NCBI GenBank assembly: GCA_963931925.1
Contig: OZ007575.1
Location: 47,112,221-47,176,220, forward strand
Source: Onchidella celtica
Lineage: Eukaryota; Mollusca; Gastropoda; Systellommatophora; Onchidiidae
Length of the DNA: 64,000 nucleotides
Direction: 5' to 3'
Shown: one piece after another, positions 1-64,000 of the stretch
Layout of the letters: each line of letters begins with the position of its first letter
Numbering within the stretch: the stretch's first letter is position 1
Notes under the pieces: generated by a model
Seen by the model: only the letters and a program-made list of their open reading frames with translations
Databases searched by the model: none
What the model was told of the DNA's origin: nothing
Program-made: the position numbers and the translations under genes

Positions 1-530
1 ATAGACTAAGAGCAGCATGGAGCTGATTTAGAAGAAACAGAGAGATATTCCTGGACCACGAACTGCCAGTGTCCTTTAAGAGACAATTATTCAATCAGTG
101 CATTATTTCAACGATTACCTATGGTTGCCAAATGAAATATGGTCGATTCCAAAACAACTTACGAACAAATTAAGAACTACCCAGAAGGCAATGGAAAGAA
201 GAATGCTCAACATCAGACTACGAGATAAAATTTCTAACGCCGAAATACGCAAACAAACAAAGCTAAGGGACATAATAAAATTCATGCTACAACAAAAGTG
301 GAACTGGGCCGGGCGTGTGGGAAGGATGAATGACAATAGGTGGACAAAACACTGCACCGAATGGCAACCACGGACAGGAAAAAGAACACGAGGACGACCA
401 AGAAGAAGATGAAAGGACGATATTAAAAAGAGAAGCGGAAAAACATGGATGCGGAAGAAATCAGACAGAAAGGAATGGAAGTCATTGTCAGATGGCTACA
501 TTCCTGCAGTGAATGGACAAAGGTGAAAGG
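1..530 (+). pseudogene. RTE-like LINE, C-terminal ORF2 remnant
   Basis: This is the decayed 3' end of a non-LTR retrotransposon. The conceptual protein has the post-RT region typical of RTE-type ORF2: a stretch around WSIPKQL (about 140-165), the block WAGRVGRM (about 304-327) and the arginine-rich GRPRRR motif (about 394-411), followed by a lysine/arginine tail. The frame shifts near position 130, and a TGA at 410-412 interrupts the frame where the family normally has tryptophan; similarity resumes in the same frame to about 520. The reverse transcriptase core lies off the left edge of the window or is lost. A related fragment lies at 11936-12310 on the other strand. The family call rests on motif recognition only. 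Confidence 0.7.
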
Positions 531-1585
531 TGAAAGAATCACGTCACTTTTTAAAAAATCTCCGTTGAAACGACTCCAGAGTATTAGAAACGAAAACGGA
601 AAAGCGCATTAAAAATTTACAATTCTAACTTAAAAAGGCGCCAAAAATGTTGGAATGTAAAAATTAGAACAATTTTACACACCATTGAAACACAAAACAA
701 ATTCGGAAATGGAATTTTAGAATACATCGACTTCTAAAAGAGGAGAGGAAATTTAGAAACAACATTAGGACAGTGTCCACACCATAAAGTATAGAATACT
801 CAGCTTTCATGGCTGTGAAATGAAATTTCTCTGCTCCCATTAATTAATATTATAAATTATAAATTATGTTTGTGCCAAAAACAGATTGTTGATGCAAGAG
901 CCACGTAAATTAAACTTCAGATGTTTGAGAGCCACAAGATGAGAACAAAATTTACACAAACGTCTTTATTGGTACCTAATTATACATTTGTTAAAGAATG
1001 GTTATAAAAATATTTTAAAAAATAGATGTATGCAATAATAATTACTCATGCATGCATATTTTAAACTGTTAATTTGTATTAGTTTCAGTAATCACAAAGT
1101 ACACGTATATCACAAATGTTTTCAAAATCTTGACAGATAACTAACAGATGATTGTTTTAACTATACAGAATGTATTAAATTCGGTAATAAACTACTGGGG
1201 CACTTAAGAGGAACGTGCCGATTTGTATTTCAGTACAAACTTACAGTGCTAAAAATTAAAACTAAAATGTTGAAAAAAATAAGAGACCTTTTTAATGATA
1301 TTATTTGTCTAGGTAAGTATCAATCTAGTCAAAACATAGAACTTAGAAGAACATAACTATTTCCACGAGCCGCATAATAATTGAAGATCAAGGAGCCACA
1401 TTTGGCTCGCGAGCCGTAGTTTGGCCACCATTGCGCTATAGTCTAATTTTAGCTATTATCTTACTTGTTTGTTCCTGTATTTTGCCAGAGTTAACATTTG
1501 AGAAACTAATGGCACTGGGAATATTTTTGTGGTTTTTAAAATCATGCTGCGGGTTCAAATCGATACTGAATAGCGTAAAATGTAT
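531..1585. other. AT-rich non-coding DNA, no gene seen
   Basis: No open frame with a recognisable domain or splice-flanked exon is visible. The stretch is AT-rich, with short direct AT repeats. Phrases such as gagccacattt / gagccgtagtttggcc near 1370-1430 look like part of a dispersed repeat, but no element could be delimited. Confidence 0.6.
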
Positions 1586-2000
1586 GACTTTATAATAATA
1601 ATAATAATAATGAAGATCATTTATATAGCGCCCAATCCAAACTGTTTGCTCTAGGCGCTTTACAGAAAGTCGTGTTCTCTCCATCTGCAACTCACTCTCT
1701 CTCTCTCACGCTCTCTCTCTCACCCTCTCTCTCTCTGCTACACATACATTGTATACATAGATACACACACATAACATACTATAAGACAGAAATTAAACGA
1801 TAAAACAGCAAAATTAAAGTGAAATGAGAAAATAAATGGATTGGGAATGAGACTTCACAACTGAAAGTGTTTTTTAAAAAGGTGGGTTTTTAGACCAGTT
1901 TTGAATTTTGACTCGGTAGATACTTCCCGCAATGATTTTGGCAGTGAGTTCCAGATGTGCGGGGCACAGTGTGTAAAGCAGCTTGGTATAGCCACTGACG
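1586..2000 (-). mobile_element. 5'-truncated L2/CR1-like LINE 3' end
   Basis: Read on the minus strand, 1840-1990 encodes the C-terminal signature of L2/CR1-like LINE ORF2: PHIWNSLPKSLRE followed by a FKTGLKTHLF-like segment. A GA-rich stretch, a GCGCTTTACAG...GCGCTATATAAATGATC tail and an (ATT)n run at 1591-1610 follow as the 3' end. The tail can fold into a stem with arms at 1627-1634 and 1652-1659. The sequence is related to 11700-11935 in the opposite orientation. No reverse transcriptase core remains, so this is a dead 5'-truncated copy. Confidence 0.7.
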
Positions 2001-2150
2001 CAGCTAGATAGGCACTATTTCAGTTAATTCGTCTAAATACAATAAAGAATAATAAGGAATTTAGATCAGTCCTGCAAAAGCTTGAATGAACTTTTAAGAT
2101 TTTTTGTTAAAGAAGAAGCAATGAGTCATGTATGTATGTTTTTATGGTTT

Positions 2151-2167
2151 TGAGGGGGGGGGGGGGA
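2151..2167. repeat. poly(G) homopolymer run
   Basis: An almost uninterrupted G run. Such runs recur in this window (about 4361-4370, 8982-8999, 12581-12593 and inside the gypsy LTRs) and are prone to assembly length errors. Confidence 0.8.
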
Positions 2168-2401
2168 GTTGTCGGAGAAAGAACGATTGAACTGCTTTAT
2201 TAGTAAATGAAAGCAAAGTAACGTGTGTAGTATCTTTACCAAAACGTTTGCCTTTACTGACTAGATTTTCGTTTATTAACGACATTCGCGTGACATAATT
2301 ATTTAGAATGAAATAGCAAAATAACATTCGCACTTGTTGCTCACAGCGAAGCGATAAAATAACATTTAGGCGTCATGCTTACATTGAAACGATGATGTCT
2401 A

Positions 2402-2780
2402 AAATAATAATAATAATAATAATAATAATGATAATACAGGGCATTTATAATAACCCTTTATCCCGTTAGCAACCAGCATCTAAGCGCTTTAGAACAATTA
2501 TATCATGTAAATCACACACACACAATACACAGGTAAACTCAGGAAAAACAAAAGCTTGATGGACATTCGCAGTGTAAAGAGACGATTCTTCACCTGATGT
2601 TTAAAAGTCATAAAATTTTCAGTCTCTCTCAAAGTCAGAAGCAGAGAATTCCAAATCTGAGGCCCTTGATAAGAAAAAGATTTTTCACACATGGTCGTAA
2701 GGGACATCTTAGGAATGTAGGAATTCGAAACAGAATTAGGTTTGATACATGTTTTATATGGTGCCCATTGACCTGGACAT
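2402..2780 (-). mobile_element. 5'-truncated L2/CR1-like LINE fragment
   Basis: On the minus strand an open frame (2498-2707) contains FSYQGPQIWNSL and a following FKHQVKNRLF. This is the same C-terminal block seen in L2/CR1-like ORF2 proteins (compare FSHVGPRVWNEIP in the copy at 56998-59904). A (TTA)n microsatellite at 2402-2430 marks the 3' tail. The 5' limit is uncertain. The protein differs from the LINE at 1586-2000, so this is a separate family or an older copy. Confidence 0.6.
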
Positions 2781-3649
2781 TAATAAGAAAAAAATCAGAG
2801 TGTAAACATAAACTAGCTACTAACTACCGTAATGTGAAATACTTCTTAGCAAAAGCTATACAAATATCTCCACATTAGTAGCATCAGTAGAAGTTTGTGG
2901 TAAATTGTGTATGTGACAAATTCTTAGTCTATAAAATCCAACGCAACTAACTTTTCCTAGCATTCTTTATATTTGTGCGCAAATACTAAAGGAAAATTAA
3001 CAAGTTCAACTTCAAGTTTATTGTACGCCTGTCGGCCAATTCAAAATACACAGAAAAAGCATGTAAACAATATTTGAACAAGATTTTTAAAAACAGGTAC
3101 GGTCATTCACTTTCTCCGTTCCTTGTTTGCCTACTACTATTTTATACATTTAGTTACAATAATAGTTTAACCAATAATTGCCAGTAACAGCCATCAATTT
3201 TCAATACACCTTCTTAACCTTTTCCCACCTTTATCTGTCGCGAATTTACAATACATGAAAATATCACTAACATTTACATTTTCATACAAAGAAGAAATTC
3301 TATTTCACACCTCACCAGGAGAAGTCACAGAGCGACATTATCGTATTCGTTCAGTACTTTATGGTAAAACAGTCCAAACAAATGTAATATATTTCTCTAC
3401 CGTGCATCGACGACAGAAAATTTATGAACTTAAACATGCTTGGTTTAACATACTAGCCAAGACGGTAATAAATGTTTCCTTACATCTTTGAATAGTTTGC
3501 AAGATAATAGCACGTGAAATGCATCCACCAGTTCATTAGCGTTCTCACAGAATCTTCTGACTTACTCCAAATCCCCTCTCGACCATAAAATTAACATTGA
3601 TTCTCTACGGGCAAATTACTGTTCTGTATTAAGTTCAGAGGATCAGGGA
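2781..3649. other. Non-coding DNA downstream of receptor gene 1
   Basis: No coding exon is recognised. It lies just 3' of the stop codon of the minus-strand receptor gene, so part of it is probably 3' UTR. A possible AATAAA signal on the minus strand (tttatt at 3018-3023) is present, but there is nothing to confirm its use. Confidence 0.45.
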
Positions 3650-3940
3650 TCAAGTTAATATACTGACCACGAATATAACAGAAATAGTTACCCATGACGA
3701 AAAAGAAATTACAAAGGAAATTATGTCAACCCACTTAGCCACCCTTTTCCACTGAAATCGTTCAATGAGAACATTCTGGGTGTCTCCAGTGGCACATGGG
3801 TTACGGCTGAGACACGTGCCGCGTTCCTTGGTTTGCGCGATGTCATGACAGGTGATGTCCTTACTCGTTGTGAAAGGATTTGAGATTACTTGGTTCTGAT
3901 CACACTGCGAGGATTTGTCGTTTTTCTCAACTGCTGATCT
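3650..3940 (-). CDS. Gene 1 exon 7: cytoplasmic loop and M4
   Basis: 291 bp including the stop codon, with acceptor ttttttccag. About 55 polar residues of the M3-M4 loop are followed by FQWKRVAKWVD and a hydrophobic M4 helix that ends close to the C-terminus. The loop is short for the family, which commonly has about 100 residues or more. Confidence 0.85.
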   Translation of the reverse strand, partial: RSAVEKNDKSSQCDQNQVISNPFTTSKDITCHDIAQTKERGTCLSRNPCATGDTQNVLIERFQWKRVAKWVDIISFVISFSSWVTISVIFVVSILT

Positions 3941-6900
3941 CTGGAAAAAACAAATATCATTTTCTGTTGAGAAATATTCTCTGCACCACCATGTGTTTGA
4001 CATAACAGTGGAATCGGAAGCAAAAGGACAGAAGTAAAAATTCTGTAAAAGTGGCGTGAGTGCAGTTATGACAGTTTATTAACTAGGATGTCTTCTAATG
4101 CGCTTGTGGGAAATGGACTGTAAGGTACTGCCTTTAGTTCAAAACAATAACTAACAGCAAGTGCAAACAATTCGCATTTATTTTAAAAATATGTTTGTAT
4201 AGTTGGCAGGAAATTAAAGTAAACTTTACAAAGCTTCAACCAGTCATGGATTGTTATCAAACCTGAATTATTTTTTTTTAATGTGATGGAGTTTTAAAAG
4301 CTGCCCAATCTAAGGCAAAGATGTTGCAAAAAAAGAAGGGGGGTTGAGGGGAGAGGGAGGGGGGGGGGGACGTTGGATTTTACAAAACCCTGCGATATCA
4401 AGAAATGAAAAACAAAAGACCTCTGAAGACATCATTAAAAATGAAACTGGATTTGACCAATTTAGTGTTAAGAAGTGGGTAAATGTTTTGCTGACCTCTC
4501 CTTTGTGATGTAAGCAGACACTGATGATGCTGGCTAGGACAGTAAAGACGCCAATAGCCAACATGCCAAAGACGTACTTAGTGATATTTGGAACACTCAA
4601 GGAAGATATAGGTACCATGGTCTGCAGAATGGTCATAAACACAGCCTGGGCCAGTAATACTGTGATACCTGCAATGGCGGAGAAGTGACATTGTCCTGTT
4701 TACTGTGAAGTCAATATCTTCCAGAAAACAATGTGCATTTCATACAGAGCGAAATGTTTAATCACAACTGGCATTAATCCTAAAATCTTCACTAATTCTG
4801 TGCAGGTAAAAAATATATTTAGGCCTACAAGTGCCAAATGAAAAACAGAAGTTACAACTTTTACATTATCACACACACGTTGTCGTAATTAATCAGAATT
4901 AATCGGTCGAGTAGAGGTACCATGCTATACCAGATTGTTATGGATGTAAAAATGGTCTTTCGAAGGGAAAAAATGGTGTTTAAATCCATCTTGACACTTG
5001 ATTTGAGCTAATATGCCAGTATCGTAACTTAGTGGTCAAAGTCTAATAAGCATTGGAAACTCAAATCATCATCTCACTTATTCAAAGAATCTTTAAATGA
5101 CATGTTACAGCAGTAACGTTCTGCTATGATTTCCACCCCTCCCACTAAAAATGACTGTCCCTGTCAAGGTTAATACTATAATTGTCGTGCTGGGTCACGA
5201 CTTGAAAAGACTTGTTTTTTTCACGGTCTCGTTGATTATAACCAGCGTAAATGTCCTTGAACTGTTCTCGTGAACAGTTTGTTTTTGTAACACTTTTTCT
5301 TAGAGATGGAAAGAAAGTGGGGCAAGATAGAATAAATGGATAAGTTAGGAGTGACAGTGCAATTCTCGACCCCGTGATTTTGATGAACTCTTACAAGGGA
5401 AGAGAAGGGGTGAATAAGGATAGATAGTTTAAGACGCTTAGTCGCGTTCAGAAATTCGTACATAAAACGTAGAAAGCACGAGGGTTTAGAGATTTTAGTA
5501 ATGGTTTTGACATTTTAATTTGACCTTGTCTGTTTCTAGTACAAGGCCGTGACCAACTTCCATGCAGAATCTATTAATACTGCGAGCTGAGCTCGAATGG
5601 ATGCACCAATCAAATCTAGGCATTTGGACGGTAATTTGCAGCTGGCCGCACAGTATAAAAGCGTAGCCATTCCTATGTTCATCACTCCATACAGAAAATT
5701 CCATCTGTGCAGGCGTCGGCGTGATTCTGCCAGAAGAATCAGAAGACTGTTGTTTTTATGTCTATGTCCATTATAGGCATTGAGATGAAGCCATGTGCTC
5801 GATTATGATATACCCACTGCTGTTGTCTGCTGCTCCCTGGTTCCTTACCAGGGACCAAGTGTAAGTGTTTGTCTGTTGATGATTCAACAATGAACGAGGA
5901 GCTGAACGTAATTTTTCCAGTAGGACAGGATTGCCGCACATGCTAGAAGTGCTACCCAAGAATGCAAGACAATGATGTATATTAACTTGCAACTAGATCT
6001 AGTATGAATGTTTGGCATACACAACTGTGAATTGGAATTGATTTGTCTGGATGAGGCTGGGGATTGCCAGCCCATCCTAGAGTAGATCTAACTTAACTAC
6101 GTCAGTTGTATTGACGAGCTTGATCCATTATAAGCGGTAGGCACAAATAGCTGAGATGACATTGTCGCCAGAGACATTAGTATATTGCTTGATAGATAGT
6201 AGGCAGACTATATCTGAGAGATAGATAATTAATACTTGAATTGTTAGTGAGTCAGAATGATCTTAATCTTATAGGAATCTAGAGGAGACTTCTAGTGTCA
6301 TATTATTGAATTTTCATTTGATGCTGCTGATGTTGTCTTTTTAGTATGTAAGAGATCTAGACAAAATTGTTAGGAATTTTAAGGTAATTAGATTTGTGGC
6401 CCTGCAGGTCTGTTGATAAAAACTTATTCAGGTTGTTCTTAGTGTGTGGCATGGTACGAAAAAGTAATTCATAAATACCTCTCGATTTTAAAATGCAGTC
6501 ATAAAACCAATAACCCATAACACCCACTCTGTAACACTATCACCCAGTACCAGACCCGTAACAGTCCCCTTTATACACATTATTCTTTACAGTGCTATTT
6601 GTTAGACGCACCAAAGCTAATTTTTTCTCCCGTCTCCGCAGGAATGATGAAAACGAAGATGTTGAGAATCGAAGTAAATATTGCTGGTAAAAGGAAGTTG
6701 TACACGAATGAGGTGGGTCTTCTTTTCATGGTGACCGCTATCTGAAAATACAGACCAAAGACTGCAGTTGACCTAGGTTTTGACTTCACTGTTCATTTTG
6801 ATACATTACTGTCCGCCACTTACCGAACACCAAGCATGCATTTTTTTCTGTTTTAGTAGAAATCAGAACAAAATTATGAGAAAAATGCAGAAAAACACAT

Positions 6901-9900
6901 ATATCCATAATCTGGGTTATTTGCGGTCCCCATGTAATGTAAGTAAGTCAAGGGCTGAACCATTTGTTTCATCTGGGTTCTCCTTACTATCTGGATGTCC
7001 TGCATTCCCTCTCTCCCAACATTTCTTGTGCTTTATTTTACTTAAAGATGTATAAGTCAGTACAGGAGCAAACTATTCCAGGCTGGCCCCAACTACATGG
7101 AAAAAAAAAACAAAAACTGCGGCAAGTCCGACATCTGTCCTCGTTGGTAAATATAATTGAAAATAATGCCACTTTAACATCTACTCAGCGTTCCTACTAT
7201 GAAAAGCATCATTTGGTGCTCTTACTCTGTTCAGGAGGAATATCGGAAATTTATCAACAAATAATATTTGATAAATGCAGTTATATTTTTACAGGCACTT
7301 GACAGATATGCCTTTATCATAATCTTCAGAGTTTTGTATAACGCATTTTACGTCTGGGCACAAGACGTATTTTTGTACATCTACCTTCCCCCTTCGTCCT
7401 CCAACCACGCTAAAAACACAAACATTTCCGCGTTCTATCATTGGCATTACTCCCACAGCATTTACACATTTTTAAATTTACTTCTAGGTCTATACAAATC
7501 ATATTTTGACAACTTTACAGATAGAGCCATTTTTATTGTATGCGCAACTTTTTACATTGTGAAATCGAAAGCTCTAGGTATCAGACTTAAATAAAGCACA
7601 CCCCCCCCCCACCCCCACCCAAAAAGACCAACCACGAACGGTGCAAAATGGCTCTTACTACGTTGGTGCTCTATTAAACCCAAATTCAAATCTCTCGGTA
7701 ACAGTCACACGGGACATTTGAACATTTGAACGTACCATGAAAGATGGGTTGCTTTCATTCTTTCCCACTACGGTTGCATAGATCAATCCACTGGTGACTT
7801 CCCATTCAGCCTGTCTGGACACTCTAGACAGAGAGAGAGACTGGCTTTCTACGTAAAATCTCAGCTGGTCATCGAGGTACAACATAGCTGTGAACTGACC
7901 ACCAACAAAATAATGACCACAGAGGCTAGTTAGGTGAGGCAAATCGAACGTTTTTTGTTTGTTGTTGTTGTCTTTTTGTAACCAGTTTGTGGTCAACTTC
8001 GAAAAACGTCGCTGCGTCCATCTGCCTGACGACATTTTATTGTGGAGGTGAGACAAAGGCAATACTAACCCTAACATCTACAATTTCCTCAAAAGCCACC
8101 TGAAGCAAAAGCCACTTTGGCCACATCGCCTAAATAGTCGCTCCAAATAAGTGACCCTGCCAGGTTTTTATCATTTATAATTAAAAATACATATAAATGC
8201 CGCAGCCACGCTGCCATGAAATACAAAAACACTGTTGCTTTATACATGTTAAGACACGAGAATGAACTGCTAAAAAAATCTGGAACAGTTAATGTCAGCT
8301 TATTCGAGAAGATGGTGCAACCCGCAATTTTTCATTAAGAACGGTGGATTTATTTTAGAGGCCCAATGGATGAAAATCTACCTTGTTTCGAGTATACTCA
8401 CAAGAAAAATGCAATACTGTTGGTCAAATGGATACTTGGTCACATCCACTTCACAGGAGGTGGTCAGCAGACTGCCTGGTTGCCACTTAATTTTGCCATC
8501 AGAGAAAGCGTTGAGTGCCCTATTTCAGTAGGGAAACACCAACCCGTGAATTGTAAACAAACAAATTTCAACTTTACTGAACTACAAACCCCTGGTAGAA
8601 CAGAAAGAAAGAGGAAGGGGGAATGTGACCATCACATCTAGTACAAACCGCCAAGTCCAGAAAAGTCATTTAAATTAGGAATCGAACCATTCCCGTTCGC
8701 TTTCGACGAAAACGTTCTATCTATTAAGTTTTTTGAGAAGCCTGTTTGGGTTACTTTGGGGTGGGCAGCGTGGGTTGCCAGTGCCCATTGCAAGGCAAGT
8801 ATTACGCCCCCTGACCCGTGAGCTGTCAGTGCGTGGCAATGGTTAGTTGTCTCGTCATGTTAAAAAACTGTAGACTCTTTGAATATTTTGGAGATTTTCT
8901 GTGTGAATGGGAGGGCGAGATTTTTTTTGTACTTATTCTTTGTAGTTTATTTTCTATTTCTTTTGTGAGCCCCCCCCCCCTCCGCCCCCCCCCCCCCCCA
9001 CGTCCAGCCAAACATGACTCCTCTCTGGACTGGTTCACTCGTACCTAAAAAAGAACGAATCAACTCTGTTCCCGACGTGAAAATAAGAACTACAGTTAAC
9101 CACATTTTTATGACGATCACATTCCTTTACCACTAGCAGTGGGTGGAAAATTTCGTCTAGTTAATTTAAGTGGAAGCGGTGGCTTTGATAATATTTTATC
9201 AAGTTTAATCTTGAAAGCTTTAAGAAAAGCGTAAAACATAACTTTTTCCTCAGAAACTGTTAAATTTTCAAAATTCTATTCTGTGCTTTGATGTTATGAT
9301 TGATTATATAACCTAGTGCTAAGTGACTAAGAGCGTCTATGTGTCTGAAACTGAGAGTGTGTATGGATGAGAGTGCTTGTTTTAGTATGAGATTTGGAAA
9401 GTGTATGCATGAATCACTGATGCAATGTACAGCGCATTGAGTGATAATTTTCTTAGAAATGCACTATAGAAATTCTATTCATTATAATATCCTGTGTTGT
9501 AAAACAGGGCATGTTTCTGTGTCCTGGCGCTCTACCGCATGTAGGGTAAAGGCCTGTTAAGGTTTAATGAAGAAACTAGACATAGTCGGTCCAGGTGTGT
9601 TGGCCCATTGGTCAATACTCACGAAATATCATCTTTGAATGGATCTCGTTCGTCAAGGGTATTCAAATGCACCAGGCGAGGCTTCCAGACATCCTTTACA
9701 TCTGGTGTTATCATTGTAATGTTCCCGTATTCATTTGGATCCCACCTCAGTATCTAATGCAGAAAATATTCAGAACCAATACAGGATTAAGGCTTTTTTA
9801 AAATTGTCATTAAATTCAGCGAGGGACTAGAGCACGGCTACTTTTTGTTCCTACCTTTTCTTTATTACTATTTGGAGATAACTGTCAGTTTTACGATAGC

Positions 9901-10649
9901 TCAACTCCACTGAGGTTACCATCCATACCGCTCTCAGAACCGTCGTGAAAATAAGAATGACAGTGATAATAATAATTAGGAGTGAAAATATGACCTTTAT
10001 AAGCATTTATCAATAGTCTTAGCATAACAATAGAACTAAATATACATTTGTAAACAGAATCTGAATAGCAAACACACAAATGTGTAATGATAATTAAATG
10101 ATAATCTCTATATTGATACATTTGAAGCTTGACTACAATGATGAGCACCCTTGTCTCTATATCTCTTGATCTTGATGTTTCTGTCCCCGTCTGTATGTGC
10201 ATCAGTCCGTCTGTCTGTCTCTCTATCTTTCTGTCCACCCATGGTGTGTCTGTCGCCCTATCTCTTTCTTTTCACTCTCGCTACATGTCTATGGCTGGTA
10301 AATAGAGAAGAAGAAAATACATACTTCTTAAATTTTTTAAAAATACATTGTTTAAATACATTATACCAGGAGACCATACCTCATCTTGCCAATCCATGAT
10401 CAAGAATCCATCGACTGTAAAACTTTGAGACATGTCATCGACATCACCCAGCCCAAGCAGTGCAAAGTTCACTTTCACCAGTAAAATATCGTCTTGGTCA
10501 AGCACAGGTCGAATATTGGGATTGTAGGTGGCATTGTTGAACTTGGTACTGTGGAGCGCTAGCAAATGCCCATATTCCCCGCCATCACAATATAAAATGG
10601 AGATCGTAAATATGAATGAGCGCAACAGGAGCTTTATGTGCCTCGGCAT
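3650..10649 (-). CDS. Cys-loop ligand-gated ion channel subunit, nAChR-like (gene 1, seven exons)
   Basis: A complete seven-exon gene predicted to encode about 423 residues of a pentameric ligand-gated channel subunit in the plasma membrane. In order it has a signal peptide, an extracellular ligand-binding domain, Cys-loop CEVDVTKYPFDQQYC, M1, the M1-M2 linker GEKISFG, M2, M3, a short cytoplasmic loop of about 55 residues and a C-terminal M4. The GEK motif (Glu -1') and Leu at 9' of M2 are as in cation-selective nicotinic-type channels. The vicinal Cys-Cys of loop C is absent and the loop-B tryptophan position is occupied by Met, so acetylcholine binding in the usual way is doubtful. Exons join in frame at 10649-10380, 9753-9623, 8519-8402, 7894-7736, 6741-6612, 4668-4496 and 3940-3650. 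The ATG at 10649 is chosen because it precedes a hydrophobic leader; the frame extends upstream only to a TTG. A paralogue lies at 36273-45277. Confidence 0.88.
4496..4668 (-). CDS. Gene 1 exon 6: pore helix M2 and M3
   Basis: 173 bp with acceptor ccattgcag and donor GAG|GTCAGC. It encodes M2 (GITVLLAQAVFMTILQ) with Leu at 9', then MVPISS and M3, ending HHKGE at the start of the cytoplasmic loop. Size and phases equal the paralogue exon 39566-39738. Confidence 0.9.
5162..6563 (+). mobile_element. Solo LTR, family S, copy 1
   Basis: A 1402-bp sequence that begins TGTCAAGG and ends CCGTAACA, flanked by a perfect 5-bp target-site duplication GTCCC (5157-5161 and 6564-6568). It matches 38255-39501 along its length with indels. 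A TATAAAAG box at 5654-5661 on the plus strand fits an LTR promoter. No internal retrotransposon region is attached, so it is a solo LTR formed by LTR-LTR recombination. It sits in intron 5 of receptor gene 1, antisense to the gene and only 48 bp past the exon 5 donor. It is unrelated in sequence to the LTRs of gypsy elements A, B and C. Confidence 0.85.
6612..6741 (-). CDS. Gene 1 exon 5: transmembrane segment M1 and M1-M2 linker
   Basis: 130 bp with acceptor tattttcag and donor GTGCGT. It encodes MKRRPTSFVYNFLLPAIF, the M1 helix with the family's K/R-R-R-P start and conserved Pro, then PAETGEKISF. The Glu-Lys pair before M2 predicts cation rather than anion selectivity. The exon ends one base into a Gly codon. 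Confidence 0.9.
7736..7894 (-). CDS. Gene 1 exon 4: loops B, F and C region
   Basis: 159 bp (53 codons) in phase 0 at both ends, acceptor ggtggtcag and donor ATG|GTACGT. It encodes LYLDDQLRFYVES and AEWEVTSG, which aligns with the nicotinic GEWDV strand. The usual tryptophan seven residues after the second Cys-loop cysteine is replaced by Met, and no YxCC loop is present. The acceptor was chosen for phase; another ag four codons inside would break the frame. Confidence 0.78.
8402..8519 (-). CDS. Gene 1 exon 3: Cys-loop
   Basis: 118 bp, with acceptor gaaatag and donor GTGAGT. It encodes ALNAFSDGKIKWQPG and then the disulphide loop CEVDVTKYPFDQQYC, with 13 residues between the cysteines, the defining feature of the family. 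The same length and phases occur in the paralogue exon at 43759-43876. Confidence 0.93.
8972..8999. repeat. poly(C) run
   Basis: C-rich homopolymer-like tract in intron 2 of receptor gene 1. The open frames reading through it (PPPPP or GGGGG) are artefacts. Confidence 0.8.
9623..9753 (-). CDS. Gene 1 exon 2: ligand-binding domain, loop A region
   Basis: 131 bp with acceptor ctgcattag and donor GTGAGT. It starts in phase 0 with ILRWDPNEYGN and continues through VWKPRLVHLNT, the counterpart of the nicotinic IWxPDIVLYN segment, to FKDDIS. Length and both phases equal exon 2 of the paralogue at 44621-44751. Confidence 0.9.
10380..10649 (-). CDS. Gene 1 exon 1: signal peptide and N-terminal ligand-binding domain
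   Basis: Encodes 90 residues. A basic start (MPRHIK) and a hydrophobic stretch form the signal peptide. The conserved N-terminal segment NIRPVLDQ, the strand LVKVNFALLGLGDVDD and the ending FLIMDWQDE follow, matching the nicotinic-type consensus that ends in W-x-D-E. The exon ends in phase 0 at the donor GAG|GTATGG (gt at 10379-10378). Confidence 0.88.
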
Positions 10650-10892
10650 CGTAAGCGTTCTGGCTAGTGGAAAGAATACAGGCCAAACAAAAATTAACAA
10701 AATATTATAAAAAACCACAGAAAAACTGTGGGGTCGCAGCAAAGCTTACAGCAGGGCAAAAAACTGGCAAAAAGAAAAAGTTGTTTGTGGCAAAGCCTCC
10801 CTTGAGACTAATACCCAAAATAGCACAATGAAACGCGAAGAGAAAAAAAAAAGGGGGGGGGGGGAGAGGGGGAAACAGAGGAAAACAAAGAA

Positions 10893-10931
<39 letters not shown>

Positions 10932-11280
10932 CGGTTCTTTTTTCCTTGAAGATTTTGATGTTGTAGTTGTTCTCTTTTTGGCTTCCCGAATTATTGGCTT
11001 TTGCTGTCTTCATTTTTTCTTCAAAATTAAATTGGCTGATACGCCTCAGATACCCCTAACGATACGCATGATTTGGAGTAACAAAAAAAAATAAATAAAC
11101 ATCAGGGAAGCACAGGAGGGCCTGTTCGTTTGTTTATAATGATATCATTTTTCAATATATCTTGAAATATAAATATGGAAGAGATTATCAGAAATAGAAA
11201 CTAAACCCAATCAAAGAAATTTACAGACGGCATTGAAGCCTTTGCGACACCTTTTTAATATATTTAGTGACCAAATTTCC
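10650..11280. other. Upstream region of receptor gene 1 with an (AAC)n microsatellite
   Basis: This holds the presumed 5' flank of gene 1. A clean trinucleotide run (CAA)n lies at about 10896-10931, and an A/G-rich tract lies at 10840-10870. No exon or convincing promoter motif could be placed. Confidence 0.5.
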
Positions 11281-11615
11281 AGCTTGGATCGGGATACTGT
11301 GGTTAAAGGACAAGGGGACAAGGTGACTAGGTGGTCTAGAGGCAAGGTGCTCGCCTCTCATGCCAAGGGTCCCGGGTTCAAAACCCGGGCTGTGCAGGCA
11401 TGTTGGAAATTGGGATTTTTCTCATATTTTCGTGTCCCTGATCCTATTGGGGGGTAGGATCGAGTACCTAGTCTTATCGGATAAGGACGAAAAAATTCGG
11501 AGGGCCCGGGTGCACATTGCGCACGTTAAAGATACCTTGGCAGTTGGGAATCGTAAAGAGCAGGCCGAACAGGCCACTGCCCGGGCAAAATTGAAATTAA
11601 AATTAATAGATTAAA
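11281..11615 (+). mobile_element. tRNA-derived SINE
   Basis: The 5' part is tRNA-like, with RNA polymerase III A box TGGTCTAGAGG (11332-11342) and B box GGTTCAAAACC (11375-11385) spaced as in a tRNA gene. A tRNA-unrelated body follows that contains TGCACATTGCGCACGTTAAA near 11510-11530, and the element ends in an A/T-rich tail near 11600-11615. A CCA end and a clean cloverleaf are not seen, so this is a retroposon rather than a tRNA gene. The SINE family was not identified and the boundaries are approximate. Confidence 0.75.
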
Positions 11616-11699
11616 ATTTATCCATATCACCAACGAAAATGTATAATTCATTATTAAATAAATATTATATAATATATATTAAAATAATATTATAATACT

Positions 11700-11935
11700 T
11701 TAGAATACAAGTTGTGAGTTGTGAACTGTTGTGAGTTGTGAACTGCGCCTAACCGGCTGCGTTACCATTTGCTCTGAGATAAAGAGAGATAGAGAGAGTG
11801 AGAGAAAGAGGGTGAGAGAAAGATTGAGAGAGTGAGAGAGATGCAAATGGAGAGAACAAGACTTTCTGTAAAGCGCCTAGAGCAAACTCGTTTGGATTAG
11901 GCGCTATATAAATGATCTTCATTCATTAAAGGAGG
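11700..11935 (+). mobile_element. L2-like LINE 3' tail
   Basis: A GA-rich stretch, then GTAAAGCGCCTAGAGC...TAGGCGCTATATAAATG with a perfect 8-bp stem (11872-11879 with 11898-11905), ending in a TTCATT run. It matches the tail of the minus-strand copy at 1586-1700 and carries no coding part. An imperfect GTTGTGAGTTGTGAACTG repeat occurs at its left edge. Confidence 0.65.
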
Positions 11936-12310
11936 ATCGATCAGCAAATTGTTGTTGTAGATTTCTCCTTAGTGGAAACATAATCGAATCAATAAAACCA
12001 ATATTTTTCACAATTGCAACTGGGCATTGTCCATCCACTGCAGGATGTAGCCCTCCGACAATGACAGCCATTCCTTTCTGTCTGATGTTTTCCTCATCCA
12101 TGTTATCCCCCCCCCTCCCTATTTTTTTTACTTCTTCTTGGTCGTCCTGGTGTTGTTTTTCCTGTCCGTGGTTGCCATTCAGTTCAGCGTTTTGTCCGTC
12201 TATTGTCCTTCATCCTTCCAACATGTCCGGCCCAATTCCACTTTTGTTGCAGCAGGAATTTTACTATATCTGTTAGTTTTGTTTGTTTTGCGTATTTCGG
12301 TGTGGGGAAT
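11936..12310 (-). pseudogene. RTE-like LINE, C-terminal ORF2 remnant
   Basis: On the minus strand the conceptual translation contains LLQQKWNWAGHVGRM, then TEWQPRTGK and GRPRRS, and ends ENIRQKGMAVIV...LHPAVDGQ. These are the same blocks as in the remnant at 1-530. Stops and frameshifts interrupt it. It directly abuts the tail of an L2-like LINE at 11935, so one element may have landed beside the other. Confidence 0.65.
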
Positions 12311-14379
12311 TTTATCTTGTAGTAAGAAATACATGTATATCAGTAAGAACACAAACTGAATTGCGAGGTTGTACTTTTGAAAATAAAATAAAGTGACTCA
12401 TGCCGTAGGACCTATCGGCCATGTCATATTACATGGACAAGTAATTCTCTAAAGGAACATGATATTCACCGGGTAAAGATTATTCTGGGCTACTTTGTTA
12501 ACATCAAAGTCCTCACCAGGATCACAGGAAATGATCACAGTAAAGACAGAGAGAAAGAGAGAAAGAGAGAGAGAGAGACGGGGGGGGGGGGGGGAATAAT
12601 GAAAATGAGTGATTGTAGATGCTTTGAAAACAAAATCCTGAATATTTAAATCTGCATGCAGATGATAAGTACATTATGCACAAAACTGAAATTAAGAAAA
12701 ATACTCCTGCTTTTACCACTTCTTAGATATTATCTTATGTATTCCCGTTCTTTTTTTATGGCCGTGGAGCTCGTGCATTCTACATAGGCGTCTTCTGAAC
12801 GCCAAATCACATCTTAAATTAGAAGCTTGAGTAAAAGCAAACTAGCAGATTCCAAACCATAGGGAACCCTAACAAAGTGGCATTGTTTTTGGCAGACTTC
12901 ACCTTCTTCAGAAAGCAAGGATTAATGAACAGTGCGGAGGTAAATCTGGACAACAGTAACTATTGTGTGACTTCTGCACCCATATAACATCAGGTAAAGT
13001 AGCAGCCACAGTCACTTACTGAAATTTGTCGGCGGTGAATAATTGTGCTATTACCTTTTCCTTCACGTCTTCAGCACGTCTGTTGGGTGCATACCAGGGT
13101 GGGCCTAATTAGTCACATGTTAGGTAACCTAGTGATGTGTTAAATTTTGGGAAATGAAATATTATGATAATAATGATAATAATAATGCTGTGTTTCAATC
13201 AAATTGTTCGAAAGAAGAGAAAATGGCACACCACAATAATGGCCCATTCAAAGGTTACTACCCCGTCGCAGGCTTATAGGGCATTTCATGCGACAGGACA
13301 TAATTCTGAATCATTAACATTTCGTCGGCTTTTTGTTGTTTTTTTGCCGATACCATGCTGAATGATAAAAACAAAATTATGTATTTTAAACGATGGCCAA
13401 CGGGATTTGGAAGAAATAAATTTTGAGATCTGAATGTGGCCAAAACGTTAAGTTAACCTGAGGACCAATGCAATACCGATTTACATGAATCTTACGGACG
13501 TTCATTAGGTTTATTCAAAAGTAATAAGATAAATAAACATGTATTCCTGTGCATGGATTGAAAATAATGAAACTCATTTTCCATTTCTGGAGTTCTTTTG
13601 TTTTGTTCAATAACTTCGATATATTGGTGACCTTGAGAAAACGATTAGCATTTCACAATCTTTGAATTTTATTAAAAGGTCTGTGGATATTGTGTACAAA
13701 ATGAAAGTTAACCCTACAAAATTTCATGTGGCTGTGAGCGCACCCGTAGTTCTGCAGAAATATCACCCATCTTCAATCGAGACTTTCTCAAAACTTTGAT
13801 TCTGAGACCCAGCAGAACTTAAACCGACAATAACTCAGGCACTTACTGCCACATCCTGATGAAACCTGTGCCACATGAGAGTAAGAAAGCATTTCTTTGT
13901 TAGGTATCAATAATTGAAATCCTCAAGTTGTACCTTCCTAACCGAATCGTCAGGACGAGTTAAATGTGCATACAAAACTAGGTTTCGACATATAATGGGG
14001 CCCAAATAATCACTTCATGTATATTACTATATAGAAAAGTCATGTCGAGCCACACATTGTCTAATATCTCACCTTATCTCAGAACGCTTCGGTACTGCTG
14101 AAGAACCAGAGTTCAAACACTTATTCTTTCTTTTCTTTTTTAATCTGTTCGTTAATTTTCCTGGAACTACTTTTCTATCACAACATCGGGGCTTTCACAT
14201 CATTTCCTTATAAGGAATTCATTCAACAATTTCCCGATATCAGAAGAGCAATTCGGACGTGTTTTGTATTGTTTCCCCATGCTGATGTCTGAAATCATTG
14301 TTTGTCTTTCGAGCATGTCATTAGGGTATTGAGTGCTCTTTCCACAATCAGAATCTCGCACAATCGACCCATTCACTTG
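12311..14379. other. Intergenic DNA, no gene recognised
   Basis: Only short open frames without domains are visible. A GA-rich tract followed by poly(G) lies at 12546-12593, and small AAT runs lie near 13165-13185. Nothing else could be assigned. Confidence 0.55.
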
Positions 14380-15441
14380 CACATTATACACCCAACCTCT
14401 TGCTGATATTTTCAGAAAATATGATCTTCAATACCACCAATATGCTGATGATAGCCAAATATATAAAGCATGTGATCTTGAAAACCTAGATGATACGATA
14501 AAAACAATGGAGCATTGCATACAAGAAGTTAAGAAATGGATGGATGATAATAAGCTAAAACTAAATGATGAGAAAACAGAAGTTATGCTCATAACGAATC
14601 CAAAACAAAAAATCAATCCACCAGATCTCAATGTAAATGGCCATCTTATTAAAATGACAAGTAAAGTAAAAGATCTGGGCACAATCTTAGATGCAGAGAT
14701 GTCAATGTCACCATTTATTAGTCAGCTGTGTAAGAATCTTAATTTCCAGTTACGGAAAATCAGCAGTATACGGCACTGCCTAACTACTGAAGTAACAAAA
14801 CAGCTTGTAACATCGCTGTTTCTCTCTAGGCTGGACTATTGTAACATACTGCTAAGTGGTCTTCCAAAAAGTAAAATCAATAAGCTTCAGTTAATCCAAA
14901 ATAATGCTGCAAGACTAATAACAAGAAGAAAAAGGATAGATCACATAACACCAATATTTAAGGAGCTCCACTGGCTACCTATTGAGCAGCGAATAAAATA
15001 TAAATTGGCTTTATTTTGTTATAAATGTGTCAACAACATGTCGCCAGAGTATATTTCAGAACTTATAGAACTGCATCGCCCTGCAAGAGCATTAAGATCA
15101 TCTTCTGACAACCTTAGACTAAAAGTACCCGTAGTGAACCTAAAAAGTTTTGGTGAAAGGGCTTTCAGCCATGTTGGGCCCAGGGTGTGGAATGAGATTC
15201 CTTTAGATGTCCGCAGTTCGCAAGTATTTTCACAGTTTAAAAGGATGTTAAAATGTCATTTGTATGAGAGTTTCTAGTCTATGTAAAAGCTATCTATTAT
15301 TATTATTATTATGTGTGTATCAATGTGGGTTGTGTGTGTGAGTTTACCCATGTATTTTTTGACATGTTTCTGTAAAGCGCATAGAGCATTTTTGTAATGG
15401 ATATGCGCTATATAAATGCCATCCATTATTATTATTATTAT
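14380..15441 (+). mobile_element. 5'-truncated CR1/L2-like LINE copy
   Basis: Starts abruptly at CACATTATACACCC inside the RT palm and runs to the 3' tail. The open frame 14380-15277 holds the YADD-containing motif (HQYADDSQIY), the thumb and the C-terminal GPRVWNEIP block, then a 3' UTR, the hairpin GCGCATA...TATGCGC (15376-15409) and (ATT)n. The protein is almost identical to the same part of the LINE at 56998-59904 (only two differences were noticed, one Gln/Lys and one Phe/Leu). It is a young, dead-on-arrival copy. Confidence 0.9.
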
Positions 15442-16410
15442 CTGCAAGGCCTATCATCAGCTACCCGATAGGGACATGCAAAGAACCACGGCCGCACTGT
15501 TTGGATAACGAACACACATTTAAGCCTAATGTCAATGTTTGGGTATTGACAGGATGATATTGTCCAAATAGAGAAGAGAATTTTGCTGTTTGAGAATGTA
15601 ATATTTACCTAATCCAGGCCTTCCACCACTGTTTACCGTACACAACGTTTCAAAAGTGAAATTATCCCCAGCCTGGTTTTGTTTTTCTTTTAAAGTAATT
15701 TAAGTTTACACTTTTCCAGCATTAAAGCAGCCAACAAAATTGCAATTTTAAAATACTACTTTTAACATTTTTATGATATTCAAATAATAATAGCAATAAT
15801 GTTATATCTCTTGCTTATGAACTAGAGATGGACAGATAAATTTGCATTTTTTCCACAGCATGAACCTAATCTATTTTTAACAAGTTTTTGGTAATTGATG
15901 GATAATTCACATATTAAGAACATGGAAACTGTAAAAACTATTGTTCACCATCTGTCATGTGACTGGACAGTTGTAGAGCAACTTACTCCATCGTTGGGGC
16001 CCGAATAGGGGCTTGAGCTGTGAGCAACAACAACTTCCTAGAGTAGTCACGTGCGTGCAACTTCATTGGGTTGCAGTCGCATCTCAGTTTTTTGCAGCCT
16101 AGGCTATGCACACATTGTAATGCAAGAAACAGGTACATGGTACATTAGACAAGAACAGGAATTTAATTCACGATTGCAACTAGCCTGGCAAGGATCAGGA
16201 CAAACGGTGACGTACCATATCCACAAAGGAAGTTCAAATCATCTTAAGTGTCCTAAACCAATAGGGATAGTAATGCAATACCTAACACTGTATACTATTT
16301 AATTTGAACGACAATGGGTTAAAGAGAATAAATGGTTTGTTCTTTTATGTTGACCACACTTTCACCATTTGGTGTTTATGTTATGGAAAGATCTTTGTGA
16401 GTCGAGCGTG
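15442..16410. other. Intergenic DNA, no gene recognised
   Basis: No domain or exon is recognised. An 83-codon frame at 16051-16302 has no identifiable features and is not called as a gene. The right end is the target site of gypsy element A. Confidence 0.55.
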
Positions 16411-16415
16411 TACAT
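16411..16415 (+). repeat. Target-site duplication (left) of gypsy element A, TACAT
   Basis: The five bases TACAT directly before the left LTR are repeated directly after the right LTR at 33248-33252. This proves that the LTRs at 16416 and 32055 belong to one insertion despite the 16.8 kb between them. Confidence 0.95.
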
Positions 16416-17609
16416 TGTCACGAGTGGAGTGAGTGCAATTAAGGGGATTGCTACAGAGCGGGTGTAGAGTAAGAAGGACTCACAGTAGACAGCAAGTTAA
16501 GCGTGCTGTTGTGAGTAGTGGGGGGGGGGGGGTCTGAATGAGGCGAAAGCGCTGTATAACTATCACTGCAAGTTAGAAGGTCCGACGGAGCGGACCTGTG
16601 AATAAGAGCCCAGCGGGCGGACATAAGTGAAAGCAGTCGGGAGACGGATGAGTGTTGTTCCAGTAATGACTGGTATGTAGAACGTTGATTGATTATTATG
16701 ATTGATGTATTATATTATATTCGTCTATTACCATGATGTAAATAAGTATATGTGAGGAATGTGGAAGTCCTTGATATTGGATATAGCAATGTGCGCCATG
16801 AGCGATAGATGAAAGTGAGTTCATGGATTTGTAGCGCGAGTGAGTAGTGTGTACTCCGATGGAGGTGTGTTACCGTAAGATGTGTGGTGAGTGAAAGGTG
16901 AACTAGTGTGTGTACGCTTCATGGATTGTAAGGAGAGGTGGAGTGAATAGAAATGGTAGGGTATTATACCAATGTAATGTTATTCTTGTAGGTGTCGGGG
17001 ACGGGCCGCAGAGCCCCCTCGATGAGCACAAGGGATAGGCCAGCCTAGGGCCGGAGGCCACACATAGGCCAGAAGTGAGGCTGTCAGTACAGGACAGTAG
17101 AGGCACATAAAGTCGTGGCAGTCAGGCCACGGACAGGGACGTAGATATGAGAGTGAATGAGATACTATATTGTTGCCATGTTGATAGGCTAGTGAACTGA
17201 TACTATGTTGTTGCCATGTTGATGGCTATGGAAATAATAATGTGTTATTGCCCTGCTGAGGTGCTAGGGGAGTGCTAAGGTGTATGACAATAGGGAGGGG
17301 ATATTGAGAGACTGCGGTGCCAGTAAATTATTAATGTGCGATTAAGACCCTGAGGGGAGAGGCTGAGGCCGAAGTGCCTTTAGGAGTGACTACCGGATTG
17401 TGGATCCGCGGGAGAGTGTGTGTGAGAATAAGGCCGTTGTACGGCAGTCATTTCAATAATATAATGTATGTAATTGCGCTATTATATGTATACTTATGTT
17501 TAATAAATGTGTGAGTCTGATGGATTGTTTTGTTAAGTGTTAAACTTGTTTGTTCGTGATTGTCGTCCTGTCATAAACTATTACATCTCCCAGTCTGGGA
17601 TTTGTGACA
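16416..17609 (+). repeat. Left (5') LTR of gypsy element A
   Basis: 1194 bp with TGTCAC...GTGACA termini. It contains a G-run near 16520-16532, an internal pair of TTGTTGCCATGTTGAT repeats (about 17171-17222) and AATAAA at 17502-17507, a candidate LTR polyadenylation signal. It is nearly identical to 32055-33247. Confidence 0.95.
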
Positions 17610-17610
17610 C

Positions 17611-17647
17611 TGGGGGCTCGTCCGTTGTGACACTGGGGGCTCGTCCT
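17611..17647 (+). promoter_or_regulatory. Primer binding site of element A, tandemly duplicated
   Basis: One base after the LTR comes TGGGGGCTCGTCCG, complementary to the 3' end of tRNA-Pro as in many tRNA-Pro-primed retroelements. It is followed by a second copy preceded by a repeat of the LTR end (GTGACACTGGGGGCTCGTCC). Element C has a single copy; element B also has two plus a partial third. Confidence 0.85.
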
Positions 17648-18586
17648 GTTTACCTGTGGTCATTTTGACATTGTGTATTCGTTATATTTAGTTCTTTTTC
17701 TGTTGTGCTAGGAATTCGTGCTGTTGTCTTTGTTCGTGGGATGAATGGAAATTTCATGATGATATGATTTATGTATGTTTATGAATAATAATATGTATTG
17801 ATGCATGTATTGCTATGAATAGGTATTAATGTGTATTTAAACTTTCCAGAGTGTGTGCGTGCAGCCTGAGGAGACGAGCAGCCAGAGCTCCGATTAAAGG
17901 GAGGAGTTTTACTCAAAATTTCAAAAATTGAAAGTTAAGTGGAAATTTTGTACCCTGGATTGAGGGCTGTCTTTTCATCTGTCTGTTTCCCTGTTTTTGC
18001 TGTTTTTGTCGTAATCGATTATACGGGCGGTGGCGCGGGTTTGCTGTGGTGAGCGTAGTTTATCCTCTTCGGGAGGTGGGCTAATCTAGGAACTTCGTTC
18101 ATCACAGTGAACAGTTCTATAGGGACCTGTATTTTTGTTTAGTTGTAGCGTCGATATCTTCTCTGTTCTGCAGGAAGACGTATTCTCTTGTCCCTCTTTC
18201 TACCTATCTGTAGATACGTTCTTTTTTTTCAGACTCTGTTCTTGTTTGTACCGTGTAGTATAATCGGCGTAGTAGGTTGCATTTTTTTCCATTATAGTTT
18301 TTTTTTTGTAGAAGCTTTGTCCTAGTCTGGTTCGTTGTCCTTGACGTACTTGTGGTCCTTCTACTGTATTTCTTCATTCTTGTCGTTTCTATTTTCTTTT
18401 ATAATTAATAGTGCATACATTTTATAGATATAGAATTAGTAGTGCTGTAAAGGTAAATTTCTGAATTGTATTCTGAATTGGGTATTGTTATATCTGGTGT
18501 GATCTCAGGTCTCTGGTCGTGTTGCTAGTGATCATACCGACAGGTTGGTCGTCTTATAATAGATACCATAACCATAAATCGGTGAA
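17648..18586 (+). other. Untranslated leader of element A
   Basis: About 0.94 kb between primer binding site and gag ATG, without a long open frame, T-rich in its second half (18190-18320). Homologous leaders occur in B (28739-29660, reversed) and C (62750-63650). It probably carries packaging signals, but none can be named. Confidence 0.7.
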
Positions 18587-21500
18587 ATGGCGGAACTCCA
18601 ACAACTAATGAAGTTGGGTAAGGAACTTGGCCTGGAGGGAGAAGAGCTACGCGGCTGGATTAAAGAACAGCAGGCAGAAATGCGCGATGGGCGTGCTAAG
18701 GATAGAGAGCGAGAAAAAGAGGCTCAAGAGCGACAGAGAGAAGAGGAAAGAGAGCTTAAGTTAAAGGAGTTAGAAGCTCAGCAACAGGAGAGACAGGATA
18801 ATGAGCAGGAAAGGGAGTTTAAGTTAAAGGAGTTAGAAGATAAGCAGCATGAGAGAGAGGCGCGAATAAGAATCGCGGAGTTGGAAATCAAAAAGAATGC
18901 GCCAACAGAAGCAGTTGAGCGGCAGGTACACAATAAAGGTGGTGTTAGGATTAAGCTCCCTACGTTCGACGACCGGAAGGACGACATAGACGCCTTCCTT
19001 TACAGGTTCGAATTGAACGCACAATTGCAATGGGGGGAAAATAAGGAATTATGGGCCACGTACCTGGCATCGCTATTGCAGGGACGAGCGTTAACCTACT
19101 TTAAAGAGCTACAGCGCGAAGACGTGCAAGATTATGATAAGCTGAAGGCTTTGCTGCTTCGCCGATTTGCGCGTACCGAGGAATATTTCCGGGAGCAGTT
19201 TAGGCGAGCACGTGCAGATACCAGGGAGGACTTTGCTGCCTTCGTCGCGAGACTAACGGAGTATTTCGCGAACTGGGTAGACTTGGCGCATGTGGGCACG
19301 GATTTTGCTAAACTGAAAGACTTAATGATCCGTGACCAGCTGTACGCGTCGTGCCACAAAGATCTGGTGGCTTTCCTGAAAGAGAACGAACCCGCGACGG
19401 TGCAGGAGGCGTCTAAGTTGGCGGAAGCATACCGTACGGCACATCCGTCCAAACCAGTCGCCAGGGCATACGTCCAAGATGCTGGGTACGTCGCCGTTGT
19501 CGAGGGGTCGCCGGCAGGACTTAGGGACAGGTCGCGTCAGCGTGGTGCCTATAGCGGGCAAGCCCAGGGGCAGCGTAGGGGCTATCACCAATCACCGGCA
19601 TATGGATCCGGTAAGTTTGACCGAGCAGGAGGGCTAGGTCGCGGTAATGGCCGGGGGCGAATTGTGACCTTTGCCGATGACCGACGGCATAGGGACTCTA
19701 GTTCCGGTCGCGAGGGGTCACGGGGACCCAGGCCTAGGGCAGCACAGGTAGCGGAGTGTTGGACTTGCGGACGCGTGGGTCACTTTTCCCGCGAGTGTAG
19801 GGCCGCGAAGTGTTGGAACTGCGGAAGAGCAGATCACATCAGCGTGAACTGCCCTGCAGGTAGGATAGCGGCGAACGCGGACAGTAGCTCCAGTCCATGT
19901 TCCCCAAATAAATTTCATCATGCGGCTGCGTGCGTTACATCGGACAACGGAGGCGGACAGTATTCTAAGTGTCCCAGTTGTGAGAAGTTATTATCTTCCG
20001 GTGTTTTACCTTGTGGGAGAAAGATCCCCGTTATAAATTCATGTCATACAGGAGGTGGTCTTAGGGTTTATCCGGGGTTTGTTGGGGACGAACCGGTCTC
20101 GGTTTTACGAGATACAGGATCTACCGTTGTGGGAGTGCATAGGGATTGCATTCGGGATTCACAGCTTACAGGTGAGACTGTCCCGTGCATCCAATTTTCG
20201 GGGGCCATTGAGAAATTACCCATGGCAAGAATAATGATAGATACACCTTTCCTTAGCGGGGAAGTCGAAGCAGTCGTTGGTTGTTTTCCAGGCGCCCAGC
20301 TCATCATTGGGAATGTATCACGGGTGGTTTCCCCTTCCGATGAGAACGTGCAAGCATGGTCGCAATCAAAAGGTATTGACTTTTGCGCCGCGGTCGAAAC
20401 ACGTCGACGGGTAGCTGATAAAGATAACATTAGACCTTTGGCCACGCCAGCGGTCAACCTAGATATCACGCCAGAGCGCTTGGCGAAATTACAAAGGGAG
20501 GACCCATCATTAAACCCATGCTTTGGGGAAGCGCGAACCGAGAAAACGAGGAAATATAAGAACGGGTCGTCCTCCTTTATTGTTCAGGCGGGCATTCTGT
20601 TCCGTAAGTATGTAACGGTGTCCTCAATTTTAAAGCAGGTCGTTGTGCCAGCGTTGCTGATCGCAACAGTATTGCACTTGGCACATGATGTCCCATTAGC
20701 GGGTCATATGGGGATAGCTAGAACCAAAGAAAGGGTTCTTAAAAATTTTTACTGGCCATCGATCCACAGAGATGTGCAAGTCTATTGTAAGACGTGCAGT
20801 GCGTGCCAAAAGACGACGCATAAGGGTCGTACACCCCAGGCTCCTCTTCAGAAGATCCCCACGGTCTCGGAACCGTTTAAAAAGGTCTCGATAGACCTTG
20901 TTGGCCCCATTCACCCAGCGACCGATAGGGGGAATCGATTTTTCTTAACGGTCATATGTAATGCTACGAGATGGCCAGAGGCGGTTCCTCTGCGGACCAT
21001 AACGTCGGAGGCAGTCGCGGAAGCGTTGTTTGCAATTTTCGCTAGGGTAGGAATACCAGAGCAAATTCTGTCTGATAGGGGCGCGCAATTTACGTCGCAG
21101 ATGATGAAGGAATTGTTCCGCTTATTCAGCATACAACCCATCACTACCACCCCTTATCATCCGCAGGCTAATGGCATGTGCGAGAGATTGAACTCGACGT
21201 TAAAGTCGATGCTGCGTAAGGTAGCTGCTGATCGCCCTAAAGATTGGGATAGATATATCCCTGCAGTGTTATTCGCGTACAGAGAGGTACGGCAGGAGTC
21301 AACGGGATTCTCGCCGTTCGAAATGATGTACGGTCGTAGTCCTAGGGGCCCAACTGATGTTCTTCGGGACATGATGACGTCGCCATCATCGGGAGACGAT
21401 GAGCAGATTTCGGTGTTTCAGTACCTTGTTGATTTAAGAGAAAGACTATCTGCAGCGCGCACTATAGCAGAAGAAGCGTCTAGTATCGCTTCGAAAAGAG

Positions 21501-22492
21501 CAAAAGACTATAAAGATAGAGGTTCCAAACTGAGAATTTTTAAGCCAGGAGACAAGGTTCTGTTGTTGTTACCTACGGACCATAATAAGTTATTGATGAC
21601 ATGGAAAGGCCCTTATGTTATTGAGCGAGTTGTTTCAAAGGTAGATTACGCTATCCACATTGATGGAGCGAGTAAGGTTTTCCATGTTAACATGCTACAG
21701 AGATTTTATGAGAGACCACAGTATCTGTGTGCACAGACAAGACCAGAGGAGACTGTCTTCTCTATTGCTTGTACGGGGGTCGTAGACCAGTTGGACTGTG
21801 ACGTAAGCGACACCGAGGCGCAGGAAGAGTTACAAATTCAATTGCCGGAGTTAACTCCGACACAAGGTTACAGGGACGTTAACATTAACCCTGACCTTGC
21901 CAGTTCAAGGAGTAGGGAACTTGAGACCCTGTTAGCGTCATTTCCGGATGTTGTTACGGATTTGCCGGGTCGCACTACAGTGATCGAGCACCAAATAAAG
22001 TTGACTTCGGATAAGCCAGTATTTCTTAGACCGTATCCGTTGCCTTTTTCTTCGAGAGATAGAGTCATAAAGGAAGTTGAGTCAATGTTGAAGTTAGATG
22101 TGATAGAACCATCAACATCGCCGTATTCATCACCCATCGTCCTAGTGAAAAAACTTGATGGATCGGTGCGGTTCTGTATTGATTTTCGAAGATTGAACAC
22201 TATTACGGTAGGCGATAGGGAGCCTATTCCGTTTCAGGAGGAATTAATAGCTTCATTGGCCGGGTCCACGTGGTTTTCCAAGATAGATTTGACGAAAGGG
22301 TATTGGGAAATCCCGCTTACTGAGGAGTCTAAACAATACACGGCGTTCCAAACGCCCATTGGATTATTCCAATTTAAGGTCATGCCATTTGGGTTGGTAA
22401 ACGCGCCAGCGACGTTTGCACGATTAATGAGACTAGTGTTGAAGGACATACCTAATGTCGTGTCGTTCTTTGACGATATAGCATGTCATACG
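18587..22492 (+). CDS. Gag-Pol polyprotein of element A, first part (gag, protease, integrase, most of RT)
   Basis: Codons 1-1302 of a single gag-pol frame. The N-terminus is a Glu/Lys/Arg-rich coiled-coil stretch (about residues 20-105), followed by a gag capsid-like domain. Two zinc knuckles follow (CWTCGRVGHFSREC near 391 and CWNCGRADHISVNC near 408), then an aspartic protease with DTGST near 509. The integrase has an HHCC zinc domain (about 706-740), the D,D-35-E core (Asp in SIDLVGP near 770, Asp of SDRG near 830, Glu near 866) and a GPY/F-type module (WKGPYVI). RT motifs run from about 1196 (FCIDFRRLNT) to FFDD near 1294. At codon 1302 the frame runs into the LTR of element B; the remainder is at 30925-31698. 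A short chimeric extension to 22531 is read-through into B's LTR. Confidence 0.93.
22488..22492 (+). repeat. Target-site duplication (left) of nested element B, ATACG
   Basis: ATACG before the left LTR of B recurs at 30920-30924 immediately after its right LTR. It lies within the RT codons of element A. Confidence 0.95.
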
Positions 22493-23683
22493 TGTCACAA
22501 ATCCCAGACTGGGAAATGTAATAGTTTATGACAGGACGACAATCACGAACAAACAAGTTTAACACTTAACAAAACAACCCATCAGACTCACACATTTATT
22601 AAACATAATTATACATATAATAGCGCAATTACATATATTATATTATTGAAATGACTGCCGTACAACGGCCTTATTCTCACACACACGCTCCCTCGGATCC
22701 ACAATCCGGTAGTTACTCCTAAAGGCACTTCGGCCTCAGCCTCTCCCCTCAGGGTCTTAATAGTACATTAATGATTCACTGGCACCGCAGTCTCTCAATA
22801 TCACCTTCCTATTGTCATACACCTTAGCACTCCCCTAGCACCTCAGCAGGGCAATAACACATTATTATTTCCATAGCCATCAACATGGCAACAACATAAT
22901 ATCAGTTCACTAGCCTATCAACATGGCAACAACATAGTATCTCATTCACTCTCATATCTACGTCCCTGCCCGTGGCCTGACTGCCACGACTTTATGTGCC
23001 TCCACTGTCCTACACTGACAGCCTCACTTCTGGCCTATGTGTGGCCTCCGGCCCTATGCTGGCCTATCCCCTGTGCTCATCGAGGTGGCTCTGCGGCCCG
23101 TCCCCGACACCTACAAGAATAACATTACATTGGTATAATACCCTACCATTTCTATTCACTCCACCTCTCCTTACAACCCATGAAGCGTACACACACTAGT
23201 TCACCTTCCACTCACCACACATCTTACGGTAACACACTTCCATCGGAGTACACACTACTCACTCGCGCTACAAATCCATGAACTCACTTTCATCTATCGC
23301 TCGTGGCGTACATTGCTATATCCAATATCAAGGACTTCCACATTCCTCACATATACTTATTCACATCATGGTAATAGACGAATATAATATAATACATCAA
23401 TCATAATAATCAATCAACATTCTACGTACCAGTCATAACTGGAAAGACTTTCTCCTAGTCTTCTCGACTGCTCCCTTTATGTCTGCCCGATGGGCTATTA
23501 TTCACAGATCCGCTCCCTAGGACCTTCTAACTTGCAGTGATAGTTATACAGCGCTTTCGCCTCCTTCAGACCCCCTCCCACTACTCACAACAGCACTCTT
23601 AACTTGCTGTCTACTGTGAGTCATTCTTACTCTACACCGGCTCTGTAGCAATCCCCTTAATTGCACTCACTCCACTCGTGACA
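22493..23683 (-). repeat. 3' LTR of element B (left in window)
   Basis: 1191 bp, TGTCAC...GTGACA termini, reverse of the A-type LTR. It differs from the other B LTR at about 23309 (T/C) and at two sites near 23603 and 23639. Confidence 0.95.
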
Positions 23684-23703
23684 TCATCCCCCACCCCAAA
23701 AAT
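23684..23703 (-). promoter_or_regulatory. Polypurine tract of element B
   Basis: On the minus strand a run reading TTTGGGGTGGGGGATGA lies directly before the 3' LTR, the expected position of the plus-strand primer. The same tract precedes the right LTR of A at about 32034-32054. Confidence 0.8.
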
Positions 23704-24037
23704 ATTATTGCAATTAATTTCAAATCGCATCAAGATGACTGTCAACGAGTGAGCGTGAGCAATACCTACACTAGAAAATGACCTAGCAGTTCCCCTAGTA
23801 TATAAAATACCGAAATCAGGGGAAAATATGGGGATCAATATGGCCTGCAATATGCATATATGTGTCACATCATAAATAGCTAACTAAACACAATACTTAA
23901 TACAGAATCAAAAACCATTCAACCTATCAACCATTCTTCATATCATATTTATAATGTCAATATTTTAAAGTCGACTCATTCACACAGATCCTGTCAATGT
24001 TCCTGTCCTCCGATGTATAAGCTGCTGAACTCTTGCC

Positions 24038-27000
24038 CTAGGCTCGACTAAGGTAGTCGGCGATATGATTGCTGGTTCCTGGAATTGGTTGAATAACGAA
24101 GGTATACGGCTGCAAAGCCCATGCCCATCTAGACAAGCGTGGGCTGGACGAACGATTCTTCGACAAAAATGTCAGTGGCTTGTGGTCTGTCTGGATACAA
24201 AATTCTCGTCCCATGAGATAACGTCCTAGTTTCTGGACGGACCAGACAATGGCAAGACACTCACGCTCTATCACAGAATACTTTCTTTCTCTCTGCAATA
24301 ACTTCCTACTGACATAACATACAGGATGGAGACATTCGTTCTTCTCCTGTAGAAGACAAGCGCCGACACCAGAGTCCGACGCATCCGTTCTGAGGATAAA
24401 ATTAGATCGAAAATCGGGTAATATCAAAATGGGTGACGATGATAATGCTGTCACCAAATTATCAAATGATGTCTGACATTCAGACGTCCACTGGACCTTA
24501 TCGGGTTGTCCCTTCTTAGTAAGGTCAGTAAGAGAAGATGACAAGGAGGAAAAATTTGGAATGAACTTTCTGTAATAATTTAAAATTCCCACTAAGCTTC
24601 TGACTTGTTTCTTTGTTTTTGGGATTTGCAACCCTACTAACTTGTCAATTTTTGTTTCTTCAGGTCTCTGAACACCTCTACCCACAATATGTCCTAAGAA
24701 TACTATCTCAGGACATGCCAATTCCATCTTTGCGGGTTTAGCGGTTAACCCAAAATGACGTAATCGTTGAAAAATTACTGTTAGTGTCTGAATATGATCA
24801 GACCATGTCGACGTATGGCATGCTATATCGTCAAAGAATGACACGACATTAGGTATGTCCTTCAACACTAATCTCATTAATCGTGCAAACGTCGCTGGCG
24901 CGTTTACCAACCCAAATGGCATGACCTTAAATTGGAATAATCCAATGGGCGTTTGAAACGCCGTGTATTGTTTAGACTCCTCAGTAAGCGGGATTTCCCC
25001 ATACCCTTTCGTCAAATCTATCTTGGAAAACCACGTGGACCCGGCCAATGAAGCTATTAATTCCTCCTGAAACGGAATAGGCTCCCTATCGCCTATCGTA
25101 ATAGTGTTCAGTCTTCGAAAGTCAATACAGAACCGCACCGATCCATCAAGTTTTTTCACGAGGACGATGGGTGATGAATACGGCGATGTTGATGGTTCTA
25201 TCACATCTAACTTCAACATTGACTCAACTTCCTTTATGACTCTATCTCTCGAAGAGAAAGGCAGCGGATACGGTCTAAGAAATACTGGCTTATCCGAAGT
25301 CAACTTTATTTGGTGCTGGATCACCGTAGTGCGACCCGGCAAATCCGTAACAACATCCGGAAATGACGCTAACAGGGTCTCAAGTTCCCTACTCCTTGAA
25401 CTCGTAAGGTCAGGGTTAATTTTTTCGTCCCTGTAACCTTGTGTCGCAGTTAACTCCGGCAATTGAATTTGTAACTCCTCCTGCGCCTCGGTGTCGCTTA
25501 CGTCACAGTCCAACTGGTCTACGACCCCCGTACAAGCCGTAGAGAAGACAGTCTCCTTTGGTCTTGTCTGTGCACACAGATACTGTGGTCTCTCATAAAA
25601 TCTCTGTAGCATATTAACATGGAAAACCTTACTCGCTCCATCAATGTGGATAGCGTAATCTACCTTCGAAACAACTCGCTCAATAACATAAGGACCTTTC
25701 CATGTCATCAATAACTTATTATGGTCCGTAGGTAACAACAACAGAACCTTGTCTCCTGGCTTAAAAATTCTGAGTTTGGAACCTCTGTCTTTATAGTCTT
25801 TTGCTCTTTTCGAAGCGATACCCGAAGCTTCTTCTGCTATAGTGCGCGCTGAAGATAGTCTTTCTCTTAAATCAACAAGGTACTGAAACACCGAAATCTG
25901 CTCATCGTCTCCCGATGATGGCGACGTCATCATGTCCCGAAGAACATCAGTTGGGCCCCTAGGACTACGACCGTACATCATTTCGAACGGCGAGAATCCC
26001 GTTGACTCCTGCCGTACCTCTCTGTACGCGAATAACACTGCAGGGATATATCTATCCCAATCTTTAGGGCGATCAGCAGCTACCTTACGCAGCATCGACT
26101 TTAACGTCGAGTTCAATCTCTCGCACATGCCATTAGCCTGCGGATGATAAGGGGTGGTAGTGATGGGTTGTATGCTGAATAAGCGGAACAATTCCTTCAT
26201 CATCTGCGACGTAAATTGCGCGCCCCTATCAGACAGAATTTGCTCTGGTATTCCTACCCTAGCGAAAATTGCAAACAACGCTTCCGCGACTGCCTCAGAC
26301 GTTATGGTCCGCAGAGGAACCGCCTCTGGCCATCTCGTAGCATTACATATGACCGTTAAGAAAAATCGATTCCCCCTATCGGTCGCTGGGTGAATGGGGC
26401 CAACAAGGTCTATCGAGACCTTTTTAAACGGTTCCGAGACCGTGGGGATCTTCTGAAGAGGAGCCTGGGGTGTACGACCCTTATGCGTCGTCTTTTGGCA
26501 CGCACTGCACGTCTTACAATAGACCTGCACATCTCTGTGGATCGATGGCCAGTAAAAATTTTTAAGAACCCTTTCTTTGGTTCTAGCTATCCCCATATGA
26601 CCCGCTAATGGGACATCATGTGCCAAATGCAATACTGTTGCGATCAGCAACGCTGGCACAACGACCTGCTTTAAAATGGAGGACACCGTTACATACTTAC
26701 GGAACAGAATGCCCCCCTGGACAAAAAAAGAAGATGACCCGTTTTTATATTTCCTCGTTTTCTCGGTTCGCGCTTCCCCAAAACATGGGTTTAATGATGG
26801 GTCCTCCCTTTGCAATCTCGCCAAGCGCTCTGGCGTGATATCTAGGTTGACCGCTGGCGTCGCCAAAGGTCTAATCTTATCTTTATCTGCTACCCGCCGA
26901 CGTGTTTCGACCGCGGCGCAAAAGTCAATACCTTTTGATTGCGACCATGCTTGCACGTTCTCATCGGAAGGGGAAACCACCCGTGATACATTCCCAATGA

Positions 27001-28738
27001 TGAGCTGGGCGCCTGGAAAACAACCAACGACTGCTTCGACTTCCCCGCTAAGGAAAGGTGTATCTATCATTATTCTTGCCATGGGTAATTTCTCAATGGC
27101 CCCCGAAAATTGGATGCACGGGACAGTCTCACCTGTAAGCTGTGAATCCCGAATGCAATCCCTATGCACTCCCACAACGGTAGATCCTGTATCTCGTAAA
27201 ACCGAGACCGGTTCGTCCCCAACAAACCCCGGATAAACCCTAAGACCACCTCCTGTATGACATGAATTTATAACGGGGATCTTTCTCCCACAAGGTAAAA
27301 CACCGGAAGATAATAACTTCTCACAACTGGGACACTTAGAATACTGTCCGCCTCCGTTGTCCGATGTAACACACGCAGCCGCATGATGAAATTTATTTGG
27401 GGAACATGGACTGGAGCTACTGTCCACGTTCGCCGCTATCCTACCTGCAGGGCAGTTCACGCTGATGTGATCCGCTCTACCGCAGTTCCAACACTTCGCG
27501 GCCCTACACTCGCGCGAAAAGTGACCCGCGCGTCCGCAAGTCCAACACTCCGCTCCCTGTGCTGCCCTAGGCCTGGGTCCCCGTGACCCCTCGCGACCGG
27601 AACTAAAGTCCCTATGCCGTCGGTCATCGGCAAAGGTCACAAATCGCCCCCGGCCATTACCGCGACCTAGCCCTCCTGCTCGGTCAAACTTACCGGATCC
27701 ATATGCCGGTGATTGGTGATAGCCCCTGTGCTGCCCCTGGGCTTGCCCGCTATAGGCACCACGCTGACGCGACCTGTCCCTAAGTCCTGCCGGCGACCCC
27801 TCGACAACGGCGACGTATCCAGCATCTTGGACGTACGCCCTGGCGACTGGTTTGGACGGATGCGCCGTACGGTATGCCTCCGCCAACTTAGACGCCTCCT
27901 GCACCGTCGCGGGTTCGTTCTCTTTCAGGAAAGCCACCAGATCTTTGTGGCACGACGCGTATAGCTGGTCACGGATCATTAAGTCTTTCAGTTTAGCAAA
28001 GTCCGTGCCCACATGCGCCAAGTCTACCCAGTTCGCGAAATACTCCGTTAGTCTCGCGACGAAGGCAGCAAAGTCCTCCCTGGTATCTGCACGTGCTCGC
28101 CTAAACTGCTCCCGGAAATATTCCTCGGTACGCGCAAATCGGCGAAGCAGCAAAGCCTTCAGCTTATCGTAATCTTGCACGTCTTCGCGCTGTAGCTCTT
28201 TAAAGTAGGTTAACGCTCGCCCCTGCAATAGTGATGCCAGGTACGTGGCCCATAATTCCTTATTTTCCCCCCATTGCAATTGTGCGTTCAGTTCGAACCT
28301 GTAAAGGAAGGCGTCTATGTCGTCCTTCCGGTCGTCGAACGTAGGGAGCTTAATCCTAACGCCACCTTTATTGTGTACCTGCCGCTCAACTGTTTCTGTT
28401 GGCGCATTCTTTTTGATTTCCAACTCGGCGATCTTTACTTGCGCCTCTATCTCCTTTAACCTTATCTCCCTTTCCTGCTCCCTATCCTGTCTCTCCTGTC
28501 GCTGAGCTTCTAACTCCTTTAACTTAAACTCTCTTTCCTGCTCCTTATCCTTAGCCTCTCTCTCCTGTTGCTTAAACTCCCTTTCCTCCTCCTGAGCCTT
28601 AGCCTCTTTTTCTCGCTCTCTATCCTTAGCACGCTCATCGCGCAAATCCGCCTGCTGTTCTTTAATCCAGCCGCGTAGCTCTTCTCCCTCCAGGCCAAGT
28701 TCCTTACCCAACTTCATTAGTTGTTGGAGTTCCGCCAT
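24038..28738 (-). CDS. Gag-Pol polyprotein of element B (gag-PR-IN-RT-RNase H), intact
   Basis: An uninterrupted 1566-residue frame. Domains by approximate residue: charged coiled-coil repeats 20-110; gag 120-330; two CCHC knuckles 396-425; protease DTGST 516; integrase HHCC domain 712-745 and D,D-35-E core 777-873; WKGPYVI GPY/F module near 1020; RT with FCIDFRRLNT near 1203 and FFDD near 1301; RNase H with TDAS (1451), the IERE segment and QTDHKPL; C-terminal IADYLSRA. Integrase precedes RT, as in Ty1/copia and Gmr1-like elements, while the RT, GPY/F and RNase H sequences are Ty3/gypsy-like. One oddity is Gly in KGYGEIPL where element A has Trp. No frameshift separates gag from pol, so how gag is made in excess is not evident. 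Confidence 0.95.
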   Translation of the reverse strand: MAELQQLMKLGKELGLEGEELRGWIKEQQADLRDERAKDREREKEAKAQEEEREFKQQEREAKDKEQEREFKLKELEAQRQERQDREQEREIRLKEIEAQVKIAELEIKKNAPTETVERQVHNKGGVRIKLPTFDDRKDDIDAFLYRFELNAQLQWGENKELWATYLASLLQGRALTYFKELQREDVQDYDKLKALLLRRFARTEEYFREQFRRARADTREDFAAFVARLTEYFANWVDLAHVGTDFAKLKDLMIRDQLYASCHKDLVAFLKENEPATVQEASKLAEAYRTAHPSKPVARAYVQDAGYVAVVEGSPAGLRDRSRQRGAYSGQAQGQHRGYHQSPAYGSGKFDRAGGLGRGNGRGRFVTFADDRRHRDFSSGREGSRGPRPRAAQGAECWTCGRAGHFSRECRAAKCWNCGRADHISVNCPAGRIAANVDSSSSPCSPNKFHHAAACVTSDNGGGQYSKCPSCEKLLSSGVLPCGRKIPVINSCHTGGGLRVYPGFVGDEPVSVLRDTGSTVVGVHRDCIRDSQLTGETVPCIQFSGAIEKLPMARIMIDTPFLSGEVEAVVGCFPGAQLIIGNVSRVVSPSDENVQAWSQSKGIDFCAAVETRRRVADKDKIRPLATPAVNLDITPERLARLQREDPSLNPCFGEARTEKTRKYKNGSSSFFVQGGILFRKYVTVSSILKQVVVPALLIATVLHLAHDVPLAGHMGIARTKERVLKNFYWPSIHRDVQVYCKTCSACQKTTHKGRTPQAPLQKIPTVSEPFKKVSIDLVGPIHPATDRGNRFFLTVICNATRWPEAVPLRTITSEAVAEALFAIFARVGIPEQILSDRGAQFTSQMMKELFRLFSIQPITTTPYHPQANGMCERLNSTLKSMLRKVAADRPKDWDRYIPAVLFAYREVRQESTGFSPFEMMYGRSPRGPTDVLRDMMTSPSSGDDEQISVFQYLVDLRERLSSARTIAEEASGIASKRAKDYKDRGSKLRIFKPGDKVLLLLPTDHNKLLMTWKGPYVIERVVSKVDYAIHIDGASKVFHVNMLQRFYERPQYLCAQTRPKETVFSTACTGVVDQLDCDVSDTEAQEELQIQLPELTATQGYRDEKINPDLTSSRSRELETLLASFPDVVTDLPGRTTVIQHQIKLTSDKPVFLRPYPLPFSSRDRVIKEVESMLKLDVIEPSTSPYSSPIVLVKKLDGSVRFCIDFRRLNTITIGDREPIPFQEELIASLAGSTWFSKIDLTKGYGEIPLTEESKQYTAFQTPIGLFQFKVMPFGLVNAPATFARLMRLVLKDIPNVVSFFDDIACHTSTWSDHIQTLTVIFQRLRHFGLTAKPAKMELACPEIVFLGHIVGRGVQRPEETKIDKLVGLQIPKTKKQVRSLVGILNYYRKFIPNFSSLSSSLTDLTKKGQPDKVQWTSECQTSFDNLVTALSSSPILILPDFRSNFILRTDASDSGVGACLLQEKNECLHPVCYVSRKLLQRERKYSVIERECLAIVWSVQKLGRYLMGREFCIQTDHKPLTFLSKNRSSSPRLSRWAWALQPYTFVIQPIPGTSNHIADYLSRA

Positions 28739-29660
28739 TTCACAGATTTATGGTTATGGTATATATTTAAAAAACGGCTAACCTGTCGGTATGATAACTA
28801 ACGACACGACCAGAGACCTGAGATCACACCAGATATAACAATACCCAATTGTCCCAAATACAATTCAGAAATTTACCTTTACAGCACAACTAATTCTATA
28901 TCTATAAAATGCCTAGCACTATTAATTATAAAAGAAACTAGAAACGACAAGAATGAAGAAATACAGTAGAAGGACCACAAGTACGTCAAGGACAACGAAC
29001 CAGACTAGGACAAAGCTTCTACAAAAAAAAACTATAATGGAAAAAAAAAATGCAACCTACTACGCCGATTACACAACACGGTACGACCGAGAACAGAGTC
29101 TGAAAAAAAAGAACGTATCTATAGATAGGTAGAAAGAGGGACAAGAGAATACGTCTTCCTGCGGAACAGAGAAGATATCGACGCTACAACTAAACAATAT
29201 TACAGGTCCCTACAGAACTGTTCACTGTGATGAACGAAGTTCCAAAGTTTACCACACCTTTTTAAAAGGATAAACTAAGTTCAACACAGCAAACCCGCGC
29301 CACCGCCCGTATAATCTATAACGACAACAAAAACAGCAAAAACAGGGAAAAAGACAGATTAAAGGAACAGCCCACAATCCAGGGCACAAAAATTTTGACT
29401 TTTACTTAACTTTGACCCTAGATTTCAATTTCTCCCCTTCCTCGGAGCTCTGGCTGCTTGACCTCTACAGGCTGGCACGCACACTCTGCAGAAATTTAAG
29501 TACACATTAATACATATTCATAGCAATACATGCATCAATACATATTATTACTCATAAACATACATAAATCATATCATCATGAAATTTCCATTCATCCCAC
29601 GAACAAAGACAACAGCACGAATTCCTAGCACAACAGAAAAACAACTAGATATAACGAATA
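28739..29660 (-). other. Untranslated leader of element B
   Basis: About 0.9 kb between primer binding site and the gag ATG, homologous to the leaders of A and C. It contains only short frames. Confidence 0.7.
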
Positions 29661-29728
29661 CACAATGTCAAAATGACCACAGTGTCACAACGGACGAGCC
29701 CCCAGTGTCACAACGGACGAGCCCCCAG
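29661..29728 (-). promoter_or_regulatory. Primer binding site of element B, duplicated plus partial third unit
   Basis: On the minus strand the LTR is followed by TGGGGGCTCGTCCGTT, a repeat of the LTR end GTGACAC, a second identical site, and then another GTGACACTG. The site is complementary to the tRNA-Pro 3' end over its first 14 bases. Confidence 0.82.
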
Positions 29729-30919
29729 TGTCACAAATCCCAGACTGGGAAATGTAATAGTTTATGACAGGACGACAATCACGAACAAACAAGTTTAACA
29801 CTTAACAAAACAACCCATCAGACTCACACATTTATTAAACATAATTATACATATAATAGCGCAATTACATATATTATATTATTGAAATGACTGCCGTACA
29901 ACGGCCTTATTCTCACACACACGCTCCCTCGGATCCACAATCCGGTAGTTACTCCTAAAGGCACTTCGGCCTCAGCCTCTCCCCTCAGGGTCTTAATAGT
30001 ACATTAATGATTCACTGGCACCGCAGTCTCTCAATATCACCTTCCTATTGTCATACACCTTAGCACTCCCCTAGCACCTCAGCAGGGCAATAACACATTA
30101 TTATTTCCATAGCCATCAACATGGCAACAACATAATATCAGTTCACTAGCCTATCAACATGGCAACAACATAGTATCTCATTCACTCTCATATCTACGTC
30201 CCTGCCCGTGGCCTGACTGCCACGACTTTATGTGCCTCCACTGTCCTACACTGACAGCCTCACTTCTGGCCTATGTGTGGCCTCCGGCCCTATGCTGGCC
30301 TATCCCCTGTGCTCATCGAGGTGGCTCTGCGGCCCGTCCCCGACACCTACAAGAATAACATTACATTGGTATAATACCCTACCATTTCTATTCACTCCAC
30401 CTCTCCTTACAACCCATGAAGCGTACACACACTAGTTCACCTTCCACTCACCACACATCTTACGGTAACACACTTCCATCGGAGTACACACTACTCACTC
30501 GCGCTACAAATCCATGAACTCACTTTCATCTATCGCTCGTGGCGCACATTGCTATATCCAATATCAAGGACTTCCACATTCCTCACATATACTTATTCAC
30601 ATCATGGTAATAGACGAATATAATATAATACATCAATCATAATAATCAATCAACATTCTACGTACCAGTCATAACTGGAAAGACTTTCTCCTAGTCTTCT
30701 CGACTGCTCCCTTTATGTCTGCCCGATGGGCTATTATTCACAGATCCGCTCCCTAGGACCTTCTAACTTGCAGTGATAGTTATACAGCGCTTTCGCCTCC
30801 TTCAGACCCCCTCCCACTACTCACAACAGCACGCTTAACTTGCTGTCTACTGTGAGTCATTCTTACTCTACACCCGCTCTGTAGCAATCCCCTTAATTGC
30901 ACTCACTCCACTCGTGACA
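29729..30919 (-). repeat. 5' LTR of element B (right in window)
   Basis: 1191 bp and nearly identical to 22493-23683. It is followed at 30920 by the second ATACG, after which the RT frame of element A resumes. Confidence 0.95.
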
Positions 30920-30924
30920 ATACG

Positions 30925-31698
30925 TCGACATGGTCTGATCATATTCAGACACTAACAGTAATTTTTCAACGATTACGCCAGTTTGGGCTAACTGCTAAAC
31001 CCGCAAAGATGGATTTGGCATGTCCAGAGATAGTATTCTTAGGACATATCGTGGGTAGAGGTGTTCAGAGACCTGAAGTAACAAAAATTGACAAGTTAGT
31101 AGGGTTGCAAATCCCAAAAACAAAGAAACAAGTCAGAAGCTTAGTGGGTATTTTAAATTATTACAGAAAGTTCATTCCAAATTTTTCCTCCTTGTCATCT
31201 TCTCTTACTGACCTTACTAAGAAGGGACAACCCGATAAGGTCCAGTGGACGTCTGAATGTCAGACAGCATTTGATAATTTGGTGACAGCATTATCATCGT
31301 CACCCATTCTGATATTACCCGATTTTCGATCTAATTTTATCCTCAGAACGGATGCGTCGGACTCTGGTGTCGGCGCTTGTCTTCTACAGGAGAAGAACGA
31401 ATGTCTCCATCCTGTATGTTATGTCAGTAGGAAGTTATTGCAGAGAGAAAGAAAGTATTCTGTGATAGAGCGTGAGTGTCTTGCCATTGTCTGGTCCGTC
31501 CAGAAATTGGGACGTTATCTCATGGGACGAGAATTTTGTATCCAGACAGACCACAAGCCACTGACATTTTTGTCGAAGAATCGTTCGTCCAGCCCACGCT
31601 TGTCTAGATGGGCATTGGCTTTGCAGCCGTATACCTTCGTTATTCAACCAATTCCAGGAACCAGCAATCATATCGCCGACTACCTTAGTCGAGCCTAG
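30925..31698 (+). CDS. Gag-Pol polyprotein of element A, second part (end of RT, RNase H)
   Basis: Continues the frame broken at 22492: the codon after the left ATACG is TCG at 30925. It encodes the RT thumb/connection (PEIVFLGHIVG) and an RNase H domain with TDASDSGVG, the IERECLAIVW segment and QTDHKPLTFL, which supply the acidic catalytic residues. The protein ends IADYLSRA at the TAG. Without B the polyprotein would be about 1559 residues, close to B's 1566. Confidence 0.92.
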   Translation, partial: STWSDHIQTLTVIFQRLRQFGLTAKPAKMDLACPEIVFLGHIVGRGVQRPEVTKIDKLVGLQIPKTKKQVRSLVGILNYYRKFIPNFSSLSSSLTDLTKKGQPDKVQWTSECQTAFDNLVTALSSSPILILPDFRSNFILRTDASDSGVGACLLQEKNECLHPVCYVSRKLLQRERKYSVIERECLAIVWSVQKLGRYLMGREFCIQTDHKPLTFLSKNRSSSPRLSRWALALQPYTFVIQPIPGTSNHIADYLSRA

Positions 31699-32054
31699 GG
31701 CAAGATTTCAGGAGCTTATACATCGGAGGACAGGAACATTGACAGGATCTGTGTGAATGAGTCGACTTTAAAATATTGACATTATAAATATGATATGAAG
31801 AATGGTTGATAGGTTGATTGGCTTTTGATTCTGTATTAAGTATGGTGTTTAGTTAGCTATTGATGATGTGACACATATATGCATATTGCAGACCATATTG
31901 ATCCCCATGTTTTCCCCCGATTCCGGTACTTTATATACTAGGGGAACTGCTAGGTCATTTTTTTTAGTGTACGTATTGCTCACGCTCACTCGTTGACAGT
32001 CATCTTGATGCGATTTGAAATTAATTGCATTAATTTTTTTGGGGTGGGGGATGA
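31699..32054 (+). other. 3' untranslated region and polypurine tract of element A
   Basis: Non-coding DNA between the gag-pol stop and the right LTR, ending in the tract GGGGTGGGGGATGA (about 32041-32054). Confidence 0.8.
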
Positions 32055-33247
32055 TGTCACGAGTGGAGTGAGTGCAATTAAGGGGATTGCTACAGAGCGG
32101 GTGTAGAGTAAGAAGGACTCACAGTAGACAGCAAGTTAAGCGTGCTGTTGTGAGTAGTGGGGGGGGGGGGTCTGAATGAGGCGAAAGCGCTGTATAACTA
32201 TCACTGCAAGTTAGAAGGTCCGACGGAGCGGACCTGTGAATAAGAGCCCAGCGGGCGGACATAAGTGAAAGCAGTCGGGAGACGGATGAGTGTTGTTCCA
32301 GTAATGACTGGTATGTAGAACGTTGATTGATTATTATGATTGATGTATTATATTATATTCGTCTATTACCATGATGTAAATAAGTATATGTGAGGAATGT
32401 GGAAGTCCTTGATATTGGATATAGCAATGTGCGCCATGAGCGATAGATGAAAGTGAGTTCATGGATTTGTAGCGCGAGTGAGTAGTGTGTACTCCGATGG
32501 AGGTGTGTTACCGTAAGATGTGTGGTGAGTGAAAGGTGAACTAGTGTGTGTACGCTTCATGGATTGTAAGGAGAGGTGGAGTGAATAGAAATGGTAGGGT
32601 ATTATACCAATGTAATGTTATTCTTGTAGGTGTCGGGGACGGGCCGAAGAGCCCCCTCGATGAGCACAAGGGATAGGCCAGCCTAGGGCCGGAGGCCACA
32701 CATAGGCCAGAAGTGAGGCTGTCAGTACAGGACAGTAGAGGCACATAAAGTCGTGGCAGTCAGGCCACGGACAGGGACGTAGATATGAGAGTGAATGAGA
32801 TACTATATTGTTGCCATGTTGATAGGCTAGTGAACTGATACTATGTTGTTGCCATGTTGATGGCTATGGAAATAATAATGTGTTATTGCCCTGCTGAGGT
32901 GCTAGGGGAGTGCTAAGGTGTATGACAATAGGGAGGGGATATTGAGAGACTGCGGTGCCAGTAAATTATTAATGTGCGATTAAGACCCTGAGGGGAGAGG
33001 CTGAGGCCGAAGTGCCTTTAGGAGTGACTACCGGATTGTGGATCCGCGGGAGAGTGTGTGTGAGAATAAGGCCGTTGTACGGCAGTCATTTCAATAATAT
33101 AATGTATGTAATTGCGCTATTATATGTATACTTATGTTTAATAAATGTGTGAGTCTGATGGATTGTTTTGTTAAGTGTTAAACTTGTTTGTTCGTGATTG
33201 TCGTCCTGTCATAAACTATTACATCTCCCAGTCTGGGATTTGTGACA
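32055..33247 (+). repeat. Right (3') LTR of gypsy element A
   Basis: 1193 bp with TGTCAC...GTGACA termini. Visible differences from the left LTR are one G fewer in the G-run and A instead of C near 32647. TACAT follows at 33248-33252. Confidence 0.95.
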
Positions 33248-33265
33248 TACATAACCTCCTTTAAG

Positions 33266-33615
33266 CAGGGGCAGATTTAGATGAAGACAGGCCTTGGGCT
33301 TTTCTAGTTGTGAGGCCCTCCCGATCCCCCACCCTCGCGCCTAGATGAAGATAGAAGTGTTTTAAATAATTTGAATAACGCCGATCATGGCGATAGTTTT
33401 AAAATTCAGCACCTCACAATTCCTACTGGAAGGAACATAGATAGGAAAATTATAAAAGATGTATTCAGAAAGTACAATGCGTTGTAACATCATATACGAG
33501 AAAAGGCTACGCGACTCACAAAATATTTTGCAGATTGGCCTGAGACGGCGAGGCCCCAATAGATTTTGAGGCCCCAGGCTTCAGCCTACCTAGCTTAATG
33601 ATAAATCTAGTACTG
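33266..33615. mobile_element. Possible hAT-type non-autonomous element
   Basis: The ends read CAGGGGCAGATTTAGAT and, on the reverse strand, CAGTACTAGATTTATC, giving imperfect inverted termini that start with CAG as in hAT elements. Both subterminal regions carry GAGGCCC/GGCCCC blocks. The flanking octamers CCTTTAAG and GCTTTGAC agree at five of eight positions, as an old 8-bp TSD might. No transposase is present. Confidence 0.5.
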
Positions 33616-33897
33616 GCTTTGACGGAAGAAAAAATAAAGGCCATGCAAATTTAATATGATAATTCAATGCCTTGAATGAAAGCAAACTTGTCCAACTTCG
33701 TCCGAGTTGTGTCAAGGTAGGAACGGTGACATAATTTGCATGGCAATAATTGTTTGAAATTTCCATATTGGTATACATTTTTTTGTGGCTGTAGGGAAAA
33801 CAATACTGCATAATCAAGAGACACATAAATGGATCTGGTACACAAATACATAATATTTATTTCCATGAAGCATGATATTGTCACAAATCGCTTGCTC
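33616..33897. other. Intergenic DNA, nothing recognised
   Basis: No exon, repeat family or RNA gene could be assigned. Confidence 0.5.
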
Positions 33898-34185
<288 letters not shown>

Positions 34186-34651
34186 CCTCCAAAATATAAT
34201 TCATTTGGCCCCTGAAGTTAAAATGTGTACATTAAGGGACATAATAAGGAGAAAAGAACATAATAAACATGATAATATTTTGACTAAGTGAGAAATGAAT
34301 CGAATCTGTCTTTATGAAAAAATTATGTATCTCGAACCAATGGCTGAGAATCGTTGCCATGATTATATTTGTCGGACTGAAAATCAAAACGCACCAAATA
34401 GTCACTGAACCTCATCAGCAAGGTGTGCTCCACAGAAAGTCAGTATCGATAGTACCTTCAGCTATTTACATCTGAAAAATGGAAGTCTCATAACTGTTTA
34501 GAAAAAAAAAATGAAAATGGCATCAACATACATTTTTCAGTAATAACATCAAAAAACTTCATTTTCCTCAAAAAATATACACCTCCGAATCATCAACTCA
34601 TCTTGTATAACTGTAAAAAACATCTCAGACATAATGCCACATTGATTCATT

Positions 34652-34686
34652 GTCTCTCTCTTTCTCTCTCTCGCTCTCTCTCTCTT

Positions 34687-34739
<53 letters not shown>

Positions 34740-34748
34740 GTCTCTCTG

Positions 34749-34780
<32 letters not shown>

Positions 34781-34785
34781 TCTCC
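34652..34785. repeat. (CT)n microsatellite
   Basis: A CT dinucleotide array with occasional TCTG and TTTC interruptions. SLSLS-type frames across it are artefacts. Confidence 0.95.
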
Positions 34786-36272
34786 TCGTCACTTTTGTAC
34801 TGTTATCATTTATAGGAATCTCGTCGAGTAGTAATTAGAAAATGTCAGGAAACTAAATAGAGAATGCCATATCATTACAATATCCGGCTAAGGTCAACTA
34901 AAACTACACAACAGCTTCACTTTATCGTTATCTCTTCAGTGTTAATAACAGATGTGATCGATAACTGCTGCATTGACAACAAACAAGCTGTATTGAAACC
35001 ATGTGAGCTGAAGGCTACAAACAGCCCATGTATTGATCTTCCAATATTGGCAAACAGTAGAAAGATAAAGAGTCTGGACTCCACATTTCAACAATGTTTT
35101 ATAAATCTCCGTCCCACTCAGCATTGCTTGGGGAGTCATCAATCCATTGTAAATTTCAGGGCTGTCAAAGTGCTTTTAATTCAGTGAATGCAGTAGTAAA
35201 ATTCAATTTTGCAACAACTATCAGAGCAACAACAACAACAATAATAATATATATAGGTATGTATTAAGTATACCTATGTTTTAATATTGAGAGTGAGTGA
35301 GTGGAAGTGTTGCCATCAGCTCCATAATATTATAAGTATTCAGTAGGCCAATAATTGTTTGCTATGATAACTGTACGCCTTTTCTTTAATTAACCATACA
35401 TTAATAATTATATGCAATGGAATGAGAACAGTTTTCTTCTAATGACATTCATTTAGTTTAAATTTAAAAGATATAAAGCACAAAAAATTAGAAAACCTAG
35501 CTGGGGAATATGAATAATTTGATCTGCTTATTTCACAACCCGATGGGGAAGAAATAGTTATAGAGTTTACAGACATTTTTTTAAAACTGAACAAACAGGC
35601 AGAGGAGAATGACACCTCTAATTTCAAGGAAAAAAAATTACAAACCACAAAAGTAAAAAAACACACACAACAAAGGTATAAAATCACAGATAAACCAGAC
35701 ACTAGACTGTCGGAATAGTATATTAAGAGTATAAGTATAATATATAATAATAAGTAAGAGAATAATAAGAAGAGAAACTCTTGTCAGCATCAAATTTAAA
35801 ATGATTCATATCCTTCACCCCCACCCCCACCCCACCTCCGCCTCCCCCAAGCTGGGAAACAAATGTGGTTTATTCTCAAATTTCTCTAAAAACAAGCAAA
35901 CAAAAAAAATAACGAAGCAACTGACAGAGAAAACAAAACTAGCCCGCCGATTAGAAAGAAAGAAAATAATAGAAACAGAGACGAAAAAGGCATTAAACAT
36001 GGAACTATACAATCAAGAGGTCAGACTGTTGAAACTAGGTATAAAACAGGGTATAGCAAATTCATCAGGGAATTGCAGCAGCCATAATCATCTTTTCTTT
36101 CAAACTCATAATTATTTTGCAGATCTTTAAGAGGTTGGAATAAAGCTGGGTGGTGGGGAACACAAAAAACATGAATAAATGAAAGAAAAATGAACGACAG
36201 ACAAAAGTGGTTAAAAGGGAACAGCAATTAACAAACAAAGAAAAAGAGAACGATGGAACTCTGTGACTACAA
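34786..36272. other. Intergenic / 3' flank of receptor gene 2, no gene recognised
   Basis: Only short frames without domains are present. The part next to 36272 is probably 3' UTR of gene 2; tttatt at 35868-35873 could be its AATAAA signal on the minus strand. Confidence 0.45.
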
Positions 36273-36590
36273 TTATTTGTTAATGTAGATAATAAATCCC
36301 ATTGTCACTGACACCCAAACAACTGAAAACAAAATCAGGGACACTGTGTCGATATGTTTCGCGATGGTCCTGTAGTTGTTACTGCCTGGCATTTCTCTCC
36401 TCTCGGTCCAGTGATTGTCTTCGCCTGTTGACTGCCCCGAAAAAGTACTGGCCGCTGACATACGGCGGAGAGGATCTGACATTGTCATCACGCCCACTTC
36501 ATTCCTACTGATGCCATGTATTGCTTTACGTTCATAGTTGTTCATCGCTTGTTTGAAGTTTTCTTTTGTCTGCAAACGTCTCGCCCGTTT
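36273..36590 (-). CDS. Gene 2 exon 7: cytoplasmic loop and M4
   Basis: Starts after attttggcag (36591) with KRARRLQTKEN. An alternative acceptor cccag at 36621 would add ten in-frame residues (QLHCFDLFWQ). It encodes a polar loop of about 70 residues, then TIAKHID and the M4 helix, ending YINK and TAA. Confidence 0.82.
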   Translation of the reverse strand, partial: KRARRLQTKENFKQAMNNYERKAIHGISRNEVGVMTMSDPLRRMSAASTFSGQSTGEDNHWTERREMPGSNNYRTIAKHIDTVSLILFSVVWVSVTMGFIIYINK

Positions 36591-39500
36591 CTGCCAAAAT
36601 AGATCGAAACAGTGGAGTTGCTGGGATTCTCCGTGTGGTCATGGGACGGGTGGTTAGGACATGAATATTAGAGAAATTCTCTTGTTAGAGGAACATAGTG
36701 TTTTACGTTATAGCATAATAATCTATTATAATGCATAATTATTATTATAAATTATTATTATTATAAATAAAAAATATAAAAAAATATTATTATGCATAAC
36801 TCAGTATTTTCTCTTTTTGGATTTGCAATAAGATTAGGCCTACGTCCCCTTAACGAAATCCTTTGAGAAACTGATGTAGAAACCAATAATCCCGGCCATT
36901 CTAACAAGTGTTCAACATAAGGACACAACAAGTTTTTTACTAATCACCACCTGTCACATGTCAGTGCATAATATGGAGTTTTCGAGCAACTCCACTAAGC
37001 ATTATTGAAATGTAAAATACATAAATACACCCGAATAAGTCTTTCTTATGAAACAAAAGCAAAAGAGGTAAGTGATTTCCAGAACTTTCCACGTCGACAG
37101 GATAATTTCTTTCTCTTCCTTTCATTCAGGCACTTTTCCTACACAAGTTACTTTTCCTACACGAGTTCACCTGTCTTTACCCCTGTGTGCAATCAAACGT
37201 GACGTTATAAAGGGTCATTCTTCCAGTCCTACAACTAACATTGAAGAAGTAAACTTAACAATATCATGCATATTTGGCAGCCTGCGTAAACGTATGTAGC
37301 ATTTTGTTGAATGTAACATCTGTCATGTTGTGTTGTTCTTACCTTTAGTACATGCTCAACTGATGTTTTACTGATTTATTTCCAAATGTGTGAGATAGAT
37401 TAATCATTGTGTCCCATCCAAGAGAATCAGATGCGGTAACCCTATTCAAAATGTTCAGCCAAGACTCTAGAAATTCTTAAGCTTTCTACACTATCGTTAA
37501 AACTGCATGGGCTATCACACTGGTAAGGCCTTTATTAATTTTGTAAACTTGTGTATACTAAAAATGAATTCAAAAAAGTAATAAGTAAATAAAAAGAGAA
37601 ATAAATGAATGAATAAATAAACCAGTTTGAATAATAATCAGAAGACGCATTTATATTACTTACACAACCTTAATAATATTACATTACTATAGACAGTAAT
37701 TTACTACTTTCCATTAACAAATTTTGGTCCGCTCCAAATTGATTGAATCCAGTATAATTCCTCTTTTTAATATTCATATTTCCAAAATTATGAATCAACA
37801 TCATTTCAAGCTGGTCATAAACTGCCCTAGCAGGCAAGGAGGGTTATGGAAACAACAACCATTTATTATTGATATGTCTATTTCATACATTACCTATACC
37901 AAAACTGCTTTGACAGTTTATGTTCTTCTTAAGACCAAGCCCAGCATTGACATGTAAATGAAAAACAATCTGCTCAAATGCCTACGTTGGAACGATGTCA
38001 TAACTACACGTGCAAATTTGATGTCAGTCCTATAGATAGGATTGCCGTCAGATTGCCGTCGGGTTGCCGGCTGGGACACTATCTAAGAAGAAAACCTAAT
38101 AAAATGATACGTCAAATTTATTTTAGAGCTATAGATAACTTTAAAAAAAAACGATTGTCAATGCTTATTCACTTTGATAAAATGTTTTATAAGGTACTCT
38201 GAAAGCTTTAAATCAGGAAATATGAAGTAAGCGATTATCTTAGCACGATGACGATGTCAGGGTTAGGACTAGAATTGCCGTGCTGGGTCACGGGTTTGTT
38301 TATTTCATGTCATCATTGATTTTAGCCAGTGCAAATGTCCTTGAACTATTCCCGTGGACAGTTTGTTTTTGTAACGCTTTTTCTTAGAGATGGAAAGAAA
38401 GTGGGGCAAGATAGAACGAATGGATAAATTAACAGTGACGGTGCAGTTTTCGACCCCGTGGTTTGGGTGTACTTTGGCAGGGAAAGACGGGGCGAATAAG
38501 GAGTGAATAAATTCGTACATAAAACGTAGAGGGTGTAGAGACTTTAGGAAAGGTTTTGACATGTTAGATTAACTTTGTCTGTTACTATTAATGGACTGCG
38601 AGCTGAGCTCGAAATGGATGCACCAATCAAATTTGGGCAGTTCGCTGGGGAATTGCAGAAGATATAAGCGGAGCCATCTTTAGATTTCTTCACTCCATGC
38701 AGAATTTTCCACCTGCGAGGGCGTCGGCTTAGATTCGGCCTGAGAGAATCATAAGATTGTTAAAGACATGTCTATGTCCTTGATAGACAATGGAATTATC
38801 CACAGCTATTTCCTTCTATTCCCTGATTTCATATCAGGGACTAATCGTAAGTGTCTACACAGTGATTCGACGATGAACGTGAATCTGACCTAATTTTCCA
38901 GTAGAAGTGCTACCCAAGGATGCAAGACTATAATGTTTTTTACTTGCAACTAGATCTAGAATGAGTGTCTGGTATACACATTTGTAAATTGTAATTGATG
39001 TGTCTGGATGAGGCTGGGGATTGCCAGTCCATCCTAGAGCAGATCTAGATCTATCTTGACTACGTCAGTGACGGTTTGATCCTTTATAAGCAATTAACTG
39101 AGTTAGCATTGTCGTCTGAGACATAGGAATATTATTTGTGAGATAGTAGGCAGACTATATTTCTGAAGATAAATAAGTAATAATTAAATTGTGAATGAGT
39201 TAGTATGATATAATCTCTTAAGAATCTAGAGGAGACTTCTAGCTATGTATTATAGTATTTTCATTTGATGCTGCTGATGTTGTCTTTTTAATATGTAAAA
39301 GATAGACGAAATTGTTAGGAACTTAAAGTAATAAATTTGTGGCCCTACAAGGTCCTTGATATAACTTACTCGAAATTGTTATTAGTGTATGTGGCATGGT
39401 ATGGCAGAGTAATTTCTAAAACCTCTCGATAGTTTAAAATGCAGTCGAACACGTAATTCATAATAACCATCCCCGTAACACTCGATACCCCACTCGTAAC

Positions 39501-42500
39501 AGACGAATTGCCCTCGAGTTTCATGGAAATTTGTTATGAGATCTACATGGAGTAGAAATATTCACCTCTGCCTTGTGATGTAGAAAGACAATGACGATAC
39601 TGTCAGCGACACTCAACACAGAGATGATCAGCAAGATGAAGATGTAGATATTAACTCTGGGGAGTTTATCAGATGACCTGGGCAATAAACTGCTGACAAA
39701 ACTCAGGTAGACGGCCAAGGCCAGTAACACCGTGATACCTGCCCGGGGAAGAAAGTATGAAAACTACTTGCCTTTGTTATACGTATTATTATTGTTACAT
39801 CATTCAGTAATATCGCTGGTCGTATCATGAAACCATTTAAGTGTATTCAGAATATTATAGATGACATTCTTTTTTCTCCAAATATTCTGGGAATGTCCTG
39901 AAAAAAAGTTATTATTTTCTGATTAAGTGGCAGTACAGTATTTCAAGTATTTAAAACCAAAATAGATTTAAGATAAGAATATATGGGGTGTTTCAAAAAT
40001 CTCTCACTAATTTGATTTCAGTTATCTCTGCAAGTAATCGTAGTGAAATCGTTTATGGCAGGAAATTTTTCAGTCTGTGGTCGAAGTGCAGGACAATTCC
40101 GGACAGTCTACGGGCAGCATTATGAACCAGAAAAGAACACTATCGTCGACACCCACCGAAATTATCCGGAGACAGGATCCGTACTGGACAAACCCCGATC
40201 AGGAAGCCCCCGAAGTAGGTGGAGTGGGGAGAACGTCGAAACTGTTCGTAAAGGCGTTTGTTCAGAGCCAATGACAGTCCAAAGCTGCACATCTGAAAAT
40301 CAGCGCCACATCGATACAACGGATTGTGCGGTGTGATCTCAAGCTGTATCCGTTCAAGATCCAGGTGTTTCAGAAGCTGGAACTTCAAGACAACGTTTGC
40401 TGGGTGGAGATGTGTGAGACACTGCTGCATCACTATAAAAGAGACCTGACGATCCTACAGCACATGTGGCTCAGCGACGAAGCTCACTCCCCGGATCTTA
40501 CATCATGCGGCTTCTCTTTGTGGGTACTAAGAACAAAGTGAATGTCACCAAGCCGTGAGACCTCCCCACACTAGGTGAACCGATCAGGAATGCATGCGCT
40601 CTTGTTACTCCTGAAATGTTGCCAGATGTAGGTGGAGAATTCATAAAACGGGAGCTCCCTTGTTTGGAAAAAAGGCGGTGTCCATGTCGAGGTATACCAC
40701 TGATTTTCTGGTAGTCTTATGAAGCCACTTTTAAGCCACCTAAATTCTCATAAATCGTACAGTCAGCAACCACATTGACATTTGGTTCCTCCTGGTAATT
40801 GCTGTTAAATAATTATTTTTTAAATAATGATGGACTTTTGAAACACCCGGTACAACAAAGAAAACATTTTTCCCCTGTTAAGTCCATCGCACTTGTGCTG
40901 TTTCATGACAGCGCCAGGATCACAAACATAAAATGGTTCAGTGTGAAAACTAACAAGACAAAGTAGCTAAAATATACAGTTATTGGCTGTAAAAATAAAA
41001 CAATAAAAAAAAAACTACCCTCGCTGACATTGTCACCATAACCTACTGGTCTAACTCTAACACGAGCACCACTGGCTAACGGATACAAACAAACAAACCA
41101 AATTGGTTTGTTCTGTAGGTTCAAAGGAATCTTGTTTTGCATGTGTTATCGAGCACATACTTTAGCAGGGAGAACATGTCACGTCCCCTTTCCATTTAAA
41201 AGACAACACGATAAAATGAAATTGGGGAAACAGTCATAGATAGTCTGGCGGTGCAGCTGGTCAATGGTTGACACGCTTGACCCGGATGGGGAGGTCCTAA
41301 ATTCGAACCGCACTGTACAGGGAGTGATTCCATCGAATTGAATCGACTGGCCTGGTGAGGCGCTGAGCCTTGTCACTCGAGTAGCCTGATGGGGCCCTGA
41401 GTCTTGTCTCTGAAAGTCACGTTGTTTCAAAACTCTGAAAACGGATTTCGAGAGAAAAACGAAAACAAGCAACAGATTCGGATGTCACTTTCATTGTCTT
41501 CTGTAAACTACTCACCATAGCTGATTTTTTCCCCTGATTCAACAGGAATAAGAAAAACCAACAAATTCATCAAAGACAAGAAGACAACAGGCAAGATGAC
41601 GTTGAGTAATAGAAAATCTGGTCTTCTTTTCAACCTGAAGGTCACCTGTGGATTTAGACCATAATTTGAATTAGACAATATAGATATTAAAAAAAAAAAC
41701 TTGGTGTTTCTGATATTAGAAAGTACGTATCAATGCTCGGCCATTTTCAGTGATGACAAATTTTAGACTTAATGTGTTTTGTGCGTCGTCTTTTCCAAAA
41801 TATGCAAGTTTCAGGTCAGCACATACACACACACACACCCACACATACAAACACACACACAAACACAAAGTCAATACATCAACAGCAATGGCCTGCTGAT
41901 CATTTGATTTGGGTGATGCATCCAAGGAAAAACTCCCAATACATTTCCCAACACGGTACTGTTTATTATTGTTCTTGTTTGCAATGTTATTAGTGCATTA
42001 CTCTTCCCATCCAGAAAGCCACGCTGGGAAGGAAACTGCGTCCTTTTTTTCAGTTTTCACTGTTTGAAAATGACACTGGTAAATCAATAACAGACAATTC
42101 GCTTGATATTTGCAGCAGCAGGGAGAAAAAAAAAGAAATGACAACCGATCGAAAGTCTTGGATGAGAGACACTATAAGACATCATTAGAAGATGAGAACA
42201 TTGATCAAACTTTTGGGTCTTTGACACTCCATATGAGCCGGGCCAAAGTCATGCCTATAGGTGATCTTCTAGTTTTGTTTGCCTATTAAAAATAAAATTA
42301 AAAAAAACTTAGCCTTGGCATGTGCTAGACGATTTTGATCGGCCAATTAATTGGATGGTGAAGTCACCGCATTGAGTTTCAATAAGATCCAATTAGTTGG
42401 CTTGGTGTGCGACGTCTCATTGAAATTGACTGTTGTGACATCGCCATCCAACCAATCAGATTATCGAAATCGTACCTAGACTAAGCTCCAATTTATATGA

Positions 42501-45277
42501 ATAATTATCCCAAGTCGGGCTGAATGCCCCGTACTCACTCACCGAAATTGTGGACAGGGATGTTGCCGAAGAATGTGGAGATGGACTCTCAAACGTTTCC
42601 ACGGTGGAGTTAATCAAATCCCACTGATCATGCGGTGAGTAGTAAGTCTTCAGCACGTTTGTCTGCCGGGGGTAGAATTCAATTTCTTCGGTCGTCCATC
42701 CCATTCCGACCAGCTGTACAGAGGCATCGCATTATTACATTTTATACCATAACATGCATGAGTACCCCACAGAAACAAAACTTGCATGAAATGGACATCG
42801 TATTAAACATGTATAATAAGGCAGATCAGTTAGCGATTGGTTATGTGTTGAGAAAGAAGGGGCTGAAATTATTCCCTTTCACTTCTACATTTGTTTCCTC
42901 ATGTTCTTGCACTTGTTTCAGTTTCAAATTGTTCATTATTGTCATGTGTATAGTTTCAATGGCTTAAAGACGTTCTTGACCTCATAATGGCGATGGTGAG
43001 ATGTCCACGTGAAAGTGATCGGAACTAAACCAAGATCGGTCGAACATCAGACACCTACAAGATACCAAACGAATAATTTCTCCATTGTGAGACATGACTA
43101 ATGCAAAAGAACAGTATAAAAGATTAGAAGAAAGATAGCACGGGACGCATATAGTGGGAAATTGGCATTCACAGTACATAATAACAATAACATAGATGTA
43201 TCCCCTCAGTTACACGTTCAATCGTTCGAATTTGTCCCGAGCTACCCTATGCAAAATGCTACCAGACTTAGTCTACGCCAAGATAATCAAAACTGATGTC
43301 TGACATATCGATCCCTGGTCACTGTAACATCATTGGACACGATAAGGCAGACACTCTGACAAAAAAAAATGAGGCAAACCTCCCTCAAGTCAAAGGAAAT
43401 TACAATTATGAGGAACAAAAGTCAATGACTGGATTCACATTTCGTCTAATGGTGTGATAGAGGGCAGCGCAAAACGGATACATCCTAATGGGTGGATGAT
43501 GAATCAATGGATGGATGTCTGTACATGAATAAATGGATGCTGAATGCATTGATCGACGACTGGACTAGTGACTGAACCGATCATAATGAGAATCCATTGA
43601 AAAGAAAATTATGGTGAAAAAAAGAAGAGTTAGAGAGGCATTAAAATTTTAAGGTGAGACATTTAATAACCGTTTAGCCAATGGGAATACTTATGTAAAA
43701 TCAATAGAGAAAACAGATCCTCACCAGATGTACCGTCCTTGTTATTCATATCACTTACCCGAATTTCGCAGGTTTGTTCATCAAAAGGGTATTTAGTCAT
43801 GTCCAGGTCACAAGAGGTTACAAACAGACCGCCCGGATACCAATCTACAGACCCGTCGTCAAACACCAGTGTTGGTCTGTTTCATTTTCATGGAAAAAAT
43901 GCACACACAAAAAAAAAAATGAATCGGTAAGAAAGAAAAACTGCCACTTTTGGAATTACTGGGATTTTTTTTTACGGCGGCCACGACGTGGCAGGTGGGG
44001 CTATGGTATGGTCGAGAGTCTTATTAATGCATGGGCACGCTGGGCAGCTGCCTAATGGCCCCAAAAAGTTTAGGGGGCCCCATGCATACAAGTTTACATT
44101 GTTTCTTTTTTTTTTTTTTAGTTAAATGGGCTTTAGTGATGGAGGAGCTACCATACAATATATAGGCTCGGGTTATGGTTAAAAAAGCAAAGAGGCATTT
44201 TCATAGGCACTCACCATTCTGTTGGTAGCACCGTCGTACAAAGGGGGAGGGGCTAGTGAGGAAAGGGGTGGGGTTAACGTCAAGTATATTAAAAGCGAAC
44301 GTGGGGATATGGGAAGAATGGGAGTGGGGGGACGCAAACTGTCTTCAAAATTGGGCAAACGCCATTAATGAGTGGCCCCTAAAAATGTTACGTCGTATTT
44401 ATCTGACTATTCTCCTTTCAGAAGCTTTGTATAAAGTTATTTCTTTGTTTTGGCTCTAGAAGGTTATCAAAACTTGCCAGTCAGTCAGTTCTAATGATAC
44501 AATCAAATTTGTGGCGGATATTACAATATCCCTTGTTAGATGTGACCGTACACTAGGTCTAATGGTACTCGCCCAACTTTAACTTGAATTACTGGCCTAA
44601 TTAGATCAAACGGAACTTACGCAAAGTCATCTTTGAAAATGTCCCGATCTCCTAAAGTGTTGGCTAGAGCGACTCTAGGTCTCCATATGTCCTTTGCTTT
44701 CGGGTGCATGACATAGATTCCTCCATAGTCTGAAGCATTCCATGCCACGATCTGTGGATGGGTGAATGGATGGTTTGATGGTAAATTGGTACCTATAGAC
44801 CAGCAGTAGCAAGGAGCTTAAAGATTCTAGATATTTGGTCTTCAGAGTACAAAACACCCCAGTCTCACAGTAAACCCAATGTCTTGTTTCAAATAGGTAA
44901 ATGAAAGGGCTCATGGCGAAATGCCCTTCATGACAAATCGCTGAAAATAGAACAGACCATGAAGATGGAAGAAGACTTACCTCATCAGTCCAGAACAAAT
45001 GTAAAATTCCGTTACAAGTTAAACTTTGCTCGACGTCTTCGACATCCTTGATGGCGATAAGATCAAATTCGACAGCCACATGTATTTTTTCAAACTGATT
45101 CCATATCGGACGAACCTCCGTGTCATAAAAACCATTTCTTAACGTGTCTTTAAATAGGTCTACAGCATCATCGTGTGTTTGGGCGAGGCAGTCTTGATAA
45201 ATGTTCGAAGTTACGAAGTATAACACAAAATGAACAAGTTTTGCACAAAGTCCAGATGTCTGGACGAACTTCACCAT
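36273..45277 (-). CDS. Cys-loop ligand-gated ion channel subunit, nAChR-like (gene 2, seven exons)
   Basis: A complete paralogue of gene 1 encoding about 445-455 residues. Coding exons are 45277-44981, 44751-44621, 43876-43759, 42713-42543, 41645-41516, 39738-39566 and 36590 (or 36620)-36273, all joining in frame with the same phases as gene 1. It has a signal peptide, the Cys-loop CDLDMTKYPFDEQTC, M1 with LKRRPDFLLLN, linker ESGEKISYG, M2 with Leu-9', M3, a cytoplasmic loop and M4. Glu -1' suggests a cation channel. The vicinal-cysteine loop is replaced by a Ser/Thr-rich segment (FESPSPHSSATSLS), so the canonical acetylcholine pocket is not conserved. The product is a plasma-membrane subunit; ligand and partners are unknown. 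Confidence 0.88.
36621..38249. other. Intron 6 of gene 2, nothing recognised
   Basis: AT-rich intronic DNA with a palindromic AT-rich stretch (about 36715-36795) and an A/T-rich tract near 37555-37625. No exon or element was identified. Confidence 0.5.
38255..39501 (+). mobile_element. Solo LTR, family S, copy 2
   Basis: 1247 bp from TGTCAGGG to CTCGTAACA with a perfect 5-bp TSD GACGA (38250-38254 and 39502-39506). It aligns with 5162-6563, including the GTGCTGGGTCACG block at the start, the GGTCGTGAAC/CGTTC region, GAGGCTGGGGATTGCCAG and the 3' end. A TATA-like ATATAAGCGG lies near 38662. It is in intron 6 of gene 2, antisense to the gene and about 60 bp past the exon 6 donor. No internal region is attached. 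Confidence 0.85.
39566..39738 (-). CDS. Gene 2 exon 6: M2 and M3
   Basis: 173 bp with acceptor ccgggcag and donor GAG|GTGAAT. M2 reads GITVLLALAVYLSFVSS, then LLPRSS, M3 and HHKAE at the cytoplasmic side. Confidence 0.92.
39984..40850 (+). mobile_element. Internally deleted mariner/Tc1-superfamily transposon
   Basis: 867 bp flanked by TA dinucleotides. The inverted ends share GGGTGTTTCAAAA. The plus strand carries broken transposase coding: an N-terminal helix-turn-helix block (FRTVYGQHYEP and ETGSVLDKPRSGSPRS, 40043-40270), a frameshift near 40270, then QDNVCWVEMC and LSDEAHS fused directly to a PDLTSCGF block (40326-40541). The SDEAH motif with the first catalytic Asp and the PDLT motif near the last catalytic acid are normally far apart, so a large internal deletion has removed the core. 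It lies in intron 5 of receptor gene 2. Confidence 0.8.
41236..41420 (+). mobile_element. Probable tRNA-derived SINE
   Basis: A tRNA-like head with GGTCAATGGTTGACACGCTTGA (A-box region, about 41259-41280) and B-box-like AAATTCGAACC (41299-41309), followed by a GC-rich body. The A box is degenerate and no tail was delimited. It lies in intron 5 of gene 2. Confidence 0.5.
41516..41645 (-). CDS. Gene 2 exon 5: M1 and M1-M2 linker
   Basis: 130 bp with acceptor atccacag and donor ATG|GTGAGT. It encodes VTFRLKRRPDFLLLN, a hydrophobic M1 with conserved Pro, then VESGEKISY. Confidence 0.92.
42322..42482. mobile_element. Foldback (palindromic) element
   Basis: About 60-bp arms (42322-42382 and 42417-42482) are inverted, imperfect copies sharing ACGATTT, TTGGATGG and GTCAC blocks and meeting at TTTCAAT. 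The structure fits a small MITE or foldback repeat. It lies in intron 4 of receptor gene 2, 60 bp from exon 4. Confidence 0.65.
42543..42713 (-). CDS. Gene 2 exon 4: loops B, F and C region
   Basis: 171 bp, 57 codons, phase 0 at both ends (acceptor ctgtacag, donor TCG|GTGAGT). It encodes LVGMGWTTEEIEFYPRQ and HDQWDLINS, the latter matching the G-E-W-D strand. Trp occurs two residues later than the usual loop-B position. There is no YxCC. Confidence 0.87.
43759..43876 (-). CDS. Gene 2 exon 3: Cys-loop
   Basis: 118 bp with acceptor gaaacag and donor CGG|GTAAGT. It encodes PTLVFDDGSVDWYPGG and the disulphide loop CDLDMTKYPFDEQTC. Confidence 0.94.
44621..44751 (-). CDS. Gene 2 exon 2: ligand-binding domain, loop A region
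   Basis: 131 bp with acceptor catccacag and donor GTAAGT. It encodes IVAWNASDYGGIYVM, IWRPRVALANT and FKDDFA, aligned residue for residue with exon 2 of gene 1. Confidence 0.92.
44981..45277 (-). CDS. Gene 2 exon 1: signal peptide and N-terminal ligand-binding domain
   Basis: 99 codons from a true ATG. A hydrophobic leader (around LVHFVLYFV) precedes TEVRPIWNQ, the strand HVAVEFDLIAIKDVED and the ending LHLFWTDE. The donor is GAG|GTAAGT, phase 0, at the same place in the protein as exon 1 of gene 1. Confidence 0.9.
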
Positions 45278-46041
45278 CTTCGAACTCCAGCAGGGTCAGA
45301 TTCTTACTTGTCCTGAATATTATTTTACGTCCACAATTAGGGCTGGGATAACAGAAAGTTACATGTTTCCAATTTCAAACGGCATCCAAAGAAAACCTCT
45401 GTCCACACCCCAAGTAAACATGGACATCTCAGGGCTTAAAATTAGGTCTACTGACGCAAAGGTGAAGTGGCACGGCAAGGCAAAGCCAGAAACTGTCAAA
45501 AAAAAAAAAAAGGTGGCAAAGTGAAACACAAGGATACAGATATCAATACACAATGAATCAGTCACAGCATAATAATTATTAGCTCTGCAGCAAAAGACAT
45601 CAGAGTAAAAATATACAAATGAAAAAACCATAGAATTGCTGAAAACTCAGTCTGCAGTCGAAGACATTGAATTGTGAAAACATTAAACGGGGAGAGTTAT
45701 GTAGCTTTCAGTGAAAAAAATAATAGGTAGTGATCCAGAGTTGTAAGATGCAAAACATTGATGTCCATTTGGGATGTCTAGATGTGCAAAATGACAGAAA
45801 GATAAGGAGCAATTATTGACTAATTACATAATTATGTCCCGTCCAATGTACTGTAAAACTGTCATCCTTAGGTGTTTGAGATTGCAATTTACGGATTCAA
45901 GGTAATGGTTATCACGTTAAGCCTATGATTACCAGGATCTTGTAATCTTACAAGGTGAAACTTTAATCACAAAATCCTTGATTCGTGACAGCTGGTGCTG
46001 GCTTTAACCCGTATTTCATAAGAAAATAACTTCATTGCCTT
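45278..46041. other. 5' flank of receptor gene 2, no gene recognised
   Basis: Presumed promoter region of gene 2. No TATA box at a convincing distance and no coding sequence is seen. Confidence 0.45.
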
Positions 46042-46101
<60 letters not shown>

Positions 46102-46297
46102 GCACACACGCACACACACGCACGCACACGCGCACACACACACCCCCACACACACACACACCCACACGCACACACACACACCCACACACACACACACACC
46201 CACACACACACACACACGCACGCACACACACACACACACACACCCATACACACACACGCGCGCACGCACACACACACACACACACATACACACACAG
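46042..46297. repeat. (CA)n microsatellite
   Basis: 256 bp of CA dinucleotides with CG and CC interruptions. Open frames reading HTHTHT or CVCVCV across it are artefacts. Confidence 0.97.
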
Positions 46298-47035
46298 AGT
46301 TAATTTCTCCGTCCAATCTCAAAAATTACTTTCTTCGTAGACGATAGTAAAATAGTTAATATCCTCTAATATTTGAAACCACATGAACTGCATGATTTTG
46401 GAAAGGCTGTGACAATGAAAATGACTCTCATAAAAAGCCCAACGAACGTATTCTTTTTCCTTAAAAACTTTATTAAGGTAATATTTTAATAAGTGGTAAT
46501 ATAATAAATATTTATAATGATGTAAGCTTAATGAATAATAAATATTATTTTATGATAATATAGCTGGCTGCCAACCAAAGCTAACGAGCCCCATCCTGCC
46601 CACTCTATTAGACCGCCGAAGTCTCTATTGCGTTCTTTTGCAAGCTTACTGAGATGGTAATATTATTTGAAATACACGCTGCAAACTCTAAAACTGAATC
46701 TTTTTTGATTCATTCTGCGGTACATTATTTGTTCTTCCCCCTGTTCTTCTCCCTCCCACGAGAGAAAAATTGGGTGGGCTATACATGGCAAAAATTAATG
46801 ATATTACGTAATTTATTATAATTATTTATATTTAAAAAAAAATAAATGTATAGTTATATAATACACATATTATTCTCACTGGTGCAACACGATTCCTGTG
46901 AAAATGACTTTATATCTGGAACTTACCTTTTGAACTATAGTAAATGGTTGGTAAATCATGTAAAAACAACTCTGGATAATACGGTCAGTGCCCCTGATAA
47001 CACAGGATAGTGCGATCATTCACAACAGACAGCGT
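46298..47035. other. AT-rich intergenic DNA
   Basis: No gene is recognised. A very AT-rich stretch lies at 46480-46560 and another at 46800-46860. Confidence 0.5.
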
Positions 47036-47113
47036 TGGCCGGCCCATCAGACCTGTGAAGTCCCGATTTACCTGTCTGGCTCATCATTCCCCCGTACTGG
47101 ACTTCAGAGCTTT
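47036..47113 (-). repeat. 78-bp repeat, inverted partner at 55137-55212
   Basis: Reads on the minus strand AAAGCTCTGAAGTCCAGTAC...GGGACTTCA and ends TGATGGGCCGG. It lies right after the (ATG)n tail of the minus-strand RTE LINE. A near-identical copy in opposite orientation closes the 3' region of the plus-strand LINE near 55.2 kb. Confidence 0.75.
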
Positions 47114-47114
47114 C

Positions 47115-49227
47115 ATCATCATCATTGCCTTTCTCACCCTGGATCAGGGTATAGGCCACCAACAAACACTTTCCATCCCTCTCTATCATGGGCCAGCCTC
47201 TTTACATTATTCCAAGTCTTTCCGCTTCGTTGCACATCATTTTCTCTGGCTCTTCTCCACGTTCCGCGCGGCCTTCCTCTTGATCTCTTGCCCTGGGGAT
47301 TCCAATCCAATACCTTCTTCGTGATGCTGTTTCCTGGCCTCCTGAGAGTGTGGCCGATCCATCTCCATCGCCTCCTACCAATTTCCTCTCTGACTGGGCT
47401 CTGTCTTGTTCTTTTCCATACAATTTCATTGCTGACCTTGTCTGTCCATCTGATCTTAAGTAGCTTCCTCAAACATCTGTTGATGAAAACTTGGATTCTC
47501 TTTATGCAGGCCTGAGACGCATTCCAAGTCTCACACCCATACAACAGGAATGACTTCACGTTCGAGTTGAATATCCTCAGCTTTGTTTTTAGCGATATAT
47601 CCTTGGTTCTCCAAATCTTGCTCAAGGACGTGAAAGCTGCCTGTGCCTTTCCAATTCGTGCTTTGACTTCTGCCTCTGTTCCTCCCTTATTGTCAATGAT
47701 ACTACCAAGATAGCAGAAGGACTCTACATCTTCCAGTGGTTGATCTCCTACTCTCACTTGTGCGCTTGGGGGTGCAACAATTTTTAGGACCTTCGACTTT
47801 GCAGGATGTATCCTCAATCCAATAGATTCTGAAATTTTGTTTAGAGCTGTAGTCTTTGCTTGCATCTGGTCGTGTGTGTGTGACAATAGTGCCAAGTCAT
47901 CTGCAAAATCTAGATCGTCCAGCTGTGTCCATGGGGTCCATTGTATGCCATTTCTTCCTCCACTGGTGGTTTCTTTCATAAGCCAATCAATCACCAGGAC
48001 AAACAGAAATGGGGACAGCAAACAACCCTGCCTAACACCAGTCTTGATATCAAAGCTGTCAGTAAGCTCGCCATCGTGTACGACTCTGCAACTTGTCCCC
48101 TCGTACATGCTCTTGATAAGGTTCACCATCTTCTCTGGGATTCCATAATGTCTCAATATTCTCCACAGTGTTTCTCTATCGATGCTATCAAAGGCCTTCT
48201 CGTAGTCAAGGAAGTTCACTATCAGTTGGGAGTTCCACTCTAGCGACTGCTCTACTATGATTCTCAGCGTGGCGATCTGGTCGGTGGTTGATCGATTACT
48301 CCTGAAACCAGCTTGCTCTTCACGAAGTTTTGGGTCTGTTGCATTCTGTATTCGCTTGAGAATAATCCGATTGAAAACCTTTCCTGGGATGGAGAGAAGT
48401 GTGATTCCTCTGTAGTTACTACAATTGCTGAGGTCCCCTTTTTTTGGAAGCTTCACGAGGTGTCCTTCCTTCCAGTCCTTTGGAAACTTGCCTCCGATCC
48501 AAATCCTCGAGAATAGTGAGTGCAGACCCTCTGCAGCCCCAGCAGCATCTGCCTTCAGCGCCTCTGGTGGGATCTGATCTGGTCCAGCTGCCTTGCCTCG
48601 ATTTAACTGCTTTATGGCATCATTAATCTCTGCTTTAGTCGGAGGGTCGCAACTGATCGGTAAATCATTTCTTGCGGGTAGAATGTCGGGTGGGTTGCTT
48701 GGTGGAGGTCTGTTCAAGAGGCTGTTAAAATGTTCTATCCATCTTTTTGCCTGAGCTTCCTTTCCAAAAATAGCCTTCCTGTTGTAATCCTTGACAGAAA
48801 CTTCAGGTTTTCCATATTTTCCAGCAAGAGTCTTTGTAGTCTGGTAGAGGATCCTCATGTGTCCTCCTGTTGCTGCCTTCTCTGCTTTCTCTGCTAACAT
48901 TCCTATGAACTCCTCTTTGTCTTTTTTAATTGATTTTTTGACCTCTTTAGCTGATGCTCGGTACTCTTCCTGGTTACCAACTCTTGAGCTTCTTGTACGA
49001 CTTGCATTTACCTGTTCTTTTAGGTCTCTTCTTATCCTTATCAAGTCCAGTGATTTTTGACTGATCCATTCCTTGTGTTCCACTTTCTTTTCCCCAAGAA
49101 CATCCTGACATGTCGATGTCCAACGAGTGCTGAGTTTCGCCAAATACTGAACTGCCTGTCTGTGTATGGACTGTATCATGGCCAGCTCTAGATGAGCTGT
49201 CACCAGTGGCTGTAGTTCGTTGGTCAT
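47115..49227 (-). mobile_element. RTE-like LINE, reverse transcriptase ORF without endonuclease
   Basis: The intact 697-codon frame (49227 to 47134, ATG start) encodes a non-LTR reverse transcriptase. It has a pre-RT segment with KEWISQKSLDLI, GKAAGPDQIPPEAL near residue 213, NYRGITLLSIPGK near 267, FLDYEKAFDSIDR near 338, GVRQGCLLSPFLF near 396 and the catalytic FADD near 442. The post-RT blocks follow (CETWNA, then SRGRPRGTWRRARE and WKVFVGGLYPDPG). The RTE clade is the best fit. The apurinic-type endonuclease expected upstream is not found, so the copy is probably 5'-truncated. A GATGATGATG tail (47114-47127) marks the 3' end. The frame has no stop, so the copy is fairly young. Confidence 0.88.
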
Positions 49228-49574
49228 GGGAATTCTGGCCTTCTGCTGATGTTTACTAAAGATTTCTCAAGGATGGCAGAGACATTTATTTTTGTCCTTG
49301 ACTCGCCAGTGTCACTGAAGCTTAGGTGAGCATCCGGAATTTCTGAATCTAATATTTCATGCAAATCCCCAGCTTCACCGAGAACGTTAGGAACTTCAAT
49401 AGTCGATGTCTGTTCGAAAATATCCTCCCGCCGTGTCCTCTTGCTCTTTGGGGTTGACGTTAGCTGCGATGTAGGTTTTCGTTTGCTTAATTCCACTAGC
49501 AATCGGCCCCTTTGGAGAGGAAACATGTTGTGGCTGTACTTTAAACTTTCACGTGCATACTCAGAGTTCTTCAT
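49224..49574 (-). CDS. 116-codon ORF overlapping the start of the LINE RT ORF
   Basis: An unrecognised product: it is polar, with a basic stretch (TPKSKRTRRED) and an acidic C-terminal half. Its TGA stop overlaps the ATG of the RT frame as ATGA, an arrangement used for translational coupling in some LINEs. It shows neither an endonuclease nor a recognisable ORF1 nucleic-acid-binding motif. It may be LINE-derived, or host sequence that was open by chance at the truncation point. Confidence 0.3.
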   Translation of the reverse strand: MKNSEYARESLKYSHNMFPLQRGRLLVELSKRKPTSQLTSTPKSKRTRREDIFEQTSTIEVPNVLGEAGDLHEILDSEIPDAHLSFSDTGESRTKINVSAILEKSLVNISRRPEFP

Positions 49575-50518
49575 TCATCAATACTTTGAGGTAGAATAAC
49601 TTGATTTTAAGTCCCACGGATCTTTATACTGACTTCTGCACTCTTGTGCAATGCCCACCCGATCCATAGGCACATTATTACCGTGTATGACACCAAACAG
49701 CTGGCTCTGGAGGTGACAATATGTCAGGAAATACTAGCCATGTTGACCCGCAACTTTCACCATTATCATAAAGTTATGAATAAATTTTAATGAATTTAAA
49801 CGATCGTGGAGAAATGAAACGAAAGCAAATGGGATTTATTTTTTATTAGGACTGAGCTGACACTTTTATTGTCTAACAGAAATTCACGAACAAGAGTTAT
49901 ATTATGTAACGTAATTGAGGAGAAATAAATGAGGCTAGAGATTAAATTCTTGAGTACATATAATTTCTTTTTCTTTAGTCTTTTGGGATGAGATGATAAG
50001 AGACTTAGTCCTATAGGTTTACAGATCGGGAAGCCACACACACACAGACACACACACAAACAGAAACGACGACTCGAAAACGTGATGTCAACTTGCATTA
50101 TTTTGAATACGGTTTGAAGAAAGCCAGCGAGAACTTTTTTTTTTTTTTTTTGCCCACAACTGAACATTAAGTCGGCATTTTCTGACAAATTTCCCCAAAA
50201 TAAAAATAATGCCTCTCTCAGCCAGAAACGAATTTCCAATGACAGGCTATTTCTAACGGAAGAAATATCTTCGTCAACTACCAAAGCTGCGGTAACATTA
50301 TTGTCGGCAATAGACAGACTTTAAATTTTCTTTGAAAATGTCACAGAATACGTATGACAACGATGTGTATAAACATTTCTGCAAGGACGAAATGCTCTCG
50401 GTATGTAAAAACTCTTCACACAAAAATCCGTTTTTGTTGGCTTTTTCCCCCCAAAGATGCTCACCCATTTCATGAAAGTATGCGGCATCAAAGTGTTTTA
50501 AGTGTTTGCATGTGTAAA
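49575..50518. other. Intergenic DNA, no gene recognised
   Basis: No recognisable domain in either strand. A poly(T) run lies at about 50134-50151 and a short CA-rich stretch at about 50037-50060. Confidence 0.5.
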
Positions 50519-51054
50519 TGTGAGTGTGCATGGGAAAACCCGGCATAAGTCGGCAGAGCTGATTTTGAGAAAAACGGCTTTGAAGTGAAAATATGGGTCC
50601 GACACAAACTTCCAACTGGGCTGTTGTTTAGGGGACCGTGGTATGTTACAGGGTAAACTGTAGACGAGCAGTGAACACTACTTACTATGATCTCTATAAC
50701 GGCTTTGTAATTAGACTACGGTCTCCTAACAAGATCCAAAAACTTCCGACTTGGCTGTTGTTAGGGGATCGTGGCATGTTACAGGGTAAATTGTAGATGA
50801 GCAGTGAACACTACTCACTATGATCTCTATAACTGCTTAGTTATTAGATTACCGTCTCCTAACAGCAATCACTCCAATATTACTTGGTCAACTAGCTATT
50901 GTCACTTATAGGATTAAATGCCGTTTTCTCAAAATCTTGTTTTAGGGGGGTCACTGACTTCAATTTATCAGAAATGTCTTGTCTTTTATTATATGTACAG
51001 AACTCAAAATGTTATGTTGCCGACTTAAGCCTGGTTTTCTCATGCACACTCACA
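50519..51054. mobile_element. Non-autonomous TIR element with internal tandem duplication
   Basis: The left end TGTGAGTGTGCATGGGAAAA (50519) and the inverted right end (51054) match over about 40 bases through AAGTCGGCA, and ATTTTGAG blocks lie inside both arms. Between them is a direct tandem duplication of about 130 bp (50606-50737 and 50739-50869). No coding sequence is present. A TSD is not clear, so the superfamily cannot be named. Confidence 0.7.
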
Positions 51055-51761
51055 AATTAGCCAGAGGAAGGAAATTAATGGAATAAAATAAAGCAAGGGA
51101 TTATGGCTCTTTGTCTGTTTTCGTACAGCATTGCTGTTTTTAGTTAATTTGATCAGATCAGAGTCTGACTCGCATACCAAACAATTCACAACATAATTAT
51201 TCAAGATGATGAAGTGTGGACTCAGTTACATAACACTACACAACCATCCATACATAATTAATGTTACTAGTTGTAAAGACTGCAGCCGGACTAGTTCCAA
51301 ATGTATTGACCTGGTCTCTCCCTTGGGTTTAACTAGAATGGCAGAGAGAGGGGTGGTGCCTCTGGGCAAAGCACCATCTCTTAAAAATAGCCCAGGCAAG
51401 GCAGCAAAACGAGGAGGCGTTTGCTCGGGCTTGGCAAGCGTCTGTCTCTCCTCTATAAGCCCACCCATTTCCGATTTGGAGAGGACACTCCAGCCATCCG
51501 TTACGGATGGGCACAACACGGGAGGTGGCAGTTACCGGTGATAAGCTCAATCCATTTGGCGTACGGATGAGCGCCAGGGGTCCCCTCTGTCGGTGGGAGC
51601 GGCTTTTCAGCTGCATTGATCAACTACAGCCCGCCGTAACCTGGGCAGCCCCCAGGCAGTTGGGTGTTGTTCCGCCACGTCAGCCTGCTTCATAAGGTGG
51701 TTGGAGCTAGACCAAAAGTCAAAAAGCTGACGTAAAGTGTGCACCTGGCAAAAACAGAAAA
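51055..51761 (+). other. Presumed 5' UTR of the plus-strand RTE LINE
   Basis: From about 51275 the sequence becomes GC-richer than its surroundings and runs without break into the LINE ATG. It has no long coding frame of its own. The exact 5' end of the element could not be set. Confidence 0.5.
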
Positions 51762-54700
51762 ATGCTAAAACTTGGTACCTGGAACGTCAGAACAATGCGC
51801 CCAGGCTTGCAACAGCAAGATCTCACTGATATTGACTCCATCAGGAAATCCCAAATTATTGATCGAGAACTTCAGCTACTAAACATCGACATCGCTGCCC
51901 TTCAAGAAACTCGACTTCCCGACTCCGGGTCAGTCAAAGAAGAAAACTACACCTTCTTCTGGCAGGGCCTTAGCAGCGAACAGCCGAGAATCCACGGCGT
52001 GGGCTTCGCCGTAAAAAACTCCCTTATCAATTCGATCGCAACTCCAATTGGAGTGTCAGAACGCATCATGACACTCAGACTGAACACCCGGTCTGGTTTT
52101 ACCAACATTATCTGTGTCTATGCCCCAACACTTACCTCCTCTGACGAAACCAAAGACATTTTCTACGAGGCATTGCAGAGGACTCTCCACAACATCCCTC
52201 TCACCGAAGGCCTGCTAATTCTGGGTGACTTTAACGCTCGAGTGGGAGCAGATCACTCCGCATGGCCAAAGTGCATTGGGCACTTCGGCATTGGCAACAT
52301 CAACGAAAACGGGCAGCGCCTTCTGGAGCTATGCTCCGTAAACTCATTATGTGTTACAAACACGTACTTTGACCTTAAGAGATGCCAAAGAACATCATGG
52401 CGCCATCCCAGGTCTGGCCATTGGCATCAATTAGATCTTATTCTCTCAAGGAGGAAGAGTTTGGGCTGTATAAAAATAACTCGTTCCCTCCACAGTGCTG
52501 ACTGTGACACCGACCATGCACTGGTAGTCAGCAAAATCAAAATTTCGGCCAAGAAAATATACAGATCAAAAGCCCCTTCAATCCCTAAGATCAATGTAAC
52601 AGCAATCAGAGATGAATCAAATAGAAAGTCATTTGAAAAGTTATTTGCTGAAAGCATGGATAATGTCACCCAATGTGACTCGGTAGATGAAACATGGAAC
52701 ACTCTCAGTTCAAAAATTCATGACTGTGCCATCAAGTCTTTTGGACGGCATAAAGTTTCAAACAACGTCTGGGTAGCCCAGAACAGCGAAATTCTCCTAC
52801 CTCTCATTGAGCAAAAGAAATCTGCTTTCAATGAGTATAACAAAAATTGCAATCAGAGTACAAAAACTTGTTTGAAAAATGCAAAAGCTAAACTTCAGCT
52901 GGAGGTAAGACGTTGCGCCAACAAATACTAGACAGACTTGTGTAACAGCATACAAGAGGCAAATGAAAAGGGAGATATGAAAACCGCCTTTAGTCAGATG
53001 AAAGTAGCTCTTGGGCCAATCATCACCAAAAGCGCCCCACTTAAGTCTGTAAATGGTGAACCCATCACAGATAAAAATGAACAACTGAATAGGTGGGTAG
53101 AGCATTACTCTCTGTTGTATTCAACTGAGAAAAATATTCCACCAGATTTTGAGGAACACCTCCAAAAACTGCCAAAAATGGCCGAACTTGACGCTGAACC
53201 TTCCTTAGTCGAGCTTTCCAATGCAATCGACCACCTGTCTGCTGGAAAAGCCACAGGAAGTGACAACATTCCTGCAGAGGTATTAAAAGACCTAAAAGGC
53301 CCACTATTACCTTACCTGTATAATCTGTTACTGCAGTGTTGGAAAGAAGGCGTGATACCACATGATATGAGAGACGCCAAAATTGTCACACTTTACAAGA
53401 ACAAAGGAGACAAAGGCGACTGCAACAACTATCGAGGCATATCCCTCCTCAGCATTACTGGAAAGGCTTTTGCTCGCGTCATCCTCTGCCGCCTTCAACA
53501 ACTGGCGGAAAAAGTCTTACCAGAAACACAATGTGGCTTTCGAAGCAAACGATCAACTATTGACATGATATTTGCACTTCGGCAAATCCAAGAAAAATGT
53601 AAAGAACAAAACAGGCCGCTTATAACATGCTTTGTGGACCTAACAAAGGCTTTCGACACCGTAAGCCGATCTGGCCTGTATGCAGTCCTTAAATCCATAG
53701 GCTGTACACCAACATTGCTAAAACTTATTGCATCCTTCCACACTGACATGAGGGCATGTGTCAACTTTGAAGGCTGCACATCCAATTCATTTGCTGTAAA
53801 CAGCGGTGTGAAGCAGGGATGTGTTCTTGCTCCTACCTTATTTGGTATATATTTTGCAGCCCTACTCAAGAATGCCTTTGGTCAATGTTCAGGTGGAGTA
53901 CTTATTAACACCAGAGTGGACGGCTCCGTTTTTAATGTTGCCAGACTAAAAGCAAAATCTCGTACAGAGCATATTATGTTACAAGAGCTCCTCTTCGCAG
54001 ATGATGCTGCAATCGTGGCCCACGATGAAACCACGCTCCAGGCTCTCATCAATAGCCTTGCCAAAGCCTGTGACAAATTCATGCTAAGGATCAGTGTCTC
54101 AAAAACTGTAGTTTTGACACAAGGCTTGAGAAACCCCAACCCAATCATGCTGAATGGCTCTCCTCTGGAGCAAGTGGGAAAATTCTGCTACCTAGGCTCA
54201 ACCATCAGTGGTAGCACAGACATAACAACTGAAATAAATGCCAGAATAGGAAAGGCGGCCACAGCTTTTGGCAAACTCTCAAAAAGGGTGTGGAACAATA
54301 GCAAGCTGACCATCAAAACAAAGGTACTCGTGTACCAAACTTGCGTCCTAAGCACCCTGCTGTATGGCTCAGAGACATGGACCACCTACTCCAAACATGA
54401 AAGATCCCTCAACTCCTTCCACCTGCGCTGCCTACGCAAAATTCTCAAGATCAAGTGGCAAGACAGGATCTCAAATATCGAAGTTCTGAGCCGAGCCAAC
54501 ATTCCATCAACTCAGGCTCTCCTAGGTTAAAAAAGACTGCGGTGGCTTGGACATCTCCACCGTATGGAAAATGATCGCATCCCCAGACAAATTCTCTACG
54601 GGGAACTTGCTACTGGCAACCGACCCAGAGGTAGGCCACATCTGCGATTCAAAGACACTTGCAAGGTCACGATGAAAGCATTCAACATCGACCCCAATGA

Positions 54701-54926
54701 ATGGGAGAACTTTGCAAATGATCGAAGCAGATGGAGACAAAAATTGCGCAGTGGCACGCTCGCAATAGACTTCAAGGCAAAAGAAACATACCTGACAAAA
54801 CGACAGAGGCGGAATGAAAACACTCGCCAAAGTGAACCCAAAAGACTGACCTGCAATCACTGCCATCGCACTCTCGGGTCAAACATTGGTAGAATAAGCC
54901 ACGAGAGAAGCTGTCAGTCAAAGTGA
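51762..54926 (+). pseudogene. RTE-like LINE ORF2 (endonuclease-RT-zinc finger) with two in-frame stops
   Basis: A single 1055-codon frame interrupted only by TAG at 52929-52931 and TAA at 54528-54530. The N-terminal endonuclease shows LGTWNVRTM, LQETRLP, LILGDFNARVG, HQLDLIL and the TDHALV catalytic His region. The RT shows GKATGSDNIPAEVL, NYRGISLLSITGK, FVDLTKAFDTVSR, GVKQGCVLAPTLFG and the catalytic FADD. The C-terminal part has RPRGRPHLRFKD and ends in a C-x2-C-x12-H-x3-C finger. Both stops must be passed to make a full protein, so this copy is presumably dead although otherwise well preserved. It is a different family from the LINE at 47115-49227. Confidence 0.88.
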
Positions 54927-55212
54927 AAGTGAATATTCTAGCTGCTAAGACCGTCTGTAAAGACGCTAAAGGCCATATAGTTGTAAAGAGCCGTGTCATG
55001 AACAATTAGGCGCCTTCTCATCGCCTAGCTTAAGAGCTTTGATGGGCCAGATTCTGAGCAAATCAGTGAAGCGCAAATCTCTGTTGTTCAGATAAGAGGA
55101 TTGATGCGCCAGATCACGGGCGAATCAGAGGCGAGCAAAGCTCTGAAGTCCAGTACGGAGGAATGATCAGCCAGACAGGTAAATCGGGACTTCAGAGGTT
55201 TGATGGGCCGGG
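54927..55212 (+). repeat. 3' UTR of the RTE LINE with imperfect modules and the shared 78-bp repeat
   Basis: It contains related modules built on TTGATGGGCCAGA / TTGATGCGCCAGATC / TTTGATGGGCC (about 55035, 55100, 55199) and closes with the repeat (55137-55212) that also lies, inverted, at 47036-47113. Confidence 0.6.
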
Positions 55213-56833
55213 CGACGAGATTTTGTAGGGCCTACATGTTGCGGCCTCATCGTCAAGTGAAGTAAATAACATGACACCAATAGCGTTCGATTGATGTTGT
55301 TTTCTCTTCCCATCTCTACGGCAACACGGGAGGTTATAAACAAATCATGGCGCAATTCATTTGTTATTGATGTCCTCACGCGATCCCTGAGTTTGTGCAT
55401 AATACCAATGTATGATTCTCCAATTTTCTCACGTAATACCTTTTGAAGTGAAAGAATGATTTATCGATTTATCCAAAAAGATCACTTCTAAAAATGATGA
55501 CTTCACGCTCTCCTTTCCCTTCTCCGTCGGCCATGGCAAATAGTTCTTGTATGTTCCAACTCCACTTTTTGCACAAATGAGAAATTCGACATTCGAGGTT
55601 AAACGTTTGCGGCTTTAGTTATTATGATAATGAATTAGAACAAATCGGATCTGTTGAACAGCTTGTTAAGTGCCACAACGTGTTTTGTACAAGTGTCAAA
55701 GTGTGCATTAAGATATATATACCTCTTTTACATACCAAAGATTTCCATTTTTTTATTTTTTTAATAGAAAATGGAGATAGACAAACAAGAATTAAGATCA
55801 CCACATTCTGAGAACCACTATCGTAATCATTGACAGTGTGTAGATGAACGTTGATCAATCCCATGTATCGCATTGGTAGAGTAATTGGTAGAAAATGAAT
55901 AGTACTTTGCTACGCGTCACAAATGAGCAGCTTCGGCGTATCAGTGCTATCACTAATGTAATTCATTCCCTTGCTAGAACGGTGGTAACTCCGTATGTCC
56001 CTTAGGTTAATGCTTTTGTTGACTGATTCCCGCGCAGGCTTACAACAACAATTGGTATACCGTCGGCTTCAATATTTACAGTGTCAAGCGTGATTACAAC
56101 AGCTTTAATTGTTTGTGTTACGTTGACTCGTATAGTTGTTAAACTATCATTGTGAACTATAATTATTTTGTCAATCAAAAGCCTTTGAAACTTCGATCCC
56201 GCTCTCCTCAGTTGTTCCAAAGGTTTTTTTGTTTGTTTGTTTTTTTTAATCGAAACCTCCATTATTTTGTACTATGCTGCCAGTAATTTTATATGATTGT
56301 AAGTTAACATTATATTATATACCTATTGTGATCGTTACATTTGATTTCTTTCAAAACTATATATTATATCATTAATGCAACGAGTGACAGTTGTAAAATG
56401 AAGATACTAATAACAATTAAATGTAGCTTCTACAGTTCCTAAAGTTTACACCAGTCTTATGTGGCAGCTCCTGCTGGGCGGAAGCCCAAATTGGGATTTG
56501 GGTACCCGGTTAAACGCTTGCGACCCGTTCCGGTCCGTTTTGATTTGTTTTTAGATATCCAGATCGGAGGCTCGTTCTGTTTAAGAAGCCGTTCGTCTGT
56601 CCGCCCTGTCTCCGCCTTAAAAAAAGACAACAACTTCATCTGGCACCCCCCACCCCCCCTGCGAGCAAAGAAGCCCTCAAAGTTTCGTGTTCCTCAAAGA
56701 ATGTTGTTACAAGTATTTGCCTCCCCCAAGTTTTCTGTGCTAGGGGTACGTATTTTAAAGACTTTTGTGACTCCAGCGCTAGATAGCTGCCCCCGAAACA
56801 CTCCTATCAACAGCCTTAATTAATTTTTCTTTA
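55213..56833. other. Intergenic DNA, no gene recognised
   Basis: No domain or exon was found. The 120-codon frame at 56461-56823 is Pro/Lys/Arg-rich without recognisable features and is not called. Confidence 0.5.
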
Positions 56834-59800
56834 ATAATAATAATAATAATGGATGGCATTTATATAGCGCATATCCATTACAAAAATGCTCTATGCGCTT
56901 TACAGAAACATGTCAAAAAATACATGGGTAAACTCACACACACAACCCACATTGATACACACATAATAATAATAATAATAGATAGCTTTTACATAGACTA
57001 GAAACTCTCATACAAATGACATTTTAACATCCTTTTAAACTGTGACAATACTTGCGAACTGCGGACATCTAAAGGAATCTCATTCCACACCCTGGGCCCA
57101 ACATGGCTGAAAGCCCTTTCACCAAAACTTTTTAGGTTCACTACGGGTACTTTTAGTCTAAGGTTGTCAGAAGATGATCTTAATGCTCTTGCAGGGCGAT
57201 GCAGTTCTATAAGTTCTGAAATATACTCTGGCGACATGTTGTTGACACATTTATAACAAAATAAAGCCAATTTATATTTTATTCGCTGCTCAATAGGTAG
57301 CCAGTGGAGCTCCTTGAATATTGGTGTTATGTGATCTATCCTTTTTCTTCTTGTTATTAGTCTTGCAGCATTATTTTGTATTAACTGAAGCTTATTGATT
57401 TTACTTTTTGGAAGACCACTTAGCAGTATGTTACAATAGTCCAGCCTAGAGAGAAACAGCGATGTTACAAGCTGTTTTGTTACTTCAGTAGTTAGGCAGT
57501 GCCGTATACTGCTGATTTTCCGTAACTGGAAATTAAGATTCTTACACAGCTGACTAATAAATGGTGACATTGACATCTCTGCATCTAAGATTGTGCCCAG
57601 ATCTTTTACTTTACTTGTCATTTTAATAAGATGGCCATTTACATTGAGATCTGGTGGATTGATTTTTTGTTTTGGATTCGTTATGAGCATAACTTCTGTT
57701 TTCTCATCATTTAGTTTTAGCTTATTATCATCCATCCATTTCTTAACTTCTTGTATGCAATGCTCCATTGTTTTTATCGTATCATCTAGGTTTTCAAGAT
57801 CACATGCTTTATATATTTGGCTATCATCAGCATATTGGTGGTATTTAAGATCATATTTTCTGAAAATATCAGCAAGAGGTTGGGTGTATAATGTGAAAAG
57901 AATTGGGCCCAAAACAGAACCTTGAGGTACCCCAAAATTGAGTGTTTGGACATTAGAACAACTATCATTGACTCTCACACATTGTTTTCTATTTGAAAGA
58001 TAGGACTGAAACCATGACAGTGCATTTCCTGCAATACCAAAGGTCTTTTCCAGACGACGTAATAAAATGTTATGATCTAAAGTATCAAAGGCAGCAGACA
58101 AGTCCAGAAGTACAAGAATACATAGTCTTTTGTGATCGAGCTCTAGAAGAATATCATTCACTACTCTGAGGATAGCAGTCTCAGTACTGTGGCCCTTTTT
58201 GTATGCCGACTGGAATATCTCATTCAAATTATTTATTTCAATGTGCTCCATGAATTGCCTCAACGCTGATTTTTCAAGGATCTTGGACATAATTGGTAAG
58301 TTTGACACAGGCCTATAATTTTTCACATTATTTACGTCGAGCCCAGCTTTTTTAGTCAAAGGTTTTACAATTGCCTGTTTGAAAGAATCTGGTACAACAC
58401 CAGTTCTCAGAGAAACATTGATTACATGAGTAATGGATGGCAATAACTCATCAAGATATAATTTCACAAATGTCATCGGAAGTGGGTCTAATTCACATGA
58501 TTTGGATGGTGAGTTTTTGATAAGATCTTTAATCTCAGTCTCAGCCAACATCTGGAAATCAGTCAATTTCCTGCCTTCAAAAACACATAGTTCAGGTAAT
58601 AAATTGGCAACATTGTTAAAATTAGATCTGATACGTTCAATTTTTTCATAAAAATACAATGAAAACATTTCACATAAGTCTTTATGGTCACCCTGTGGAA
58701 AAACCGAACTTGTTTCTTTCCCCAAAAGTTTGTCAGAGAGCAGAAAAAGATCTCTACACGTTTTAACACTGCTAAATTTTTGGATAAAATAACCCCGTTT
58801 GAGTTTCGGAATCAATTTTACAACATTGTTTTTACTTTCTTTGAAAATGTCACTGTGAACTTGCAATTCCGATTTCCTCCATCGCCGTCCATCTTGGCGT
58901 CTTTTACGTTTTAATTCTTTAATTTCAAGGGCGAACCATGGTGACCATGGTCGATGTGATACTGTCCTTGGTGTTACCGGAGCATGTTGGTCTAATGTTG
59001 TTTTTAGAGCAACATTGAAGTTTTCCATTGTCATGTTGTTTGCTGCCTGATTCAAGTTTTTTTTTAGATCATGTCTGAAATCCGTCTCGTTGATGTTCTT
59101 TAAGTTCCTGGATTCAAACGTTTTCTTTATCGTCAGAGGTTTAGGAAAATTAGTGTCAATAGTTATCAAGAAATGATCTGAAATAGCTTTATCAAGAATG
59201 TTGACACTTAAAATGTTCATTTGTGATAATGGTGCAATGACATAGTCCAAAATATGGTTGGATTTATGTGTAGCTTGATTTACATGTTGAATAACATCAT
59301 GCTCTTCTAACAGTTCTTTAAAACGAAGAACATCTAGAGATGTAGTTGAATCGAAATGTAAATTGAAATCTCCCGTTATAATGAATTTTTTTGTTTTCGA
59401 TCTAAGATGGTATAGGAGTTGTTGCATCTCGGCCAGAAATGGTGAGATGGTACATGTATTTTTCTTAGATGGCGGAGGTCTGTAAATGCAAACAACATAA
59501 AACAATACGTTTTGCATTGGTGACAATGTAAGAAAAGCTGCCTCAAAACTTTCAAATTTTGTTTCGAGTGATGGTAGATTTCTGAATGCATTTGCAGATT
59601 TGATGTCTTGCCGATATATAAAAGCAATGCCTCCTCCCCTTCGACCCTCTCTTGGGAATGATTTACATGTAAAACCAGGTGGTGACAGTTCAGCAAGTAT
59701 ATGGTCATCTCCTGTCTCCTGCAACCATGATTCAGTTATACAAAGTATGTCCATGTTCATATCTTCCACTAGGCTACACACTTCTTCACGTTTATTTCGA

Positions 59801-59904
59801 CAGGACTGTGCATTCAGGCAAGAAATTCTAAGATTGGTGACATATTCTTGGATCATGTTAGAGCAGTCTATGTATATCAAGTTGTTATTGTTGATGACAG
59901 GCAA
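56834..59904 (-). mobile_element. CR1/L2-like LINE with intact ORF2 (endonuclease and reverse transcriptase)
   Basis: An open frame without stops from 59904 to 56998 (968 codons; it opens at a TTG, and the first in-frame ATG is at 59856). The endonuclease shows LRISCLNAQSC, ILCITESWLQ, RRGGGIAFIY, FIITGDFNLHF and ISDHFLITID. The RT shows LLDLSAAFDTLDHNIL, FGVPQGSVLGPILFTLY and the catalytic HQYADDSQIY. The C-terminal block GPRVWNEIPLDVR follows. The 3' UTR ends in a hairpin tail (56876-56899) and (TTA)n at 56834-56850. ORF1 was not recognised. The clade call (CR1/L2 group of the Jockey superfamily) rests on motif style. A near-identical truncated copy at 14380-15441 shows recent activity of the family. 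Confidence 0.9.
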
Positions 59905-61528
59905 TGGTGATTTTTTACAGTTTACAGGTCTATTTTTATTTTCTTTTTGTTTTCCTCCTTGTATTTTGGTTGAAAGGGTAGCGGGCAGGTTAGGGATTCG
60001 ATATGATTTAGAGTTGAGGAAGGGACAGGATTAGGGAAAGGTACGTATACGTACGGGCCCCCAGCGCAAAACGCTTTGAGTGCGTACGTACTTACAACAA
60101 CAGCCTTCTCAAAAGGAACTCTAGACAAAAAAATCACCTATCCACCGCTCTTTGAAGTCCATCACAACTCCAACCCTTTCCTCTCTCAAACCGGATCGAG
60201 AGCCGAGGCCCGATTTTCTTCACTGATCTAAAGCTTTGGATCATTGTTTGGATATCTAGATAATTATTTTGAAGTGGATGATCCAAAAATCCGAATAGCC
60301 CAAAAAGTGAGTCGCTGCCCAACGCTAGCGACAGCGTCTCGAAGGCCATCACTGGTAAGAACATACACGACTTGAAGGTTATAAAGTCGCTACTGAGAGT
60401 TAACAGACGGTGTAGTGCAATAACATTGTGCAGTTTTTATACATACATTTTTAAAATGTAAAATTATGCATGAGGTAGAACCAAAATTATCATAAGTGTA
60501 TATAATGTACCAATCATTTCACCCCAAGTATATCACATCTACCCATGTATTTTATACTTCTCTTTCTGATAATGAATACTGAATTGAAATTTTAAAATTT
60601 GTTTTCTGCCCTGAAGTTAGGACTTAAACTGGAGGTATTATTACCTTGATATAATTTCTTTCCACCGTGGCTTTTTACTGCCAAATGGTAATTTCCATCT
60701 GTTAGAAAGTAGCTGTAGAACTACACTTCGGGAGGAGCAATTGCGTAAGGCAGGGTAATACCACACCTACATAACACTGTTCACAGTTTGGATACGTTGG
60801 TGTAATCTCTTTTTATCGTGGCTTTTAATTGCTGACTGTATATTCCCCTTCGGTTAGAATAATCACAAGGAATAATAGCATGCTGCAGCGTAATCCTTCA
60901 CCTGCGGACAAATGTGTTTTCGTAATGAAAAGAGGGTTTGCCTTTACATTAAAATTTCATGGCCATTGTAATTGGTTGGGCAGCGGTTTGTCAGAACCCA
61001 TTAAATTGCAAATAGATCAGAATCTGGGAATGTCCTCTAAACAGCCATACTCTTTACTTATTGATGGATTCTCAATTTGAAGTCAAATTTGCAGTTACCA
61101 AGAGCCAGAAATGTCATCAGTGTTCAGAACTGGAATGGTGGGTATGGCAGTCTTTGGAGGTTAGAGTGCTTGTTGTAGCAATGTTAAGACAGGGGAGGGG
61201 GTTAATGGAATAATAAATAGGAGCAATGGGCGTTCGTTTTGAGGAATAATCATCTTATTTGAACAGGGCGTCAAGTTAGTATATAGACACATTACCAAAA
61301 AAAAAAAAAAAGACACGTTGCATCAATACATTTGTACCTACACAATCCATAGCAACCAAACTGATTACTTTACATTAAGGGTCGATTGCCCAGTGTTGTA
61401 TTTCAGAATGGATTCTAATCTATCATGGCCGGATTACTTTTTAAAAAATGGCGAAAACATTTGTCAATATCATTAAAATTTCAAGTGTTTGCCAGAACGA
61501 AGCCTCATCCTGTTTTTCAGGTGACTTA
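59905..61528. other. LINE 5' flank and intergenic DNA, no gene recognised
   Basis: 59922-60137 could be a remnant of LINE ORF1 or 5' UTR (Lys-rich end just before ORF2) but shows no motif. Two related segments with GTGGCTTTT (about 60668 and 60820) look like a diverged duplication. A poly(A) run lies at 61298-61311. Confidence 0.45.
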
Positions 61529-62724
61529 TGTCACGAGTGGAGTGAGCGATAGTTAATAATTACGGGGGGGGGGGAAAGGAGGAGAGTAAAATTAACGCAC
61601 GTAGACAGGTAAGTTAAAGCGTGCATGTTGTGAGTGGTGGGGGGTCTGAATGAGGCGAAAGCGCTGTATTACTATCACTGCAAGTTAGAAGGTCCTACTG
61701 AACGGACGCTAGTAAGAGCCCAGCGGGCGAACATAAGGGGAGCAGTCGGAAGACGGATGAGAGTGTTTTTTCCAGTGATGACTGGTAGGTAGAACGTTGA
61801 TTGATAATTATGATTGATGTATTATATTATATTCGTCTATTACCATGATGTAAATAAGTATATGTGAGGAATGTGGAAGTCCTTGATATTGGATATAGCA
61901 ATGTGCGCCATGAGCGATAGATGAAAGTGAGTTCATGGATTTGTAGCACGAGTGAGTATTGTGTACTCCGATGGAGGTGTGTTACCGTAAGATGTTTGGT
62001 GAGTGAAAGGTGAACTATTGTGTGTACGCTTCATGGGCTGTAAGGAGAGGTGGAGTGAATAGAAATGGTAGGGTATTATACCAATGTAATGTTATTCTTG
62101 TAGGTGTCGGGGACGGGCCAAAGAGCCACCTCGGTGAGCACAGGGGATAGGCCAGCATAGGGCCGGAGGCCACACATAGGCCAAGAGTGAGGCTGTCGGT
62201 GCAGGACAGTAGAGGCACATAAAGTCGTGGCAGTCAGGCCACGGACAGGGACGTAGATATGAGCGTGAATGTGATAATGTACTATTGCCATGTTGATGGG
62301 CTATTGAAATGATAATGTGCTATTGCCATGTTGATGGGCTATTGAAATGATAATGTGCTATTGCCCTGCTGAGGTGCTAGTGGAATGCTAAGGTGTATGA
62401 CAATAGGAAGGTGATATTGAGAGACTGCGGTGCCAGTGAATTATTAATGTGCTATTAAGACCCTGAGGGGAGAGGCGGAGGCCGAAGTGTCTTTAGGAAG
62501 TAACTACCGGGTTGTGGATCCGAGGAAGAGTGCATGTGGGAATAAGGCCGTTGTACGGCAGTTAAATTCAATAATATAATGTATGTAATTGCGCTATTAT
62601 CTGTATAATTATGTTTAATAAATGTGTGAGTCTGATGGGTTGTTCTGTTAAGTGTTAAGCTTGTTCGTTCGTGATTGTTGTCCTGTCATAACTTATTACA
62701 TCTCCCAGTCTGGGATTTGTGACA
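61529..62724 (+). repeat. 5' LTR of element C
   Basis: 1196 bp with TGTCAC...GTGACA termini. The internal CTATTGCCATGTTGATGGG module is present in three imperfect tandem units (about 62270-62370), against two in A and B. Confidence 0.92.
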
Positions 62725-62725
62725 C

Positions 62726-62739
62726 TGGGGGCTCGTCCT
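62726..62739 (+). promoter_or_regulatory. Primer binding site of element C (single copy)
   Basis: TGGGGGCTCGTCCTG follows the LTR after one base and leads straight into the leader, without the duplication seen in A and B. Its first 13 bases are complementary to the tRNA-Pro 3' end. Confidence 0.85.
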
Positions 62740-63650
62740 GTTTACCTGTGGTCATTTTGACATTGTGTATTCGTTATATCTTGTTATTTTTCTGTTGTGG
62801 TAGGAATTCGTGCTGTTGTCCTTGTTCGTGGGATGAATGGGAATTTCATGATGATATGATTTATGTATATTTATGAATATGTATTGATGTATGTATTTTT
62901 ATGAATAGGTATTAATGTGTACTTAAATTTCTGCAGAGAGTGTGTGTGCCAGCCTGAGGAGACAAGCAGCCAGAGCTCCGGCATACGTCAAGTTAAATAA
63001 AACGCTGAGTGAAAGTGAAGTAAAAGTCAAAATTTTTGTGCCCTGGATTGTGGGCTGTTCCTTTAATCTGTCTTTTTCTCTGTTTTTGCTGTTTTCGTTT
63101 GCTGTGTTGAACCTAGTTTATCCTTTAAAAAAAAAGGTGTGATAAACTTGGAACTTCGTTCATCACAGTGAACAGTTCTATAGGGACCTGTAATTTTGTT
63201 TAGTTGTAGCGTCGATATCTTCTCTGTTCTGCAGGAAGACGTATTCTCTTGTCCCTCGTTCTTCCCTATCTGTAGATACGTTCTTTTTTTTCAGACTCTG
63301 TTCTTGTTCGCACCTTGTAGTGTAATCGGCGTAGTTAGGTTGCATTTTTTTTCCATTATATTTTCTTTTTTAGGTCTTTGTTCTAGTCTGGTTCGTTGTC
63401 CTTGACGTACTTGTGGTCCTTCTACTGAATTTCCTTATTCTTGTCTTTTCTACTCTTTTTTATTATTAATAGTGCTATACATTTAATGAATATAGAATTA
63501 GTTAGGAAGTAGGTAAATTTCTGAATTGTATTTGAGACAATTGGGTATTGTTATATCTGGTGTGATCTCAGGTCTCTGGTCGTGTCGTTAGTGATCATAC
63601 CGACAGGTTAGCCGTTTTCATAATATATACCGTAACCATAAATCTGTGAA
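62740..63650 (+). other. Untranslated leader of element C
   Basis: About 0.9 kb homologous to the leader of A (GACATTGTGTATTCGTTATAT near 62759 and the CGTCGATATCTTCTC block near 63209). Confidence 0.7.
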
Positions 63651-64000
63651 ATGGCGGAACTCCAACAACTAATGAAGTTGGGTAAGGAAATTGGCCTGGA
63701 GGGAGAGGAGCTACGCGGCTGGATTAAAGAGCAGCAGGCAGAGTTGCGCGATGAGCGTGCTAAGGATAGAGAGCGAGAGGAGCAGGAGAGGGAGTTAAAG
63801 TTAAAGGAGATAGAAGCTCAAGAGCGGGAGACAGACGCGCGAGTAAGAATCGCGGAATTAGAACTCAAGAAGAATACGCCAACGGAAACAGTTGAGCGGC
63901 AGGTACACAATAAAGGTGGCGTTAGGATTAAGCTCCCTACGTTCGACGACCGGAAGGACGACATAGACGCCTTCCTTTACAGGTTCGAACTGAACGCACA
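63651..64000 (+). CDS. Gag-Pol polyprotein of element C, N-terminal part only
   Basis: Starts MAELQQLMKLGKEIGLEG like A and B and stays open to the window end (about 116 codons). The charged coiled-coil region is shorter than in A and B, with one ELKLKEIEAQ unit, before the conserved GGVRIKLPTFDDRKDD and AFLYRFELN gag segments. Confidence 0.92.
   Translation, partial: MAELQQLMKLGKEIGLEGEELRGWIKEQQAELRDERAKDREREEQERELKLKEIEAQERETDARVRIAELELKKNTPTETVERQVHNKGGVRIKLPTFDDRKDDIDAFLYRFELNA

What the first reader, a model, noticed from the sequence alone, without database searches (positions are those of the whole stretch)
18587..31698. Ty3/gypsy elements with integrase upstream of reverse transcriptase (Gmr1-type order)
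Seen directly: in both A and B the single frame runs CCHC knuckles, DTGST protease, HHCC plus D,D-35-E integrase with a GPY/F module, then RT with FFDD, then RNase H. Known: Ty3/gypsy elements normally place integrase last, and the copia-like order within gypsy was described for Gmr1-like elements. Inference: this is a Gmr1-clade family with at least three copies here, two with recent insertion signatures and one with an intact frame.
Basis: partly seen in the sequence, partly recalled or inferred. Interest (0 to 1): 0.72.

Follow-up and report, generated by a model that had tools for sequence, protein, structure and literature searches.

The report
Integrase-first jumping genes, repeated primer sites
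These are recently active gypsy-type jumping genes with a known but unusual gene order, and they carry an unexpected, variable tandem repeat exactly where copying of the element starts.

Summary
Element A (+, 16416-33247) is split by a nested copy B (-, 22493-30919). Both have near-identical LTRs and 5-bp target-site duplications. B carries one 1566-codon frame in the order capsid, CCHC, protease, integrase, RT, RNase H. RT and integrase match Ty3-type enzymes, not copia. The host genome holds at least two more integrase-first families. All three carry a SCAN-type capsid, a published mark of Gmr1-like elements, and they group apart from conventional-order gypsy families (integrase tree 100/100, RT-RH tree only 72/95). 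The Gmr1 reading is supported; the gene order is known.

The new part lies outside the finding. The tRNA-Pro primer site sits in a 23-nt unit that includes the last 8 LTR bases. It occurs 1-5 times in the 74 of 80 sampled copies that could be parsed, with G at all 67 inner junctions. At least 150 genome copies share an identical integrase segment (capped list). Some primer sites elsewhere carry 19-24 or 37-40 nt of tRNA-Pro sequence, ending near known reverse-transcriptase stops. I infer footprints of irregular plus-strand transfer. That mechanism and the host (probably a bivalve) are inferred, not shown.

The parts
16416..17609 (+). A, 5' LTR (1194 bp)
16411..16415 (.). A, target-site duplication TACAT (left)
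17602..17647 (+). A, LTR end plus two tRNA-Pro primer-site units
   Evidence: tRNA sequence from a passage of PMC12217144
18587..22492 (+). A, gag to first part of RT (frame broken by B)
30925..31698 (+). A, rest of RT and RNase H
32055..33247 (+). A, 3' LTR (1193 bp)
33248..33252 (.). A, target-site duplication TACAT (right)
29729..30919 (-). B, 5' LTR (1191 bp)
29680..29736 (-). B, primer-site array, period 23, 2.5 copies
24038..28738 (-). B, single gag-pol frame, 1566 codons, integrase before RT
27839..28141 (-). B, SCAN-type capsid region
26069..26686 (-). B, integrase piece used for searches
24089..25201 (-). B, RT and RNase H piece
22493..23683 (-). B, 3' LTR (1191 bp)
22488..22492 (.). 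B, target-site duplication ATACG (left)
30920..30924 (.). B, target-site duplication ATACG (right)
61529..64000 (+). C, third copy (5' LTR 61529-62724, one primer-site unit), cut by the window end and deleted in pol beyond it

Best explanation
A, B and C are copies of a recently amplified Gmr1-like Ty3/gypsy LTR retrotransposon. One gag-pol polyprotein is made in the order capsid (SCAN-type), nucleocapsid, protease, integrase, RT, RNase H. The RNA is copied from a tRNA-Pro primer paired to the site next to the 5' LTR, and integrase inserts the DNA with 5-bp target duplications. The repeated primer-site units, and the 37-40-nt tRNA-like tracts in some relatives, are most likely footprints of irregular plus-strand transfer: RT copies more or less of the tRNA and the strand then joins out of register. 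Shown here: anatomy, order, recency, array variation, tRNA-like tracts. Inferred: priming and the transfer mechanism. The confidence given is for the Gmr1-like retrotransposon reading; for the transfer mechanism see the section on the most novel reading.
For: Anatomy. Ty3-type enzymes. Grouping of integrase-first rows: INT 100/100 (8 rows), RT-RH 72/95 (9 rows). SCAN capsid in 3 of 3 integrase-first families tested. Recency: 16 of 20 sampled LTR pairs could be aligned, all with 0-3 substitutions, 15 of the 16 with a perfect 5-bp duplication. A against B: 57 synonymous and 36 nonsynonymous-codon base differences over 1469 codons (sum of the pieces). Array: 74 of 80 copies parsed, with 1, 2, 3, 4, 5 units in 38, 14, 15, 5, 2; inner junction base G in 67 of 67, last unit T 39, A 30, G 5; G is the next tRNA-Pro-complementary base in the primer printed in PMC12217144. 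tRNA-like tract lengths of 12 picked loci plus L149: 37-40 exact in 6, one (L153) stopping at 29 and resuming after one mismatch, 19-24 in 6, near the stop sites 58, 55, 54 and 37 described for HIV-1 in PMC13191261 (passages).
Against: RT-RH support for one integrase-first group is modest and long branches are flagged. No Gmr1 reference was in the tree. The inner G is also what slippage from one founding duplication would give. The predicted 27-nt intermediate unit was found in 0 of 173 held sequences, and the genome-wide search for it did not complete. The 12 long-tract loci were picked by me from 125 hits of a pattern that demands 17 tRNA bases, and they hold near-duplicates. The host tRNA-Pro gene was not seen.
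Confidence: 0.85

Rival explanations
1. The element is Gmr1-like, but the primer-site arrays are ordinary repeat slippage or recombination from one founding 23-nt duplication and have nothing to do with copying of the tRNA.
For: Every inner junction is the same (G in 67 of 67), as inheritance from one founder predicts; mixed arrays with C and T spacers look recombined; no non-G 23-nt junction followed by a further primer site and no 27-nt unit in 173 held sequences.
Against: Arrays occur with three leader types whose last unit mostly ends T or A; separate 37-40-nt tRNA-like tracts exist, two of them (L159, L163) with this family's LTR end and leader.
Confidence: 0.45
2. The long tRNA-like tracts are old, inherited primer sites kept by selection or refreshed within subfamilies, not marks of recent over-extension.
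For: Pairs L153/L154, L155/L156 and L157/L158 share flanks.
Against: L159 and L163 join the same leader at slightly different points about 330 bases beyond the LTR.
Confidence: 0.35
3. Integrase-first order arose independently here, in a mollusc gypsy clade such as a MolGy clade, and is not Gmr1 by descent.
For: A survey of nine mollusc genomes plus database species lists 21 gypsy clades and no Gmr1 (PMC6238403 Table 1); the host is perhaps a mollusc (recall); no Gmr1 sequence in my tree.
Against: SCAN-type capsid in 3 of 3 integrase-first families, as stated for Gmr1-like elements (PMC4592553, PMC4131045); single gag-pol frame of Gmr size (PMC11117352).
Confidence: 0.1
4. A copia element, or an assembly artefact.
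For: Integrase-first order is typical of copia.
Against: Ty3-type RT-RH and integrase; same order in L082, L083, L086 and L087; exact target duplications.
Confidence: 0.02

Closest known systems
Gmr1-like Ty3/gypsy clade (Gadus morhua retrotransposon 1 and relatives)
   Same: Integrase upstream of RT, single gag-pol frame (1506-1634 aa in pufferfish families, PMC11117352, passages; 1566 here), SCAN-type capsid
   Different: LTRs of about 1.19 kb here against 337-518 bp in those fish families; variable primer-site arrays, not seen in the passages and listings I read; host apparently a protostome
Conventional Ty3/gypsy (Ty3 and the like)
   Same: RT, RNase H and integrase sequence types
   Different: Integrase last; L080, L081 and L085 in the same genome show that order
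Ty1/copia
   Same: Integrase-first order
   Different: Ty1 integrase matches far more weakly than Ty3 or foamy virus integrase
Sireviruses with multiple polypurine tracts (PMC2829016, passages)
   Same: A repeated motif that primes reverse transcription
   Different: There it is the plus-strand primer, not the tRNA primer site
Primer over-extension sequences of lentiviruses and spumaviruses (PMC13191261, passages)
   Same: tRNA-complementary bases beyond the 18-nt primer site
   Different: Tracts here reach tRNA position 37-40 (my numbering); the review counts the HIV-1 product ending at 37 as not active for transfer

Membership tests
Ty3/gypsy (Metaviridae) | RT-RNase H and integrase of Ty3 type | tested here: met
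Gmr1-like clade | Integrase upstream of RT | tested here: met
   for A and B; for L082, L083, L086, L087
Gmr1-like clade | SCAN-homologous capsid | tested here: met
   PF02023 above its cut-off in A, B, L151 and L152
Gmr1-like clade | Groups with Gmr1 itself in RT, RNase H and integrase trees | not testable with these tools
   no Gmr1 sequence held; only same-genome families and Ty3 were compared
Gmr1-like clade | Integrase-first families form one group against conventional ones | tested here: met
   INT 100/100; RT-RH 72/95, weaker, long branches flagged; small unrooted trees
Ty1/copia | RT and integrase of copia type | tested here: not met
   Ty1 integrase 2.3e-8 against Ty3 9.4e-20; best RT-RH hits are Ty3 entries

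The most novel reading that the evidence does not exclude
In this animal, plus-strand strong-stop DNA that over-runs the tRNA primer to near position 37, or stops after about 14 bases, is productive. It transfers out of register and leaves heritable marks: tRNA-derived tracts of 37-40 nt and tandem primer-site units, each preceded by the LTR-end bases that integrase uses. Reverse transcription of this family therefore tolerates or exploits primer-site variation reported as inactive for strand transfer in HIV-1.
Probability: 0.33. Interest if true: 0.65.

Novelty: new variant of a known kind. Interest (0 to 1): 0.45.

Why it matters
The gene order is known, so confirming it adds mainly a host record: apparently a bivalve, from a phylum whose 2018 LTR-element survey lists no Gmr1 clade. 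The primer-site arrays and tRNA-like tracts matter more. If they are what I infer, integrated copies record where reverse transcriptase stopped on the primer tRNA and where the strand landed, so that an in vitro question about tRNA modifications can be read from a genome.

Tried and rejected
The IMG/VR search with the integrase piece gave 7 pattern matches, none confirmed as a relative. Rfam gave no match at gathering thresholds in the window; ARAGORN found no tRNA in the window or in the 12 small loci. The RVT_1 genome search brought in L001-L008, none with a tblastn match to the B integrase, RT, RNase H or capsid pieces. The capsid piece had no convincing solved-structure match (best E 0.95).

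Priming from a distal unit of an array should leave an extra unit in the 3' LTR. It was seen in 0 of 14 multi-unit copies whose 3' LTR end could be read: A, B and 8 copies, with the duplication straight after the LTR, and 4 of the 8 ends fetched (followed by other sequence, duplication not checked). Set aside: copy 6 (tandem), copy 14 (no 3' LTR start found) and 4 unreadable ends.

I proposed a 27-nt intermediate unit because the LTR end shares GGGATTTG with the tRNA-Pro complement; 0 found in 173 held sequences, genome-wide search did not complete. Paper searches for repeated or duplicated primer sites and for over-extension showed no retrotransposon case in their listings; one search returned mostly phosphate-buffered saline, so absence from print is not shown.
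Full report
Check of the observation. Pfam on separate pieces gives, 5' to 3', a SCAN-type capsid, CCHC knuckles, the H2C2 and core domains of integrase, then RVT_1 and RNase H, in both A and B. The HHCC, D,D35E and GPY motifs are in both; the protease motif was read in A and FFDD matched in B. A is bounded by LTRs at 16416-17609 and 32055-33247, with 1 substitution in 1193, one gap, and the target duplication TACAT. B is bounded by LTRs at 22493-23683 and 29729-30919, with 3 substitutions in 1191 and the duplication ATACG. B sits inside A's RT region. So B inserted after A, and both insertions are recent. Copy C at 61529 is a third member, but its continuation beyond the window (L009) has lost most of pol, and its 3' LTR is interrupted by about 1.2 kb that begins like a family LTR.

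Gypsy, not copia. RT-RNase H matches Ty3 best in the PDB (4ol8, 2.1e-71). Integrase matches foamy virus (2.3e-21) and Ty3 (9.4e-20), with Ty1 integrase at 2.3e-8.

Same-genome comparison. The window lies in a 1.14-Gb genome of 43 contigs. By my count of the listing, 114 of 150 lie in frames of at least 1,526 codons. All but one of the listed places are on contigs C1-C4, an effect of the cap, so the count is a lower bound. Eight regions were fetched around RNase H hits. L083, L087, L082 and L086 have integrase before RT. L084 shows the same order but matches only 92 residues of integrase, and was left out of the trees. L080, L081 and L085 have integrase last. In trees of 8 (INT) and 9 (RT-RH, with Ty3) rows the integrase-first rows form one side of a branch, with 100/100 and 72/95 support; the program warns of long branches. 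The capsids of the two divergent integrase-first families also hit SCAN above its cut-off.

Membership. The Gmr1 clade is described by integrase upstream of RT (PMC8220671, PMC6238403, PMC3587641; passages). [quoted passage not shown] Fish Gmr families have single gag-pol frames of 1506-1634 aa (PMC11117352, passages). The window family fits these. A tree with the Gmr1 sequence was not possible.

Recency and selection. For 20 copies picked across the listing, LTR pairs of 16 could be aligned: 0-3 substitutions each, 15 of 16 with a perfect 5-bp duplication. Copies 4, 10, 11 and 14 could not be measured; copy 5's 5' LTR covers only 734 bases. Between A and B, summed over pieces from position 18851 on, there are 57 synonymous and 36 nonsynonymous-codon base differences in 1469 codons, which fits purifying selection while they spread. 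In one search, by my reading of the list, 16 of 150 matches fall in 7 same-strand clusters spaced 7.06-7.27 kb, which is one internal region plus one LTR. For copy 6 the 3' LTR is followed directly by primer-site sequence, so these look like tandem elements sharing LTRs.

Primer-site arrays. After the LTR comes one base and then TGGGGGCTCGTCC, the complement of the tRNA-Pro 3' end; the sequence is given for human tRNA-Pro-UGG in PMC12217144 (one passage). In A this stretch, with the last 8 LTR bases, is present twice; in B twice plus a partial copy; in C once. Of 80 copies sampled, 74 could be parsed: 38 with 1 unit, 14 with 2, 15 with 3, 5 with 4, 2 with 5. Only exact units were counted. Of the 6 not parsed, L126 shows an array cut by the fetch and 5 show no site in range. 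The base after the primer site is G in 67 of 67 inner units, but T 39, A 30, G 5 in last units; three leader types account for 70 of the 74. G is the next tRNA-complementary base. In multi-unit copies the 3' LTR carries no extra unit (0 of 14 readable), so the unit next to the LTR seems to be the one used.

Long tRNA-like tracts. A pattern for the tRNA-Pro 3' end occurs 125 times in the genome, with 0 in the reversed control. I picked twelve of the listed places, some of them near pairs. None is a tRNA gene by ARAGORN; all twelve look like primer sites read on the other strand. Exact tRNA-like lengths are 40, 39, 37 (four), 29 followed after one mismatch by the rest up to 40 (L153), 24, 23 (two), 20 and 19; L149 gives 24. 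L153/L154, L155/L156 and L157/L158 are near-duplicates. L159 and L163 carry this family's LTR end and rejoin its leader about 330 bases further on, at slightly different points. A review lists HIV-1 plus-strand products ending at tRNA positions 58, 55, 54 or 37 and counts the one ending at 37 as not active (PMC13191261, passages). By my numbering (recalled) the two length classes here correspond to positions 53-58 and 37-40.

Mechanism. Shown: anatomy, order, recency, arrays, tracts. From established knowledge: tRNA priming, strand transfers, integrase action. Inferred: irregular plus-strand transfer made the arrays and tracts. Plain slippage from a single founding duplication explains the arrays about as well. 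The tracts are harder to explain without copying of the tRNA, unless long primer sites are old and inherited. The host tRNA-Pro gene was not seen.

Host. The COX1 contig reads with AGA and AGG as serine, which fits the invertebrate mitochondrial code. My recall that the protein looks like that of a heterodont bivalve was not tested. If so, the family adds Gmr1-like elements to molluscs, where a survey lists none among 21 gypsy clades (PMC6238403, passages and Table 1). Gmr1-like elements in protostomes were already reported from crustaceans and an annelid.

Verdict. The finding is real and correctly read, and the gene order is known. The variable primer-site arrays and the tRNA-like tracts are the part worth following.

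Noticed in passing
window 17602-17647, 29680-29736, 62717-62740: Tandem 23-nt units holding the LTR end and the tRNA-Pro primer site, varying from 1 to 5 among parsed genome copies.
   Followed up: yes
L153-L164, L149: Primer sites with 19-24 or 37-40 nt of tRNA-Pro-like sequence (L153 with one mismatch); L159 and L163 belong to the window family and rejoin its leader about 330 bases downstream.
   Followed up: partly
G000 C1:1663796-1678536, C3:36557799-36572849 and five other clusters: Tandem copies of the element spaced 7.06-7.27 kb, consistent with shared LTRs; in the three clusters with two or more parsed members the primer-site arrays are the same.
   Followed up: partly
L009 2899-4122: About 1.2 kb inserted in the 3' LTR of copy C, starting TGTCACGAG and flanked by a 5-bp overlap, perhaps a solo LTR of a relative.
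   Followed up: no
window 33823-34200 and 46000-46340: Short-period tandem repeat arrays (8-nt period, and mixed 8 to 14 nt).
   Followed up: no
window 14333-15277, 47134-49227, 51762-54530, 56998-59904: Pieces with RT, some with an endonuclease domain, of non-LTR retrotransposon type; 14368-15441 and 56834-57907 are inverted copies at 99%.
   Followed up: no
window 17597-17609 (LTR end): The last bases of the LTR, GGGATTTGTGACA, share GGGATTTG with the tRNA-Pro complement, which may have helped misaligned transfer.
   Followed up: partly
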